From Mesostigma viride (lineage: Eukaryota > Streptophyta > Mesostigmatophyceae > Mesostigmatales > Mesostigmataceae), in contig RPFO01000076.1 of assembly GCA_009746045.1 (NCBI GenBank), positions 1,905,096-1,969,095 on the forward strand: a DNA stretch of 64,000 bases, in the 5' to 3' direction. The notes under the pieces were generated by a model, which did not search any database, was not told the DNA's origin, and saw nothing but the letters and a program-made list of their open reading frames with translations. A program made the position numbers and the translations under genes. Shown one piece after another: positions 1-64,000 of this stretch (positions are counted from its first letter, which is position 1; each line of letters begins with the position of its first letter).

Positions 1-10
1 TGATGTTCGG

Positions 11-453
11 TTGCGGGGTTCGCAGCGGGGCGCCTTGTTGTTGATGTCAGCTAAGACGGCTAAGGGGGAGGTGCAGTCTGTGGTGATCGAGGATGTCATG
101 ACTGAGACCCTCTTGCGGGCTTGTATGCGTGGCAAGGCGGCCTGGGAGCGGGTGTTCCCTTACGATTATGCCCAGTTCAGCCGGGTTTGGCATTAGGCCA
201 CGCAAGCTTTGGGGGTCGACACGGTGTTTACCATTCACGGGCTGCGGCATGGGGGGCTACCTATGATTTTTTGCGGCAGCGCAGCATGGCTGATATTCAG
301 CATCGGGGTCGCTGGCGCAGCAGCAAAACTGTCGCCCACTATGTGGGATTGCACCGGAGCTTGGCCCTCACCCTTCCTGACGCCCTGGTTCGGGCTATCG
401 CCGCCTGCCCCCCGCGCATTTGGCGGAGCGTCTTTTCTCTGCCTTCCTCTTAA
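11..453 (+). pseudogene. tyrosine recombinase C-terminal half, broken by a stop and a frameshift
   Basis: The first frame (from 11) reads a beta-hairpin lysine region (SAKTAKGEVQSVV) and reaches HGLRHGG, the H-x-x-R catalytic box. The frame then shifts by one base in a G run near 249-255. The second frame continues with RGRWRSSKTVAHYV, supplying the box-II tryptophan and the nucleophile tyrosine. A TAG stop at 194-196 also interrupts the first frame. The family joins circular cDNA to the genome by site-specific recombination, without staggered cuts. This copy should be inactive unless the two lesions are sequencing errors. The downstream B1 repeat starts about 75 bases after the ORF, as expected for a PAT-like element. 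Confidence 0.8.
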
Positions 454-529
454 GTTCCCTTCATTCTTGTCTTATGCGTCCACCGGTTTTTGTTTTGCCC
501 CTGGCTTGGGTCGCCAGGGAGGGATGTAA

Positions 530-1209
530 GGGTAAGGCTAGCCTTTTTGGACATAAAGTGTTCCCATGGGTAAGGATGGCCAGTTGGGGGCCACTTCCCG
601 ATGTGCTCTACTTATTGTTTTAATAAAGAGTCTGGTTACCCTGGAGTTCCACGGTTAATAGAATCGGGGTTCTCTGAACATAGTTTCTTTATAGTGATAC
701 GGAAGGGGAGCCGCTGATGCTAGGTGAAATAGAGCTGGGTGATGTGATCGTAATAAGGTTGATTAGGCTTCTAGTGTACGAGTATTACGGAAGATATGGC
801 CTAATTGTTGCGGCCCATACCTTGACGGTGTGCTGAGTACCTTGACGACGGATTTTTGCGTCTAGGTTCTCCTAGCAGATCTGTGATTGCGGACGGGTTT
901 GCAACAGGCAATATCTGAAGTAAAACTTGACGGCTAAAACTGTTTAGAGGCCGTTGCCGGATCTGGCCGTTGGTAGAGAGCCGTTGGCCTTGAAACACGA
1001 TAAAAGCTTGCTCACCTAGCTCATGGCGGTCTCTTTTGTTTTCCCACCCGCCCTCCCTGTGTGTTGCCTGTTTGGGGGTAAGGCTAGCCTTTTTGGACAT
1101 AAAGTGTTCCCATGGGTAAGGATGGCCAGTTGGGGGCCACTTCCCGATGTGCTCTACTTATTGTTTTAATAAAGAGTCTGGTTACCCTGGAGTTCCACGG
1201 TTAATAGAA
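530..1209 (+). repeat. split direct repeats B1-A2-B2 of E1
   Basis: Bases 530-663 and 1076-1209 are 134-bp direct repeats. They begin GGGTAAGGCTAGCC and end TTAATAGAA. Between them lies A2, which starts TCGGGGTTC and ends in a C-rich tract (CCCACCCGCCCTCCC). E2 and E3 have the same C-rich tract at their A2/B2 joint. B1 and B2 look identical by eye, which suggests recent insertion. Confidence 0.85.
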
Positions 1210-2005
1210 AGTTGGTTTACGTCATACAATTTTTTACGTCTCTATCTTCGTCGTCCGCTGCAGCTAAAACACACATGCGTAAGAGCAGTTTTACTCATGT
1301 GTTAGTTATAAACCATGGTCATATGGCCTGCAGTCGTTCAGGGTGTTCTCAGACAGTATATACAGTATGGTTTACGTGTTACATGCACCCTGAATTCGCT
1401 CACAAAGCGTTGCATGTTAGCACAACGTTGTTTTGTAACTTGATTTGGCTGCATTCATGTGTTAGTTGCAATGCAAATGCAATGTTTTTTCATCGCTGGG
1501 TGGTGGCCAGCATGTCCGTGATGTCAAAGAAGGTTTGGCATATGCTTAGAGAAAGTTTACCGCAAGGGGTGGGCCATGTTCAAGCCGGGCAACCTCAGCA
1601 ACCATGCAACCCTATATTGCATTACCTGCACCATCTGTGACACCGTTAATCACGCGTATATATAGAGGCAGCCACAGCAGGGTATGGCCTTGTTATACGT
1701 TGCCCCGCCATCCCAAGGCCTCGTAGGGTCCCCTAGCGCTTGTAAGATGCTCAAGGGACCGTGTGGATAGCATGGTCATGCGTTGACAATAATTGGTCCT
1801 AATGGTCCTAAAACCCACATTTTGGCCAAATTCGCGCTTTGAGGTCTGGCAGGTGGCAGGGCCCATTCATGCACTAAATGTAATTATTTGACCCCAGGTT
1901 TTTGATAGAAACTAAAAAAGTGTGTTATCTGTCATGGGCACGAATGCCAGGGTCAAATTTTAATGTTTGCATATATATTTTTTAATTCCACTTGGTCCTA
2001 AATTT
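1210..2005. other. no recognisable gene
   Basis: This is unique-looking sequence between E1 and the RT fragment. A 142-codon ORF at 1212-1640 has biased, low-complexity composition and no motif I know. The first bases after E1 end in CGTCGTCCGCTGCAG, which could be a splice acceptor, so E1 may also lie in an intron. Nothing firmer can be said. Confidence 0.4.
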
Positions 2006-3255
2006 AGGACTTTTACTGGGAAGATGGACACTATGGCTTGGATTATGGAGCAGAAATTGATGACTTCACCAGGGCCTTTTTGCATGGTGATCCTCAGGTG
2101 GCCAGAGCCACTTGGCAAGCTCAAAGACCCTGTTGTGTTAAGACCCCAGCATGCTGGATAGCTGAAGTAGGTCATCCCTACATGCAGCCTAAAGTGGGCT
2201 GGGAAGGACTGGTCAGCAGTCCAGTCATTTGGTATGAAACCATTGCTCCTGCCATCCAGGAGAGATGTCAGATGCAACAATCTCATCTTGCTTATTGTCT
2301 CTTTGTGGGGCAATCCAAGGGACAACCCACCTGGGCTACCTTACATGGAGATGATATGCAACGCATTGGTCCCAAGGGATGGTTGAATGAGACCTATAAA
2401 AGGCTCAATGACAAGTCCCCTATTGGTACCAGAGCATGGTTTAGTAAAAACAGCCAGGTACCTTACTGTGGCATTGGCTGTACCCTTTTCCAGGATGACA
2501 AAGGATGGCATCTTAAGCTGCAATCGGCGAAGGGGTATAAAGAAAAAGTAATAACTCAGTTGCCCAAGAGAGTAACTGAGGAGAATGCCCCTACGGTTAA
2601 AGGTCAACTGGGTTGGCTGGCTGCCACAACTAACCCTGACCTGGCAGTACAGAGTAGGATGCCAGACTCTGTTGTTGTAGGAGAAGGAAGGAGGCGCCTG
2701 GAGAGCTGCCTCAATGAATCTCCTGACTTGGTGTTGTCCGGTGTAGACTGGCATGGGCGTATCATCATAGACGCCTACACAGATGCTAGCCAAGAATCTA
2801 GATCTGCCAACAAGATTGGTGCCAGAGCCGGATGCCTGATCACCATCAGGAATGAAGGCAAACAGCCCTCGTTGGTATACTGGTCCAGTAACCTTCAGAG
2901 GAGGCGGTTTGCTGGCATTGACACCGCTGAGTGCAGGGCATACGCCATGTGCATTCGCGATGCCATATACATAAGAGAGCTACTCTTATGGTGTCTGAGT
3001 CAGATAAGACCTCAACCTGTGATTGATGTCAGGGTTTATTGTGATAATAAGCCCGTGGTCTCTTTTATCAAGAATGAGAGGGCCACTACTACTGACTTGG
3101 ACTACCTTGTGGCAAAGGAGTTGTCCAGCCACTGTATAACCATACATCTGCCAGGACATTCAAATCCTGCTGATGCTATGACCAAGCTTCCACGACTGGC
3201 TCTTAATGGGTACCAGTTGCTGCGGTCCATGATGGCTGGGAAACCCTTGTCATGA
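2006..3255 (+). pseudogene. Copia-like reverse transcriptase and RNase H fragment (C0), 5'-truncated
   Basis: The open frame begins inside the RT palm. IDDFTRAFLHGDPQ carries the motif-A aspartate, and TLHGDDM is the motif-C metal-binding pair in the HGDD form shared by every Copia-like element in this window. RNase H follows, with acidic residues in DAYTDAS, AECRAY and YCDN and the end motif GHSNPADAMTKLP. It stops at 3253-3255. There is no gag, integrase or protease upstream; an in-frame TAG near 2003 and unrelated sequence precede it. It is more divergent than the three families on the right, so it represents a fourth lineage. The downstream sequence may include its LTR, but no partner is present to define it. 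Confidence 0.85.
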
Positions 3256-4009
3256 GGAGTAATCTGGGAGCCTGAGCCTAATGCTCCTCCTGTAGGTTTT
3301 TATCCCCCTGGAGGTTTTGTCCTCTCTGGAGAAGAGGTTTTCCTTCAGATTTGGGTTTTCCCTACAGCAGGTTACACCAACCATGCAATGATGAGATGCA
3401 AGCTCCATAAGACCCAAGTGAGTCCCCATTGCCCTCACATGTGAAAGTGAACTGGCCAGGTGCGGCCGAACATCAATGAATACATCTAAGCCTTATCACT
3501 TTCACAAGGGAAAGAATGGCTGGAGTTGGTTGGAGACCCATCTAGGGTCCACATGGGTCCTCAGAGATAGAGGATCTTGTACAGATTACTACAATATACT
3601 TTATTGTAGTATTGGGCCAATGGCTGTACTTCACTGGTACTCGCCAATGGGATAACGCCACGTAGAATGTGTGGGCGTCTCCCAGGCCTCCACGTCACCG
3701 GCTGGTCAAGGGCCGGTGTAGTCCTGTCAAGAGGACTGAGCCGACTATCGGCCCATCATGTATGCGCATCTGCCTTGGTACCTCCTAGAGGATTCTAGAA
3801 GTATCTAACACGCGGCATGCACTGAACTACATGGAATGCATGTCCACGTAGGATATTCAACAAGACTGATGAAGGTGCCAAGCGCAACAGGTTCTTATGC
3901 GCAACGAAGACGAATTATGCGACAACGACAATAACGTAAAGAAATAAAGAAGAGCCTTTGTTTTATGCATAACGCATCAAGCAAGATACCTTTTTATTGC
4001 AACTTATAC
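3256..4009. other. sequence downstream of the C0 RT fragment, probably 3' noncoding/LTR remnant
   Basis: No ORF of note. Because it directly follows the RNase H stop, this is probably the 3' noncoding part and possibly the LTR of C0. No second copy in the window allows the LTR to be delimited. A short AT-rich inverted motif (ACTACAATATACTTTATTGTAGT) lies at about 3588-3610. Confidence 0.4.
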
Positions 4010-6160
4010 GGCAGGGTAAAATAGTTTATGACGAAGCATCTCTATCCAAACATCCTACTACAAATACTAAGGGTTCAGACTGAACGGGAAATTTTGAGTG
4101 TTCAGACTGAACGAAAATTGAGTTCGAACACTTTTCTGAACGGGTTTTTGGTTCAATTTTCGGTTCGGCCTACTTCCCACGCCATTTCCGTGCCAATTTT
4201 AGCGAGATTACTGAACTGAACGTGTTCAGACGGCGAGCGTGGGAAAAAAACGGCTCGAAACTGTGAAAAGCAGGGGGCTCCGCCTAAAAAACGGCCGTAC
4301 GAAGCCGAAATTTTTGGGCTCCCGCTGGCCCCCCCCGCCTCGGCGCCCTTGGCCACTGCCCCTTCGCACAGCGCGCCCCGCGTGGCGCCGGCGTTCCCGA
4401 GGACGCACCCCGCGGGTGTACGCGCCAATCGCCCGCTCAGGCGCCAAAAAGTCCGGGCCCCGAAGGGGCCCCCAACTTGTCAACTACTATATTACGATCG
4501 TGTTGCGCAAGGGAGAAACCCGAACATCCTGACATCGCCGCGGGCGCCGTACCGTACGGCCTGATCGCACCCCCACGACCGAGGGCCATCCTTGAAATCC
4601 TGCGGAGCCGCGAGTTACGGCTCGTAACCGCTGGCCTGAACGCCGTCACACCCGCGTAAGATCGAGTCTCAGGAGTTCTGAACGGGTGCCGAATTCAGCA
4701 AAATGCGCGAGAAATCCCGGGGGGCATATACGGATGGGGGGGATGTTGTTTGCCGAATCTAAATCTACAAAACATCCTACTCGATTTACTAAGGGTTCAG
4801 ACTGAACGGGAAATTTCGAGCGTTCAGACTGAACGGGAAATTTGCCAATATTTTAGTTCGAACACTTTTCTGAACGGGTTTTTTGTTAAATTTTCGGTTC
4901 GGCCTACTTCCCATGCGATTTCCGTGCCAATTTTTGCGAGATGAATGACCTGAACGTGTTCAGACGGGGCGCGTGACAAAAAAAGGCTCGAAACTGTGAA
5001 AAGCAGGGGGCTCCGCCCAGAAAACGGCCGTACGAAACCCAAATTTTTGGGCTCCCGCTGGCCCTCCCGCCTCGGCGCCCTCGGCCACTGCCCCTTCGCA
5101 CTGCGCACCCCGCGTGGCGCCAGCGTTCCCGAGGACGCACCCCGCGGGTGTACGCGCCAATCGCCCGCTCAGGCGCCAAAAAGTCCGGGCCCCGAAGGGG
5201 CCCCCAACTTGTCAACTACTCTATTACGATCGTGTTGCGCAAGGGAGAAACCCCAAACATCCTGACATCGCCGCGGGCGCCGTACCGTACGGCCTGATCG
5301 CACCCCCACAATCGAGGGCGAATCCTGAAATCCTGCGGAGCCGCGAGTTACGGCCCGTAACCGCCGGCCTGAACGCCGTCACACCCTCCTAAGATCGAGT
5401 CTCACCAATTCTGAACGGAAGCTGAATTCAGCAAAATGCGCGAGAAATGCCGGGGGGCATATACGGCAGGGGAAAGAGTTTGTTGCCGAAGCAAACATCC
5501 TACTACATTTACTAAGGGTTCAGACTGAACGACAAATTTCGAGTGTTCAGACTGAACGAAAATTGAGTTCGAACACAAGTCTGAACGGTTTTTCGGTTAA
5601 ATTTTCGGTTCGGCCTACTTCCCACGCAATTTCCGTGACAATTTTTGCGAGATGACTGAACTGAACGTGTTCAGACGGCGAGCGTGGAAAAAAACGGCTC
5701 GAAACTGTGAAAAGCAGGGGACTCCGCCCAAAAAAACGGCCGTACGAAACCCAAATTTTTGGGCTCCCGCTGGCCCCCCCCGCCTCAGCGCCCTTGGTCA
5801 CTGCCCCTTCGCACAGCGCGCCCCGCGTGGCGCCGGCGTTCCCGAGGACGCACCCCGCGGGTGTACGCGCCAATCGCCCGCTCAGGCGCCAAAAAGTCTG
5901 GGCCCCGAAGGGGCCCCCAACTTGTCAACTACTTAACTACGATCGTGTTGCGCAAGGGAGAAACCCGAACATCCTGACATCGCCGCGGGCGCCGTACCGT
6001 ACGGCCTGATCGCAACCCCACGCGCGAAAGCCATTGCTGAAAATCCCGCGGAGCCGCGAGTTCGGGCCAACGGGCGCGGGCCTGAACGCGGACTGAACGC
6101 CGTCACACCCGCCTAAGATCGAGTCTTACCAATCCTGAAAGGGTGCTGAATTCAGCAAAT
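4010..6160. repeat. three tandem copies of a 722-bp GC-rich repeat
   Basis: The landmark GGGTTCAGACTGAACG occurs at 4071, 4793 and 5516, giving spacings of 722 and 723 bp. Each unit has an AT-rich head with inverted motifs (TTCAGACTGAACG, and GTTCAGACGG further on). A very GC-rich middle contains CCCCGCGGGTGTACGCG, and the tail contains GCCGCGGGCGCCGTACCGTACGG. The units differ by scattered substitutions and small indels. All ORFs in the three units are composition artefacts that appear in several frames at once. It could be a satellite or a tandem array of a noncoding transposon. Confidence 0.85.
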
Positions 6161-6935
6161 GCACGCAACTTTGAGTGCTGGGACGACGGACAGGGTGCAA
6201 GAGTTTGTTCCGAACCAAACAACCTGCGCTGAACATGCTCCGTACCGGAAAATAGCTGCCACGCGTCCCCACTGAACGGGTAAATACGGACCCGTCCAGA
6301 ACAGGTCGTAGCCTGACTTTATATCCGGCCCGCCCGCCGTCCGGCCGTACGAAACCGACATTTTGGGGCTCCCGCTGGCCCCCCCCGCATAAATTTTATG
6401 AAACAGGACCGCCTGGGAGCTACGAAACGCGTTCAACCGAAGTATCCTATTTGATTTACTAAGTTTTCAGACTGAACGGGAAATTTAGGGTGTGAAGAGT
6501 GAAGGGGAAATGTGGAGTGTCAGACCGCCTGGGAGCTACGAAACGCGTTCAGATTGTACGAAACAGGTGGCGGAAGAATTGACCGCAAATTTTTGGCAGG
6601 ATTAAAGCGTTGCATTCATGGCACTGGCGCTGTGGCGTGCTGGCGGGATTATAGTGGCCGAGGTGCCGGATGTGTAAGCCTGAATTCCCGAAATTGTCAA
6701 GTCACCGTCAAGTCACCGTCAAGTACTAGAGCTTGCGTATCGTCATTTGGCATTAAAGGGTTGCATTCACGGCACTGGTATTCGCTGTGGCGTGCTGGCT
6801 TCGCCGACAAGCGGATTTCTCGATCGAGTTGCCATCGCAGCTATAGCTGTAACGAGCACGCCGTTGCTTTTGTAAACTGATTGCCAGCTGCCGAAGCTAA
6901 ACGATCGTAATGGCCGTTGCCCTGCCCTCGCGTTC
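6161..6935. repeat. decayed continuation of the 722-bp repeat plus short internal duplications
   Basis: Parts of the 722-bp unit reappear in scrambled form, for example the actaagttttcagactgaacg motif near 6457. A 26-bp segment (GACCGCCTGGGAGCTACGAA) is present at about 6409 and again near 6523. Another duplicated stretch containing GCATTCAYGGCACTGG occurs near 6612 and 6764. No gene is seen. Confidence 0.5.
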
Positions 6936-7007
6936 ATGGGGTTTCAAAGGGACAACGTGGACGGCGTTTTTCCTGATATCATTGCTCTTCGATCGTCGGG
7001 CACTGAG
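6936..7007 (+). CDS. exon ending DNVDGVFPDIIALRSSGTE
   Basis: The open frame ends in GAG followed by the donor GTGAGTGCC at 7008. The 143-base intron ends at the acceptor CGGCCCATGCAG, so the reading frame continues cleanly into 7151. The 5' border is not certain. The coordinate given is the first in-frame ATG, but an acceptor upstream is equally possible. Confidence 0.45.
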
Positions 7008-10000
7008 GTGAGTGCCCACGGAAATGTTTCGATGCTTAATTATGTTTCCATTGGCCACTGGATCGCGTCATCGTTCTGCTGCCTCAGTGGCGTTGACGTT
7101 GATGGGAATAAGAAGTGTGGCTATGTTTGTCGGCTTTTCGGCCCATGCAGGCGGGCACGGCTATTGGTGTGGACCCGCGGCCACGGTTGCAACATTACGT
7201 CGACCAAGCCTGGCTTTACCAGGACGATTTCACATCGCAGCAGACCTACGTCCGGGATGTGATAAATTGGTTGTTCGTGTCGCCCCCTGAAGGCTTCTGT
7301 GACAACGTCTATTTGACGGTGAGTTATTTTTGGCGAGGAATTTTTCGAGTCCTGTTCTGCGCACAAGCCTTTTTTCCATGATATGATGGACATATGTTGC
7401 TGTGCGTTCTTTTGTGGAAATATGTTCACTGTCCTTTGGTTGGTGATTTCTTGGTTGGACGTCCCACTATTGCTCGGGCCGCAGATGTTACATCTGGTGT
7501 CCTTCCTGCCTCCCATGCCGAGTGGTGGGCAGACTTCTGCGGAGGTGCAGGTGGTGAGTTTTTTGGCTCAGCGGCTGTCGTAGTAGTGGGTAATTTGCTT
7601 TTGCTACTATGAATTGTTTGGAGGGTAGGAACTGTCCAAATGCTATCGGGGTTCTTTGAACGGAGTTTCTTCTATACGTGAATGCGGGAACAAGAGGCCG
7701 CTGGATGAGCGGCTTATAGGTCGCAGTGTTTACTCGTAGCTGTTTGGCTAGAGCTTTTGTGATTAGTAGATGCAATATAGTGCATGGTTGAAAAATGAAT
7801 TAAATAAAATGTGCGTTCCGCGCTTGGGTTGATTATACCCGGGCGGAACGGGGCGTGAGGTGCAGTGCCCCTGAAAAGAACAACCTACGCATTATTTAAT
7901 ACTAGCCGTGCAGATTCGGGATATTCTACCCCCGGTCTGTACGGTTAGCGTCTTACTAGCATCCACTAAACATAAGGGTTTAATGACGTCAGTTAGCTAG
8001 GGATAAGGGAGGTTTTGCGACTAAAAGCCGCTCTGGCTGGTTTTGTCGGCCTCTTTCTTTGCTCGTTGTCGTTGCGGCGGCAGCCGCAGCTATGGGTGCT
8101 GCGGAGCAAAATCCCAAAAGCACTGGTTGCACTGGCCACTTGGCCAGTGGTGAGACTTCCAGTTGTTAACCGGCCAGGCGTAGTTCCTCGCCCGGTTAAC
8201 TAAAAGAAAAGAAAAAGATTACCTCCGGTCCGCACCTTTTCCCCAGCTTGGGGTCTTTGGTGGGCCGGATGCCGTGACAGGTGCTCAACTGTCGCTTGGT
8301 CGGCCCAGTGCGCGAGCTGGTGCTCCGTACCTGGGGATGCTTGCACCCCGGGTTGGAGCCGGATGGCTGGCACTGGCGACCCGTGTCTCGGTCCGCGGCC
8401 TGCGGCTTTTTCTTCGGAAATTGCTGCTGGCCAGCAAACTTTGCAATTGCCTTCCGCCGAGGGGGGGGTGGTTGGGGCTGGGGACGGCGATGGGAAAAGC
8501 GTCTAAGCTAGAAATTTTTTCCCCACGCATAGAAACCTCGGGGGGAATGCGGTCTTGGCTGAACGGACTCTCGTTCAGCCAGGTGCCTGGGGCTGTGGCC
8601 TCGGGCATCCGGGCTGGCGGGGCCTGGGCTAGGTCCACGTTTTTTCTCGAAGCACCCCGGGTCTATGGGGAGACGGCCATAGCGGTACCGACTCGGGGCC
8701 CCGAGAGGGGTCATGATAGGCTGGCCGTGCGCAATCGCAGTGCAAATGCGCTGGGCCTTTTTGGGCCTGGCCATGCATCCACAGCCGCCGGGCACACGCC
8801 TCCCGATGTGGGGGGCTCCCGTTTTGCGGCAGGGCGGTCACTTGTGACAACGAGCAAGGTGGAGTGCGGCTTCAAGGGAAAGCCAGGGCGGGGGTGATTG
8901 GGCAACGTACTTCATGAAGGGCCTTGAACGGCGTGCCTCCGGGCATGTCAATTAGTGTCACATGTATGCTTCCACTTATTGTTTTAATGAAGATGCTGGT
9001 TTTTGTGGGAGCTACGTGGGACATGAATCGGGGTTCTTTGAACGGAGTTTCTTCTATACGTGAATGCGGGAACAAGAGGCCGCTGGATGAGCGGCTTATA
9101 GGTCGCAGTGTTTACTCGTAGCTGTTTGGCTAGAGCTTTTGTGATTAGTAGATGCAATATAGTGCATGGTTGAAAAATGAATTAAATAAAATGTGCGTTC
9201 CGCGCTTGGGTTGATTATACCCGGGCGGAACGGGGCGTGAGGTGCAGTGCCCCTGAAAAGAACAACCTACGCATTATTTAATACTAGCCGTGCAGATTCG
9301 GGATATTCTACCCCCGGTCTGTACGGTTAGCGTCTTACTAGCATCCACTAAACATAAGGGTTTAATGACGTCAGTTAGCTAGGGATAAGGGAGGTTTTGC
9401 GACTAAAAGCCGCTCTGGCTGGTTTTGTCGGCCTCTTTCTTTGCTCCCCACCCACCCACCCTTGTCTTGGTTGCCTCTAGGGCAACGTACTTCATGAAGG
9501 GCCTTGAACGGCGTGCCTCCGGGCATGTCAATTAGTGTCACATGTATGCTTCCACTTATTGTTTTAATGAAGATGCTGGTTTTTGTGGGAGCTACGTGGG
9601 ACATGAATATATATTTTTTATTCATGTCATTGTCTGGTTCATGTTTGCTCTCATTTTGGCTGGTTGCTCAGCTGGAGGTGGCACGATTTGGCAATGCCAA
9701 CGCGTTCCTGCGCGCGGCCGCGTTGTGTAGCGGGGACCCAGCGGTGTGCTTCGCTCGCACACGGTTTCTCGCGGGAATGCTCGAAGCACGGCGACTCCGC
9801 CAGGTCTACTACCAGATTGAAGATAGGCCGTTTGGGTCCGAAGACTATTTGGCCAGCGTAAGTGAATGTGTGCATGGAGGGAATTTTTTGGTTGTTGTGT
9901 TTCTTGCATTCCTTTGTGGCAATGACCCACGTGTGTGGGGGGGGCAGGCATCCGTGCGTGGGTGTGGGAGGGGCTGGCATGCGTGCGTGGTGGTGGGGGC

Positions 10001-13000
10001 TGGCATGCGTGCGTGGGAGTGGGGAAGAGCTGCCATGCATGCATGTGGGGCGGGGCGGGCTGCCCGATGCATTCGTGGGTGTGGGGGGGGAGTGCCATGC
10101 ATGCGTGGGTTTAGGGGGGAGCTGCCATGCATGCATGTGGGGCGGGGCGGGCTGGCATGCGTGCCTGGGTCCGTGGGGTGGCTGGCATGCTACGTGGGTG
10201 TGGGGGGTGGCTGGCATGCGTGCGTGGGTTTGTGGGGTGGCTGGCATGCATGCGTGCATGTGGGGGGGGGCTGGCATGCATGCGTGGGTGTGGGGGGGGG
10301 CTGCCATGCTACGTGGGTGTGGGGGGGGTGGCTGGCATGCATGCGTGCATGTGGGGGGTGGCTGGCATGCATGCGTGCATGTGGGGGGGGGCTGGCATGC
10401 GTTTGTGGATTTATGGGAGGGCTGCCATGCGTGCGTGGGTGTCGGGGGGGGCTGGCATGCGTGCGTGGGTTCGTGGGGGTGCTGCCATGCATTCATGGGT
10501 GTGGGGGGGGAGTGCCATGCATGTGTGGGTTTAGGGGTTGGCTGGCATGCGTGCGCATTACAATTCGTTCAAGTGGCCCGCCGGAGCGGCTGTACAATTT
10601 TTCCCAGTGAGCACGCTGCCAAGTGTACTTGTGGGCAAATTTTTAGGTGCCCCGTCACTTCGAGGTACTAAAAATTGGGCTACGGTACGAACTCAGCGAA
10701 TTTCAGCGAATTTTCAGTCGAACCAAAGGAAGTGACGCCAACTACCAAAAAGATTCCGTTACGAATTTTCAGCCCAACACTCGCGCAAAATGAAGTGACG
10801 GCAACTACCAAAAAGTTTCCGTTACGAATTTTCACTCCCACACGTTTGCACAAGAGGAAGTGACGGCAACTACCAAAAAGTTTCCGTTACGAATTTTCAG
10901 TCCCACACTTCGCGCAAATTTTAGTAGGGCTGCACGCAAGCTACCTTTCAAAATTTTGCGCTAGTATGGAACGCATTTCATTCGTCTGGAGGAACGCTGC
11001 CCGCCAACTACCCCCGTTCAGAAAGTTCCGCCGAAATTTACTTGAGATTTGGAAATCTGAACTTCCGCGCAAATTTTAGTAGGGCTGCACGCAAGCCACC
11101 TTTCAAAATTTTGCGCAAGTATGGAACGCAATTCATTCGTCCGGAGGAATGCTGCTCGTCAACTGCCCCCGTTCAGAAAGTTGCGCCGAACTTTACTTGA
11201 GATTTGGAAATCTGAACGTGCGGTTGGAGTTTCGCGGGGAAACCCAAGTTCCCCAGTAATTCACCAATGACGCGCTTCGAACACTTGCCCGCTAAAACCT
11301 AAGCAGCCGCTCCGGCTGGCCACTTAAACGAAACTTGATGGTGGGTTCGTGGGATGGCTGGCATGCGTGTGTGGGTGTGGGTGGTGGCTGGCATGCATAA
11401 GTGGGTTTGTAGGGTCGCTGGCATGCATGCGTGGATGTGGGGGTGGCTGGCATGCATGCGTGGGTTTGTGGGGTGGCTGGCATGCATGCGTGCATGTGGG
11501 GGGTGGCTGGCATGCATGCTTGCATGTGGGGGGGGGCTGGCATGCATAAGTGCATGTGGGGGGGGGCTGGCATGCATAAGTGGATTTATGGGAGGGCTGG
11601 CATGCGTGCGTGGGTTCGTGGGGGTGCTGCCATGCATTTGTGGGTGTGGGGGGGGACTGCCATGTATGCGTGGGTTTATGGGGGGGCTGGCATGCGTGCC
11701 TGGGTTCGTGGGGTGGCTGGCATGCGTGTGTGGGTGTGGGTGGTGGCTGGCATGCATAAGTGGTTTTGTAGGGTCGCTGGCATGATTTATAATATGGCTC
11801 ATGACTCGATGAAATCAAATGGGTAAAAAGATTGGAGGTTTGTATTGTGATGCATATGTGTCGGCATCTTTTTCGTGCTCTTTTCGGTTTGCAGGCTCAA
11901 GGGATCGGACACCTTTTGCAGCATTGGGAGCGCAGGTGCTTGGAATTGCATGGAGGTGGCGGAGGTCGCCGTGCTTTGAATGTGTCGCTTGCGCCATTGT
12001 CTATGGTGCAGCCAGGCGTGGGTGCGCCTGTGGTGCAGGGACTAGCGAGCTAGTCACCTGTGATGGGTGCGCAGAGCCGGGACTGCCGTCTGGCCACAAC
12101 CAATGGCCGTGGATCCAGGGCCAGCAGCAGCGGGATGGCAAGCGGTGAGCACGCAGGCAGGGCAGGTGGCGGGAGCGAGGCTGCCGGGAAACGGCACGGC
12201 TTGGGGCCAGACAACAGCGACGGGGCAACCGGTCGCGGAGGTGCAGGCGGGCGCGGTATGGCCGCAAGCAGCGGGTTTGGAGCTTCGGTCGGGGCCATTG
12301 GCCACTGGCGCAGAGGGAGCACAGGCGGCAACGGTGTGGCACCCGGTAATTCACGTGCAGGCTGGCCAGGCTGGAGTGGCATTTCCACAAGTGGTTGGCC
12401 ATGCCACGGCAGTGGGTGCGCAGCCAGGGCACTGAGGTGGGCGCGGCAGTGCAACATGCGGTGGTGCGTAATCCTGTCGTGTTGCCGCCTACGGAGCCGG
12501 CGCCTGCGAGGGAGCCATCGCTGGGTTTGCAGCGCGCTCGTTCCTTGGCGGCAAGCACACCTGTCATGGGTGCGAGCACGGGGGGGGCTGAGAAGCCGGT
12601 GCCCGTGGTTCGCGGGGAATCGACGGCGGAAGGTGGCTCGCAGATCGTGGTATGTTTATCAAACGTTTTTAAAGGTTTGTGGCGTTGAGTGTGCTGTTGT
12701 GGCACTGGCGGTCAACGCAATAGAGGGGCAGTAGTGGCCACCAGAATTCGGCATTGCGGGTCGGGTAGCACCTTGGAAAGGGGATTTGGGTGCTGGCTCT
12801 CATCATGTGCAGATACTAGGGGTGTGCCAAGCGCTTGTCGGTACGCATGGAGGCTAAGCCAAGTTGGCAGGCAACAATCAGCGTGTGTCAAGGAAGTATC
12901 GCCTGTGCATGCTGTGGGGCAGGCGCATTGTCCTGGATGCATTGAATGTTGCTGCCAATGGTGGGGCGGCCTTGAAGTGAAGATGTGTCCACTGTTTTGG

Positions 13001-16000
13001 TCAGCTGAATCTTACACTTCTGCTTTTAACGGTCGATGTGATATTTGTGTATGTTTCTGCTATGCAGGTGGACATTAGTCGGTTCACATCTGCCTCAGAA
13101 TATGCTGCTGCTGCGAAGACTGGTCGTGCGAATGCTTGGGAGCAGATTTCTCGTGTGCAATTCCTGGAGGAGGCTTTGCAGGACAACTCTGATAAATTCA
13201 AGGATGCGGATGTGCGCACTGCTGTAAGTTCTTAATCGGATTTCTTTGAAAAGAGTTTCTCGAAGTGAGGCGGGGAATAAGGCCGCTCACGGGAGCCGCT
13301 TGGATGGTCGGCTGAACCGGGCGGGTTTGGCAGATGTAACCGGATTTGGCTAATGGCTGGCGACCTGGAATTGTTAGTAGGGGCAGTGGCCCTATTGTGC
13401 TACAATCTCGAAACAATCTTATGCTTAAAGTTTGACAGGGCCGGGTTTGTTGAACCGGTTTGTTGAATGATAATTAGAACCTTTCGGAAAGGGTATTTGA
13501 TTGGTTGTTGTTTTTGTGGTACGGTAGGTGTCGCTACATTCTCAGGTTGGCGTGTTAAGTTAAGCTCGGTTGCTGATGTCAGCCCCGTGCTAGGGCAGTT
13601 TGACTACTTTGGCGGCGTAGTGACATTGTTGTGGTCTTTTTTCTTGTAAACGTTGGCTGAGCGCCGACGGCTGAGGCTATGGCGGTACAAGAAGTGCCTC
13701 ACCAGCCTTGCGCTCAGCATGGGTGCGGGGCTAAAATTTGTTAACCAAATTTCCGGCATCCATGATCCCTGGCTGCTTAAGGCGGTTGGGATTCATGGCT
13801 GCCACTGGCCCGGAATTAATGTCCGGGTGATCGGGGTTTAAATGCGAAGCGGGGGCTGATGCATTATTTAATGGCTGGTTTGTTTGAAAGAAACGGCCAG
13901 CTGGCCGGGTTGGGCAAGGGCTAGCTTGCTTGATGGTTCCGTACCTGGGGATGCTTGCGCCTCGGGTTGGGCTGTCGGCAGGCTGGCCTGCCTTTGAGTT
14001 GTCTCGTACCTGGAAATGCTTGCATTCCGGGTTGGGCTTGGCTTGAGGGCCGCCGCGGCTCGGGGGGGTAAAAAATTTAAGTCACCGTTGTGGGACACGG
14101 AGCCTCGGCGCAGGAGGCAAGGGCTGAAAACCAACTTGATTTCGTAATCAGTGGTATTTCCACTTTTTTGTACGGAAGGAGTGTTTATGTGCTCGGCACT
14201 AGGTTGGTTGCTCTTCAAAAAAGTTGTAAACTGGGCGTCGGCTGGAATCAGCGGCGCCAGTCAGCAGCTTTTGCTTTGACTTTGTGTTCCGCGACAGCAC
14301 CCCTTAGCGGACCAGAGAAGAGGTCGGCAACGAGGTCAGCGGGGGCCCCCGAGTGGGGTCAAAAATGCGAGCTGTGTCGATCGACAGTGCATGAATTTTT
14401 GTGCATTCACAGTCGCTGGGAATTAAATCTGTTTTCTGGCAACGGAGAGCGCCCATCGCGACAGGACAGCTTTTGACGGGAAAGGAAATGGTGCTTCTTT
14501 AGCGGACCGGAGGGCCAGGAAGGGGAGGTTGGGTAATCGCGAGCCATGCCTAAGGAGTTCTTAATAGCGGTTCTGTAACCGCTACCTGTCTGTATGCATC
14601 TACTTATTGTTTTAACAAAGATGCTGGTGACTATGGTGAGCAAACGGGTGTATGAATCGGATTTCTTTGAAAAGAGTTTCTCGAAGTGAGGCGGGGAATA
14701 AGGCCGCTCACGGGAGCCGCCTGGATGGTCGGCTGAACCGGGCGGGTTTGGCAGATGTAACCGGATTTGGCTAATGGCTGGCGACCTGGAATTGTTAGTA
14801 GGGGCAGTGGCCCTATTGTGCTACAATCTCGAAACAATCTTATGCTTAAAGTTTGACAGGGCCGGGTTTGTTGAACCGGTTTGTTGAATGATAATTAGAA
14901 CCTTTCGGAAAGGGTATTTGATTGGTTGTTGTTTTTGTGGTACGGTAGGTGTCGCTACATTCTCAGGTTGGCGTGTTAAGTTAAGCTCGGTTGCTGATGT
15001 CAGCCCCGTGCTAGGGCAGTTTGACTACTTTGGCGGCGTAGTGACATTGTTGTGGTCTTTTTTCTTGTCCCACCCACCCACCCTCTTTGGTGGCCTGGTC
15101 TGCCCGGGTAATCGCGAGCCATGCCTAAGGAGTTCTTAATAGCGGTTCTGTAACCGCTACCTGTCTGTATGCATCTACTTATTGTTTTAACAAAGATGCT
15201 GGTGACTATGGTGAGCAAACGGGTGTATGAATCTGTTTAATTGCATTAATCTGCCAATGGGCTGGCGTGCATGCGTGGGTGTGGGGGGGAGCTGGCATGC
15301 ATGCTTGAGTGTGTGGGGTGGCTAGCATGCATGCGTGCATGTGGGGGGTGGCTGGCATGCATGCGTGGGTGTGGGGGGTGGCTGGCATGCATGCGTGCAT
15401 GTGGGGGGTGGCTGGCATGCATGCGTGGGTGTGGGGGGGGGCTGGCATGCGTGCGTGGGTGTGGGGGTGGCTGGCATGCGTGCGTGGGTGTGGGGGGGGC
15501 TGGCATGCGTGCGTGGGTGTGGGGGGTGGCTGGCATGGGTGCGTGGGTGTGGGGGTGGCTGGCATGCGTGCGTGGGTCTGGGGGTGGCTGGCATGCGTGC
15601 GTGGGTGTGGGGGGGGCTGGCATGCGTGCGTGGGTGTGTGGGGGGCTGCCATGCGTGCGTGGGTGTGGGGGGGGGCTGCCATGCGTGCGTGGGTTGGTGG
15701 GGTGGCTGGCATGCATGCGTGCATGTGCAGGGTGGCTGGCATTCTACGTGGGTGTGTGCGGGTGGCTGGCATGCGTGCATGGCTGTGGGGGTGGCTGGCA
15801 TGCGTGCGTGGGCGTGCAGGGTGGCTGGCATGCGTGCGTGGGTGTGGGTGGGTGGCTGGCATGCGTGCCTGGGTCCGTGGGGTGGCTGCCATGCTACGTG
15901 GGTGTGGGGGGGGGCTGGCATGCGTGCGTGGGTTTGTGGGGGGGCTGGCATGCATGCGTGCATGGGGGGGGGGGCTGGCATGCTACGTGGGTGTGGGGGG

Positions 16001-17709
16001 GGGCTGGTATGCGTGCATGGCTGTTAGGGTGGCTGGCATGCGTGCCTGGGTTGGTGGGGTGGCTGGCATGCATGCGTGCATGTGCAGGGTGGCTGGCATT
16101 CTACGTGGGTGTGTGCGGGGGGCTGGCATGCGTGCCTGGGTGTGTGGATTTTTTTATTTTTTTTTTAAGATATATGTATAGTCATGTTTGTTTTCTACTC
16201 ATGTACACTTTTGATTGGTCTTTGTTGGTATACATGTTGTTGGTGGTGTGCACAGCTTGCAGCTCTCAAGAAGGCGTTGCACGAAAGCAAGAGGAGATTT
16301 TACCGATTGTCTGTGGAGGCGCAGCATCGTCTGCAGGACTCTGCTCGTCACGATGCTACGAATGTTCCTCGGGGCGCGATGGACAAGCGTCGTTTTGTTA
16401 AGCTCCGGGATCCCGAAGGGATGATGCCTCGCATGATGATGCGCAAGGGTCGGTTGATAAAAAGGCGCGACATGGTGTCTCTGAGGTTGATGCACTGGAT
16501 TCAGCTGGGGCTCGTCTAGAACATCAGGTTTGTATGCTTTTTTTTTATTTTGCAGTGTGTTGCATTTCAAGACATGATTTTATTATTGTGTGTGTGTCAA
16601 TATCTTGTGTTAATACACCTCTGTCTTGCTGTTGTTTGTTCTTTGAGTACAGCTCCCCAGGCGCTTTGGGTCCGCTGATAAGTACGTGGCTTATGCAAAG
16701 AGTACGTCTCGCAAGTGGGCCATGGCTGAAGATGAGAAGATTGCGCTATTGGACTCGCTGTTGGCAGAGCTTCGTGGTGGTGGTCGTCCTTTTCAGGACG
16801 CGGTAAGTCATCATTGGGTTGTATTGATTGGATTTTTGTTAATGTCTTACACCCTCTTCATTCTCTGGTTTGTTGTGCACCAGGTAGTTTCCTCTCCGAT
16901 CTACCTGATCCAATTTGGTCATTGTTTTGTGTTTTTATTATGTTACATTTTCTTCCCACGCACCCACCCCCGCGCCTATTCAACGGCAGGCAACAACACT
17001 TACTAAGATGATGTACAAGCGTTGTAAGAAGCTCATTTCCGAAGCGGCTCCGGCTGATGTTGCTGTGGTACGTGTTTGTTGTAGCGTTTTTCTTTTGGCT
17101 AGTTGTATAGCTTTCGTGCATTCGTATATATATACATTCACTTCCTTCTTCAAGGAGTGTTGCCGGCTCCGGGAGGACCGGCTGGACCTGGAGGGCCAGC
17201 GGGCCCCATGGTCGGCGCGGACCTGGACGTCATATTGGCGTCAGCGCTTGTCGGTGGCGCTGACTCGGGCCATGGCTGACATCATGCTCCGCCGTACGCG
17301 GGCTGATTTTGCGGTGCAGCAGGGCTATTAGGTTCCTCCCGTTAGGCGTTTCCATTGGTCTTATCGTAGTATAGAGCTTTGACATGGCTCTGTATATACT
17401 ACTAGGTTTATAGCTGGGCGTTTGCTTTGGTTTGAGTGATTTCACTCTGCTGTAAGTAATTATAATTTTTTAATATATATATACATTAAATCTGAATTTT
17501 TTTTTGTATTTTTGTGCGTGTTTCTGTACTTCTAACCTGTCCAGGTCAACGGTGCCGTTTTCAATGGCCCTGGGGCGTATGAGGAGCTCGCGGAAGGTCT
17601 TTGTCACGATGCGTCATCATCCGTTTCAGACCGTCTGGACAACCTGCGCATGCTTCTCAACCAAGTTGCACATGACCAACAGCTTACACTGTCACAGAAG
17701 CTATCGCTG
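6936..17709 (+). CDS. unidentified multi-exon gene with TE-inflated introns
   Basis: Proposed exons: ?-7007, 7151-7318, 7485-7553, 9672-9857, 11895-12649, 13068-13223, 16256-16518, 16653-16802, 16990-17067 and 17545-17709. Every intron starts GT(G/A)AGT-like and ends (C/T)AG. All well-defined borders fall between codons (phase 0), which random ORFs would not give. The predicted protein is mostly helical and charged, with no domain I recognise. Without inserted repeats, most introns shrink to about 140-190 bases. Exon 11895-12649 has stops or frameshifts in every frame, and exon 16256-16518 needs a frameshift. The copy may therefore be decaying, or my borders there are wrong. The first and last exons are not identified. 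It could be a host gene or a large unclassified transposon gene. Confidence 0.5.
7151..7318 (+). CDS. exon of 56 codons, phase 0 on both sides
   Basis: The frame starts AGTAIGVDPRPRLQHYVDQA and ends GFCDNVYLT before the donor GTGAGTTAT. The middle is rich in aromatic and acidic residues (WLYQDDFTSQQTYVRDVINW), unlike the GC-rich noise around it. The exon length is divisible by three. The next intron (7319-7484) is 166 bases. Confidence 0.6.
7485..7553 (+). CDS. short exon of 23 codons
   Basis: The exon lies between the acceptor GGGCCGCAG and the donor GTGAGT. In phase 0 it reads MLHLVSFLPPMPSGGQTSAE plus three residues. A different frame also looks protein-like, so this is the weakest of the short exons. 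Its intron (7554-9671) would be only about 155 bases without element E2. Confidence 0.45.
7645..9608 (+). mobile_element. non-autonomous PAT/TOC-like element E2 (A1-B1-A2-B2)
   Basis: A1 (7645-8064) and A2 (9027-9446) are 420-bp direct repeats starting ATCGGGGTTCTTTGAACGG. B1 (8900-9028) and B2 (9480-9608) are 129-bp repeats starting GGGCAACGTACTTCATGAAG and ending GACATGAAT. Order: A1, 836-bp interior, B1, A2, a 33-base C-rich linker (CCCACCCACCCACCC), B2. The interior has no RT or recombinase. A 207-codon GC-rich ORF at 8274-8897 has no recognisable motif. The element lies in an intron 91 bases after the donor and 63 bases before the next exon. The circle-junction core appears to be AAT/CGG, as in E3, so mobilisation in trans by a relative of the E1 recombinase is likely. 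Confidence 0.88.
9672..9857 (+). CDS. exon of 62 codons, phase 0
   Basis: The exon is preceded by a pyrimidine-rich tract ending TGGTTGCTCAG and followed by the donor GTAAGTGAA. The reading begins LEVARFGNANAFLRAAALCS and ends GSEDYLAS. It contains many Arg, Ala and Glu residues compatible with helices (FLAGMLEARRLRQVYYQIED). No known domain is recognised. The downstream intron holds the first minisatellite array and one 785-bp element. Confidence 0.65.
9935..10555 (+). repeat. G-rich minisatellite array 1 (about 27-30-bp unit)
   Basis: The unit is close to GGCTGGCATGCGTGCGTGGG followed by TGTGGGGGG. GCATGC palindromes alternate with runs of 4-8 G. About 22 units. It continues as array 2 after the 785-bp inverted-repeat element, which split one original array. 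Overlapping long ORFs on both strands (Gly/Trp/His/Ala/Cys or Pro/His/Thr/Ala repeats) are artefacts of the period. Confidence 0.92.
10556..11340 (+). mobile_element. 785-bp terminal-inverted-repeat element, copy 1
   Basis: The ends are inverted repeats of about 37 bp: left CATTACAATTCGTTCAAGTG, right (read inward) CATCAAGTTTCGTTTAAGTG. Both continue into GGCC(C/A)GCCGGAGCGGCTG. The interior has four tandem copies of a motif containing CTACCAAAAAGTTTCCGTTA and two copies of a roughly 150-bp block ending GAGATTTGGAAATCTGAAC. No ORF. It splits the minisatellite; no target duplication longer than one base is evident. A second copy of the same length lies inverted at 35,536-36,320. Confidence 0.88.
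11341..11795 (+). repeat. G-rich minisatellite array 2 (continuation of array 1)
   Basis: About 16 units of the same GGCTGGCATGC... minisatellite. It resumes directly after the 785-bp element in the register expected for an uninterrupted array. The intron then ends about 100 bases later. Confidence 0.9.
11895..12649 (+). CDS. long low-complexity exon, reading frame broken
   Basis: The exon starts after TTTCGGTTTGCAG and ends at GTG before the donor GTATGTTTA. The entry frame (AQGIGHLLQHWERRCLELHG) stops at TAG 12051. Plausible protein then continues in a second frame (about 12064-12435), rich in Ala/Gly/Gln/Val with repeated VWPQ-type motifs. A third frame (12395-12649) leaves in phase 0. 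Either two frameshifts have accumulated or small unrecognised introns exist. The Ala/Pro/Gln-rich composition suggests a disordered linker. Confidence 0.4.
13068..13223 (+). CDS. exon of 52 codons, helical
   Basis: The acceptor TTCTGCTATGCAG and donor GTAAGTTCT frame an exon divisible by three. It reads VDISRFTSASEYAAAAKTGR and continues with a charged helix ending FKDADVRTA. Element E3 begins only 10 bases after the exon (13234), just inside the donor, which it preserves. The preceding interval 12650-13067 also contains a coding-like stretch near 12890-12980 that I could not fit into the model. Confidence 0.65.
13234..15232 (+). mobile_element. non-autonomous PAT/TOC-like element E3 (A1-B1-A2-B2)
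   Basis: A1 (13234-13647) and A2 (14655-15068) are 414-bp direct repeats starting AATCGGATTTCTTTGAAAAG. B1 (14531-14657) and B2 (15106-15232) are 127-bp repeats starting GGGTAATCGCGAGCCATGCC and ending GTGTATGAAT. A linker starting CCCACCCACCCACCC separates A2 and B2. The interior shares the phrase CCGTACCTGGGGATGCTTGC with E2 but has no coding motif. It inserted 10 bases downstream of an exon. The B core (ACTTATTGTTTTAACAAAGA) is shared with E1 and E2, pointing to one recombination system for three sequence families. Confidence 0.88.
15255..16150 (+). repeat. G-rich minisatellite array 3
   Basis: The longest array, about 33 units of the GGCTGGCATGC(A/G)TGCGT... repeat. It lies in the intron right after E3 and ends in a T-rich tract before the acceptor at 16255. 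Units vary in the length of the G run and in the ATG/GTG choice. The ORFs of up to 376 codons that span it are spurious. Confidence 0.92.
16256..16518 (+). CDS. charged, coiled-coil-like exon with a probable frameshift
   Basis: After the acceptor GTGTGCACAG the phase-0 frame reads LAALKKALHESKRRFYRLSV and onward to about 16410. Then an acidic/basic stretch (DKKARHGVSEVDALDSAGA, ending LEHQ before the donor GTTTGTATG) makes better sense in another frame, which ends in phase 0. In the starting frame a TAG occurs at 16517. A one- or two-base indel near 16400-16430 would explain this. Confidence 0.5.
16653..16802 (+). CDS. exon of 50 codons, phase 0
   Basis: The exon is preceded by TTCTTTGAGTACAG and followed by the donor GTAAGTCAT. 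It reads LPRRFGSADKYVAYAKSTSR and continues KWAMAEDEKIALLDSLLAEL to GGGRPFQDA. This is a compact helical segment with basic and acidic patches. No family is recognised. Confidence 0.65.
16990..17067 (+). CDS. exon of 26 codons, phase 0
   Basis: The acceptor CTATTCAACGGCAG and the donor GTACGTGTTT frame the peptide ATTLTKMMYKRCKKLISEAA ending PADVAV. It is basic and short. The following intron (17068-17544) carries the truncated LINE copy 17144-17463. Confidence 0.6.
17144..17463 (+). mobile_element. 5'-truncated LINE 3' end, copy 1
   Basis: From CCTTCTTCAAGG onward this matches the inverted copy at 19,120-19,780. It encodes only the last 60 or so residues (ending RRTRADFAVQQGY, stop at 17329-17331) and a roughly 130-base 3' tail. 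The tail contains a small hairpin (GAGTGATTTCACTC) and TGTAAGTAATTATA. The abrupt 5' border and AT-rich 3' end are typical of target-primed insertion. It lies inside the intron 17068-17544. Confidence 0.8.
17545..17709 (+). CDS. exon of 55 codons, phase 0 (last one recognised)
   Basis: The acceptor CTTCTAACCTGTCCAG and donor GTAAGTTTAG frame the peptide starting VNGAVFNGPGAYEELAEGLC. Its second half looks like an amphipathic helix (DRLDNLRMLLNQVAHDQQLT). The gene must continue, because a donor follows. The next intron begins with the fourth minisatellite array, and no later exon could be identified. Confidence 0.6.
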
Positions 17710-17765
17710 GTAAGTTTAGTTTTCTGATGTCAGATTGCCCTAGTTTGCAGTCGTTTTTAAGCTTT

Positions 17766-18474
17766 CAAGCTGGCATGCATGCGTGCATGTCGGGGGGCGC
17801 TGGCATGCGTGTGTGGATTCGTGGGGTGGCTGGCATGCGTGCCTGGGTTCGTGGGGTGGCTGGCATGCGTGTGTGGGTGTGGGTGGTGGCTGGCATGCAT
17901 AAGTGGGTTTGTAGGGTGGCTGGCATGCATACGTGGATGTGGGGGGGGGATGGCATGCGTGTGTGGATTTATGGGAGGGCTGGCATGCGTGCGTGCATGT
18001 GGGGGTGGCTGGCATGCATGCTTGCATGTGGGGGGTGGCTGGCATGCATGGGTGCATGTGGGAGGGGGCTAGCATGCGTGTGTGGATTTATGGGAGGGCT
18101 GGCATGCGTGCCTGGGTTCGTGGGGTGGCTGGCATGCGTGTGTGGGTGTGGGGAGGAGGTGCCACGCATGCGTGGGTTTAGGGGGGGGCTGGCATGCGTG
18201 CCTGGGTTTGTGGGGTGGCTGGCATGCGTGTGTGGGTGTGGGTGGTGGCTGGCATGCATAAGTGGGTTTGTAGGGCGGCTGGCATGCATGCGTGGGTGTG
18301 GGGGGTGGCTGGCATGCATGCGTCCATGTGGGGGGGGGCTGGCATGCGTGTGTGGATTTATGGGAGGGATGGCATGCGTGCCTGGGTTCGTGGGGTGGCT
18401 GGCATGCGTGTGTGGGTGTGGGTGGTGGCTGGCATGCATAAGTGGGTTTGTGGGGTGGCTGGCATGCGTGGAAA
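17766..18474 (+). repeat. G-rich minisatellite array 4
   Basis: About 26 units of the same minisatellite, beginning about 55 bases after the last recognised exon. Many units carry GGGTTCGTGGGGTGGC or GCATAAGTGGGTTTGT variants also seen in array 2. This suggests array 4 and array 2 derive from each other by segmental duplication or conversion. Confidence 0.9.
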
Positions 18475-18975
18475 TTTGCAAATTTGCAATCGCGTTAGAC
18501 ATCATTAATGTAGACATGGCACAAAAAATCAGGTCCATCGTACTGTATTTGGTAACAAAATGCCACCAAATGCTAGCAAAAATGCGCATTTTTCGCGTTT
18601 TTAAAACACATTTCATGACAGTTTTCATACAAGATGTGCTCAGTTGGGGCTGGAAACTTGCAAGCATATTACATATCATCATTGTAGACATTGCACAAAA
18701 ATTCAGGTCCGTTGTACTTCATTCATTGACAGCTCGCTAGCAAGTGTGAGCAAAAATGTGCGTTTTTTGCATTTCCGCCACATTTCTTGCAGTTTCCCAT
18801 GCCAGACGTGCTCAGTTGAGGCTGAAAACAAGCGCGCATGTTAATAATCATCATTTCAGACATGGCACAAAACTTCAGGTCCATCAAGTGTCATTGGGTT
18901 CACTGGTCCATGCAACACCTGCTAGTTTCCAGCCATCACTCAACCTTGGATGCAAAGTTCTTTAGTAACGGTATG
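18475..18975 (+). repeat. three diverged tandem copies of a roughly 180-bp AT-rich repeat
   Basis: The motif A(A)ATTCAGGTCC, followed by a GTGCGTTTTT-type tract and a segment like CAGACGTGCTCAGTTG, recurs near 18,525, 18,700 and 18,875. The copies differ at many positions. It directly follows minisatellite array 4. No coding potential. Confidence 0.65.
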
Positions 18976-19119
18976 GCCAACTCCCACCAACTGTGTTGCT
19001 AACTGTTCAGACCTTTCACAGATAATATAACACAACTTTTGTGACCAATAGACAAAGATATATGAATACTACTATGAACAGTGGCTAGAAATGGCTGTAT
19101 ATATGTTAAAAATATAATT
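18976..19119. other. short noncoding interval
   Basis: AT-rich sequence between the 180-bp repeats and the inverted LINE end. No feature seen. Confidence 0.4.
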
Positions 19120-19790
19120 ACTTACAGCAGAGTGAAATCACTCAAACCAAAGCAAACGCCCAGCTATAAACCTATAATATACAGAGCCATGTCAAAGCTC
19201 TATACTACGATAAGACCAATGGAAACGCCTAACGGGAGGAACCTAATAGCCCTGCTGCACCGCAAAATCAGCCCGCGTACGGCGGAGCATGATGTCAGCC
19301 ATGGCCCGAGTCAGCGCCACCGACAAGCGCTGACGCCAATATGACGTCCAGGTCCGCGCCGACCATGGGGCCCGCTGGCCCTCCAGGTCCAGCCGGTCCT
19401 CCCGGAGCCGACAACACTCCTTGAAGAAGGCGGAGGTCAGGGGCCCCATGGCCCCAAACTCCTCCAGGACAAAGGGCACCACACGATGGTGCCCGACGTC
19501 GCCGTAGGCCAGGAGCTTGGCCCGCTCCGCCCGGTCCGCCGTGTAACCTGCCGTGAGGGAGGCCCCAGCCACGTGGCTAAGAGCCAAGGGCCGCGCCACC
19601 GAAACGTCAATAAGCAGATGCCGGCCACCCCCCTCAAAGTCCAGCACCACGATGTCAGGCCGGTGGTTGGGGGAATAGAAGGCAGCGCCATCCGCATCCT
19701 CGGACCGGATGTTCGCGTGGGGGAAAACCGACCGAATCATGGCGAGCACCACCGTCAGGAGGACAGTGTGCAAATACAAATACCAATGGC
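19120..19790 (-). mobile_element. LINE 3' end with restriction-like endonuclease domain, copy 2
   Basis: Read on the minus strand, an ORF (19,779 to 19,243) ends in the same PD-less tail as copy 1. It then has the same 3' tail, including the CACTC hairpin and TGTAAGTAATTATA at about 19,117-19,132. The two copies share about 320 bp. This one extends 5' into the endonuclease domain, so it is truncated further upstream. The two copies are inverted relative to each other and lie 1.7 kb apart. Confidence 0.8.
19243..19779 (-). pseudogene. PD-(D/E)XK-type endonuclease domain of a LINE (partial)
   Basis: The central block HRPDIVVLDF, then LLIDVSVARPLALSHV and ERAKLLAYGDVGHHRVVPFV (ending LEEFGAMGPLT), has the PD...(I)D-V order. 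The trailing Lys/Tyr motif fits restriction-like endonucleases found at the C-terminus of several non-LTR retrotransposons. Its role would be nicking the target for target-primed reverse transcription. The C-terminal 60 residues are Arg-rich and end at a TAG-type stop shared with copy 1. No reverse transcriptase is present upstream, so this copy cannot be autonomous. Family assignment is by motif only. Confidence 0.65.
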
Positions 19791-22080
19791 CTAGGCTGTA
19801 TATATGTGCATATGGCCTTGCTCAGGCAATTTTCAAGTAGGGGCTTGTTAGACATAAGAACTGCCAGCTGTCACGTCGGCTAGCATGATCAGTTCAAACC
19901 CACAGCATGCACGGTAGTCGCAAACTCAGCTTGGCAATGTAATAATCTAAGCATGCCAGGCATGGCTGCGATGTGTTTTGTGCGCCTTGATTCGGTAGCA
20001 GCACATCCCTTGGCAAGCGGCCCGCCTGACTTAGATTGCCACACATGGTCCTCTGCATCACCATGGATGTCCCCATGTCCCTGTCTATGTTATAGGGGCT
20101 CACGTTGCTGGCAATGCAGCTTCTAAGTTGGACTAGATCTCCTCAGCCAGCGCTGTGGTGCATAGCCAGACAGCTCATACACTGCTCACTTGCTACCTCA
20201 AGGTTGCCGGCTTGAAATGTGCCACCAAAGGACTGCACTTGGCCGCCATCATACCTAGCATGAAGAAGCCACTGCACATCCCCGGTGAGCCGCTTGGCCA
20301 CCATACCGCAGTTGTCTTCAACAGATAGTGCAAGGCAAATGGCCTCTTCATAGGCACGTGCCTTGTGCTCATGCTCTTGCTCTGGCCCTTGTCAGCATGA
20401 GATGCATGCCCTTGCATGCTTCACCATGTTTCTCCAAGCCATCCGTGACTACTTGCTTAAGAAATGTCATTCAACTCCTGCACATCCTCAGCCAGACTGT
20501 CAAACTAGCTGGTGCCCCATCCCTCACTTTGGTGAGGACTGCGATTCTGGCTAGCAGCTTAGCGATCGTGCGTGGTTGTGCCTGAGTTTCTGGGTGAGTG
20601 GCAGTGGCATTGGAGCAAGAGGTGTTGAGCATGTGCGTGTGTCTATCCTCTTGACAAACAACCCCTAACACCCCTGACATTGAGGAGTTTGGCCATGTGC
20701 CAGGTTGCCAGAATTCCGCAAACATGCATCATAGGGAAATAAAGGATGGCTGGTTGTGCACACGACATGAGAAAACAAAACACACATACCTATCAGGGGG
20801 GCAGGCTTGGGTTGCTTCATTGGCGCTGGTTGCAGCGTGCGTAATAATAGCCCGCCATTGGCTCATTTACCCGTGCCCTTGGCAACCACGCACAGCCTGA
20901 ACTGCATGAACTGCATGGATGCGGCCGTCCAGGATGCCCTCTGCTCATCATTCAGGGGTATGAAGGCAGCTTGGGTGCTGGCGTGTAAGGCAGCTTGTGC
21001 ATCAGTGTTTGCCGCCCGGCCGTGTGGCAGCACAGGTAGCTGGCCTAGCCCGGCCACTGTCCTCTCTCCACTCTCACGCAATATGCCACCCTCTCCACAA
21101 ACCATGACAGTTCTCATGTGCATGCATGTCTTAAGATGCTTGTTGAAGGCAGATGCTTTCAGCTTAGAGATTGTGGGCACGTATGCAGTGGGTTTTATGG
21201 ACTCACAAGCATGTGAAGCCATCAAGCATCAAAGAAATCCACCAATTGCTTCTGGGTTTTCCATCAATCTTCGTGGTCAACCATGTCATGCAACATTACT
21301 TGCCGTGAGCACAATGCCAATAAATTGCAGCATGTACAACTAGAGCAAAGCAACAGCTTTGTGATCCATAGTATCTGACTGCAAATCATTGCCATCGGCG
21401 GCAATAGCGCTGCAAGGCTGGCAGCCAGCCCGTAATATCTTGCCCGCAATCCATAATGCAACCTTCCTGATATCCGTGTGAAGAATTCCTTGACATCCCT
21501 AGCCTGTAAGGTAACCTGTACGTTGCTGATGTGAAGAAAAGGCTCGCCATGAAACCGTAGCTCGCTATACGATTAATGACGCACTTCCCGTAAGACAAGA
21601 AGATGACCAAAAGAGAAACTCCGGAGATGGGGCACTGGTAACATATTCCTCCGTGACAAGGTCAGGGCTTCAACAAGGAGTGAATTCGCCCCTAGATATG
21701 AATATGGGAACATACCGCTCGGAGGTATCCATGTCTGCCTTGCGCTTGAAGTCTGTTTCGCACACCCCGCCGCAGAAACTCGTCCCGGCATTCACCTGCT
21801 GACCGCAGTTTGTGCATGTCCAGAGGCTGATAAAAGCCCCAACATCGTGGGCGTCTTTAGAGCCCACAAAGCCTGCATTAAACATGACGTTTGGGGCAAA
21901 CACGAATATACATGGATTATCGGTTTGCCAAGCCTGACGCAGCCTTGAAATTGGTCGGAAATATGCGGTAGCTCAGGAAAAAAAAATTGCAGCGGTAATG
22001 AAGAAAGTCGTTCGGTCAAAGTCTTTAGAATTAAAAAATGCGCCATTTATGATCGAAACCCCGATCTTAGGGCGCACTTC
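19791..22080. other. unassigned sequence, probably transposon interior
   Basis: No confident gene. Two minus-strand ORFs look less random than the rest. 20,863-21,225 holds a Lys-rich stretch (TISKLKASAFNKHLKTCMHM). 21,670-21,903 carries TCTNCGQQVNAGTSFCGG, a Cys-pair arrangement resembling a zinc ribbon. They may be exons of a transposase belonging to the element whose right end is at 22,415. The left end of that element was not found. Confidence 0.35.
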
Positions 22081-22415
22081 ATCAGGAAAATTTTTTGCTG
22101 CGGTCAGGTGGGGTCGAGAGAAAATCTGCGACCATTCAGGCACCCATCTATGAATGACGCAACATGCTGTTCGATTCCGCAAACTTTATGGCGAAAAAAA
22201 AACAGTGGTGGATCGAATAACACCTTAGGAGGATAATCGTAAAATTTCAGCCTTGATAGTGCCTTTATGCACGCTCAGCATCGCCTGCCAGACCGCCATG
22301 CCTGTCGCCCGGAATTCGGTCACTTTCGTGCACGCGCACACCAAAAATCGCATTTGGCGCCACTTTTCGGGTACCGCTTACGAGGGCAGATTTTGGCGCG
22401 GCTCGTACCGTTGTG
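22081..22415 (-). mobile_element. right end of a DNA transposon with CACAACGG-type terminus (T1)
   Basis: Read from the minus strand, the sequence starts CACAACGGTACGAGCCGCGC and continues CAAAATCTGCC. This matches the end of element T2 (46,127-49,676), which starts CACAACGGTCCGAGCCCCGC. It abuts the Element B reverse transcriptase exactly at 22,416, ending that ORF just before its RNase H. The opposite end is not visible, so its extent to the left is a guess. Confidence 0.6.
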
Positions 22416-25136
22416 AGGTCAGGAGCACAAATGCTGGCCAGCCATGCCAACATACCCCGTATTGTTGCACATCTGGCCTGGGTGATGGGCTCCTGCAAGG
22501 CATCTATGATCTGCTGGGGATAATCCTTACCACCCTCCAGCTTGATGGACCATGTACCCTGCTGATGGACCAAGGTTGCCTGCATTCCACAAAACACCAT
22601 GGGCTCATTCTCAACCATGTACTGGATCTTACCCAGTTCAAACCGCTTCTGGATCCTGGCCAGAGTCAACTCTTGCCAAGTGGGAGGGCCCAGGAGATGC
22701 AGATCATCACCATGCAGGGAGGCAAACGCTGGCAGCCCATCATAGCTACCCTGAAACAGACAAGGATCAACTGGAGAGACTGAGAGACCACAGACAGACC
22801 TGAGGAACTTCTCCAAGCTCTTCCTCCAGATGATGGGACTCGATCTAAGGCCTTCCACGCCTTTGAGAATCCTCAGATACCTCGTCTTCAGCTCTGCCCT
22901 CCACACTGCAGGCACCTTAACAAAGAAAGGGGGTATTGTGCGCCAAGTATCCTGTGCTTCCTGCTGATCACCCTTAAGAAAAGCCCTCTTGAAATCTACC
23001 AACACAGAGCTATAGGGTATCCCCTTGTTCAGAAAAGACAAGTAAATGCACAACAAAATCCTCCATGTATCATGCAGCATCCCTGGTGTGTAAAGCTCCT
23101 CATCTGCTAACTGTCCAGTGCCATGGTACTCAGTCACAACTGGTCTAACATGTGGCACCTGCACGCCATCCACCTCCTTGAGCTTGAGGACAAACATCAA
23201 CCTGAGCAGCTGGTGATCCTCCGGGAGGACATCCACAGGCTCTGCACAGTTGGCAACTAATAATCCACTCATGCCCAGAAGCAACAAAGCCAAGAGTCCA
23301 TGCCTTAGCCATCTTGGGGCTTTGCATCATCTCCACTAGCTTGCGCCAAGGTACAGGACTCGTTCCTGGGATCTGGTACCTCTGCACACCCAACTCACGT
23401 GGGTCAAACGTAGTAGGGAGGATCAGCAGGTCCCCAGCAATGGGCTCCTTTGTATCAGGACCCTCTGCCTCTAGACCCCTCACAGCCCTTACAGCCACAC
23501 TAAGACCCTGGGAGTAGCGATATCTCTGCAAGGGAAGGCGGCCCTGCCCCTCTAATGCTAGCTCCTCAGAGGATATCCTCACCCCTGGCAAGCACAAGAA
23601 GTTCTGACCTAGAATGGCAGGCCCCTGATACCCTTCAACCACACTGAACGTGGTGGGCACCCCCAGGATAGGCACACTCACTTCTCCCAAGATCTTCATG
23701 GACACATTCCCAGAGAAATCAGACACAGCTAGGCAGCTAGGGGATGACCACTGCAAGCCTGCAGCATCCTCTACCCTTAGAATGGACACCTGTGAGTTGG
23801 TATCCAGTGACCTCTAGTGCTGGTGCCCCACATGACCCCCATCCCGTGAGCTTACATACCTTGGGAACACGCTTGCTGTTCTGCAGAGCTCGAATGATGT
23901 CCGCCATAAGCAGCCCCCTGGACTGTGGTGCAGCCCTGGCCACCCCTGGCCTTGTGACAGACGTCTCAGCAGACTCCTGCTCACCCTCAGATCCATCCAG
24001 GACAGACCATAATCCAAGCATGGCGGGTTAGCATCTACTGCCTGGCTCTCATCCTGCTCATCTCCCTCCAAGGGAGGATCAGGGCTGTCTTCATGCAGGC
24101 CAGATTGCAGTTGGCCTTCTCTCCTTGACGTGAGCCCAGGATAGCCTGTACACGTGGTTGGGATTACTCTCCAAAGCCGCCAGACAAGAATGGTTAGCCT
24201 CTTCCACATGGGTTACCATGCAGCCCATCTTGCCACTTGCCACGCTTGCCTGGTAATGAGTCACGGTTCCTTCCACATCCTGACCCTCAGTCCCACCTGG
24301 GGCCTCAGCATTTTCCAGCCCTTGTCCTTTCTCCTCAACCTGGAGAACACCCTGTCTGCCTTCTTCAGGCAGGCTGCCACCACGTCCTGTGATAGCATAC
24401 CAAACTGCAGTGCCAGGGGAGAGACTGCCACACCATCATAGTAATAGGTTACCCTGTGGTTAAGCTGCTCCTCAATCCCCTTACACCAAGCTGCTTTCTC
24501 TAGAGCTGATGCCACAACAGGCACACTCCTAGCTGCTAGCACCACTGTTTTTACTTCACGTATAGATCTCTCTACAGCTCCCTGCTGCCCATGGCATTCC
24601 CTAGGGACCACTACAAACTTACAAGGAAGCTGGTCAGCCAGCTTGATCAAGCAGTCAAACTGCAAGTCAGCTTGCACCTTGGTGTACACCCCAAAGCCAG
24701 GCAACAAAGACTGGAGACCCATCAACAGCTGATGCTCCTGCATTCCAGGTAGAATGGTCAGCAACCTATATCTGCTAAACCTATCCACCCCCACCAATAG
24801 ATACATGCCCCTGATATGCTGGATGTCCACCTGGATATCCCCCCGCTCTCTAGCAGGTTCTCTGGCATGGGACTGTGGGAGGCGAATCACATTCTCCTGA
24901 CAGACACAATTCTGAGCAGCTGCACTGCAGGCCTCAAGCAAAGGCTCCTTGTCAATCTTCCAAGCAAACATCTCTGCCTGCTTAGAATGGCCAAAGATAT
25001 GGTGTAGTGTGTTTCCAGCCTGAGCATAGCTCAACCCCCTGTCAGCCTGGCTGCACGGAGAGGAACGTGACAAAGACTGTGTGCTTGGGACAGCACGACC
25101 CACCTGCTGTTCTCTTGCTCCAGGGACCTCCTCCAA
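22416..25136 (-). pseudogene. Element B pol: integrase, protease, RT (RNase H missing)
   Basis: Integrase comes first: LHHIFGHSKQ (zinc-domain histidines), VQVDIQHIRGMYLLVGVDRF, QADLQFDC and the ECHGQQGAVERS box with the catalytic glutamate. The protease follows, with a DTNSQVS motif at about 23,790 that needs one frameshift to join its upstream part, and AILGQNFL near its end. RT follows with GEELYTPGMLHDTWRILL-like residues, LVDFKRAFLKGD (motif A) and ASLHGDDLHLL (motif C). The domain order INT-PR-RT is the same as in C2 and C4. RNase H is cut off after SICAPDL. At least two frameshifts make this a pseudogene. Confidence 0.8.
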
Positions 25137-25366
25137 GGAAGCTCGGCTCCCAGAGCCAGCCCCGGTTCACACAGAAGCTGCAGGAGTTAACGCCAAGCGC
25201 ATTGGCGTGTACCTGATTCGGCATATCTCTGCGATTCCAGCGGCACCGGAACGAGTTCATTCCGACAAGTGTCAAGAAAGTTATGGCGTTCCGACTTCCC
25301 GGTCGCGCGCGAGCGCGAGCCGGCTGTTCGTCTAAGTCGGACGTGAATATTTGCCGACGACATATG

Positions 25367-25910
25367 AGTTACGTTAAATAGTGCCGGAACCTTTTGCCGC
25401 CTGAGGCAAATCGGTCCGTCACACTATTTTGCCCGGAATAACCACTTCCAAGCACCCAAGTTAATTCGGCCGAATTAACTTGGGTGCTTGGAAGTGGTTA
25501 TTCCGGGCAAAATAGTGTGACGGACCGATTTGCCTCAGGCGGCAAAAGGTTCCGACACTATTTAACGTAACTAAAACCCGTGCAACTTGGAGGTCAGGGG
25601 TTCGAATCCTCACTGAGGCAGCTCCGGCGCATTTAGTGGTGCGTGCTCAGCGGCCTAGGCGGATGTCTCGGGCTCTTCATCCCCCCTCCACGAGGCCAGG
25701 TTTTAGTTACGTTAAATAGTGCCGGAACCTTTTGCCGCCTGAGGCAAATCGGTCCGTCACACTATTTTGCCCGGAATAACCACTTCCAAGCACCCAAGTT
25801 AATTCGGCCGAATTAACTTGGGTGCTTGGAAGTGGTTATTCCGGGCAAAATAGTGTGACGGACCGATTTGCCTCAGGCGGCAAAAGGTTCCGGCACTATT
25901 TAACGTAACT
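25367..25910. mobile_element. palindromic composite element, P-core-P (544 bp)
   Basis: Two 206-bp palindromes (25,367-25,572 and 25,705-25,910) flank a 132-bp core. Each palindrome consists of 103-bp arms meeting at AATTCGGCCGAATT. The second is perfect and the first has one mismatch. The ends are AGTTACG...CGTAACT. The host LTR sequence is duplicated as ATATG (25,362-25,366 and 25,911-25,915), proven by the uninterrupted LTR at about 33,700. The core begins AAAAC and ends GTTTT and carries a tRNA-like T-arm. No ORF. The termini and duplication size equal those of the Copia LTRs here. Confidence 0.92.
25573..25620 (+). other. tRNA-like 3' half in the palindromic element core
   Basis: Begins at the palindrome border with an anticodon-arm-like CTAAAACCCGTG, followed by a long variable region. 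Then come GGTTCGAATCC (25,599-25,609, a perfect Pol III B box) and an acceptor-like CTGAGGCA. No 5' half is present. A degenerate A-box-like CGGCAAAAGGT lies 59 bases upstream, in the palindrome arm. It is not a complete tRNA gene. Confidence 0.6.
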
Positions 25911-26432
25911 ATATGGGGTCGACAGTAATTCCTGGGCTGACAGGAATTAGGTGCTGAACCTACGACGGTATTGGATTAATACGTCGTACGCAGGAAATAG
26001 GAACCTTAACCTGTGGTCTGTTGGTACCGCAGGCTTAGTCCTGGACTTCTAGGTGCAGATGCAATAGTCACTGTGGACTGTGCTCTGTGGTCACTGTGCC
26101 TGTATGGCAGACCTACTGTATAGGAACTGGGCGCTGTACAGGTAGTGAATACTGTACCGGGAGTGTTATTACTGAGCAGGCATTCTGAGCTGCTCAGGAC
26201 TAGCAAGCACAGTGCACAAGTATATAAAGAATAGACCAGTGCCATTTGGGCAGATCTCTTGCGAGCCCGCCTCACGTGTGTTGCCTTGACTTGGCAAACT
26301 CGTGTACAAGCACTCACGTGCCCGAGTGCTGTAAGCCTATACAATTTAACAAAGCTCCGTTTCCAACCATATTCACACATTGCTGCATTGCAACAATATC
26401 CTTACATATTGCGTTCATAAGAAACGTTAACT

Positions 26433-26447
26433 CAAATTACAAGCAGT
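26433..26447 (+). other. putative primer-binding site of C2
   Basis: CAAATTACAAGCAG directly follows the 5' LTR. C4 has CGAATTACAAGCGAG at the same place and C3 has the same stretch at its LTR border. Its complement, CTTGTAATTTG, resembles an anticodon loop rather than a tRNA 3' end. This suggests priming by an internal tRNA region, as in Drosophila copia. The tRNA identity is not established. Confidence 0.5.
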
Positions 26448-26529
26448 CGATCTCGACGGAACGGCCAGGAGGGTCGTTGCTGTTTGCTGCGTGCAGCGTT
26501 GACGACGCGAGAAGCTCGTCCGGTGGTGA

Positions 26530-27446
26530 ATGGTGCAGGAAGAACAACGGCAGCAGAATTTCCGGTTTCGTCAGTCTGCTGGGGGTTCAATTTCGCCTGA
26601 ATTGCGTCGTGTCGTTCGAGATTTATCTTTATTGCTTGCAGATCGTCCACCTGTTAATCGCAACTTCGTGCAATTCGTCGACGACCAGGTCGAGGATTGG
26701 GAGCGCATTCTGCGGCACGTCCAAACCATCGTCATTCCGGAGCACCGGAGCATCGACGACATCGAGCAAGAGCTGCACGGTTTGGTCGGCATCCAGACTG
26801 TGATTACAGCATTAGCTGAGCGGGTGCGTGCGGAGTTGGCGGCTAGGCGAGGAGAGGCTGCGGAGGCAGCTGGTGCAGTGCGACACGAGTTCGTGCCGGC
26901 AGCAGCGGGTGCGGGTGTACAACGTACGTTTGCAGGCGTAATCGGCGACGAGGGTGTTGCAGCGGGACCAGTTCGACGAGAGCGACGCGGAGCGGAGCGC
27001 TACAGGCGGCTGCAGAGGTCGAGGCGGCAGCGGAAGCCATCACCGGAGGACAGCGGCGGCACGAGTCGGCAGGTTTCCGGAGCGAGCAAGGGTTCCTTTT
27101 CAGGAACTGCCCCAACCCCTTCGCGTTCGTGTGACGCGTTGGGAAGAGTTCGCCCCTCTTGGTTACGATAGTGACCTTGAGGTGGGAGCAGGGGCGTCGC
27201 TGGGCTAGGCGACGAGGCGCTTGGCGACCACGAGGTGCCAAGATACAATCCGCGGGGTGCCAACGACGGGTTGTCACCTGTCTACTATACAACGGTGACG
27301 ACTCTGTCATCGCGGGCCGACAGCGGGTCGACGACGGCGCAGCGGGTAGCAGGGTGCCAGAGCTGATCGTTGTGAGCGACAGCGACAGTGACAGCGACAA
27401 GGAGAACCAGGAAGCGCCTGCGGGTGACCGTGGTGGTCTTGACTGA
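26530..27446 (+). pseudogene. C2 ORF1, additional protein before gag
   Basis: Begins MVQEEQRQQNFRFRQSAGGS, continues SPELRRVVRDLSLLLADRPP and FVQFVDDQVEDWERILRHVQ, then an Ala/Arg/Glu-rich helical part. It ends with an acidic SDSDSDSDKENQ tail. The frame changes near 26,990 and again after 27,170, so this copy is damaged. C3 has a nearly identical ORF. C4 has a shorter relative sharing RPPV, FVDD and an E-IL motif, and Element B has an ORF in the same place. Classical Copia elements lack an ORF before gag. Function unknown; no catalytic motif is seen. Confidence 0.75.
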
Positions 27447-27548
27447 GTGGTAACACTTGGCATTTTCCTTTCTTGTTCAGTAGCTTATATTGCTTTAATT
27501 GCTGCTTGGCCACTTGGCTGGCTGTAGCAGATCTGAACAGAGGCCATC

Positions 27549-28717
27549 ATGAGTGAGGGAGCTATTGACCAACAAGCGCGCTTATGGGCTTTGCGCGGCG
27601 CGGCGCTGGGATGGATGGACGATGGACGCGATGGACGCGATGGACGCGGGGACGGCCAGGCGCTGGGAGACCAGGCTGCGCTGCCAGATGATCAGAGCCA
27701 AGGATCTCAGGGCGGTCAGAACGCGCCAGCGCAGATCAAGCGGCACCTAAGCGACCGACCGTGGCTGAGGGGTACGCGGTGCTAGGCCAGTTTCAGTCCA
27801 TCAAGGACAATTGGCAGCCCCGGGACGCTGAGAGGATGTTAGAGGACATGAACTTGTACACGGACATCTACACCGGTGACAAGCTTCGCATCCTGGCGTC
27901 TAGTGCCTACATAAGGCAGTCGGCGAGGCGGCTGTTCAAGTTTGTTCGGGAGCGACACGGCGGGGACACCTGGGCGGCGTTTATGACGCGACTCAGTCGT
28001 TCCTGAGTGACAAGAGGACCATAGATGGGTCCCACCTGAAGCAAGAATACCTGGACTACAAGCCCATCAAGGGGCAGCTAGTGGTCCACGCCTTTGAAGA
28101 CTTCGTCAAGCTGAGGGAGGACGCCATGGCCAAGGATTCTTCGTTGCAGATCGGATGGCCATGGGCGACTTTCTCAAGTCGCTGCAGCTGGATCCGGTCA
28201 CCATGGATAATGTGACCATCCACATGCGACAGGTCCATGGCTGGGCAGCCATGACGGACCAGTTGTATGAGTGTTTCAGCGGCAAGTACGTAGGTGGTAA
28301 GCGCCCTCGTCAAGGGGACGAGGAGGCCGCTGAACCTGCGGTTAAGTCCATGAGGGGATCGGGCCACGGGGGCCCAGCGTCCTCGAGAGGGCCTGAGACC
28401 TCTTCAAGGGGTCGAGGAAGGTCCAGGAGGGGGCGTGACAGAAGGGCTGGACGGGGGACCCGCCGAAGTCGGGACATCCACAGTCCCAGTTTGACTTCAA
28501 GAGGGTGGGTGGTCCTCCCAAGGCTGGGCCCAGCAGTGGGACCTCACGGGACATCAGTCAGGTGGAATGTTATTTCTGCCAAGGGAAGGGTCACTTCAGG
28601 AATGAGTGTCCCTCGTACCTGAGGCAGGAAGGTCAGAGCAAGCCAGCTCAGGGTGGCAGCAAGGACAAGGCTGGTCCATCCCAGGATAAGGGCAAGGGCA
28701 AGGCTGCTGATCATTGA
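27549..28717 (+). pseudogene. C2 gag with CCHC zinc knuckle, frameshifted
   Basis: The capsid-like part reads AEGYAVLGQFQSIKDNWQPR and continues KLRILASSAYIRQSARRLFK. After about 28,000 the frame is lost and regained (MAMGDFLKSLQLDPVTMDNV). A second shift occurs in the Arg/Gly-rich linker near 28,470. The zinc knuckle CYFCQGKGHFRNEC (about 28,570-28,612) is intact, followed by a Lys/Gly/Pro tail. The tail ends at TGA 28,715-28,717, in the same frame as pol 33 bases later. In the related C3 copy that codon is GGA, so gag and pol form one frame. C2 gag is nonfunctional unless complemented. Confidence 0.82.
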
Positions 28718-28750
28718 CTTGAGCCTGCACACATCCCTGAACCCTGGAGG

Positions 28751-31700
28751 GTGCCCCCAGGGGTGTGTAATGTAGCTGCTAGTGACGGCAGTGAGGGGCA
28801 GCCCCATGCTCTAGTGACAGAGCCTATTGGACACGATGGGGCAAGCTTGGTTACCACAGAGAGTATGCCAGCTGTAGCTGCAGTGGTTACTCGCCAACGT
28901 GCCCGCCATGGCGGTGCTGAGCCTGAGGTAGGACCTGGTGATGTGGACCCAGGTGGATCTCAGAAGCATTCTGACCGTGCAGGACTGGCACAGGATGGTC
29001 AGGATGAGGATAGGGCTGGAGACAGTCTGACAGGCACGACCCTGGTGCCTCCTGTACATAAGGGATCTGTACATACCTTGAGTGCTAATAATGACAATAA
29101 AAGATTTTCTCTCTTGTATGACATTGCCTCAAGGTTGCATACCATGTTTGGCCATGCAGCTCAGTCTTTGCAAGTTGCTAGACGGCTGGGAGGAAGTGAG
29201 TTGTACTCCATCTGCCAACAGGTTGCTCAAGCTTGCAAGTGCAGGCTAGTTGCTAGAAAGCCCAAGCAGTCTCATGCCAGGACTCCTATTTTGCAGCCAG
29301 GCCATGTGCAGGTAGATATTCAGAGAATCAGGGGTTTGAAGCTGCTGGTGGCAGTGGACAGATATACCAAGTACAAGACCCTAGAGATCCTGCCTGACAT
29401 GGAGAAGCCTACATTGATTGCTGCTCTGAAGTTGACAAGGAGCAGGTACCCTGGGTTGGAGTTGTTGCAGTGTGACATTCAGTTTGAGTGCTGTGAGAAC
29501 CTGCCAGAGTTTCCAGAGTTGCTGATTACACCCAGGGAGAGCCACGGCCAGCAAGGGGTGGTGGAGAGAGCCATCCAAGAGATCAAGACTGTGCTGCTGG
29601 TGGAGAGGATTCCAAGGACGTCATCTGCCATTGTGACATCTGCATGGCTACGTTCTGTGGAGGATAGGCTGAACCTCAGGACTCCCATGTTCTTTGGTGA
29701 CATTGCCATCAATCCTCTTATGCTGCATACCAGGATGCTGCCAGCTGATGCTGAGCAGGCATGGAAGGAGAAGCTAGAGGCCAAGTTCCTCAAGCTGAGG
29801 CAGAAAGACAAGGGCTGGAGTGTCCTAGAACCTAACGTTGGACAACAGGTTGTTGTGTGGAAGGAACCAAGCTTTCCAGGGAAACGTGGCAGCTGGCATG
29901 ATGGGGTGGTGACCCGAGTAGAAGCCGCTGGCCATAAGTGCTGGGTGGCCATTGATGGCTCCCAAGCAGTGCACCGTCTGTCCTGGTCAAAGATCCGTCC
30001 CCGGGGAGGTAATCAAGGAGACCTCTTCCAGGTGCCCGTTGGTGTACAAGGCGGGGGTGACGTGGAGCTTCCTGATCAGGGTGCTACAGCTGTATCGAGC
30101 CCTCAGGGTGACCCTGGCCCGGCCCCTGGGGTACCTTCACATACGGTGGTTGGGCAAGCAGGCGGACAGGCTGCACCTCCGGAACGGCCCGACACCAGGC
30201 CTAGGGGTGTGCGTCTATCAGATATTGTACAGGCTTTGCAAAGAGCCAAGAAGGAGCCTAAGGTGTCCAAGCTTGTCCAGTTGGATGAACCTGAGGTAGC
30301 TGCCATGGAGATAGATACCAATGCACAGGTTTCTGTCATGGGACCTCAGCATACAGGAGAACTGCTGGTCGGAGAACCAAGTTGCCCCTGGGTGTCTGAT
30401 TTCAGTGGTAGGACGCATCTAAGGGTGTTGGGAGAGGTTACTGCCCCTGTCATGGGTGTGGATGTGACCTTCCTTGTCCTAGAGGACTATGATGGCCCTG
30501 TGATTTTGGGTCAGAATTTTCTGGGCAATCCTGGGATTTCTATCAGAGCTACAGCTCTGAGAAGAGATGGCTGGGGGATGATTCCCCTAGAAAATTTCAG
30601 GACAACATTTCCAGTCAGGTGCAGGGCCAAGCCGGTCAAGGGTGTAAAATGGGATGAAGGGGAGGTGCCCCCAGCAGCCAGTTTGGTGATTCCAGCTGTG
30701 TTGCACCCCAGCAGTATTGGCATAACTCACAGGAGCCTTGCTGCACACTCTCCTTTGACATATGACCAGCTGGTCCAAGAGATGAGCTCGCCTACTTTGT
30801 TTGAGGCTTGGAAGCTCGCCTTCTCCAAGGCATTGGAGGAGTGGTTGCAGTTTGAGTGTGCTGCACCAACAGACAGACGTCCCCCAGCATCAAGGAAGCT
30901 TGCTTTGAGATTTGTGCTGAAGAGGAAGGTTGTGGATGAGGTATCAGTGCCCCATGTCAGGCCTGTCCTGAATGAGTATCACGGCACGGGGAGTCTGCCA
31001 GGAGAGGAGCTGTACACGCCAGGGATGCTACACGACACATGGAGAATTTTGCTATGTCTCTACGTGGGGTTGCTGAACAGGGGAGCAGCTATGTCATCAG
31101 TGCTGCTGGACTTCAAGAGGGCATTTTTAAAATCTGATCCAGAAGTGGCCAGGAGGGTGTGGAAGCAGGATGAGCCTTACTGTGTTGAGGTGCCTGCCAT
31201 CTGGAAGCTGGAGCTGCATCAACAATTCCTGGTTATTCTGAAGGGCCTGGAAGGACTCAGGTCGAGCCCAATCATCTGGAGACTCACGCTGCAGGAAGCT
31301 CTGATCAGTGAGTGTGGCTTGAGAGTGTCTTCAGTTGATCCCTGTTTGCTGCTGGCCCAATGGGAGGGTCTGCCAGTGTATGCTAGTTTGCATGGAGATG
31401 ATCTGCATTTGCTAGCCCCCACGACCTGGCTGAAGAAGTTTATTCCTGTCATCAGTGGCAAGTTTTCACTGGGCAAGGAGCTGTGGCAGGAGCCCAACAA
31501 GCCTGTAGTGTTCTGTGGAATGCAGGCTACCCTGTTCAGGAGGGATGGGGAGTGGAGTATCAGGCTTCAGGCTGGAGGAGATTATAAACAGACCATTGTG
31601 AAGGCCTTGCCAGAGAAGATCACCCAGGCTGCAGGACCTGAGTTGAGAGGCATGTGGGCCTGGTTTGCCAGCATCTGTGGTCCGTCTTTGATGGTCCATA

Positions 31701-32308
31701 GCAGAATGCCTGATGAGGTGCTTGAGGATGAGAAGCCTCGAGTCATAGCCCGATTGGTGGAGAGTACCCCTGATCTGATTTTGTCTGGGATTGACTTTGC
31801 CCAGCCTATCACCTTGGAGATCTTTGTTGACAGTTCCATGGATGCTCGCCAGGTTACCAAGGTCAGGGGGAGATCTGCTGCTCTGTTTGCTTTTTATCAG
31901 AGCAGGGCAAGTTTGTTCAGCTGGTACAGCAGACTGCAGAAGAGGGTCTGTATCAGTTCAGATGTGGCAGAATGCAGGGCCATATGCGAGGGGATCCAGT
32001 CCAGCTTGTACATAAAGGAGTTAATGCTGGAGCTGGCTTCAGTTACCCCTTGGACCTTGCAGATGGAGACGTTGTTGCTAACAGACAGCATGGGTATGGT
32101 CCAGTTTGTTCACAAGCAGCTGGCCAGAAGCCGGGACCTGGATTATTTGATGCTGAAGGAGTTGGCCAGTTTGGTTGACTTGAAGCATATCCCTGGCGAG
32201 GAGAACCCTGCTGATGCATTGACCAAGCTGCCACACAAGGCCCCAGTCCAGTACAATGTACTGAGGAAGCTCATGAATGCTGACTGTCAAGTCGGTCTAT
32301 CTGTCTAA
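28751..32308 (+). CDS. C2 pol polyprotein: integrase, protease, RT, RNase H (1185 codons, intact)
   Basis: Approximate residue order: linker 1-100. Integrase 125-430, with LHTMFGH and a CKC pair as zinc domain, VQVDIQRIRG, LQCDIQFEC, and ESHGQQGVVERA whose glutamate is 29 residues after the second aspartate. Integrase tail with GQQVVVWKEPSFPGKRGSWH. Protease 515-610, with the active-site-like motif EIDTNAQVSVMG and VILGQNFLG near its end. RT 690-930, with LLDFKRAFLKSD and YASLHGDDLHLL. RNase H 1010-1175, with VDSSMDARQ, AECRAI, LTDSMG and GEENPADALTKLP. Known Copia order is PR-INT-RT and Gypsy order is PR-RT-RH-INT; here the protease lies between integrase and RT. The start codon is the first ATG after the gag TGA. 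Confidence 0.92.
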   Translation: MPPGVCNVAASDGSEGQPHALVTEPIGHDGASLVTTESMPAVAAVVTRQRARHGGAEPEVGPGDVDPGGSQKHSDRAGLAQDGQDEDRAGDSLTGTTLVPPVHKGSVHTLSANNDNKRFSLLYDIASRLHTMFGHAAQSLQVARRLGGSELYSICQQVAQACKCRLVARKPKQSHARTPILQPGHVQVDIQRIRGLKLLVAVDRYTKYKTLEILPDMEKPTLIAALKLTRSRYPGLELLQCDIQFECCENLPEFPELLITPRESHGQQGVVERAIQEIKTVLLVERIPRTSSAIVTSAWLRSVEDRLNLRTPMFFGDIAINPLMLHTRMLPADAEQAWKEKLEAKFLKLRQKDKGWSVLEPNVGQQVVVWKEPSFPGKRGSWHDGVVTRVEAAGHKCWVAIDGSQAVHRLSWSKIRPRGGNQGDLFQVPVGVQGGGDVELPDQGATAVSSPQGDPGPAPGVPSHTVVGQAGGQAAPPERPDTRPRGVRLSDIVQALQRAKKEPKVSKLVQLDEPEVAAMEIDTNAQVSVMGPQHTGELLVGEPSCPWVSDFSGRTHLRVLGEVTAPVMGVDVTFLVLEDYDGPVILGQNFLGNPGISIRATALRRDGWGMIPLENFRTTFPVRCRAKPVKGVKWDEGEVPPAASLVIPAVLHPSSIGITHRSLAAHSPLTYDQLVQEMSSPTLFEAWKLAFSKALEEWLQFECAAPTDRRPPASRKLALRFVLKRKVVDEVSVPHVRPVLNEYHGTGSLPGEELYTPGMLHDTWRILLCLYVGLLNRGAAMSSVLLDFKRAFLKSDPEVARRVWKQDEPYCVEVPAIWKLELHQQFLVILKGLEGLRSSPIIWRLTLQEALISECGLRVSSVDPCLLLAQWEGLPVYASLHGDDLHLLAPTTWLKKFIPVISGKFSLGKELWQEPNKPVVFCGMQATLFRRDGEWSIRLQAGGDYKQTIVKALPEKITQAAGPELRGMWAWFASICGPSLMVHSRMPDEVLEDEKPRVIARLVESTPDLILSGIDFAQPITLEIFVDSSMDARQVTKVRGRSAALFAFYQSRASLFSWYSRLQKRVCISSDVAECRAICEGIQSSLYIKELMLELASVTPWTLQMETLLLTDSMGMVQFVHKQLARSRDLDYLMLKELASLVDLKHIPGEENPADALTKLPHKAPVQYNVLRKLMNADCQVGLSV

Positions 32309-32638
32309 AAGCTGAGAGCTGGGTGCTTAAGTCTCTGGATATCAGGCTGGGAGCTTGATTGTACATAATCCTGAGCACACCTTGAGGGGTGAGACAAGTT
32401 GTGCTCCCGAGTGGCATCTATCCGCTGGCCGGTAGTCGCCGGCCTGGGCGCCTAGTCAGGTGGGCATCAAAGATTGGTGTCTAGATGCTAGTCGGTGCCT
32501 AAGCAAGGTACGGAAGCCAGTGCGCGCCGGGACGGTCAGAGAACCGTCGCCCTCGGTAGCACAGATCCGCTGAGTGCCGGTCGTCTCGGGTTAGAGGCTC
32601 GAGCATGCACTATCGGGTAGCCTACCGGTAGTCTCGGG

Positions 32639-32830
32639 TTAGAGGCTAGACTGCAGGCCCTCCACACCAAGGAGAAGCCGCAAGTACACACACCGCAGCT
32701 CCCCCTGCCACACCAAAGGGACCTTGACCACATACACCGTGCCACGCCACACTTCCTCGGCCACTGCCGGGTCGCTGTGGAGAAAGGCCCGCTGAAAATC
32801 TGAGCAGGTCCTCCCCACTGACCCTGTCAC
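32639..32830 (-). pseudogene. antisense fragment of another Copia-like RT inside the C2 3' region
   Basis: On the minus strand the reading contains CSDFQRAFLHSDPAVAEEVW and, after a short gap, YVVKVPLVWQGELRCVYLRL and GVEGLQSS. These match the motif-A to fingers region of the RTs in this window (compare LDFKRAFLKSDPEVARRVW). It differs from C2's own RT, so it came from another family. It was captured in reverse orientation before C2 inserted, or inserted later without visible duplications. Confidence 0.75.
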
Positions 32831-32939
32831 ATTTCATGTACGGGAGCACAACTAGACATGTCTCTGGTGTGGGAATGTCTGACATTGTCTCTGATGGAGA
32901 GATGTCTATCTGGGGTTTTCATCTCAGTCTGAGGTTTCC

Positions 32940-33060
32940 CCAGATCTGTGGTTTGTGGGCGGGGTTCGATTCCCTGGTGCCGTCTTAAGGCGGAGTTTCA
33001 CGGACTGGCTGACCCATCCACCATGCTGGTGAGGTGGCGACAGGTCCCCTGATTTTCCAC
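32940..33060 (+). other. conserved 3' block with tRNA T-arm-like hairpin (C2)
   Basis: Contains GCGGGGTTCGATTCCCTGG, a 5-bp stem with a TTCGATT loop, as in tRNA T-arms. It then has GGCTGACCCATCCACCATGC and TGGTGAGGTGGCGACAGGTC. The same block stands in the 3' noncoding part of C4 (57,970-58,075), although the rest of these regions does not align. Conservation of a noncoding block across diverged families suggests a cis-acting RNA role. Confidence 0.6.
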
Positions 33061-33520
33061 GGTTGGAATGAGTATAGGAGCTTGTGTTTTGCATTTGCTT
33101 CGCGTAGATGTTGTGTCTGGTTCGATAAGGGGCAGCAGACCGGCGCCGACTCCCGTCTGGTGGGGGTCAGCAATGTTTTCTGATGAGCTGTTGTGGGTGA
33201 TCTGTGGGGTTTCGCCTAAGGTCCTGAAGGTTGTACATACTTCTCAAGTTCTTAGCTGAACACCTATGGGCTGCCACAGTTGGCCAACCTCTTGTACATG
33301 GGTAACACAACGAGCCTCCCGTGAAGGGATAGGGACTCATTGTAATTTGTTTGTGCTCCTGAACCAGTATGGGTGCTATGTACATATAATAAGGAATCCA
33401 AGCTGACTGTCATGCCCAGCGGGTTGTGACTTGTAGTCGGGGAGGATGTCCAGTACCCATTGTGTGTGTTTGTATGTAGACTTGTGTGAGCTGCTACAGC
33501 TCAAGAAAAGAAAGGATTGG

Positions 33521-34201
33521 AGTTAACGCCAAGCGCATTGGCGTGTACCTGATTCGGCATATCTCTGCGATTCCAGCGGCACCGGAACGAGTTTATTCCG
33601 ACAAGTATCAAGAAAGTTATGGCGTTCCGACTTCCCGGTCGCGCGCGAGCGCGAGCCGGCTGTTCGTCTAAGTCGGACGTGAATATTTGCCGACGACATA
33701 TGGGGTCGACAGTAATTCCTGGGCTGACAGGAATTAGGTGCTGAACCTACGACGGTATTGGATTAATACGTCGTACGCAGGAAATAGGAACCTTAACCTG
33801 TGGTCTGTTGGTACCGCAGGCTTAGTCCTGGACTTCTAGGTGCAGATGCAATAGTCACTGTGGACTGTGCTCTGTGGTCACTGTGCCTGTATGGCAGACC
33901 TACTGTATAGGAACTGGGCGCTGTACCGGGAGTGTTATTACTGAGCAGGCATTCTGAGCTGCTCAGGACTAGCAAGCACAGTGCACAAGTATATAAAGAA
34001 TAGACCAGTGCCATTTGGGCAGATCTCTTGCGAGCCCGCCTCACGTGTGTTGCCTTGACTTGGCAAACTCGTGTACAAGCACTCACGTGCCCGAGTGCTG
34101 TAAGCCTATACAATTTAACAAAGCTCCGTTTCCAACCATATTCACACATTGCTGCATTGCAACAATATCCCTACATATTGCGTTCATAAGAAACGTTAAC
34201 T
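33521..34201 (+). repeat. 3' LTR of C2
   Basis: 681 bp, starting AGTTAACGCCAAGCGC and ending AAACGTTAACT. It is followed by the GCAGG target duplication (34,202-34,206). It provides the uninterrupted reference that proves the palindromic insertion in the 5' LTR. Confidence 0.93.
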
Positions 34202-34206
34202 GCAGG

Positions 34207-35535
34207 TCCTTCCAGTCTGGCGGCTTGACTCCCAGAGCCAACCCTAACAACTGGAGACCCTGCACCTGCCACAGGCACAGGGAATTCCACTGCTGCAGCA
34301 GCGTTATTGCAATCATTGAGTGGAAGCACCTCATCATTCCCAACCCCTTGCTGCTGCACAAGAGGGAGACCCCCATTACTATGTACAACTGATGTCTGTC
34401 CCACTAGGAGTGATTGACTATTTACATGCAGGGGACAACATATCAATTCATGGCTTACCCACCTGGCCAGAGCCTGCTCCAGCAGACTTGGCCTGGTCTG
34501 GGCAGTCACGTCGCCAATGACCTGTCCTGCCACAGCCAAAGCACTTGTCATCCTTCCCAGCAGTAGCCTTCTTCAGGCCACCCTGGTTCTGGCTGCTCTG
34601 ACTGGCCTGGGTGCCCTAGCCCTGGCTCTTGCCTTGCCCTTGGCCACCCTTGTTCTGCTGACCACCCTGGTGACCACCAGCCTGCTGCTGACCCTTGCCT
34701 TTGCATGGATCCCTGCTGCGGGCCCTTGCCACCCTGGTTACCATTCTGCCTGCGCCTGTTAGCCCTCTGACGCCTACTAGGCCTGGGATCTGCCTGAGCA
34801 CCCTGCCCAGGGGCATCACCATGGACCTGATGAGCGGAGGCTCAGGAAGTCACCTGGATTGCCTTGCAAGCAGCATTGTCAGATGGACGGATATTGAAAA
34901 TAACCTTTTGCAAGGCTGTCCATGTCCCATCTGTCTGATCAGCAAACATCCTAGCTGCATTTCTCCCATCCACACTCAGCCCCATGCGATCCAGGAAGTA
35001 ATCTGCCACTGCTCTGTCAGTCAGATTGAAGCCATGCTTGGCCCCCTTCTCCCTGATGCGTGTGAGCCGCTGCAGCTCCTCAGCTATCGTGCCCTTGATC
35101 TCAAAGGTATCATAGCTGAGCTTATAGTGATTAGTGAGGTTGAGTACCTTATCAGAGAACTCCTGACGTAGGCCCTCTAGGAACTGAGACCAGGTCAGCT
35201 TGTCCTTGACAGCTTGCCTAGCCTTGTCCCTCACACGCTCACTGGAATCCCTATTAGTCGTGGATGTGTGGAATACCTGCACAAGGTTGACAGTGGGATC
35301 TACAGAGCAGGAAACTAGTAGCTCCATATCCTCCAACAACTTGTCTAGCTCTTCCTGTCCCACAGGAGGCTTGAGAGGCTTCTGGCCATTCATCACAGCC
35401 ACAGCACTCATGTGAGCTCTAGTCCCAGGCAAAGCACGAGGGTCACTGCCAATGACAGGAGCTCCTACCGGTGCTAAAGGCCCAGGAGCACTAGCTGCAG
35501 GTGGAGTGACACCAGAATCAGGCACACATGGTCTC
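34207..35535 (-). pseudogene. Element B gag: capsid-like region and CCHC zinc knuckle
   Basis: The minus-strand ORF 35,525-34,842 carries a capsid-like segment (EELDKLLEDMELLVSCSVDP, then FLEGLRQEFSDKVLNLTNHY and DYFLDRMGLSVDGRNAARMF). After a Gln/Gly/Arg-rich stretch in another frame, KCFGCGRTGHWRRDCP (around 34,520-34,560) gives the C-x2-C-x4-H-x4-C knuckle. It parallels the C2 and C4 gags in layout. It ends where C2 inserted. Its N-terminal part lies beyond the 785-bp element (36,585 to 36,321), where a Gly/Ser-rich ORF begins MLRNTRGSGSGSGAGDGG. Confidence 0.75.
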
Positions 35536-36320
35536 CATCAAGTTTCGTTTAAGTGGCCAGCCGGAGCGGCTGCTTAGGTTTTAGCGGGCAAGTGTTCGAA
35601 GCGCGTCATTGGTGAATTACTGGGGAACTTGGGTTTCCCCGCGAAACTCCAACCGCACGTTCAGATTTCCAAATCTCAAGTAAAGTTCGGCGCAACTTTC
35701 TGAACGGGGGCAGTTGACGAGCAGCATTCCTCCGGACGAATGAATTGCGTTCCATACTTGCGCAAAATTTTGAAAGGTAGCTTGCGTGCAGCCCTACTAA
35801 AATTTGCGCGGACGTTCAGATTTCCAAATCTCAAGTAAATTTCGGCGGAACTTTCTGAACGGGGGTAGTTGGCGGGCAGCGTTCCTCCAGACGAATGAAA
35901 TGCGTTCCATACTAGCGCAAAATTTTGAAAGGTAGCTTGCGTGCAGCCCTACTAAAATTTGCGCGAAGTGTGGGACTGAAAATTCGTAACGGAAACTTTT
36001 TGGTAGTTGCCCTCACTTCCTCTTGTGCAAACGTGTGGGAGTGAAAATTCGTAACGGAAACTTTTTGGTAGTTGCCGTCACTTCATTTTGCGCGAGTGTT
36101 GGGCTGAAAATTCGTAACGGAAACTTTTTGGTAGTTGGCGTCACTTCCTTTGGTTCGACTGAAAATTCGCTGAAATTCGCTGAATTCGTACCGTAGCCTA
36201 ATTTTTAGTACCTCGAAGTGACGGGGCACCTAAAAATTTGCCCACAAGTACACTTGGCAGCGCGCTCACTGGGAAAAATTGTACAGCCGCTCCGGCGGGC
36301 CACTTGAACGAATTGTAATG
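35536..36320 (-). mobile_element. 785-bp terminal-inverted-repeat element, copy 2
   Basis: The same length as copy 1 (10,556-11,340), in opposite orientation. It shows only scattered differences, for example CCCTCACTTCC where copy 1 reads GGAAGTGACGG on its strand. It splits the Element B gag. No clear target duplication. Two near-identical copies at unrelated sites show recent activity of a family that codes for nothing itself. Confidence 0.88.
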
Positions 36321-36763
36321 TTACCCGGGCCTTGACGTTCAGCATCCTCCTGGCCCACCCCCGTCAGCACCATGCCGTCGGTTGGCCACCCCGCACGCTC
36401 CTCCCCTTGTGCCACCTCCTTCCTCTTCCGGATGGATGCCCTCCAGTGCCATTGGCGCCCTCTGCCGTTGGGATTGCCTGTCCCTCTGGCACGACGCTGG
36501 CGGGGCCTCCCGTATCCGCCCTTGCCTCACCACCGCCATCCCCCGCCCCGCTCCCGCTGCCGCTCCCGCGCGTGTTACGAAGCATTATAAAATACTACAG
36601 ACAACACACGCAGATATGGCTGCTGGAACCACTCAGGCTGACGCACCTACCCCAGACGAGGCCGCCTCCTGGCCTGCACTCGCCTGCGACTCCTCACGGT
36701 CTGGACGCTCCCGTCAACACCCTCAGCAACCGGTGTAACTGCTGCTGCTGCGACAATCTGGAG
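36321..36763 (-). pseudogene. Element B: end of ORF1 and start of gag
   Basis: On the minus strand the ORF1 tail runs from the hAT border to a TAG at 36,647-36,649. It ends in an Arg-rich SRRRVQARRRPRLG. About 60 bases later a Gly/Ser-rich ORF starts at 36,585 and is lost by frameshift before the 785-bp element. This mirrors the ORF1-gag spacing of C2. Confidence 0.6.
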
Positions 36764-38013
36764 CAGTGTAAAATCATACGCCGTATCGCGCGTATTATAC
36801 GCGATACACGAGCAGCGCGTACGAAAACGGGGTACTTTCGTACGCGCCGCGTATTTTTAGGGTATTTCTTGCGTATCGCGTATTTTTTTGCGCATTTTTT
36901 GCGTATTTTTGGCTCCGGCATCAGTTCACAGCTCGGGTGAAGCGGAAGTTTCTAGACTAGGCTGCGGCGCGCCGAGTAGTAGAAACAAGTGAGCAGCAAG
37001 GTGCCACTTGGCCAAGATCAATGCATATGGCTGCGTGTATTGGCAGGACAGGAAGGCACCGTTCTAGAAGACAATGTGCCAAGATAATTCGTCTGCCAGC
37101 AAGATCGCGGTGGTCACCTATCGTAGCATATCAACAGGCGCCATGGCTACGGAGAGTGAGGAGATGGACCATGATGATGATGGGGCCGACGAGTTAGAGG
37201 CTGATTCTCAGGATGTTTGGACATATGTTAGCAAAGAGCGTGTCTTCAAGGATGGGCAGCAGACAAATAACTACCAAATGACGTGCTCAGAATGCAAGGC
37301 ACAGTTCAAGGGTTCTTCTACCCGAGGAAGGTGCCATATCATGGGCGGCACGTATGCCAAGGATGCGAAAGTGTGCCCATGCTCGAAGCCGCCCAAGGCA
37401 TTGCGTCTCAAGCTGTTGAGGGAGCAGGCGGAGAAGGATGACAAGGCCAGGAAGAGAAAGGCGGGTAGTGACGCCGGGAAGCAGGCTGATGCGCGGCAGA
37501 TGGGAGGCATGCAGAGTGATCAGTTTTCACGGAAATGCCAGCAATAGGGCATGCAGGTTGCATGAATGCATGCACTTTGTCAGCCTGCATGCCAGCCATA
37601 AAGCCTTTTGTATCCTTGCTTCATGCAGAACCATTAGTAATGGCCGGCCTACGATGAGTAGGCCATGTGTCTTATTTCTGGCAAAATGTCTTATTCAGTA
37701 CCCCTAGTTGAATATAAACTTGACGTTTTTTTGTGCTTTTATTGAGTAACTATTGATTAGGGACAGCGCTTGTTGTTCTAGGTAGTGACGACATTGGCGA
37801 GGCCATGTGATAATGTGGCATATAAAGCCAAACTTGTGATGCTGGAGAACATGTTGGGTTGGTCAGATTGATGAATGATCATCAAATTAACCATGCAAAA
37901 ACAGACTTTTAAGAGGTTAGCGTACGATTAGCGTATAATACACGGTATGAAGCGTATTATACATTATACACCTGGGCCGCGTACGATAGCGTATTGCGTA
38001 TGATTTTACACTG
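36764..38013 (+). mobile_element. hAT-type DNA transposon, 1250 bp, non-autonomous
   Basis: The ends are perfect 18-bp inverted repeats, CAGTGTAAAATCATACGC and its complement. An 8-bp duplication ATCTGGAG stands at 36,756-36,763 and 38,014-38,021. A CAGTG-type terminus with 8-bp duplications is characteristic of the hAT superfamily. Subterminal regions are full of GCGTATT/AATACGC motifs, likely transposase binding sites. Inside is an ORF for a BED-type zinc finger, but there is no catalytic core. It inserted into ORF1 of Element B; removing it with one duplication restores that frame. Confidence 0.93.
37074..37547 (+). CDS. BED-type zinc-finger protein of the hAT element
   Basis: 157 codons from the first ATG; a second ATG at 37,143 precedes an acidic stretch (MATESEEMDHDDDGADELEA). 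Residues 49-103 read WTYVSKERVFKDG, then CSECKAQFKGSSTRGRCHIM and CPCSKPP. This resembles the N-terminal BED DNA-binding finger of hAT transposases (Cys pair, then His/Cys with an aromatic start). The C-terminus is Lys/Arg-rich. The DDE catalytic domain and hAT dimerisation region are absent. It may be a remnant, or a repressor-like protein that binds the transposon ends. The ORF is intact. Confidence 0.7.
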   Translation: MCQDNSSASKIAVVTYRSISTGAMATESEEMDHDDDGADELEADSQDVWTYVSKERVFKDGQQTNNYQMTCSECKAQFKGSSTRGRCHIMGGTYAKDAKVCPCSKPPKALRLKLLREQAEKDDKARKRKAGSDAGKQADARQMGGMQSDQFSRKCQQ

Positions 38014-38021
38014 ATCTGGAG

Positions 38022-39032
38022 GTCTGGGTTAAACTCTCCCAGCACGCAGGTTACAGGTCGCCCGTCTTCCTTGCGTTCGACTGGGTGTTGTTCCTCACCT
38101 GGATTGCGATGCCAGGCAAGATTGTGTACCCACCGCTTACCGCCTCCAGCAAGCTCGTTCTGCTCGCCTCGGCCGTAACGATCGTACTCGTGAGTCACCT
38201 CACGAGGGACGTGCAGATCTGCTCTCTGCCTCTCCTCGTAGGTCGCTGTAGTGCCGTCGCCCTCGTTTATCTGCTGGGCCAAGCGCTTTACGGAGCCCTC
38301 TGGCTTGTTGGTCCACTCGAAATGGACGTCCTCAGGCGTCTTCTCGACACCCGTGACTATCTCCACCTCCGGACCCCACGCTGTGGTGGTTTCCGGCCTT
38401 GGCGTGTCAAGCCTGGAGTACACCCCGAAAGGCTGCGTGGTAATATAGAACCTGTCTGCGTACTCTCTCGACTCTTGCAAAAGGATCGAAACCAGATTCT
38501 CAATGGTTTGAGCAAATACCTCCGCCGTGCTCCACGGATTCACAACCTCGCGAGCTCGGGAGTTCCGGATTATATCAGCGTCTGGTACCCCCTCCCCTAG
38601 CACCGCTGTAGCCACCCAGTGGTTGAACAGCCTTGTGCTGCCGAGCGCTGTCGCCACGATCTGGCTAAGCGCCTCCCGGGCTAGGTCGAGACCGGCTAGC
38701 GTCATATGGCCGCCCTGATAGGCTACCTCCACGCTGTTAGCAGTTTCAGCTAGCGCGTCACGAATACGCACCAACTCTTCCACCGCCACCCGCCCTGTCT
38801 CACCCGGGGAAATCACGACGCGAGCCCTTTGAACAATCGGGTCCGCCGCCGCTGGCCTGTTGCCTCCCTCACAAACCGCCACCCACCCCTCTTCTGCCAA
38901 GTGCCTCGCTACGTAGGCCGCTTGCACGAACGTTGGGGCGTTCGCTTGGTTACGGTAGGGGAAAAATGCTTGCGCGTCTCTCTGCTCGCTCGCCTCACCA
39001 GCTCCGTGGCTGCTCGACGATGAACCAGACAT
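38022..39032 (-). pseudogene. Element B ORF1, main part
   Basis: On the minus strand it starts MSGSSSSSHGAGEASEQRDA (ATG at 39,032). It is open through a long helical part (VAVEELVRIRDALAETANSV and ALSQIVATALGSTRLFNHWV) to the hAT insertion at 38,021. It then continues beyond the hAT to a stop at 36,647. It sits exactly where ORF1 of C2, C3 and C4 sits, between LTR and gag, but the sequence is only weakly similar. Apart from the hAT it has no lesion over about 1 kb. Function unknown. Confidence 0.7.
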
Positions 39033-39059
39033 GAAAACACTTGGAAGCAATAGTACGAT

Positions 39060-39710
39060 TTGCACAGCAACTCGTCAGCAGAGCTTGTGAGCTCCTGGCC
39101 TTGCTGGCTGGAATGACCCTAGGCTGCTGGCTAGCAACCTTTATCCTCACACCAGGCCTACTACCCTCGATAGGCTCGCCACTCGTCGTGACGACCAAGG
39201 TTCGTGTGTGAAGACGCTCGTTGCCTCGTTGAGCCTCGAGCTATATGCAACCTCGTTCCATCCTTGTTCCTTGGTCATGAGCAACGCTGTGCAACGCTAC
39301 CTTGCCAGAGCCTCGTATCGCTGCCCTGCATCATTGTTGCAGGCAGCATACAGGAATCTCTGGCTATCCTGTGTCTAGGACAGCACAGGACCTGCCACAT
39401 TCCTGCATGGACTTACATCCTTGCAGACCTGCTGGCTGGCTACTGGCTTCTACTAGCCACAGGACCGTTGCGTCCTCAGTACACTGTGTCCCAGTCACGT
39501 GAGGGTTCAGGCTAAGCCTGTGCAGGCACGGCCTGCCACGTGTCCTGTCCACTATGCCCTGAGAGTGCACCGCCCTCGCCCGCCGGTCGGCAGTACTTCG
39601 GGACCTGATATCTCTCTAGTCCCTCGTCTGTTCTAGGCGGTTGACACGGCGTTGGAAAGGTCTCCTCAACCTGCATCCATCTAGCACATTGGTGCCCCAA
39701 TATGCTAACT
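39060..39710 (-). repeat. 5' LTR of Element B
   Basis: Begins (minus strand) AGTTAGCATATTGGGGCACC at 39,710. The inner border is not defined, because the partner LTR is missing. It lies about 30 bases before the ORF1 start. The flank ACTTG at 39,711-39,715 is the likely 5-bp target duplication within C3. Confidence 0.65.
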
Positions 39711-39712
39711 AC

Positions 39713-40396
39713 TTGGTCAATGCATCAGCAGGGTTCTCCTCGCCAGGGATATGCTTCAAGTCAACCAAACTAGCCAACTCCTTCAGCAACAAATAATCCA
39801 GGTCCCGGCTTCTGGCCAGCTGCTTGTGAACAAACTGGACCATTCCCATGCTGTCTGTTAGCAGCAACGTCTCCATCTGCAAGGTCCAAGGGGTAACTGA
39901 AGCCAGCTCCAGCATTAACTCCTTTATGTACAAACTGGACTGGATCCCCTCACATATGGCCCTGCATTCTGCCACATCTGAACTGATACAGACCCTCTTC
40001 TGCAGTCTGCTGTACCAGATGAACAAACTTGCCCTGCTCTGATAAAAAGCAAACAGAGCAGCAGATCTCCCCCTGACCTTGGTAACCTGGCGAGCATCCA
40101 TGGAACTGTCAACAAAGATCTCCAAGGTGATAGGCTGGGCAAAGTCAATCCCAGACAAAATCAGATCAGGGGTACTCTCCACCAATCGGGCTATGACTCG
40201 AGGCTTCTCATCCTCAAGCACCTCATCAGGCATTCTGCTATGGACCATCAAAGACGGACCACAGATGCTGGCAAACCAGGCCCACATGCCTCTCAACTCA
40301 GGTCCTGCAGCCTGGGTGATCTTCTCTGGCAAGGCCTTCGATCACAATGGCCTGCTTATAATCTCCACCAGCCTGAAGGCCGATACTCCACTCCTC
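39713..40396 (-). pseudogene. C3 RT end and RNase H
   Basis: The minus-strand ORF from 40,332 reads PEKITQAAGPELRGMWAWFA, then the RNase H (FVDSSMDARQVTKVRG, AECRAI, LTDSMG, GEENPADALTK). It is nearly identical to C2. It ends at the Element B insertion. A small indel lies just upstream, near 40,340-40,350. Confidence 0.85.
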
Positions 40397-41739
40397 CACT
40401 AGGAACTCAATTTCTGAGAAAATTCTCAAAAACCCTCAATTTTCTCACCCCTTTGAGAAAAAAGGTGAGAAAAGTGAGAAAAATCTCAATTTTTTTCCGC
40501 AAACGCTAGGCAACAAAATCTCACCAGGGTGAGATTTTGGTGAGAAAAAGGGGGTTTGGGTGAGATTTGGGTGAGAAAAAACCCTAAAGTGAGAAAAAAG
40601 GTGAGAATGGGTGAGAAAAAGTGAGAAAAAGTGAGAAAAAGTGAAAAAATTGAGAAGTTTCTCACCAACACGAGAAAAATCACTAACACGAGAAAAATCA
40701 CAAGTCAACGTGGTGAGAAATTTCTCACCAAGAGTGTAACACGAAAAAAATCATGAGCTTTATTTCATTAAGTCATTAATATGAAAATAAACTCAGCACC
40801 ACTAATTAATTAATTACATGATTAATTGAACTCGTGCTCCCGTTGGATCACGGAGCACCGAAGTGCTTTTAATCCCTGTGTGTGCACAACAGGAAGGGCA
40901 CAGACCCCCTTTCTCCTTCATGCCAAAGGCATGTCGCAGCTGCTATTGGACCCGATAAACGATCCGGCAATCTGTGGGTGCAATAAGACCCATGTGAGCA
41001 TATCATAACGGGTGCATGGGCAAGTGATCTGAGCATTGCCATGACGTAGCATGGTTGTACAAGGACTAAGCTAAGGCTATGGCTGGTTGTGTACCGTGTG
41101 TTAGCGGTGCACGTGACTAGGTATAATGGCTCAGCTAGGCAAACATTCTAGGCATGGCTGCCATGGCGGCAGAGACTGCCAATGATTACAAGCTAGGGCT
41201 ATTCTAGCCCGCAGGGGGCGTCCACATCTCGTGGTTGATCATCAGGTCCCCGCCCCTCCAGTAAACCTTGGGACGTCAGGATTGTTGATTCCCAGCACGT
41301 TGAACGCGTTGTGTCAGCACAGCGATCCCCCCTGCATCCAAACAAAGGCACACCGATAACCAAGAAAAGAGTATGCAAATGTGCAGCCTTGTTCATTGAA
41401 ATTATGGCTGGCTTACGCAAAGAGCGACTGTAAGATGACCTATACAGTGGGGCCGGAAACAGCTTGCTTGATCAGGGCGTGTTTTTCGAGCTTCACTGGC
41501 CGGGAGTGTCTAGTGGTGAGAACCATTGCTGCGATCGCTTTCCCACCATTTACGAGGAAATACCCGCAAATGAAAAACCACTGAAACGGTCTAGCTTGAT
41601 TCAGTCATTGCATTAGCCACATGCCATCATGCATGTTTCCAAACGTCCAAGAACTGCCCACGGTGCAAATGCAAAAATCCGGAGGACACGACCTCATTGC
41701 TTCATATTTGTATGCAGAAGAATAAAAAAGTAACATGCA

Positions 41740-41850
41740 TTAAGGGCCCGCCTGCATAAAGGGCCTGAATTCTGATGCGGGCCCAACGGCAGCACCGCCA
41801 AAGCAGATAAGGGCCCGCAGTCTGATGCGGGCCCCACGGCACCACCGCCA
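41740..41850 (+). repeat. two copies of a roughly 60-bp GGGCCCGC repeat
   Basis: AAGGGCCCGC...TGATGCGGGCCC...GGCA(G/C)CACCGCC occurs twice in a row inside the CACTA element. No coding function. Confidence 0.6.
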
Positions 41851-43009
41851 TAGCAGAGCTCGAAGGTCGTGGTGCGCGTGAAACGTACGTACCTATGCCC
41901 TTTGTCGGTAGGTGCCGTTGGGGTCAAATTGGGTGCCGCCAAAATCGGGCCGACGCGTCAATAGACTGAGGCCGTCGATGAGTGCCATCATGCGGCTTGG
42001 GTCACTTCTGTTGGAGAACTTCAGCTAAGTTAACTTAACGCAAACCACTGGTCGCCCGCGTCGGGAACCGGCCCAACGGCTCTCCCGCAACAGAAAATTA
42101 CGCGGCATACTGCATAAGTCGTCGGATGGTTACATTTCGACGGTCAAGATTTCATGATGAGGTTTGCGTTCAATTTGCCGCAGTTTGCCGCCCAGAGAAA
42201 GTAGTTGTTGGACTCGTTGCCCACGATGAAACACAATCAAGCAAGCCGTTTCCGGCCCCACCGTGTAGGTCATGTAGTCGCTCTTCACGTCAGCCAGCCG
42301 TAATTTCAATGCACAAGGCTACACATTTCCATCTCCATTCATATTCATAATCCTGCACGACTCGAAAACGCGGACAAGATAACGGCAGGCTCGAGCTACC
42401 ATGGTCCGGATTCTCCCGATTTCTGGCCTGCGCTGGTTGTCTCCTTGATATTGGCAACTCTCTCCGGTAAGAGATTTTCCGCAGTTTGGCTGTTTCGAAA
42501 CGTTAATTAAGTGAGATGCCTTCGGATCAGGAGACTCACACAGCCGCGAAATCATGCCAAAGGTCATATGTTCGATCCCTTGCTGGTAGCTTCTGAGCTT
42601 TCTTATTTTCTGTGTTCCGCGGAATCTCAGATTTGGGCCGCTAGCGTTTTCACGTTTGTTGCTTTCTGATCCGACGACAACGTTGTGCCTTGCTCGTGTG
42701 ACATCTGGCGCATGGTGTGATTCATGTGTATGGTGCTGCCTTGCCACATGGGGCTGCTTTGCCATAAGAGTGAGTGTTGGGTTCTACACATTTGCTGCAT
42801 GGACCGTTAGGTGCTGGTGAGCTCTTCCTTGTAGAACGCTTACATCTATGTCAAGGATCTGATTTCTTTTCCTCTTGCGTATATTGTGTCGGTTTGTTTA
42901 TTTCTTGCAGGGACCACGAGAGTAAAATGCAAGCGGTTCCACTTTCAAGTCAGCATGTGACGCCCTGTCGACCGGCACGCTTTGTTAGCTAGCTACCATA
43001 TAGTATTTG

Positions 43010-43165
43010 ATGATAGGCATTGAATGCGGAAGATGTCATAACGCCATAACAGACTGTGTTGAACAGGCATTGAATGCCGAAGATGTCATAACGCCATAAC
43101 AGACTGTGTTGAACAGGCATATTTGAATGCCGAAGATGTACATAACGCCATAACAGTGTTGAATA
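43010..43165 (+). repeat. three tandem copies of a roughly 52-bp repeat
   Basis: GGCATTGAATGC(G/C)GAAGATG, followed by TCATAACGCCATAACAG, recurs three times with small changes just before the right subterminal region of the CACTA element. Confidence 0.75.
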
Positions 43166-43653
43166 GTTGAATCAACGGGTTCTTGCAGCTGTAAACATTA
43201 AAATTATTCAAACATTTAATGAAAAAATCATTATTGTTCGTGCTGTTTTGAACAGCGGTTGTTACTGGCACTGCATGCATGTGTCTGCTGCCAGCATATT
43301 GCATTATGGGTGTGTTTTTCAGCGCTGTGTTTTCTCACTTTTCTCACGTCCTGTTTTTCTCACTTTTCTCACGTCCTGATTTTCTCACTTTTCTCACGTT
43401 TCACACCTCCCGTTTTTCTCACTTATCTCACGTCCTGTTTTTTGAGATTTTTCTCACGTTTTTCCCCTTTTTTCACCTTTTTGGGGCAATCTCACCCGGG
43501 TGAGATTGCCCTTTTCTCACCCATTCTCACCCATTTCTCACCCTATTTTCTCACTTTTCTCACCCATTCTCACCCATTTCTCACCCTTTTTCTCACCCAT
43601 CTCACCCTTTTTCTCACCTTTTCTCACCCATTCTCAAAGCCGAGTTCCTAGTG

Positions 43654-46126
43654 TCATCCCTCCTGAACAGGGTATAGCCTGCATTCCACAACAGAACACT
43701 ACAGGCTTGTTGGGTTCCTGCCCCAGCTCCTTGCCCAGTGAAAACCTGCCACTGATGACAGGAATAAACTTCTTCAGCCAGGTCGTGGGGGCTAGCAAAT
43801 GCAGATCATCTCCATGCAAACTAGCATACACTGGCAGACCCTCCCATTGGGCCAGCAACAAACAGGGATCAACTGAAGACACTCTCAAGCCACACTCACT
43901 GATCAGAGCTTCCTGCAGCGTGAGCCTCCAGATGATAGGGCTCGACCTGAGTCCTTCCAGGCCCTTCAGAATAACCAGGAAATGTTGATGCAGCTCCATG
44001 CAGCTTCCAGATAGCAGGCACCTGAACACAATAAGGCTCATCCTGCTTCCACACTCTCCTGGCCACTTCTGGATCAGATTTTAAAAATGCCCTCTTAAAG
44101 TCCAGCAGCACTGATGACATAGCTGCTCCCCTGTTCAGCAACCCCACGTATAGACACAGCAAAATTCTCCACGTGTCGTGTAACATCCCTGGCGTGTACA
44201 GCTCCTCTCCCAGCAGACTCCCTGTGCCGTGATACTCATTCAGGACAGGCCTGACATGGGGCACTGATACCTCATCGATCACAACCTTCCTCTTCAGCAC
44301 AAATCTCAAAGCAAGCTTCCTTGATGCTGGGGGACGCCTGTCTGTTGGTGCAGCACACTCAAACTGCAACCACTCCTCCAATGCCTTGGAGAAGGCGAGC
44401 TTCCAAGCCTCAAACAAAGTAGGCGAGCTCATCTCTTGGACTAGCTGGTCATAATTATGTCAAAGGAGAGTGTGCAGCAAGGCTCCTGTGAGTTATGCCA
44501 ATACTGCTGGGGTGCAACACAGCTGGAATCACCAAACTGGCTGCTGGGGGCACCTCCCCTTCATCCCATTTTACACCCTTGACCGGCTTGGCCCTGCACC
44601 TGACTGGAAATGTTGTCCTGAAATTTTGTAGGGGAATCGTCCCCCAGCCATCTCTTCTCAGAGCTGTAGCTCTGATAGAAATCCCAGGATTGCCCAGAAA
44701 ATTCTGACCCAAAATCACAGGGCCATCATAGTCTTCTAGCACAAGGAGGGTCACATCCACACCCATGACAGGGGCAGTAACCTCTCCCAACACCCTTAGA
44801 TGCGTCCTACCACTGAAGTCAGACACCCAGGGGCAACTTGGTTCACCGACCAGCAGTTCTCCTGTATGCTGAGGTCCCATGACAGAAACCTGTGCATTGG
44901 TATCTACTTCCATGGCAGCTACCTCAGGTTCATCCAACTGGACAAGCTTGGACACCATTAGGCTCCTTCTTGGCTCTTTGCAAAGCCTGTACAATATCTG
45001 ATAGACGCACACCCCTAGGCCTGGTGTCGGGCCGTTCCGGAGGTGCAGCCTGTCCGCCTGCTTGCCCAACCACCGTATGTGAAGGTACCCCAGGGGCCGG
45101 GCCAGGGTCACCCTGAGGGCTCGATACAGCTGTAGCACCCTGATCAGGAATTTCCACGTCACCCCCGCCTTTTACACCAACGGGCACCTGGAAGAGGTCT
45201 CCTTGATTACCTCCCCGGGGACGGATCTTTGACCAGGACAGACGGTGCACTGCCTGGGAGCCATCAACGGCCACCCAGCACTTATGGCCAGCGGCTTCTA
45301 CTCGGGTCACCACCCCATCATGCCAGCTGCCACGTTTCCCTGCATGGAAAGCTTGGCTCCTTCCACACAACAACCTGTTGTCCAACGTTAGGTTCTAGGA
45401 CACTCCAGCCCTTGTCTTTCTGCCTCAGCTTGAGGAACTTGGCCTCTAGCTTCTCCTTCCATGCCTGCTCAGCATCAGCTGGCAGCATCCTGGTATGCAG
45501 CATAAGAGGATTGATGGCAATGTCACCAAAGAACATGGGAGTCCTAAGGTCCAGCCTATCCTCCACAGAACGTAGCCATGCAGATGTCACAATGGCAGAT
45601 GACGTCCTTGGAATCCTCTCCACCAACAGCACAGTCTTGATCTCTTTGATGGCTCTCTCCACAACCCCTTGGTGGCCGTGGCTCTCCTTGGGTGTAATCA
45701 GCAACTCTGGAAATTCTGGCAGGTTCTCCGCAGCACTCAAACTGAATGTCACACTGCAGCAACTCCAACCCAGGGTACCTGCTCCTTGTCAACTTCAGAG
45801 CAGCAATCAAAGTAGGCTTCTCCATGTCAGGCAGGATCTCTAGGGTCTTGTACTTGGTAGATCTGTCCACTGCCACCAGCAGCTTCAAACCCCTGATTAT
45901 CTGAATGAATATCCACCTGCACATGGCCTGGCTGCAAAATAGGAGACCTGGCATGAGATTGCTAGGGCTTTCTAGCAACTAGCCTGCACCTGCAAGCTTG
46001 AGCAACCTGTTGGAAAATGGAGTACAACTCTCTTCCTCCCAGCCGTCTAGCAACCTGCAAAGACTGAGCTGCATGGCCAAACATGGTATGCAACCTCGAG
46101 GCAATGTGATACAAGAGAGAAAATCT
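43654..46126 (-). pseudogene. C3 pol: integrase, protease and most of RT
   Basis: Minus-strand pieces: integrase (IRGLKLLVAVDRSTKYKTLE and KESHGHQGVVERAIKEIKTV), the integrase tail, protease (EVDTNAQVSVMG and VILGQNFLGNPG) and RT (LLDFKRAFLKSD, ASLHGDDLHLL). They are spread over at least five frame changes. Order and sequence match C2, confirming that INT-PR-RT is the family arrangement and not an accident of one copy. A stop and indels make it nonfunctional. Confidence 0.85.
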
Positions 46127-49100
46127 TTCACAACGGTCCGAGCCCCGCCAAAAATGACCATCTTATTCCGTCACCAAATTGGTGCGAGATCCCGAAAATC
46201 TGGTGGGCGGGAAGGTGACGACGAGGTAAAAAGTCACGCAGCACCCATGGCGGCCGTGAAAATCCTAGCGACCGTCCTGAGAACACATTACGGACAGCGA
46301 ATTCATTTTGAGCCTTCATAACTCATCTACTTCACGTAGATATTTTTTTATCCTAAAGAAATCGGCCCATTTTTTCAGGAAAACAGAAAAAGGGTGGGCA
46401 TTTTTGCGAGGTCGGGTCAGGCCCGCTGCATTTTGCAGTGGACCCCCCAAAAAGTCACCCTGGAAACTTATCGAAAACGGCGACAGTGTAGCTCGAGGTA
46501 AGCCGCTTGCACGATTCTATGACTAATTCAAAAATTTTTGACCGAAAAACTTTTTGTTAAAACGACTGCCATTGTAAATGCCTCGTTGCCGCAGCAGTGG
46601 GAACTGCCAGGAGGGTGCGTGCGGGGCTGATCATGGCAACGCACGTAAAAATATGCCACTCCCTCGTTTCTTTCATTTTTAATTGTCATCCCATTTGCGC
46701 AGGGCGCTTCAACAACTTCTAGAGCGAATCCCAGCCTGATTTTTTGCTGGCTCTGTAGTGTAGACCTGCGCTCATCACTGAATATCGCCTGCGATCGTTG
46801 CGAAATGAAGCATGAATACGCATTGCGCTGGTTGAGTCGACGCTGTACAGTGGAACCTGCTTTTTCGGCATCCCGATCCAAGGTAGGGTGAAGCCAGCCC
46901 CGTTTGCCATCCAGATTTTCTGCCTGTCTCTTTCCCCGAGTCTCGTGTAAGCGCCTCGTTCATGTTACGCCGGACGCCTCGTCAAGCATCCCTGCTCGAG
47001 AGGGAGACGTAAGCCATGGCCAGCCTCCCCAAAGAGCGTGATGTGCGCTTGTTCATTCTTCCAAGTGTAATTCATGGCGTAGGAAGCTGAGCCTGAAGGC
47101 AACAAACAGAAGGTACATGTCCTGTATTCAACAGTCAGCACATATAGGTGTGTTGATGTGCAACCCTGGAGCTTATCCAGCTTTAACAGGCCATACAACA
47201 CGCTGCTGGGGCTCCACTTTAGCGGACTGTTGGTAAGTATTTCAACCTCTTTCCTTGGCCAGATTAGAGTGCACCAGTACCATGTTTATCAATGATGGGC
47301 GGCGTGTTCTGATCTGGGGCTGGGAGGCACGAAGAAACCAGGGGGGATCCCAGGTATGTGAAGTGCGCAGATGCTGTTGCTGCCTTGGGAAACCCAGGAT
47401 TCATTGCCCTTGTTACATTCAGATATGTTGAAGCAGGCTGAGCTAATTAAGTACTATACATGGAAGGGGGCTGATTTGTCTTTGATATGGTTGCTGCCTA
47501 TGATGATGAATATTGTTGCGGGCACAACAGAGTGCACAATGGGCTTACAGCATTGCGTAAGAGGCATGAATCTCACCAGGACACCTTCTACGGGCTCACA
47601 ACAACATCACAATGACGATTACCAAAGTGCTTGCTGCCACACCACTGCCACATCACTCCCCACCACCCCAACACACCTACCACTGTTACGCCGTTGTTAG
47701 CAGTGCCACGATTGCATAGCAATACCAACATTCCTGTCGTTAGCATGGAGGACCACGTACCAGGTGCATCGTGTGCGCATACCCACGTGACAGATATTAT
47801 AGACTCCCACCAGGAGCAACGTCCACCACCATGAGTCTCGCCTGTTGGTGTAACTGCTGGCAGTGTCCCGGCAACTCAGTATGGAATCTGCCATAAACGA
47901 TAACGCCAGGACCTGCACCATTGCTGCCACAATCTGCCATATTATTGACTTCGCCCATCGCAGCCTTGATCGTGATTGCAGCCACAAGTTCCTGTCGGCC
48001 CTCTTCATCTCTTCTATCGTAGCACCAGAAACTGGGGCCACATTTAGCAGCATCGGCAGCTGACATAGCTGGCACCTGGCACAACAGATAATGCCAGTAG
48101 TATCAAAGAAGGCACCCTACTGCTCACCATTGCTATCAACCACTGGCATGATCAATCTGTCACTACCACTTGCCAGCACCACAGAATATCATGACCTGGT
48201 GTGTTGCCACGGAAATCTGAATGGAGAGCTTTCACCACAAGCCCACCCCAATGAGTTGGTTTGCACACTACACCACTAGCTGTTGGCTGTACCGTGCCAC
48301 CTGCCACATAAGTTTCCCTTCCATCATGCAGCAGTAGCAACATAACCTCAAGGCTAGACCATAGCATCTATCTGCATAACCGATAGCCTTCATGATCGCT
48401 GCCTCATGCCACTGGCCATACTACTGCCATCTGCATTACTTTCTACCATATGTGCCACTCTCTTCTGCATCACTAGATCCCAATACTGCTGCCTAATCTG
48501 CCTGCTGCCAGCACCTTCGCTGGCATCAGCTCATGGCATGCCCATGGCCACATCCTCCATCTGCCGTGCATAGCCCATGCTTCACTAGGATTGTTAGTCC
48601 AGGGTGCACGATGAACAACACATAAAAAATGCCCATGCACCTTTAGAAGATTGTTTGGCATGCGAGCTACTAGCTGGCTAGTTAATGTGCTAGAGATGTT
48701 AGATAGCAACTGCAAACAAATGTAGTGTGCAGCCATGTTTGCTTCGAACCACTATTTGACTTGCCAACTACTAAGTTGCTCTCTCTCAACACGCCCCACC
48801 ATTGGAATGTTGGTAGTTAATACTATTGATGTATCAAAGAGACAACTGTTCATGTATTTCCATGATGAAGTGCATGCCACATGTATGGGCGGAGATAACC
48901 AAGTTGGAGTTCAACCTTACCTCAGCTCGTACTGTTATGGGGTATGAACTTGTCAGGAAATATTGTATGATGTTGGCTGCTGTCACGTGTCACTGTGACA
49001 CGTCGTCATCTGTGGTGTGACTGAGGTAATACTTGGCAATCATGTTCAGCATGATCTATTTAAATTGCATTAAAATTTCAGCTCTGTCTGAACTCATTTG

Positions 49101-49676
49101 CGCTGCCTGTGGTGCATTATATATCCAAATTTTGCGCGAGAGTGACGCGTGACAGCAGAATCATGTAACTAGTTGGTGTTCAATCAAGGTGCAACTTTGC
49201 AGCCAGCCTGCAGATGTTGCAAGTAAAGTGTTTGCTTACTTCCAGGTTAATCTGAGCTCATTTGCATTGTTTAGTGCATTTAATGATCCATAAAATGCTC
49301 CAAATGACAGTATTTGTGACGGTTGACAGCCAGTATATTCTGGCCATCCCATCTCTATTAGGGGTGCAACTTGGTACTAATTGAGCTGCATATGTTATAT
49401 TTAATGTGTCTGCCCATTTCCAGGTCAAAACGACATTAATTGTGTTGTTTGTGGAATTGATTATGAATGAAACTGGCAATTTTGGCGTTTTTTATGCTTT
49501 TGGATGTCACCATTCTGTGATCACCAAGTGGCCAACCAAGGTGTGACTTGGCACTGTCAGTAAATCTGGGTACCATGGGGAAGCCATGCAGCCACCAAGT
49601 TTGACCATCATCAGAATATTAGTGCAGCTAGGAGGAATAAGATGGGTGTTTTTTGGCACTTTCAGACCGTTGTGAA
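46127..49676. mobile_element. DNA transposon T2 with roughly 40-bp inverted repeats (3550 bp)
   Basis: The ends are TTCACAACGGTC and GACCGTTGTGAA, with similarity continuing inward for about 40 bases (GCCAAAAA and ACCATCTTATTCC on both sides). Joining the flanks restores the C3 sequence AAAATCTTTTATTGTC with no obvious duplication. T1 at 22,415 has the same terminus. I found no recognisable transposase; ORFs are short and scattered. The superfamily is unclear. Confidence 0.75.
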
Positions 49677-50078
49677 TTTATTGTCATTATTAGCACTCAA
49701 GGTATGAGTTATTATAAATAGTGACGGAACCTTTTTGCCACTTGGGCATTAAGGTCCGTCACTATTTATCCGGCGAAAACCACTCGCCGGCATCTATTCC
49801 GCGTTAAGTTCACGTGAACGTGGCGCGGAATTGATGCCGGCGAGTGGTTTTCGCCGGATAAATAGTGACGGACCTTAATGCCCAAGTGGCAAAAAGGTTC
49901 CGTCACTATTTATAATAACTAAAACGTCGTAGTGTGGGGGCCGATATCTATCGTACCGCTGATGCCTACTGCAGTACCGAATCTCGCCTTAACGATATTC
50001 CAACCGGGCATATTTTCCCTTCTGGCACTTTCGTTTGGCCTTCTGGTATCAATTCCTTCCGGTATTCGGAAATACCCG

Positions 50079-50118
50079 TGTCACCACAGGGATTCGAACC
50101 CCCGACTTACGAGGTCTT
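50079..50118 (-). other. tRNA-like 3' half in core 1 (antisense)
   Basis: The inverted twin of 50,333-50,372. It ends at the palindrome with GAGGTCTT and contains GGATTCGAACCCC, the complement of the B box. Confidence 0.6.
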
Positions 50119-50298
50119 AGTTATTATAAATAGTGACGGAACCTTTTTGCCACTTGGGCATTAAGGTCCGTCACTATTTATCCGGCGAAAACCACTCGCC
50201 GGCATCAATTCCGCGCCACGTTCACGTGAACTTAACGCGGAATAGATGCCGGCGAGTGGTTTTCGCCGGATAAATAGTGACGGACCTTAATGCCCAAG

Positions 50299-50372
50299 TG
50301 GCAAAAAGGTTCCGTCACTATTTATAATAACTAAGACCTCGTAAGTCGGGGGTTCGAATCCCTGTGGTGACA
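50299..50372 (+). promoter_or_regulatory. possible Pol III promoter: A box in palindrome arm, B box in tRNA-like core
   Basis: TGGCAAAAAGG (50,299-50,309) fits the A-box consensus TRGYNNARNNG exactly. It lies in the terminal arm of the palindrome. GGTTCGAATCC (50,351-50,361) is a perfect B box within a tRNA-like 3' half beginning AAGACCTCGTAAGTC at the palindrome border. The 52-base A-to-B spacing is within the normal range. Because the palindrome occurs in both orientations, the arrangement is mirrored on the other side. Transcription is inferred, not shown. Confidence 0.5.
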
Positions 50373-50749
50373 CGGGTATTTCCGAATACCGGAAGGAATT
50401 GATACCAGAAGGCCAAACGAAAGTGCCAGAAGGGAAAATATGCCCGGTTGGAATATCGTTAAGGCGAGATTCGGTACTGCAGTAGGCATCAGCGGAACGA
50501 TAGATATCGGCCCCCACACTACGACGTTTTAGTTATTATAAATAGTGACGGAACCTTTTTGCCACTTGGGCATTAAGGTCCGTCACTATTTATCCGGCGA
50601 AAACCACTCGCCGGCATCAATTCCGCGCCACGTTCACGTGAACTTAACGCGGAATAGATGCCGGCGAGTGGTTTTCGCCGGATAAATAGTGACGGACCTT
50701 AATGCCCAAGTGGCAAAAAGGTTCCGTCACTATTTATAATAACTGTATG

Positions 50750-51684
50750 TACAGATCCCTTATGTACAGGAGGCACCAGGGTCGTGCCTGTCAGACTGTC
50801 TCCAGCCCTATCCTCATCCTGACCATCCTGTGCCAGTCCTGCACGGTCAGAATGCTTCTGAGATCCACCTGGGTCCACAGCACCAGGTCCTACCTCAGGC
50901 TCAGCACCGCCATGGCGGGCACGTTGGCGAGCAACCACTGCAGCTACAGCTGGCATACTCTCTGTGGTAACCAAGCTTGCCCCATCGTGTCCAATGGGCT
51001 CTATCACTAGAGCATGGGGCTGCCCCTCACTGCCGTCACTAGCAGCTACATTACACACCCCTGGGGGTACCCTCCAGGGTTCAGGGATGTGTGCAGGCTC
51101 CAGTCCATGATCAACAGCCTTGCCCTTGCCCTTGTCCTGGGATGGACCAGCCTTTTCTTTGCTGCCACCCTGGGCTGGCTTGCTCTGACCTTCCTGCCTC
51201 AGGTACGAGGGACACTCATTCCTGAAGTGACCCTTCCCCTGGCAGAAATAACAGTCCACCTGACTGATGTCCCGTGAGGTCCCACTGCTGGGCCCAGCCT
51301 TGGGAGGACCACCCACCCTCTTGAAGTCAAACTGGGACTGTGGAGGTCCCGACTTCGGAGGTGTCCCCCGTCCAGCCATTCTGCCACGCCCCCTCCTGGA
51401 CCTTCCTCGACCCCTGAACGAGGTCTCAGGCCCCCTCGAGGACGCTGGACCCCCGTGGCCTGCTGATCCCCTCATGGACTTGACTGCAGGCTCAGCTGCC
51501 TCCTCGTCCCCTTGACGTGGGCGCTTCCCGCCTACATACTTGCCACTGAAGCACTCATACAGCTGGTCCGTCATGGCAGCCCAGCCATGGACTTGGCGCA
51601 TGTGGATGGACACGTTGTCCATCGTGATAGGATCCAGCTGCAGTGACTCGAGAAAGTCACCCATGGCCATTCTGTCTGCACAGA
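50750..51684 (-). pseudogene. C3 gag C-terminal half and gag-pol linker
   Basis: The minus-strand frame is open from the C4 border through MAMGDFLESLQLDPITMDNV, the Arg/Gly-rich linker and the zinc knuckle CYFCQGKGHFRNEC into the start of pol (VPPGVCNVAASDGSEGQPHA) without a stop. Where C2 has TGA this copy has GGA. It shows that gag and pol are a single frame in this family. Confidence 0.85.
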
Positions 51685-52312
51685 AGTTAATATTGCCTGG
51701 CAAGCAATATTATTCTACTAAGCTACTTGGCTTGTAGAGATTCTACTTCCGGTTACTACAATCCTGAAACGGGTTCATTCTGATGAGTATTGCTCGAGAT
51801 ATGAGCAAGATACTGTTCTACTACATTCTACTTGGATTCAGTGATTCTACGGTGGTTCTTCAAGTGACGCGTGGCATACGACGTCTTGTCACAGTGTACG
51901 ATAGGACATTTAGTCTCCGACACTGCGGTCTATTCAATGCTATTGATTAGACGTAACAAATAGTGACAGGACTTGTGCGACAGGACACTGATGTGACTAT
52001 TTATGGATAACGAGTCGAGATCTGCTGGTCCAGAGTGAAGGACAGCAATATTGTGAGATGATCTGTCCTATCAGTCATCTGGATGTGACTGCGTCACAAT
52101 TAGTATATAACGAGCAGGACGCTGCCACTTGGTAGCACCACTTTCCCTGCACCTGTGTCCTCGCACCTTCGGCGACGGTTCTCACGTGCCTCGTGCGTTC
52201 TGTGCTGGTAGCCATAACCAGCAACGTAAACCTATTGATTAATATAACTACTTCCTCTGTAGATATTAATCAGTGCAGGCTGAACCACAGTTCAGCCACA
52301 GTTTCGTTAACT
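51685..52312 (+). repeat. 5' LTR of C4
   Basis: 628 bp. It contains GTATATAACGAGCAGGACG near 52,101, a TATA-like box followed by a likely start region, also present in the 3' LTR. It is followed directly by the putative primer site CGAATTACAAGCGAG. Confidence 0.93.
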
Positions 52313-52392
52313 CGAATTACAAGCGAGTTCGTAATCTACTGATTACGGCATTGATTTCTGGTGTCGGCAATTTTTACGGTGTTTTCCATTAT

Positions 52393-52956
52393 ATGGGAAA
52401 CACGCGTGAATATCGTGAGCCATCTCCCGAGCGTGCGTCGGCTCCATCGTCTTCAGGCTTTAATTTCAACGTTCAACGTACGGCGTCAACTGCTGCGCTG
52501 CATTCGCGTGCTGTTCAACCTTCGCTGTCTCAAGCGCTCGTCAGCCGGCCGCCAGTTTCTAACGATCTGCATCAGTTCGTCGACGACCTTACTCAAGATT
52601 TGGAAATCCTGTCGGAAAATTCCCATATTTTCCGAAGGCTTGCAGCGTCGGGATCAGACGAGCAAGCTCAAGTAATTTCGGCGCTTCGCACCTACGGCTT
52701 GGGTGTTCTGGCGTTGGCGACAGCGTGGTCTGGAATTTCGGCGACTCTTCCGACTGTCGCAGTTCCGGTTAGCAACAACGGGTGGGCGTCGTCAGTCAAC
52801 GGTATCATAAACGTCGCTGCTTCGATTCAGCGGCAATCAAACGCTGAGGAGCCAGGTGAAAACAGCGAGGGGCTTCCTGATTTATATCCGAGTATTGTGC
52901 AGCAGATTTTGGATAACGTATTGCAGTTTCCGCGCGACGATATGCGGCTGGATTAA
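52393..52956 (+). CDS. C4 ORF1, additional protein before gag (188 codons)
   Basis: Starts MGNTREYREPSPERASAPSS, chosen because upstream codons lie in or next to the LTR. It continues with Ser-rich sequence and a helical part (RPPVSNDLHQFVDDLTQDLE), then a hydrophobic segment (YGLGVLALATAWSGISATLP). It ends FPRDDMRLD. The RPPV...FVDD segment is shared with ORF1 of C2 and C3, so the proteins are homologous despite different lengths. The ORF is intact in this young element. Its place between LTR and gag suggests a structural or accessory role; no enzyme motif is seen. Confidence 0.75.
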   Translation: MGNTREYREPSPERASAPSSSGFNFNVQRTASTAALHSRAVQPSLSQALVSRPPVSNDLHQFVDDLTQDLEILSENSHIFRRLAASGSDEQAQVISALRTYGLGVLALATAWSGISATLPTVAVPVSNNGWASSVNGIINVAASIQRQSNAEEPGENSEGLPDLYPSIVQQILDNVLQFPRDDMRLD

Positions 52957-53105
52957 ATTTTCTGTTATAATTAACAGTGAATTAATTCAGGAAAATTTTT
53001 TTTTGGTTCCAGAGCTTAAGGGATTAATTTATTAATTCCCCAGCAGTATTCTTTCTTCAGCATCGGCATCGGCATCGACAGTTGTCATCGGCATTCGCAG
53101 CGACC

Positions 53106-54155
53106 ATGCAGGGTTTGGAAGACGGCGAGATACGCGGCGAACGCTGCGGGGTCAGAATTTTAATCAGAATTTTAATCGCCAGCAGCAGCAGCAGCAGAGC
53201 AGCCCCGCAGAGCCAAGGCCCAGGAGGGCTTTGCTATTCTTAACCAGCTTCCCAGTCTCAAGGAGCACTGGACTGTTAAGGATAAGGATATTACCATTAG
53301 GCACCTTAAGGGATATAAGGGCTTATATAATGGTAACAATCCTCTGCAGGTGCTGTGTATGTCACAGTACCTTCTTAAGTGTCCCAAGAGGGTGCAGAAG
53401 TATGTAAATGACAAGTTTGAGGATGGAGATTCCTGGGAGGTTTTTATAGCTGAGTTTGAGGTGTTCCTAGATGATAAGAGGGCTAGTGATGGCTCCTTTT
53501 GGAAGAAGGAGTACATTGATTTCAAGGCTGAGGGTCTGATTCTGCAGGCATTTGAGGATTTTCAGGAGCTCAGGCACAATTGTGCTGGCAAGGGGTATGT
53601 AGTGTCAGATGAGATTGCCATGGATGATTTCCTAGGTAGCCTGGGATTGGATGAGGTCACCTTGGATAACCTGCAGGTGCACATGCGTACATGCACCACC
53701 TGGGCTGCTATGGTGGCCAAGATCAAGGATTATTTCAGGGGCAAGTATGTGGGAGGCAAGAAGGAGGCAGACAAGGCCAGGGAGAAGCAGAAGGAGAAGG
53801 ATAAGGTGGATATGGCAGCTGCAGCAGGGGGCAGTGTTCCCAAGGTCAAGGGCAACCAATGGGGGGGGCAGCCCTCCAACGGTTATGGTCCACCAAGGTC
53901 AGGGCCTTCCAAGCGGGGGGCTTCCAGGCCAAGGGCTTCAGTGGCTTCAAGCGTCGTGGAGGTCCTTCCCAGGAGCAGCCAGCGGCTCAGCGTCCCAGAT
54001 TTGATTTCAACAGGGTGGGGTCCCAGCGGGGACCACCTGGGGTGGGGACACCTCGTATCACATGTTATTTCTGTCACCAGCAGGGCCACATCCGTAAGGA
54101 CTGCCCTAGCTGGCGTAAGCAAAGGGGCCAAGGTGGGTATAACAACCCAACCTGA
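53106..54155 (+). pseudogene. C4 gag with CCHC knuckle, frameshifted
   Basis: ATG at 53,106 (MQGLEDGEIRGERCGVRILI) runs into a CAG repeat, where the frame is lost. The capsid-like part (PLQVLCMSQYLLKCPKRVQK, then DFLGSLGLDEVTLDNLQVHM) is in a second frame. The knuckle CYFCHQQGHIRKDC is in a third, after a shift near 53,890. It ends at TGA 54,153-54,155, and the linker toward pol continues in the same frame as the knuckle. The parallel TGA in C2 is notable. Confidence 0.78.
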
Positions 54156-54571
54156 CGGGCTCAGCCTTCCCTGGGCTTGCTAGGGTCCGCCAGGGAGGGG
54201 GCTAAGAGTGACCCCCCCATTACTCTGGATGAAGTTGATTTGCTCCCTGCACAGGTTGAGAGTCTCCCACTTAAGGTTGAGAGTCCCCCTGCACAGGTTG
54301 AGGGTGCATCCATGGAGGAAGAACACAATGGGGTAGTGACTGGGTCTTCCCACGTCACCATGGTGAAAGCAGTTACCACAAGGCAACAACGTTCCCACAT
54401 GGCTCTTGGAGGTAGTTTGCGTACTCCTTCAATGTTGGAGCGTGGAAGTCCTGCCTTAGGGCAGGAAGCTCCTCTAGAGGAGGAGGGTGAGGCTGATGGC
54501 CTGAATGATGCAATGGGGAGCATGGTTGTAAGTGAGCGTGCTGTTCCAGCACCTCACCTGTATTTAATAAA
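54156..54571 (+). other. C4 gag-pol linker
   Basis: Open in the knuckle frame after the TGA: two Glu/Val/Pro repeats (LPLKVESPPAQVEG) and VKAVTTRQQRSHMALGG, which matches the VVTRQRARHGG part of the C2 linker. A single frameshift near 54,560 separates it from the integrase ORF. Confidence 0.6.
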
Positions 54572-56362
54572 ATGTCTCTTGTGTCAAACATTGCATTGAG
54601 ATTGCATCACATGTTTGGTCATGCTGCCCAGGCACTCCAGTTTGCAAGGAGGCTGGGAGGGACATCTTTGTTTAATGCAGTAAAACAGGTTGCTGAGGCT
54701 TGTTCCTGTAGGCTGGTTGCTCCCAAGCCTAAGAAGTCTCATGTCAGACAACCTGTGTTGCAGCCTGGATATGTACAATGTGATATCCAAGAAATCAGGA
54801 AACTGATTTTGTTGGTTGGTGTTGACAGATATACCAAGTACAAGGTGCTGGAGCTGTTGCAAGACAAGTCTAAGCCATGTTTGGTGGCTGGGCTCCAGGC
54901 TATCAGATCCAGAATGAAACCAGTGATCCAGCTGCAGTGTGATTTAGAATTTGAGTGCTGCATGGGGAATGAAGACCTCCCTGAGTTATTTGTTGTACAC
55001 AGGGAGTCCCATGGCAGTCAAGGCGTGGTGGAGAGGACAATCAGAGAACTCAAGACTATTCTGCTGACGGAGAAGAAGATTCCAAGATTGGTTCCAGCTA
55101 TTATCAAGACGGCCTGGTTAAGGTCAGTTGAGGACAGATTGAATGTCAGGGCATCCATGTATGTTGGAGAGGTCCCTGTGACTCCATTATCATTGCATCT
55201 TCGGGAGCTCCCTACTGAGGTTGAGCAAGCCTGGAAAGATAGCCTTATGTTCAAGTTTGCCAAGTTGAGGCAGAAAGACAAGGGCTGGAGTGTTCTGAAA
55301 CCTGTTGTTGGCCAGAGGGTAATTGTGTGGAAAGAGCCCAAGCTTGCAGGCAAGCGTGGTAGCTGGCACCCTGGAGTAGTGACCAGGGTGGAACTAGCTG
55401 GGCACAAGTGCTGGGTGAAGATGGAGGATCCTCCCCAGAATGTGCACCGTCTGTCGTGGTCATATGTACGTCTAAGGGGTGCTGAAGCAGAGGCAGTAGC
55501 TCCTGATGTGACAACCTTGCCAGTTGGTCATGACGTCATCCCTGATCATCACGTTCAAGCTGGAAGTAATCCCCGGGTAAGTCCTGGCCAGACCCCTGGA
55601 TCGGTTAACTTTCCATCCTTAGGACAGGCAGATGTGGTCCCCTCTAGCCTCACTAAGCATAGAGGTGTGGGCCTGAAAGATGTGGTGCTGGCTATGCAAA
55701 AAGCCAAGCAAGGACCTCGGGTGTCCAAGCTCAGCCAGTTGGAGGAGTCCGAGGATGCTGTCCTAGAGGTAGATACCAATGCTGAGGTTTCTGTTATGGG
55801 ATCTCAACATACAGGTCAACGGCAGGTGCTTTCGCCTAGTTGTGCTTGGGTGTCTGACTTTAGTGGCAGGACACACATTATGGTATTGGGAGAGGTGCTG
55901 GTACCCTTCATGGGTGAGGATGTCACATTTCTTGTGCTTGAAGATTATGATGGCCCTATCATCTTGGGTCAAAATTTTCTGAGCTCTCCTAGAATTGTTG
56001 TGGCATCTGATAAGCTGAGAAAGTTTGGCTGGGGTAGCATACCCTTGGTCAATTTTAAAACCTCCCTTGCCAGTGTATTTAATTCTGTGAAAGCGATCAA
56101 GAATGTGCAGTGGCCTGAGAATCAGATTCCTGTGGCTTCCAGTCTTGTTATGCCAGCTGCTCTACACCCTAGCAGTATTGGTATTACTAAGAGATCACTG
56201 GCTGCTCATTCTCCTCTTAGCTATGATCAGCTTGTCCAGGAAATGAGTTCTCCTCTAATGTTTGAGGCCTGGAGGCTAGCATTTGCCAAGGCTCTAGAGG
56301 AGTGGTTGCAGTTTGACTGCTGTCAGCCTGTGAATGAAGTTCCCCATACAGTACACGGTTGA
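54572..56362 (+). CDS. C4 integrase and protease ORF
   Basis: Integrase: LRLHHMFGHAAQ, VQCDIQEIRKLILLVGVDRY, LQCDLEFECC and ESHGSQGVVERTIRELKTIL. Its tail has GQRVIVWKEPKLAGKRGSWH. Protease around residues 395-490: EVDTNAEVSVMG and IILGQNFLS. The start of the RT connection follows (SPLSYDQLVQEMSSPLMFEA). The frame stops at TGA 56,360-56,362, where a one-base slip leads into the RT ORF. Domain order and the DTN motif match C2 and Element B. In the original element this was probably one polyprotein with the RT. Confidence 0.88.
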   Translation: MSLVSNIALRLHHMFGHAAQALQFARRLGGTSLFNAVKQVAEACSCRLVAPKPKKSHVRQPVLQPGYVQCDIQEIRKLILLVGVDRYTKYKVLELLQDKSKPCLVAGLQAIRSRMKPVIQLQCDLEFECCMGNEDLPELFVVHRESHGSQGVVERTIRELKTILLTEKKIPRLVPAIIKTAWLRSVEDRLNVRASMYVGEVPVTPLSLHLRELPTEVEQAWKDSLMFKFAKLRQKDKGWSVLKPVVGQRVIVWKEPKLAGKRGSWHPGVVTRVELAGHKCWVKMEDPPQNVHRLSWSYVRLRGAEAEAVAPDVTTLPVGHDVIPDHHVQAGSNPRVSPGQTPGSVNFPSLGQADVVPSSLTKHRGVGLKDVVLAMQKAKQGPRVSKLSQLEESEDAVLEVDTNAEVSVMGSQHTGQRQVLSPSCAWVSDFSGRTHIMVLGEVLVPFMGEDVTFLVLEDYDGPIILGQNFLSSPRIVVASDKLRKFGWGSIPLVNFKTSLASVFNSVKAIKNVQWPENQIPVASSLVMPAALHPSSIGITKRSLAAHSPLSYDQLVQEMSSPLMFEAWRLAFAKALEEWLQFDCCQPVNEVPHTVHG

Positions 56363-57750
56363 AGCTCAGATTCGTCATCAAGCGGAAGGAGGTGGAGGGG
56401 GTGTCTGTTCCCCATGTGCGTCCAGTTCTCAATGAATACCGTGGTACTGGGGATCTTCTGGGCGAGGAGTTGTATACACCTGGGATGCTACATGATACAT
56501 GGCGTATTTTATTGTGCCTGTATGTCGGTATGCTGAACCAGGGTGCTGATATGTCTTCAGTTCTGCTAGATTTCAAGAGAGCATTTCTGAAGGGTGATCC
56601 CAGTGTGGCTCAGCAGGTGTGGCATTGTGAAACTCCATTTCATGTGCCAGTTCCTGTAGCCTGGCAGGCAGAGCTCCAGTCTAGCTACCTGCTGATTCTG
56701 AAGGGTCTAGAAGGTCTCAGGTCCAGTCCCATCATTTGGAGGCTCACCTTGGAAGACTTCTTGACTAAACACTGTGGGTTGAAGGTGTCATCTGTGGACC
56801 CATGTTTATTGCTGGGTAGGTGGCATGATTTACCTGTGTATGCTAGCCTGCATGGTGATGACTTGCACTTGATTGCTCCCACTAAGTGGTTGAGTCAGTT
56901 TGTGCCCATCATTAATGATGCATTTCCTTTGGGAAAAGAATTGTGGCAGAAGCCTGGAGAGGCTGTCACGTTCTGTGGAATGCAGGCTACATTGGTTCAG
57001 GAGGGGAGTCAGTGGCTGATTAAGCTGCAGGCGGGCAATGACTACAAGAGTACCATTCTTCAATCTGTTCCAGAGGTCATGACGTCATCCATTGCACCTG
57101 AGCTGAAAGGCAAGTTGGCCTGGTATGGCAGCATTTGTGGGCCTGACATGATGGTCCATAGCAGATCCCCTGATGATGTGCTAATTCTGGAGGAGCCTTC
57201 CCAGATTATTGCACATGTTAACAAGTCTCCTGGTATTACTTTAGCTGGGATTGATTTGTCTTTGCCATTTTCCTTGGATATCTATGTTGATAGCTCCATG
57301 GATAGCAGGCAAGTTTCTAAGGTCAGAGGCAGGTCAGCTGGCTTGTTTGTGCTTCAGCAACATAGGCCTAGTCTTGTGGCCTGGTACAGTCGTCTTCAAA
57401 GAAGGGTTGCTGTGAGTTCAGATGTCTCTGAGTGCAGAGCCATTTGTGAAGGGATTCAGTCCAGTTTGTACATCAAGGAGCTGTTGCTAGCTATGGCTTC
57501 AGTGACTCCTCATACTCTTCAGATGGAAACCTTGATCCTTTCAGATAACATGGGCATGGTCCAGTTTGTGCACAAGCAGTTGGCCAGGAGCAGAGATCTG
57601 GATTATCTCCTGTTGAAGGAGTTGGCAGGTCTGGTGGATATTCAACATCTTCCAGGTTCTGAGAATCCTGCTGATGCCTTGACCAAGTTACCTCACAAGT
57701 CTGCTGAGCAATATAAGCTTCTTTACAAGCTGATGAGCTCCTCTGTGTGA
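56359..57750 (+). CDS. C4 reverse transcriptase and RNase H ORF
   Basis: RT: VSVPHVRPVLNEYRGTGDLL, LLDFKRAFLKGDPSVAQQVW (motif A), GLEGLRSSPIIWRLTLEDFL and VYASLHGDDLHLI (motif C as HGDD). RNase H: YVDSSMDSRQVSKVRGRSAG, SECRAICEGIQSSLYIKELL, LSDNMGMVQFVHKQLARSRD and GSENPADALTKLP. No ATG marks the beginning, because it is the shifted continuation of the preceding ORF. The whole 463-codon stretch is open, so the enzyme part is undamaged. Confidence 0.9.
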   Translation: MKLRFVIKRKEVEGVSVPHVRPVLNEYRGTGDLLGEELYTPGMLHDTWRILLCLYVGMLNQGADMSSVLLDFKRAFLKGDPSVAQQVWHCETPFHVPVPVAWQAELQSSYLLILKGLEGLRSSPIIWRLTLEDFLTKHCGLKVSSVDPCLLLGRWHDLPVYASLHGDDLHLIAPTKWLSQFVPIINDAFPLGKELWQKPGEAVTFCGMQATLVQEGSQWLIKLQAGNDYKSTILQSVPEVMTSSIAPELKGKLAWYGSICGPDMMVHSRSPDDVLILEEPSQIIAHVNKSPGITLAGIDLSLPFSLDIYVDSSMDSRQVSKVRGRSAGLFVLQQHRPSLVAWYSRLQRRVAVSSDVSECRAICEGIQSSLYIKELLLAMASVTPHTLQMETLILSDNMGMVQFVHKQLARSRDLDYLLLKELAGLVDIQHLPGSENPADALTKLPHKSAEQYKLLYKLMSSSV

Positions 57751-58526
57751 GTTGAGCAATTCCAGTTGGAGCTTTGAGTTTGGTGACTGATTGGGTGAGA
57801 AGAGCTAACATAGAGCTGGGCTCTGTTATGCTGAGAGCTGTGATGCTCTGAGGGCAGTAATGCTCTGTGTACATATGTGTATAATACTGTATTCTATGTA
57901 ATGCTCAGTCATGGAGCATGATGTTGGTTGGGGGTTTGTCCTCAGTTTGAGGTTTGTCTCAACCAAAGGGATTTTATAGGGCAGGGTTCGATTCCCTGGG
58001 GCTGCTTAGGCGGATTTTCCCGGATTGGCTGGCCCATCAACCTTGCTGGTGAGGTGGCGACAGGTCCCCCTAGTTTTGTCCCAGACAGAGGAAGGTAGTT
58101 TGTCATGTGCTTAATATATTTTGTGATGTGCTATTTCTCAGTCCATGGTGGGCGCCAGTTCTGATAACTATCAATGTCTACCTGATAAGGTCTTGTGGGT
58201 AACTTGTGGGGTTCCAATCAGGAGCCATTATGGTGATGATTCCATTTTGGTCATTATTCTGGTTAGCCACAAGCTGCTATTCCAAACACTTGGCTTTCTA
58301 CTTCCAGTGGATAGGGAATTCATTGTAATTCGTCATGGCTGAGATGTGTTGTGATCTGGTGCTTGATTAATCCCGAGCAGAGACTACAGAGAGCTGGGAG
58401 GGATGTCAAGTGCTATGCATGTTGTTTCTATATATGTGTTGCCAAGCCTAACAGCTCTAAAAGAAAGAAAGGGCTGGAGTTAATATGGCTGTTACGTCCA
58501 AGCTCTAAAAGAGAAGAAAGGGCTGG
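57751..58526 (+). other. C4 3' noncoding region with conserved T-arm-like block and polypurine tract
   Basis: 57,970-58,075 contains GGCAGGGTTCGATTCCCTGG (a 5-bp CAGGG/CCCTG stem) and TGGTGAGGTGGCGACAGGTC, conserved with C2. The tract AAAAGAGAAGAAAGGGCTGG (58,507-58,526) abuts the 3' LTR. A second copy of a similar tract followed by AGTTAATATGG lies 48 bases upstream, looking like a duplicated or aborted LTR start. Confidence 0.65.
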
Positions 58527-59152
58527 AGTTAATATTGCCTGGCAAGCAATATTATTCTACTAAGCTACTTGGCTTGTAGAGATTCTACTTCCGGTTACTA
58601 CAATCCAGAAACGGGTTCATTCTGATGAGTATTGCTCGAGATATGAGCAAGATACTGTTCTACTACATTCTACTTGGATTCGGTGATTCTACGGTGGTTC
58701 TTCAAGTGACGCGTGGCATACGGCGTCTTGTCACAGTGTACGATAGGACATTTAGTCTCCGACACTGCGGTCTATTCAATGCTATTGATTAGACGTAACA
58801 AATAGTGACAGGACTTGTGCGACAGGACACTGATGTGACTATTTATGGATAACGAGTCGAGATCTGCTGGTCCAGAGTGAAGGACAGCAATATTGTGAGA
58901 TGATCTGTCCTATCAGTCATCTGGATGTGACTGCGTCACAATTAGTATATAACGAGCAGGACGCTGCCACTTGGTAGCACCACTTTCCCTGCACCTGTGT
59001 CCTCGCACCTCTGGCGACGGTTCTCACGTGCCTCGTGCATTCTGTGCTGGTAGCCATAACCAGCAACGTAAACCTATTGATTAATATAACTACTTCCTCT
59101 GTAGATATTAATCAGTGCAGGCTGAACCACAGTTCAGCCATAGTTTCGTTAA
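58527..59152 (+). repeat. 3' LTR of C4 (last two bases displaced)
   Basis: Matches the 5' LTR up to CGTTAA. The final CT follows the TTAA element at 61,806-61,807. Confidence 0.92.
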
Positions 59153-61801
59153 GGGGGCGTGCGCCGGCCGAATTTTTTTTGGCGCCAAAAATTCGCGGGT
59201 ACCGCCGTCAAGTGAAAAGTGGGTGCACGGTGCGCGCACCCCTTGTGGAAGTGGCCATGGCGACTGCGTTTAGGCGAAACTAGCAATGTAGGGCTAGAGA
59301 AATGCAAAAAAATGCTCGAATGTTGAAGACGATGATTTAATGATGTTGGGTTGTGGCGGCAAGTTGCTGATTTACAATATCGCTGCTTTCTTTTACTGCC
59401 ATCGGCATGGGGGGTAAACTGCATTTTTTGGTCGCGCGGAATAAAATAGAATTCGTGATAGCGGCAGTGAATTCGCAGTTTTGGGGGCTTTTTGACCGTA
59501 AACGATGCATTAATATCGGTAGCATTGAATTCCAAACCGAACTGGTGCTTTTTGCTACATTTTCGGCTATTCTCGGTAAGTAATTCTTCAGGCCTGCGCA
59601 GTGCATGTCGGAACCTTCCATGGAAGAACGGCCGTTGTTGCGCGCCTGGGCGAGGGATCTGCGAGGGACAGGTATAGATTTGTCGCGAATGTTATGTGCT
59701 ATCAGTTCTTTCTTCTATGAGCTCATCGTTCGAAGTTTTTTTCGTTCTGTTTGGGCAGTTTCCGCCAGCTAGCTCGCCGTTGCTTGCCGTGGTGTTGTCG
59801 AATACCTGGCATATTTACATTGTTTTCGCTGACGTCGTGGTCAGGTCCGCTTCAATCGAAGCCTATATCTTCTCGGGAAGGTTAAGGCATTTCATAAAAC
59901 GTGTTCTGGCAAGGATGTTGTGCGTATGGACGCTTCTTGTTGTGTGAGAGTGACGCACCCTCTCTTCGCAGCGGCATCACAGCGCTCATGCGCTGGAGGG
60001 CCGCCAATGGTTTCTTTCCATTTTATCGTGCAGGGGAGGAAGTGTTTTATTGACGATCATGTTGGAGATATTGCATTTGTGTGACTGCATGTAGATAGCT
60101 ACCACCGTTGGTTTATTTGAGCTTTCCTTTGATATCATCATGTGAAAAGACTGCAATGTGCTGAGCCAACCATGGTTGACATGGTTGACTGCATGCAAGC
60201 TTTGTATGCCATGATCTCCTTGGTTCCTTGCCCTCCATAGTTCCAGTTTGTTGCCCATCTCAGGTAGGGCAGTTCAGGAGTTGTTGCTGTGTTGATTAGC
60301 TTGGTTGGCATAAGCCTTACACTCTAGCCTGGGAGAAACATAGAAAATGCTGGTAAGGCATTTTAGTGCCATCATCATTATTGCTATTCACATGCTTATA
60401 AGTCTGGCCATGCTCGAGGGACGGTTAAGGGGTATGAGGTGTGTGGCCAACCCTGTGTACTTCATAACATATTCAGCATGTATTTGATGCATGTTGGATG
60501 GCATGGAAAGTGTAATTGTGTTTATACTTGGTTACTGAGTGGTCCTTAGCGCCTGTCCGGTGGTCGTCTAGGAAACTCATCAGTGCGTGTCACAGTGACC
60601 CCCAACCTTGAGCATGTGTCGTCATCAGTGTGTAATAGTTATTTATATGTGCTTTTGGTCATAGATTTGCCGAGTTCTAATCATGAAGTTTATAAGGTAA
60701 CCTTGGGTTGAGTATAGTGTATGCTCTCTTGGCATGTATGCCTAGCGATCGTGTTGCTATGCTTGCGTTTGCAAGGTTGGCCATGCCGAGGGCAGGTAAG
60801 GGCAGATGAGGTGCCTAGCCGTTTGCTTATGGGTGTAGACACCTCCCCCGCTGCCCTTGCACAGCTGGATGAGCTGAGGAAAAAGAGGGAGTGCCAGCAG
60901 GTGGTGAAACGGACGCTAGAGTTCAAGGCCGGGGCTGCAAAGGCCAAGAGCACAAAGCGTGGCCACCACTGGGATGATGCCAAGAAGGACAAGCAGCGTG
61001 GCCAGCACCCATACAGCAAGGCGGTGTTCTATGGAGGGGTGGGGGCTGCCACTGGGGGGGAGGGTGATGAGGATGAGTGTGACACTGCCCACATTCCTTG
61101 CTTGCGCTGCTCTAAGACTGACGCACCCGACGATGACCCCTTCCTGCTGTGCAGCTCATCCGGGTGCGAAGGAGGCCTCCATCTGAGCTGCACGATCCCC
61201 CTGCTGCCTAGCGTTGCCAAAGGGGCCTGGTTCTGCCCAGTTTGCTGTGGAGAGGACTGTGACAATGGCAGTGACAGTGACAGTGACTAGTACAGCGAGC
61301 GACCAGGTAGCAACCTGCCTCAGTTAATTACTTGCAGACCGCTAATCAGATTGACCTGTAACTTGGCGGGCGTATTTGTCGATCAATTTTTGAATTTTGT
61401 ATATCTTTGTGGCCTCTAATTCCATGATTTCATGTCACTTTTATGCAATGTCCGGAAAAAAAGGTGCTTTTGGGGGGGAAATTAATTACTCTCACAATAC
61501 ACCTCAGATGCTACTTGTGAGTAGCCCAATGTTTTGGCCATGAACGATTCTACATGGGTATATCTCGCTGTCCCAAACGGATGTGTGGATTGGCTGGGGC
61601 ATACCTAGTCCTAATTAGCGTCTTTTGCTATTTATAGCGCATTATTGGCGTATATATGGGGGTAGTACCCTCAACAAGTGCATGGACAACTCACCAAACA
61701 TGTCATTTCATGCCCCCAATCATTGCTGAGCATAGTGGAAATGAATACAGGTTGATATTAGCATGTTTCAGTTTTAGGGTGGTTTTGTGGCGCACCTCCC
61801 C
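59153..61801. mobile_element. TTAA-targeting DNA transposon (piggyBac/Kolobok type), 2649 bp
   Basis: TTAA stands on both sides (59,149-59,152 and 61,802-61,805), exactly splitting the LTR end GTTAACT. The outer ends are imperfect inverted repeats GGGGGCGTGCGCC and (complement) GGGGAGGTGCGCC. TTAA duplication is diagnostic for piggyBac and Kolobok superfamilies. No transposase catalytic core was recognised; the only clear domain is a PHD finger at 60,721-61,290. Since it sits in a young LTR, it is itself very recent. Confidence 0.82.
60721..61290 (+). CDS. PHD-finger protein within the TTAA element
   Basis: The C-terminal 70 residues have the C4HC3 PHD pattern: CLRC, LLC, GC, HLSC and WFCPVCC, followed by an acidic DNGSDSDSD tail. 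Upstream is a Lys-rich helical segment (DELRKKRECQQVVKRTLEFK) and an acidic stretch. PHD fingers read histone-tail modifications. The N-terminal part may start at an exon border: the sequence before about 60,800 reads like an intron ending GCCGAGGGCAG. It may be the zinc-finger C-terminus of a spliced transposase or a captured host exon. The stop is at 61,288-61,290. Confidence 0.7.
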   Translation: MLSWHVCLAIVLLCLRLQGWPCRGQVRADEVPSRLLMGVDTSPAALAQLDELRKKRECQQVVKRTLEFKAGAAKAKSTKRGHHWDDAKKDKQRGQHPYSKAVFYGGVGAATGGEGDEDECDTAHIPCLRCSKTDAPDDDPFLLCSSSGCEGGLHLSCTIPLLPSVAKGAWFCPVCCGEDCDNGSDSDSD

Positions 61802-61812
61802 TTAACTACAGA

Positions 61813-62399
61813 AGAATCCTTTAGCCATGGCGTCCTCCCTCAGCTTGCAGAAGTCTTCAAATGCGTGGACCACCAACTGCCCCTTGATGGGCTTGTAGTC
61901 CAGGTACTCCTGCTTCAAGTGAGAACCATCTATCTATGGTCCTCTTATCACTTAGAAACACCCTGAGGCGCGTCATGAACGCGGCCCAGGTATCCCCCGC
62001 TGAATGTCGCTCCCAGACGAACTTAAACAGCCGCCGAGCCGACTGCCGTATGCAGGCACTAGACGCCAGAATGCGAAGCTTGTCACCGGTGTAGATGTCC
62101 GTGTACAAGTTCATATCCTCCAGCATCCTCTCAGCGTCTCTGGGCTGCCTATTGTCTTTGATTGACTGAAATTGGCTCAGCACCGCGTACCCCTCGGCTA
62201 CGGTCGGCCGCCTAGGCGCTGCTTGGGCTGCTGCTGGCACGTTCTGAGCGCCTTGAGACCCCTGACTCTGATCATCCTCTAGACCAGCCTGGTCCCCTAG
62301 TGCATGCCCTCCTCCTCGTCCACCGCGTCCATCCATATCAGCGCCGCGTTGCTCAAAGCCGACCCCACGTCCTCGTTGGTCGGATGCTCCCTCGCTCAT
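61813..62399 (-). pseudogene. C3 gag N-terminal half
   Basis: On the minus strand it starts MSEGASDQRGRGVGFEQRGA and contains AEGYAVLSQFQSIKDNRQPR and LASSACIRQSARRLFKFVWE, as in C2. The frame shifts near 61,930. It ends at the C4 insertion duplication ACAGA, beyond which the gag resumes at 51,684. Confidence 0.82.
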
Positions 62400-62504
62400 G
62401 ATGGGTCTTGTTCAGTTCTGCTACAGATCAGCCAAGTGGCCAAACAGCAATTAAAGCAATATACGCTGCTGAACAAGAAAAAAGATGACAAGTGTTACCG
62501 CTTA

Positions 62505-63468
62505 GTCAAGCCCACCACGGCCACCCGCGGGCGCCACCTGGTTTTCCTTGTCGCTGTCGCTGTCGCTATCGCTAACACTGATGAGCTCTGTCACCCTGCT
62601 GCCAGCAGCACCGTCGTCAGCCCGCTGTCGGCTCGCGATGACAGCGTCGTCACCGTTGGCGTAGTAAACAGGCGACAACCCGTCGTTACCACCCCGCGGG
62701 TTATACCTTGGCACCTCGCGGTCGCCAAGCTCCTCGTCGCTTAGATCAGCGACCCCCACAGCGCCTACCTCAAGGTCACTGTCGTAACCCCGAGAGGCGA
62801 ACTCCTCCCACTGCGTCACTCGAACGCGAAGAGGTTGGGGCAATTCCTGAAGAGGAACTCTCCTCTGCTCCGGATTCCTGTCGACTACCCTGTCGACCCG
62901 CATCGCACGCTGACTTCCAGCGATGGACCCGCATCGCACGCTGACTTCCAGCGATGGCTCCCTCAGCCGCCTCGATATCTGCTAGCCGCCTGTAGCGCTC
63001 CGCCCCTCGTCGCTCACGTCGAACTGGTCCCGCTGCAAATCCCTCGTCGCCAATTGCGCCTGCGAACGCACGTTGCGCGTCCACACCTGCCGCTGCCTGC
63101 ACGAACTCTCGTCGCACCGCACCAGCTGGCTCCGCAGCTCCTTCTCGCCTGGCCACCAACTCCGCACGCACCCGGTCGACTAATGCTGTGATCACAGTCT
63201 GTATTTCGACCAGACCGTGCAGCTCTTGCTCAATGTCATCGGCGCTCCGGTGTGCGGGAACGACGATGGTCCGGACGTGTTGCAAAATGCGCTCCCAATC
63301 CTCGACCTGGTCGTCGACGAATTGCGCAAAGTTGCGATCAACGGGTGGCCGATCTGCAAGCAATAAGGATAAATCTCGAACCACACGACGCAATTCAGGG
63401 GATATAGAACCACCAGAAGACTGCCGAGAAAACCGGAAATCCTGCTGCCGTTGTTCTTCCTGCACCAT
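62505..63468 (-). pseudogene. C3 ORF1, additional protein before gag
   Basis: On the minus strand it starts MVQEEQRQQDFRFSRQSSGG and continues RPPVDRNFAQFVDDQVEDWE. After a frame change near 62,900 (where a short GAT-GGA-CCC-GCA segment is duplicated) it ends with LISVSDSDSDSDKENQVAPA. It is nearly identical to C2 ORF1, which confirms that this ORF belongs to the family. Confidence 0.75.
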
Positions 63469-63566
63469 TCGACACCCGACGAGCTTCACCACGACGTCAA
63501 CGCTGCACGCAGCACACAGCAACAACCCTCCTGGCTGGTCGTTCCGTCGAGACTGTTTGTAATTTG

Positions 63567-64000
63567 AGTTAACGTTTTTAAACACAATGTATAAGGATAT
63601 GGTTGCAATGCAGCAATGTGTGAATGTGGTTGGAACGGAGCTTTGTTAAAATTGGATAATGTTACAGCACTCAGACACTTGACGCTTAGACACGAGTTTG
63701 CCAAGTCAAGGCAACACACGTGAGGCTGGCTCACAAGAGATGACCAATTGGCACTGGCCTATTCTTAATATACTTGTGCACTGTGCTTTGCTAGGCCTGA
63801 GCAGCCTCGTAGGGCCTGCTCAGTATTAACACCCCCGGTACAGTATTAACAACCTGTACAGCGTCTGAGATCCTATACAGTAGGTCTGCCATACAGGCAC
63901 AGTGACCACAGACAGAGTACAGTCCACAGTGATTATTGCATCTGCACCCAATAGTCCAGGGCTAAGCCCGCGGTACCAACAGACCACAGGTTAAGGTTCC
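63567..64000 (-). repeat. 5' LTR of C3 (partial, cut by window edge)
   Basis: The minus-strand sequence ends ...AAAACGTTAACT at 63,567 and matches the right half of the C2 LTRs, including the TATATTAAGAATAGGCC-like promoter region. It contains a few indels relative to C2, e.g. an expansion near 63,830-63,860. Confidence 0.9.

Follow-up and report, generated by a model that had tools for sequence, protein, structure and literature searches.

The window, the stretch of 64,000 nucleotides analysed here, contains at 25367-25910 a single inserted unit in which two 206-bp palindromes (P) flank a 132-bp core. The unit interrupts the 5' LTR of a Copia element (C2). The features of the window copy and of C2 are as follows.

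25185-26432, + strand: C2 Copia 5' LTR, interrupted by the window copy
25362-25366, no strand: left 5-bp target duplication ATATG, the empty site being in the C2 3' LTR
25367-25572, no strand: left palindrome P, 103+103, one mismatched pair, 99%
25541-25549, + strand: A-box-like GGCAAAAGG, recognised by eye, adjoining the core head
25573-25704, + strand: core, 132 bp, with the tRNA-like head at the left and the TTTT tail at the right
25599-25609, + strand: B box GGTTCGAATCC, inside the 17-bp neighbourhood where cores 1 and 2 align best locally
25705-25910, no strand: right palindrome P, 100%
25911-25915, no strand: right 5-bp target duplication ATATG
28718-32308, + strand: C2 Copia-like pol ORF, of the supposed integrase donor type
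33521-34201, + strand: C2 Copia 3' LTR, carrying the empty site

The left and right palindromes differ by one base over 207 nt, and the inverted repeat of the window copy reaches 212 nt once the core ends AAAACC...GGTTTT are counted. Self-BLAST aligned the C2 3' LTR (33519-34201) across the insertion site, with an overlap of only 5 bp (33698-33702). Because both alignments share just these five bases, the 3' LTR represents the empty site of the window copy, and the proposal of the initial annotation that P-core-P had inserted as one unit with the target-site duplication (TSD) ATATG was borne out. Two direct terminal repeats and a short core without long coding capacity are also a trait of TRIM elements.

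Genomic copies and the architecture of arrays

The host genome (440 Mb, 2,243 contigs) was searched with a 17-mer from the arm, which occurred 2,407 times (1,201 + 1,206); the reversed control gave 0. Each intact palindrome contains the 17-mer twice, and the genome carries over a thousand such palindromes. Beyond the window we sampled 57 regions, comprising 39 that were ranked by similarity (drawn from hits where 40 of 700 candidates were scored) and 18 taken in listing order, unranked. Six allelic or haplotig duplicates (L045, L055, L056, L061, L069 and L074) were removed on the basis of their flanks, and the remaining regions, together with the window copy and a family 2 element described below, made up 53 de-duplicated insertions. 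An exact 5-bp TSD was present in 51 of these 53, one of which matches over 7, and 47 different TSD sequences were seen, which upheld the duplication length given in the initial annotation. The two misses were L066, which lies beside a run of N, and L095, which begins at a contig end. The target sites showed a weak symmetric preference at most. Copies had been envisaged as P, P-core-P or longer, and solo P, P-core-P and longer arrays were all found.

Full-length cores were scored in 51 family 1 arrays, where '>' denotes a core read from head to tail. A divergent 236-bp solo palindrome related to P (L079:1001-1236), which has the TSD ACATG and a nested inner hairpin, was excluded from this tally. 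The commonest array fetched was the mirror dimer P<core P core>P, and 23 arrays were of this '<>' form. There were 11 trimers, 10 arrays with a single core, two with four cores, two with five and one with six; the remaining arrays were one '<<' dimer (L059) and one that was core-less (L086). Eight of the ten single-core arrays were clean, and the other two were cut, by N in L066 and by the contig start in L095. Truncated palindromes occurred in some two- or three-core arrays (L044, L048, L060, L083, L088 and L089). Both core tails pointed outward in 39 of the 40 multimers, and this rule was followed by all 12 multimers in the 18 regions unranked by similarity. The two cores of a two-core array were identical in 16/24 cases, compared with 23% for cores of different loci.

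Exact junction counts across the genome, which leave out mixed-allele joints, gave 240 head-P-head joints (207 with head allele T and 33 with allele C), 17 tail-P-tail joints, and 93 tail-P-head joints (45 + 48, for head allele T only). Head junctions with allele T numbered 831 in total, and subtraction of 2 x 207 and 93 leaves up to 324, which would be shared among single-core arrays, mixed-allele joints and damaged copies. Monomers may therefore be commoner genome-wide than they are in our sample.

The window also holds a member of a second family, unmentioned in the initial annotation.

49707-50744, no strand: family 2 mirror dimer, TSD GTATG
49707-49920: outer P2
49921-50118: core2, reverse
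50119-50332: middle P2
50333-50530: core2, forward
50531-50744: outer P2

The core of family 2 is 198 bp long and unlike that of family 1, and its 214-bp palindrome has arms related to those of family 1. Palindromy is retained in both families despite the diverged arms. The empty site of the family 2 element is visible by comparison with 28139-29101.

A possible third family is represented by a 76-bp perfect palindrome, AGTTAA...TTAACT, which adjoins a reversed B box (tRNA-like head) at L049:2378-2522; it lies inside a 40-bp satellite, with the tail side absent and without a TSD. The window further contains two large minisatellites that are related to each other (9930-11784 and 15259-18470), and an insert of 786 bp splits the former, with an inverted copy (99%) at 35535-36320.

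Symmetry of outer and internal palindromes

Arms were compared over arm positions 1-94 in the 42 arrays whose palindromes are complete (8 single-core and 34 multimers). Positions 95-103 were left out, a cut chosen after terminal asymmetry had been seen to gather at position 97, which is six bases from the palindrome centre, where a hairpin loop would sit. Terminal palindromes were self-symmetric in 74 of 84 cases and internal palindromes in 32 of 58 (Fisher p = 1.3e-5), and multimers alone gave 59/68 terminal against the same internal count (p = 1.2e-4). When the arms of multimers were shuffled within arrays (5,000 runs), symmetric terminal palindromes averaged 37.7 with a maximum of 48, compared to the 59 seen, and the mean for internal palindromes was 31.8 compared to the 32 seen, indicating no excess of symmetry at internal positions. 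Inclusion of the central bases weakened the contrast (64/84 terminal and 31/58 internal, p = 0.006); ten of the 84 terminal palindromes were asymmetric outside the centre.

The two outer palindromes differed from each other in 20/42 arrays, and in 13 arrays both ends were symmetric yet unlike. This argues against LTR-style copying of both outer palindromes from one template and against gene conversion affecting all palindromes alike. Central asymmetry at both outer palindromes was mirrored in 3/3 multimers (L062, L082 and the family 2 element), and the monomer L042 had centrally asymmetric palindromes in direct orientation. In an LTR cycle both outer repeats derive from one template, giving identical direct repeats. 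The suggestion in the initial annotation that the palindromes act as LTRs is therefore consistent with the monomers, whose outer palindromes were identical in 7/8 (15/34 in multimers, p = 0.047), but it does not extend to the arrays with unlike outer palindromes, each mostly self-symmetric, or to the dimers marked at both ends, which are mirrored and not direct.

The window copy carries A at arm position 84 (A84) in all four arms, and this base was found in 0/366 other aligned arms (duplicates included). A84 is a private change that spread to all four arms of this copy. Its presence in all four fits a symmetric re-making of arms, and it also needs end-to-end copying within the monomer, as in the LTR cycle. 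The spread of A84 and the almost invariable identity of monomer ends suggest that monomers and multimers may arise differently.

Arms on the two sides of a core were identical in 58/100 comparisons, close to the within-locus background of 53%, indicating that units are mosaics. The idea that each unit is homogeneous, with arm-core-arm forming one haplotype, was dropped on the same figures.

Promoter-like motifs and resemblance to Copia elements

Locally, cores 1 and 2 are most alike at GTCRGGGGTTCGAATCC, a match that contains the B box and scored 29, compared to 23 for the best of 200 shuffles. The stretch of P beside the B box carries GGCAAAA(A)GG, which is A-box-like by eye and falls where arms 1 and 2 are most strongly conserved. 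We found 134 matches to the B box in 236 kb (the window and fetched sequence) where 0.45 were expected, and at least 126 of these belong to family 1, the family by which loci had been selected. The B box is in the core and the A-box-like motif in P, so that the Helenus (TRIMp3) trait of boxes inside the repeat is absent. A core variant lacking six bases just past the B box (core 42-47) still occurs in arrays with a TSD, and a tRNA acceptor stem therefore seems unnecessary. The TTTT between the core and the tail P could stop Pol III before P.

Neither the window nor L049 yielded a tRNA in ARAGORN, and Rfam at the gathering score reported nothing in the window. Loose E-values yielded mostly chance hairpin (miRNA) matches in Rfam, and family 2 gave a sub-threshold match to mascRNA-menRNA (21.7 bits, cut-off 42.5). 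Neither a PBS nor a PPT was recognised by eye in the P elements, unlike C2 and Element B, in which purine-rich stretches (also identified by eye) precede the 3' LTR. The dinoflagellate spliced-leader motif was absent from the window, Pfam named no host gene among the other window ORFs, and viral_contigs contained no exact match to one arm pattern.

The second Copia element used for comparison, Element B, is represented by the following feature.

51685-52312, + strand: Element B 5' LTR, ends AGTTA...TAACT

The LTRs of C2 have the ends AGTTAACG...CGTTAACT, and the element has the TSD GCAGG. The 5' LTR of Element B has the ends AGTTAATA...CGTTAACT, and its 3' LTR is shortened. The ends AGTTA...TAACT are thus common to the P elements, the C2 LTRs and the Element B 5' LTR. 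The initial annotation had equated six terminal bases and the 5-bp duplication with those of Copia LTRs; the common end comprises five bases (AGTTA), and the equality of the duplication holds for C2. A TSD of fixed length and ends in common with an autonomous LTR element, here C2, are a further trait of TRIM elements. Since the local Copia LTRs share both the ends and the 5-bp duplication, a Copia integrase is the likely inserter, and the P elements were likely integrated in trans by an enzyme of this type. Comparison of P arms and cores with the LTR bodies of C2 and Element B revealed no clear similarity (the best case was reached by 7/100 shuffles).

One database relative was listed for the C2 ORF, P0001 (62-63% identical). 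No Pfam retroelement model, RVT_2 included, matched the C2 ORF itself, and P0001 gave matches to RVT_2 (E 0.014) and rve (E 0.15), neither of which reached the curated cut-off. The RT region of P0001 matched Copia-type proteins at E 7.8e-5. Integrase motifs were recognised in the C2 ORF by eye; the modelled structure of the integrase region was not of usable quality (pLDDT 45), and a PDB profile search returned nothing relevant. A Copia-like integrase with a matching end sequence therefore appears to be at hand, and it may have moved the P elements.

By eye, the C2 pol (28718-32308) appears to be ordered integrase, protease, RT and RNase H, the protease thus following the integrase. Two Copia families share, between pol and the 3' LTR, a stretch of 93 bp with 88% identity (32957-33049 and 57979-58069); over a longer alignment their pol sequences are about 68% identical. 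The 93-bp stretch holds a tRNA T-arm-like GGGTTCGATTCCC, and a similar motif is found in L051 and L073; Rfam reported nothing for the stretch at 32957-33049. This motif could possibly be linked to the B box found in P elements.

A replication model and its alternatives

As the best explanation we favour, with moderate confidence, a non-autonomous retroelement with palindromic terminal repeats, for which a Copia-type integrase would act in trans, mirror dimers would be primed by the palindromes, and ends would be rebuilt through hairpins. The Pol III promoter would consist of the A-box-like motif in P and the B box in the core, and the RNA would begin beside the core head, run toward the tail P and be reverse-transcribed by a Copia RT. 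Because P is self-complementary, minus-strand cDNAs could fold back or pair mutually at their 3' (head) ends. Pairing of palindromic heads would prime second-strand synthesis without a polypurine tract and would give the mirror dimer P<P>P with tails outward, and at each end a hairpin would let the inner arm serve as the template for a new outermost arm. Integrase cutting within a palindrome could free P ends, and the AGTTA...TAACT ends would be recognised by the Copia-type integrase for integration. Ty1 is a Copia-type element. Packaging of RNA dimers, as reported for Ty1 in excerpts of PMC5454406, would provide two cDNAs.

A fuller reading, which we put forward tentatively and with less confidence, is that palindrome chemistry replaces both LTR strand transfer and the PPT: the cDNAs of the two packaged RNAs would cross-prime at their heads, hairpin fold-back would restore the termini, and the mirror dimer would integrate. 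Re-making of outer ends by fold-back would be a step that ordinary retroelements are not known to take. If this is true, self-complementary repeats can stand in for R-region transfer and the PPT when a reverse-transcribed element completes its ends, array haplotypes are a record of replication steps, and the mechanism is testable from sequence alone. P elements also illustrate a way for inverted repeats, which are dsRNA-prone, to spread within a genome.

The elements may instead be ordinary TRIM-type LTR elements in which the LTR is palindromic by chance and arrays formed by unequal exchange after insertion, as proposed for Cassandra, whose arrays are attributed to recombination between LTRs in excerpts of PMC7215508. 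The occurrence of solo P, P-core-P and P-core-P-core-P with one TSD would be expected on this basis, as would the identical palindromes of most monomers and the presence of A84 in each of the four arms at 25367-25910. We nevertheless consider it unlikely, as it fails to predict the excess of mirror over head-to-tail dimers (23 to one), tail-outward ends, or outer palindromes that are unlike but self-symmetric, and no PPT was recognised in the P elements.

Units joined head to head in arrays with as many as six cores, palindrome centres in both orientations and the symmetry of the outer palindromes could also result from a DNA-level element that passes through linear intermediates with hairpin ends (rolling-hairpin or telomere-resolvase-like) and is integrated by some recombinase. 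DNA of the parvovirus type, which replicates by a rolling hairpin, has terminal palindromes, flip/flop centres and head-to-head concatemers. P elements resemble it in their terminal palindromes, in centres found in both orientations and in head-to-head joints, but differ in the dominance of head-only joining, in Copia-like ends and TSD, and in that no Rep gene was noticed. Random or alternating concatemer fragments predict equal numbers of tail-P-tail and head-P-head joints, against the 17 and 240 counted; the 5-bp TSD and the ends match Copia, and no coding partner with the same ends was noticed in the sequence inspected. A DNA-level origin of this kind therefore seems less probable still. 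Transib elements have 5-bp TSDs and CAC... ends. A foldback or MITE-type DNA transposon with a 5-bp TSD (Transib-like) would account for long inverted repeats and a precise TSD, but the ends of P equal those of the local Copia LTRs, and cut-and-paste would explain neither symmetry confined to the ends nor dimers with outward tails, which makes this explanation highly improbable.

No published description of palindromic LTRs or of such mirror-dimer arrays was recognised, from titles or the opening of abstracts, among the open-licence PMC papers searched, Repbase being outside the scope of this search. The P elements may be a new variant, possibly with a new mode of replication. As described in excerpts of the Helenus report (TRIMp3; Kojima 2024, PMC10886601), that element is short, non-autonomous and of LTR type; it carries A and B boxes derived from a tRNA, has a 5-bp TSD in fungi and plants, and is presumed to be mobilised by Copia in fungi. 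P elements are likewise short and non-autonomous, with tRNA-type boxes and a 5-bp TSD. In these excerpts, however, Helenus carries its tRNA-like sequence within the LTR and has both a PBS and a PPT, whereas the boxes of P elements straddle P and core, P is palindromic, mirror dimers are common, and no PBS or PPT was recognised by eye. The term 'palindrom' is absent from the main text of the Helenus paper.

Arrays in which adjacent units share a repeat are also found in Cassandra, a Pol III-type TRIM (PMC7215508, in excerpts); those arrays are described as tandem and as arising by LTR recombination, whereas P arrays are mirror images whose tails face outward. The harvester ant element PbTRIM is, in excerpts of PMC3532108, a short LTR-core-LTR element with solo LTRs and is similar in these respects, but has a 4-bp TSD, a PBS and a PPT; neither 'palindrom' nor 'tandem' occurs in the main text of that paper. 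Foamy-virus integrase is described, in excerpts of PMC1180852, as cutting a palindromic LTR-LTR junction made of its own end sequences; that palindrome is a short LTR-LTR junction, and P is a 206-bp repeat.
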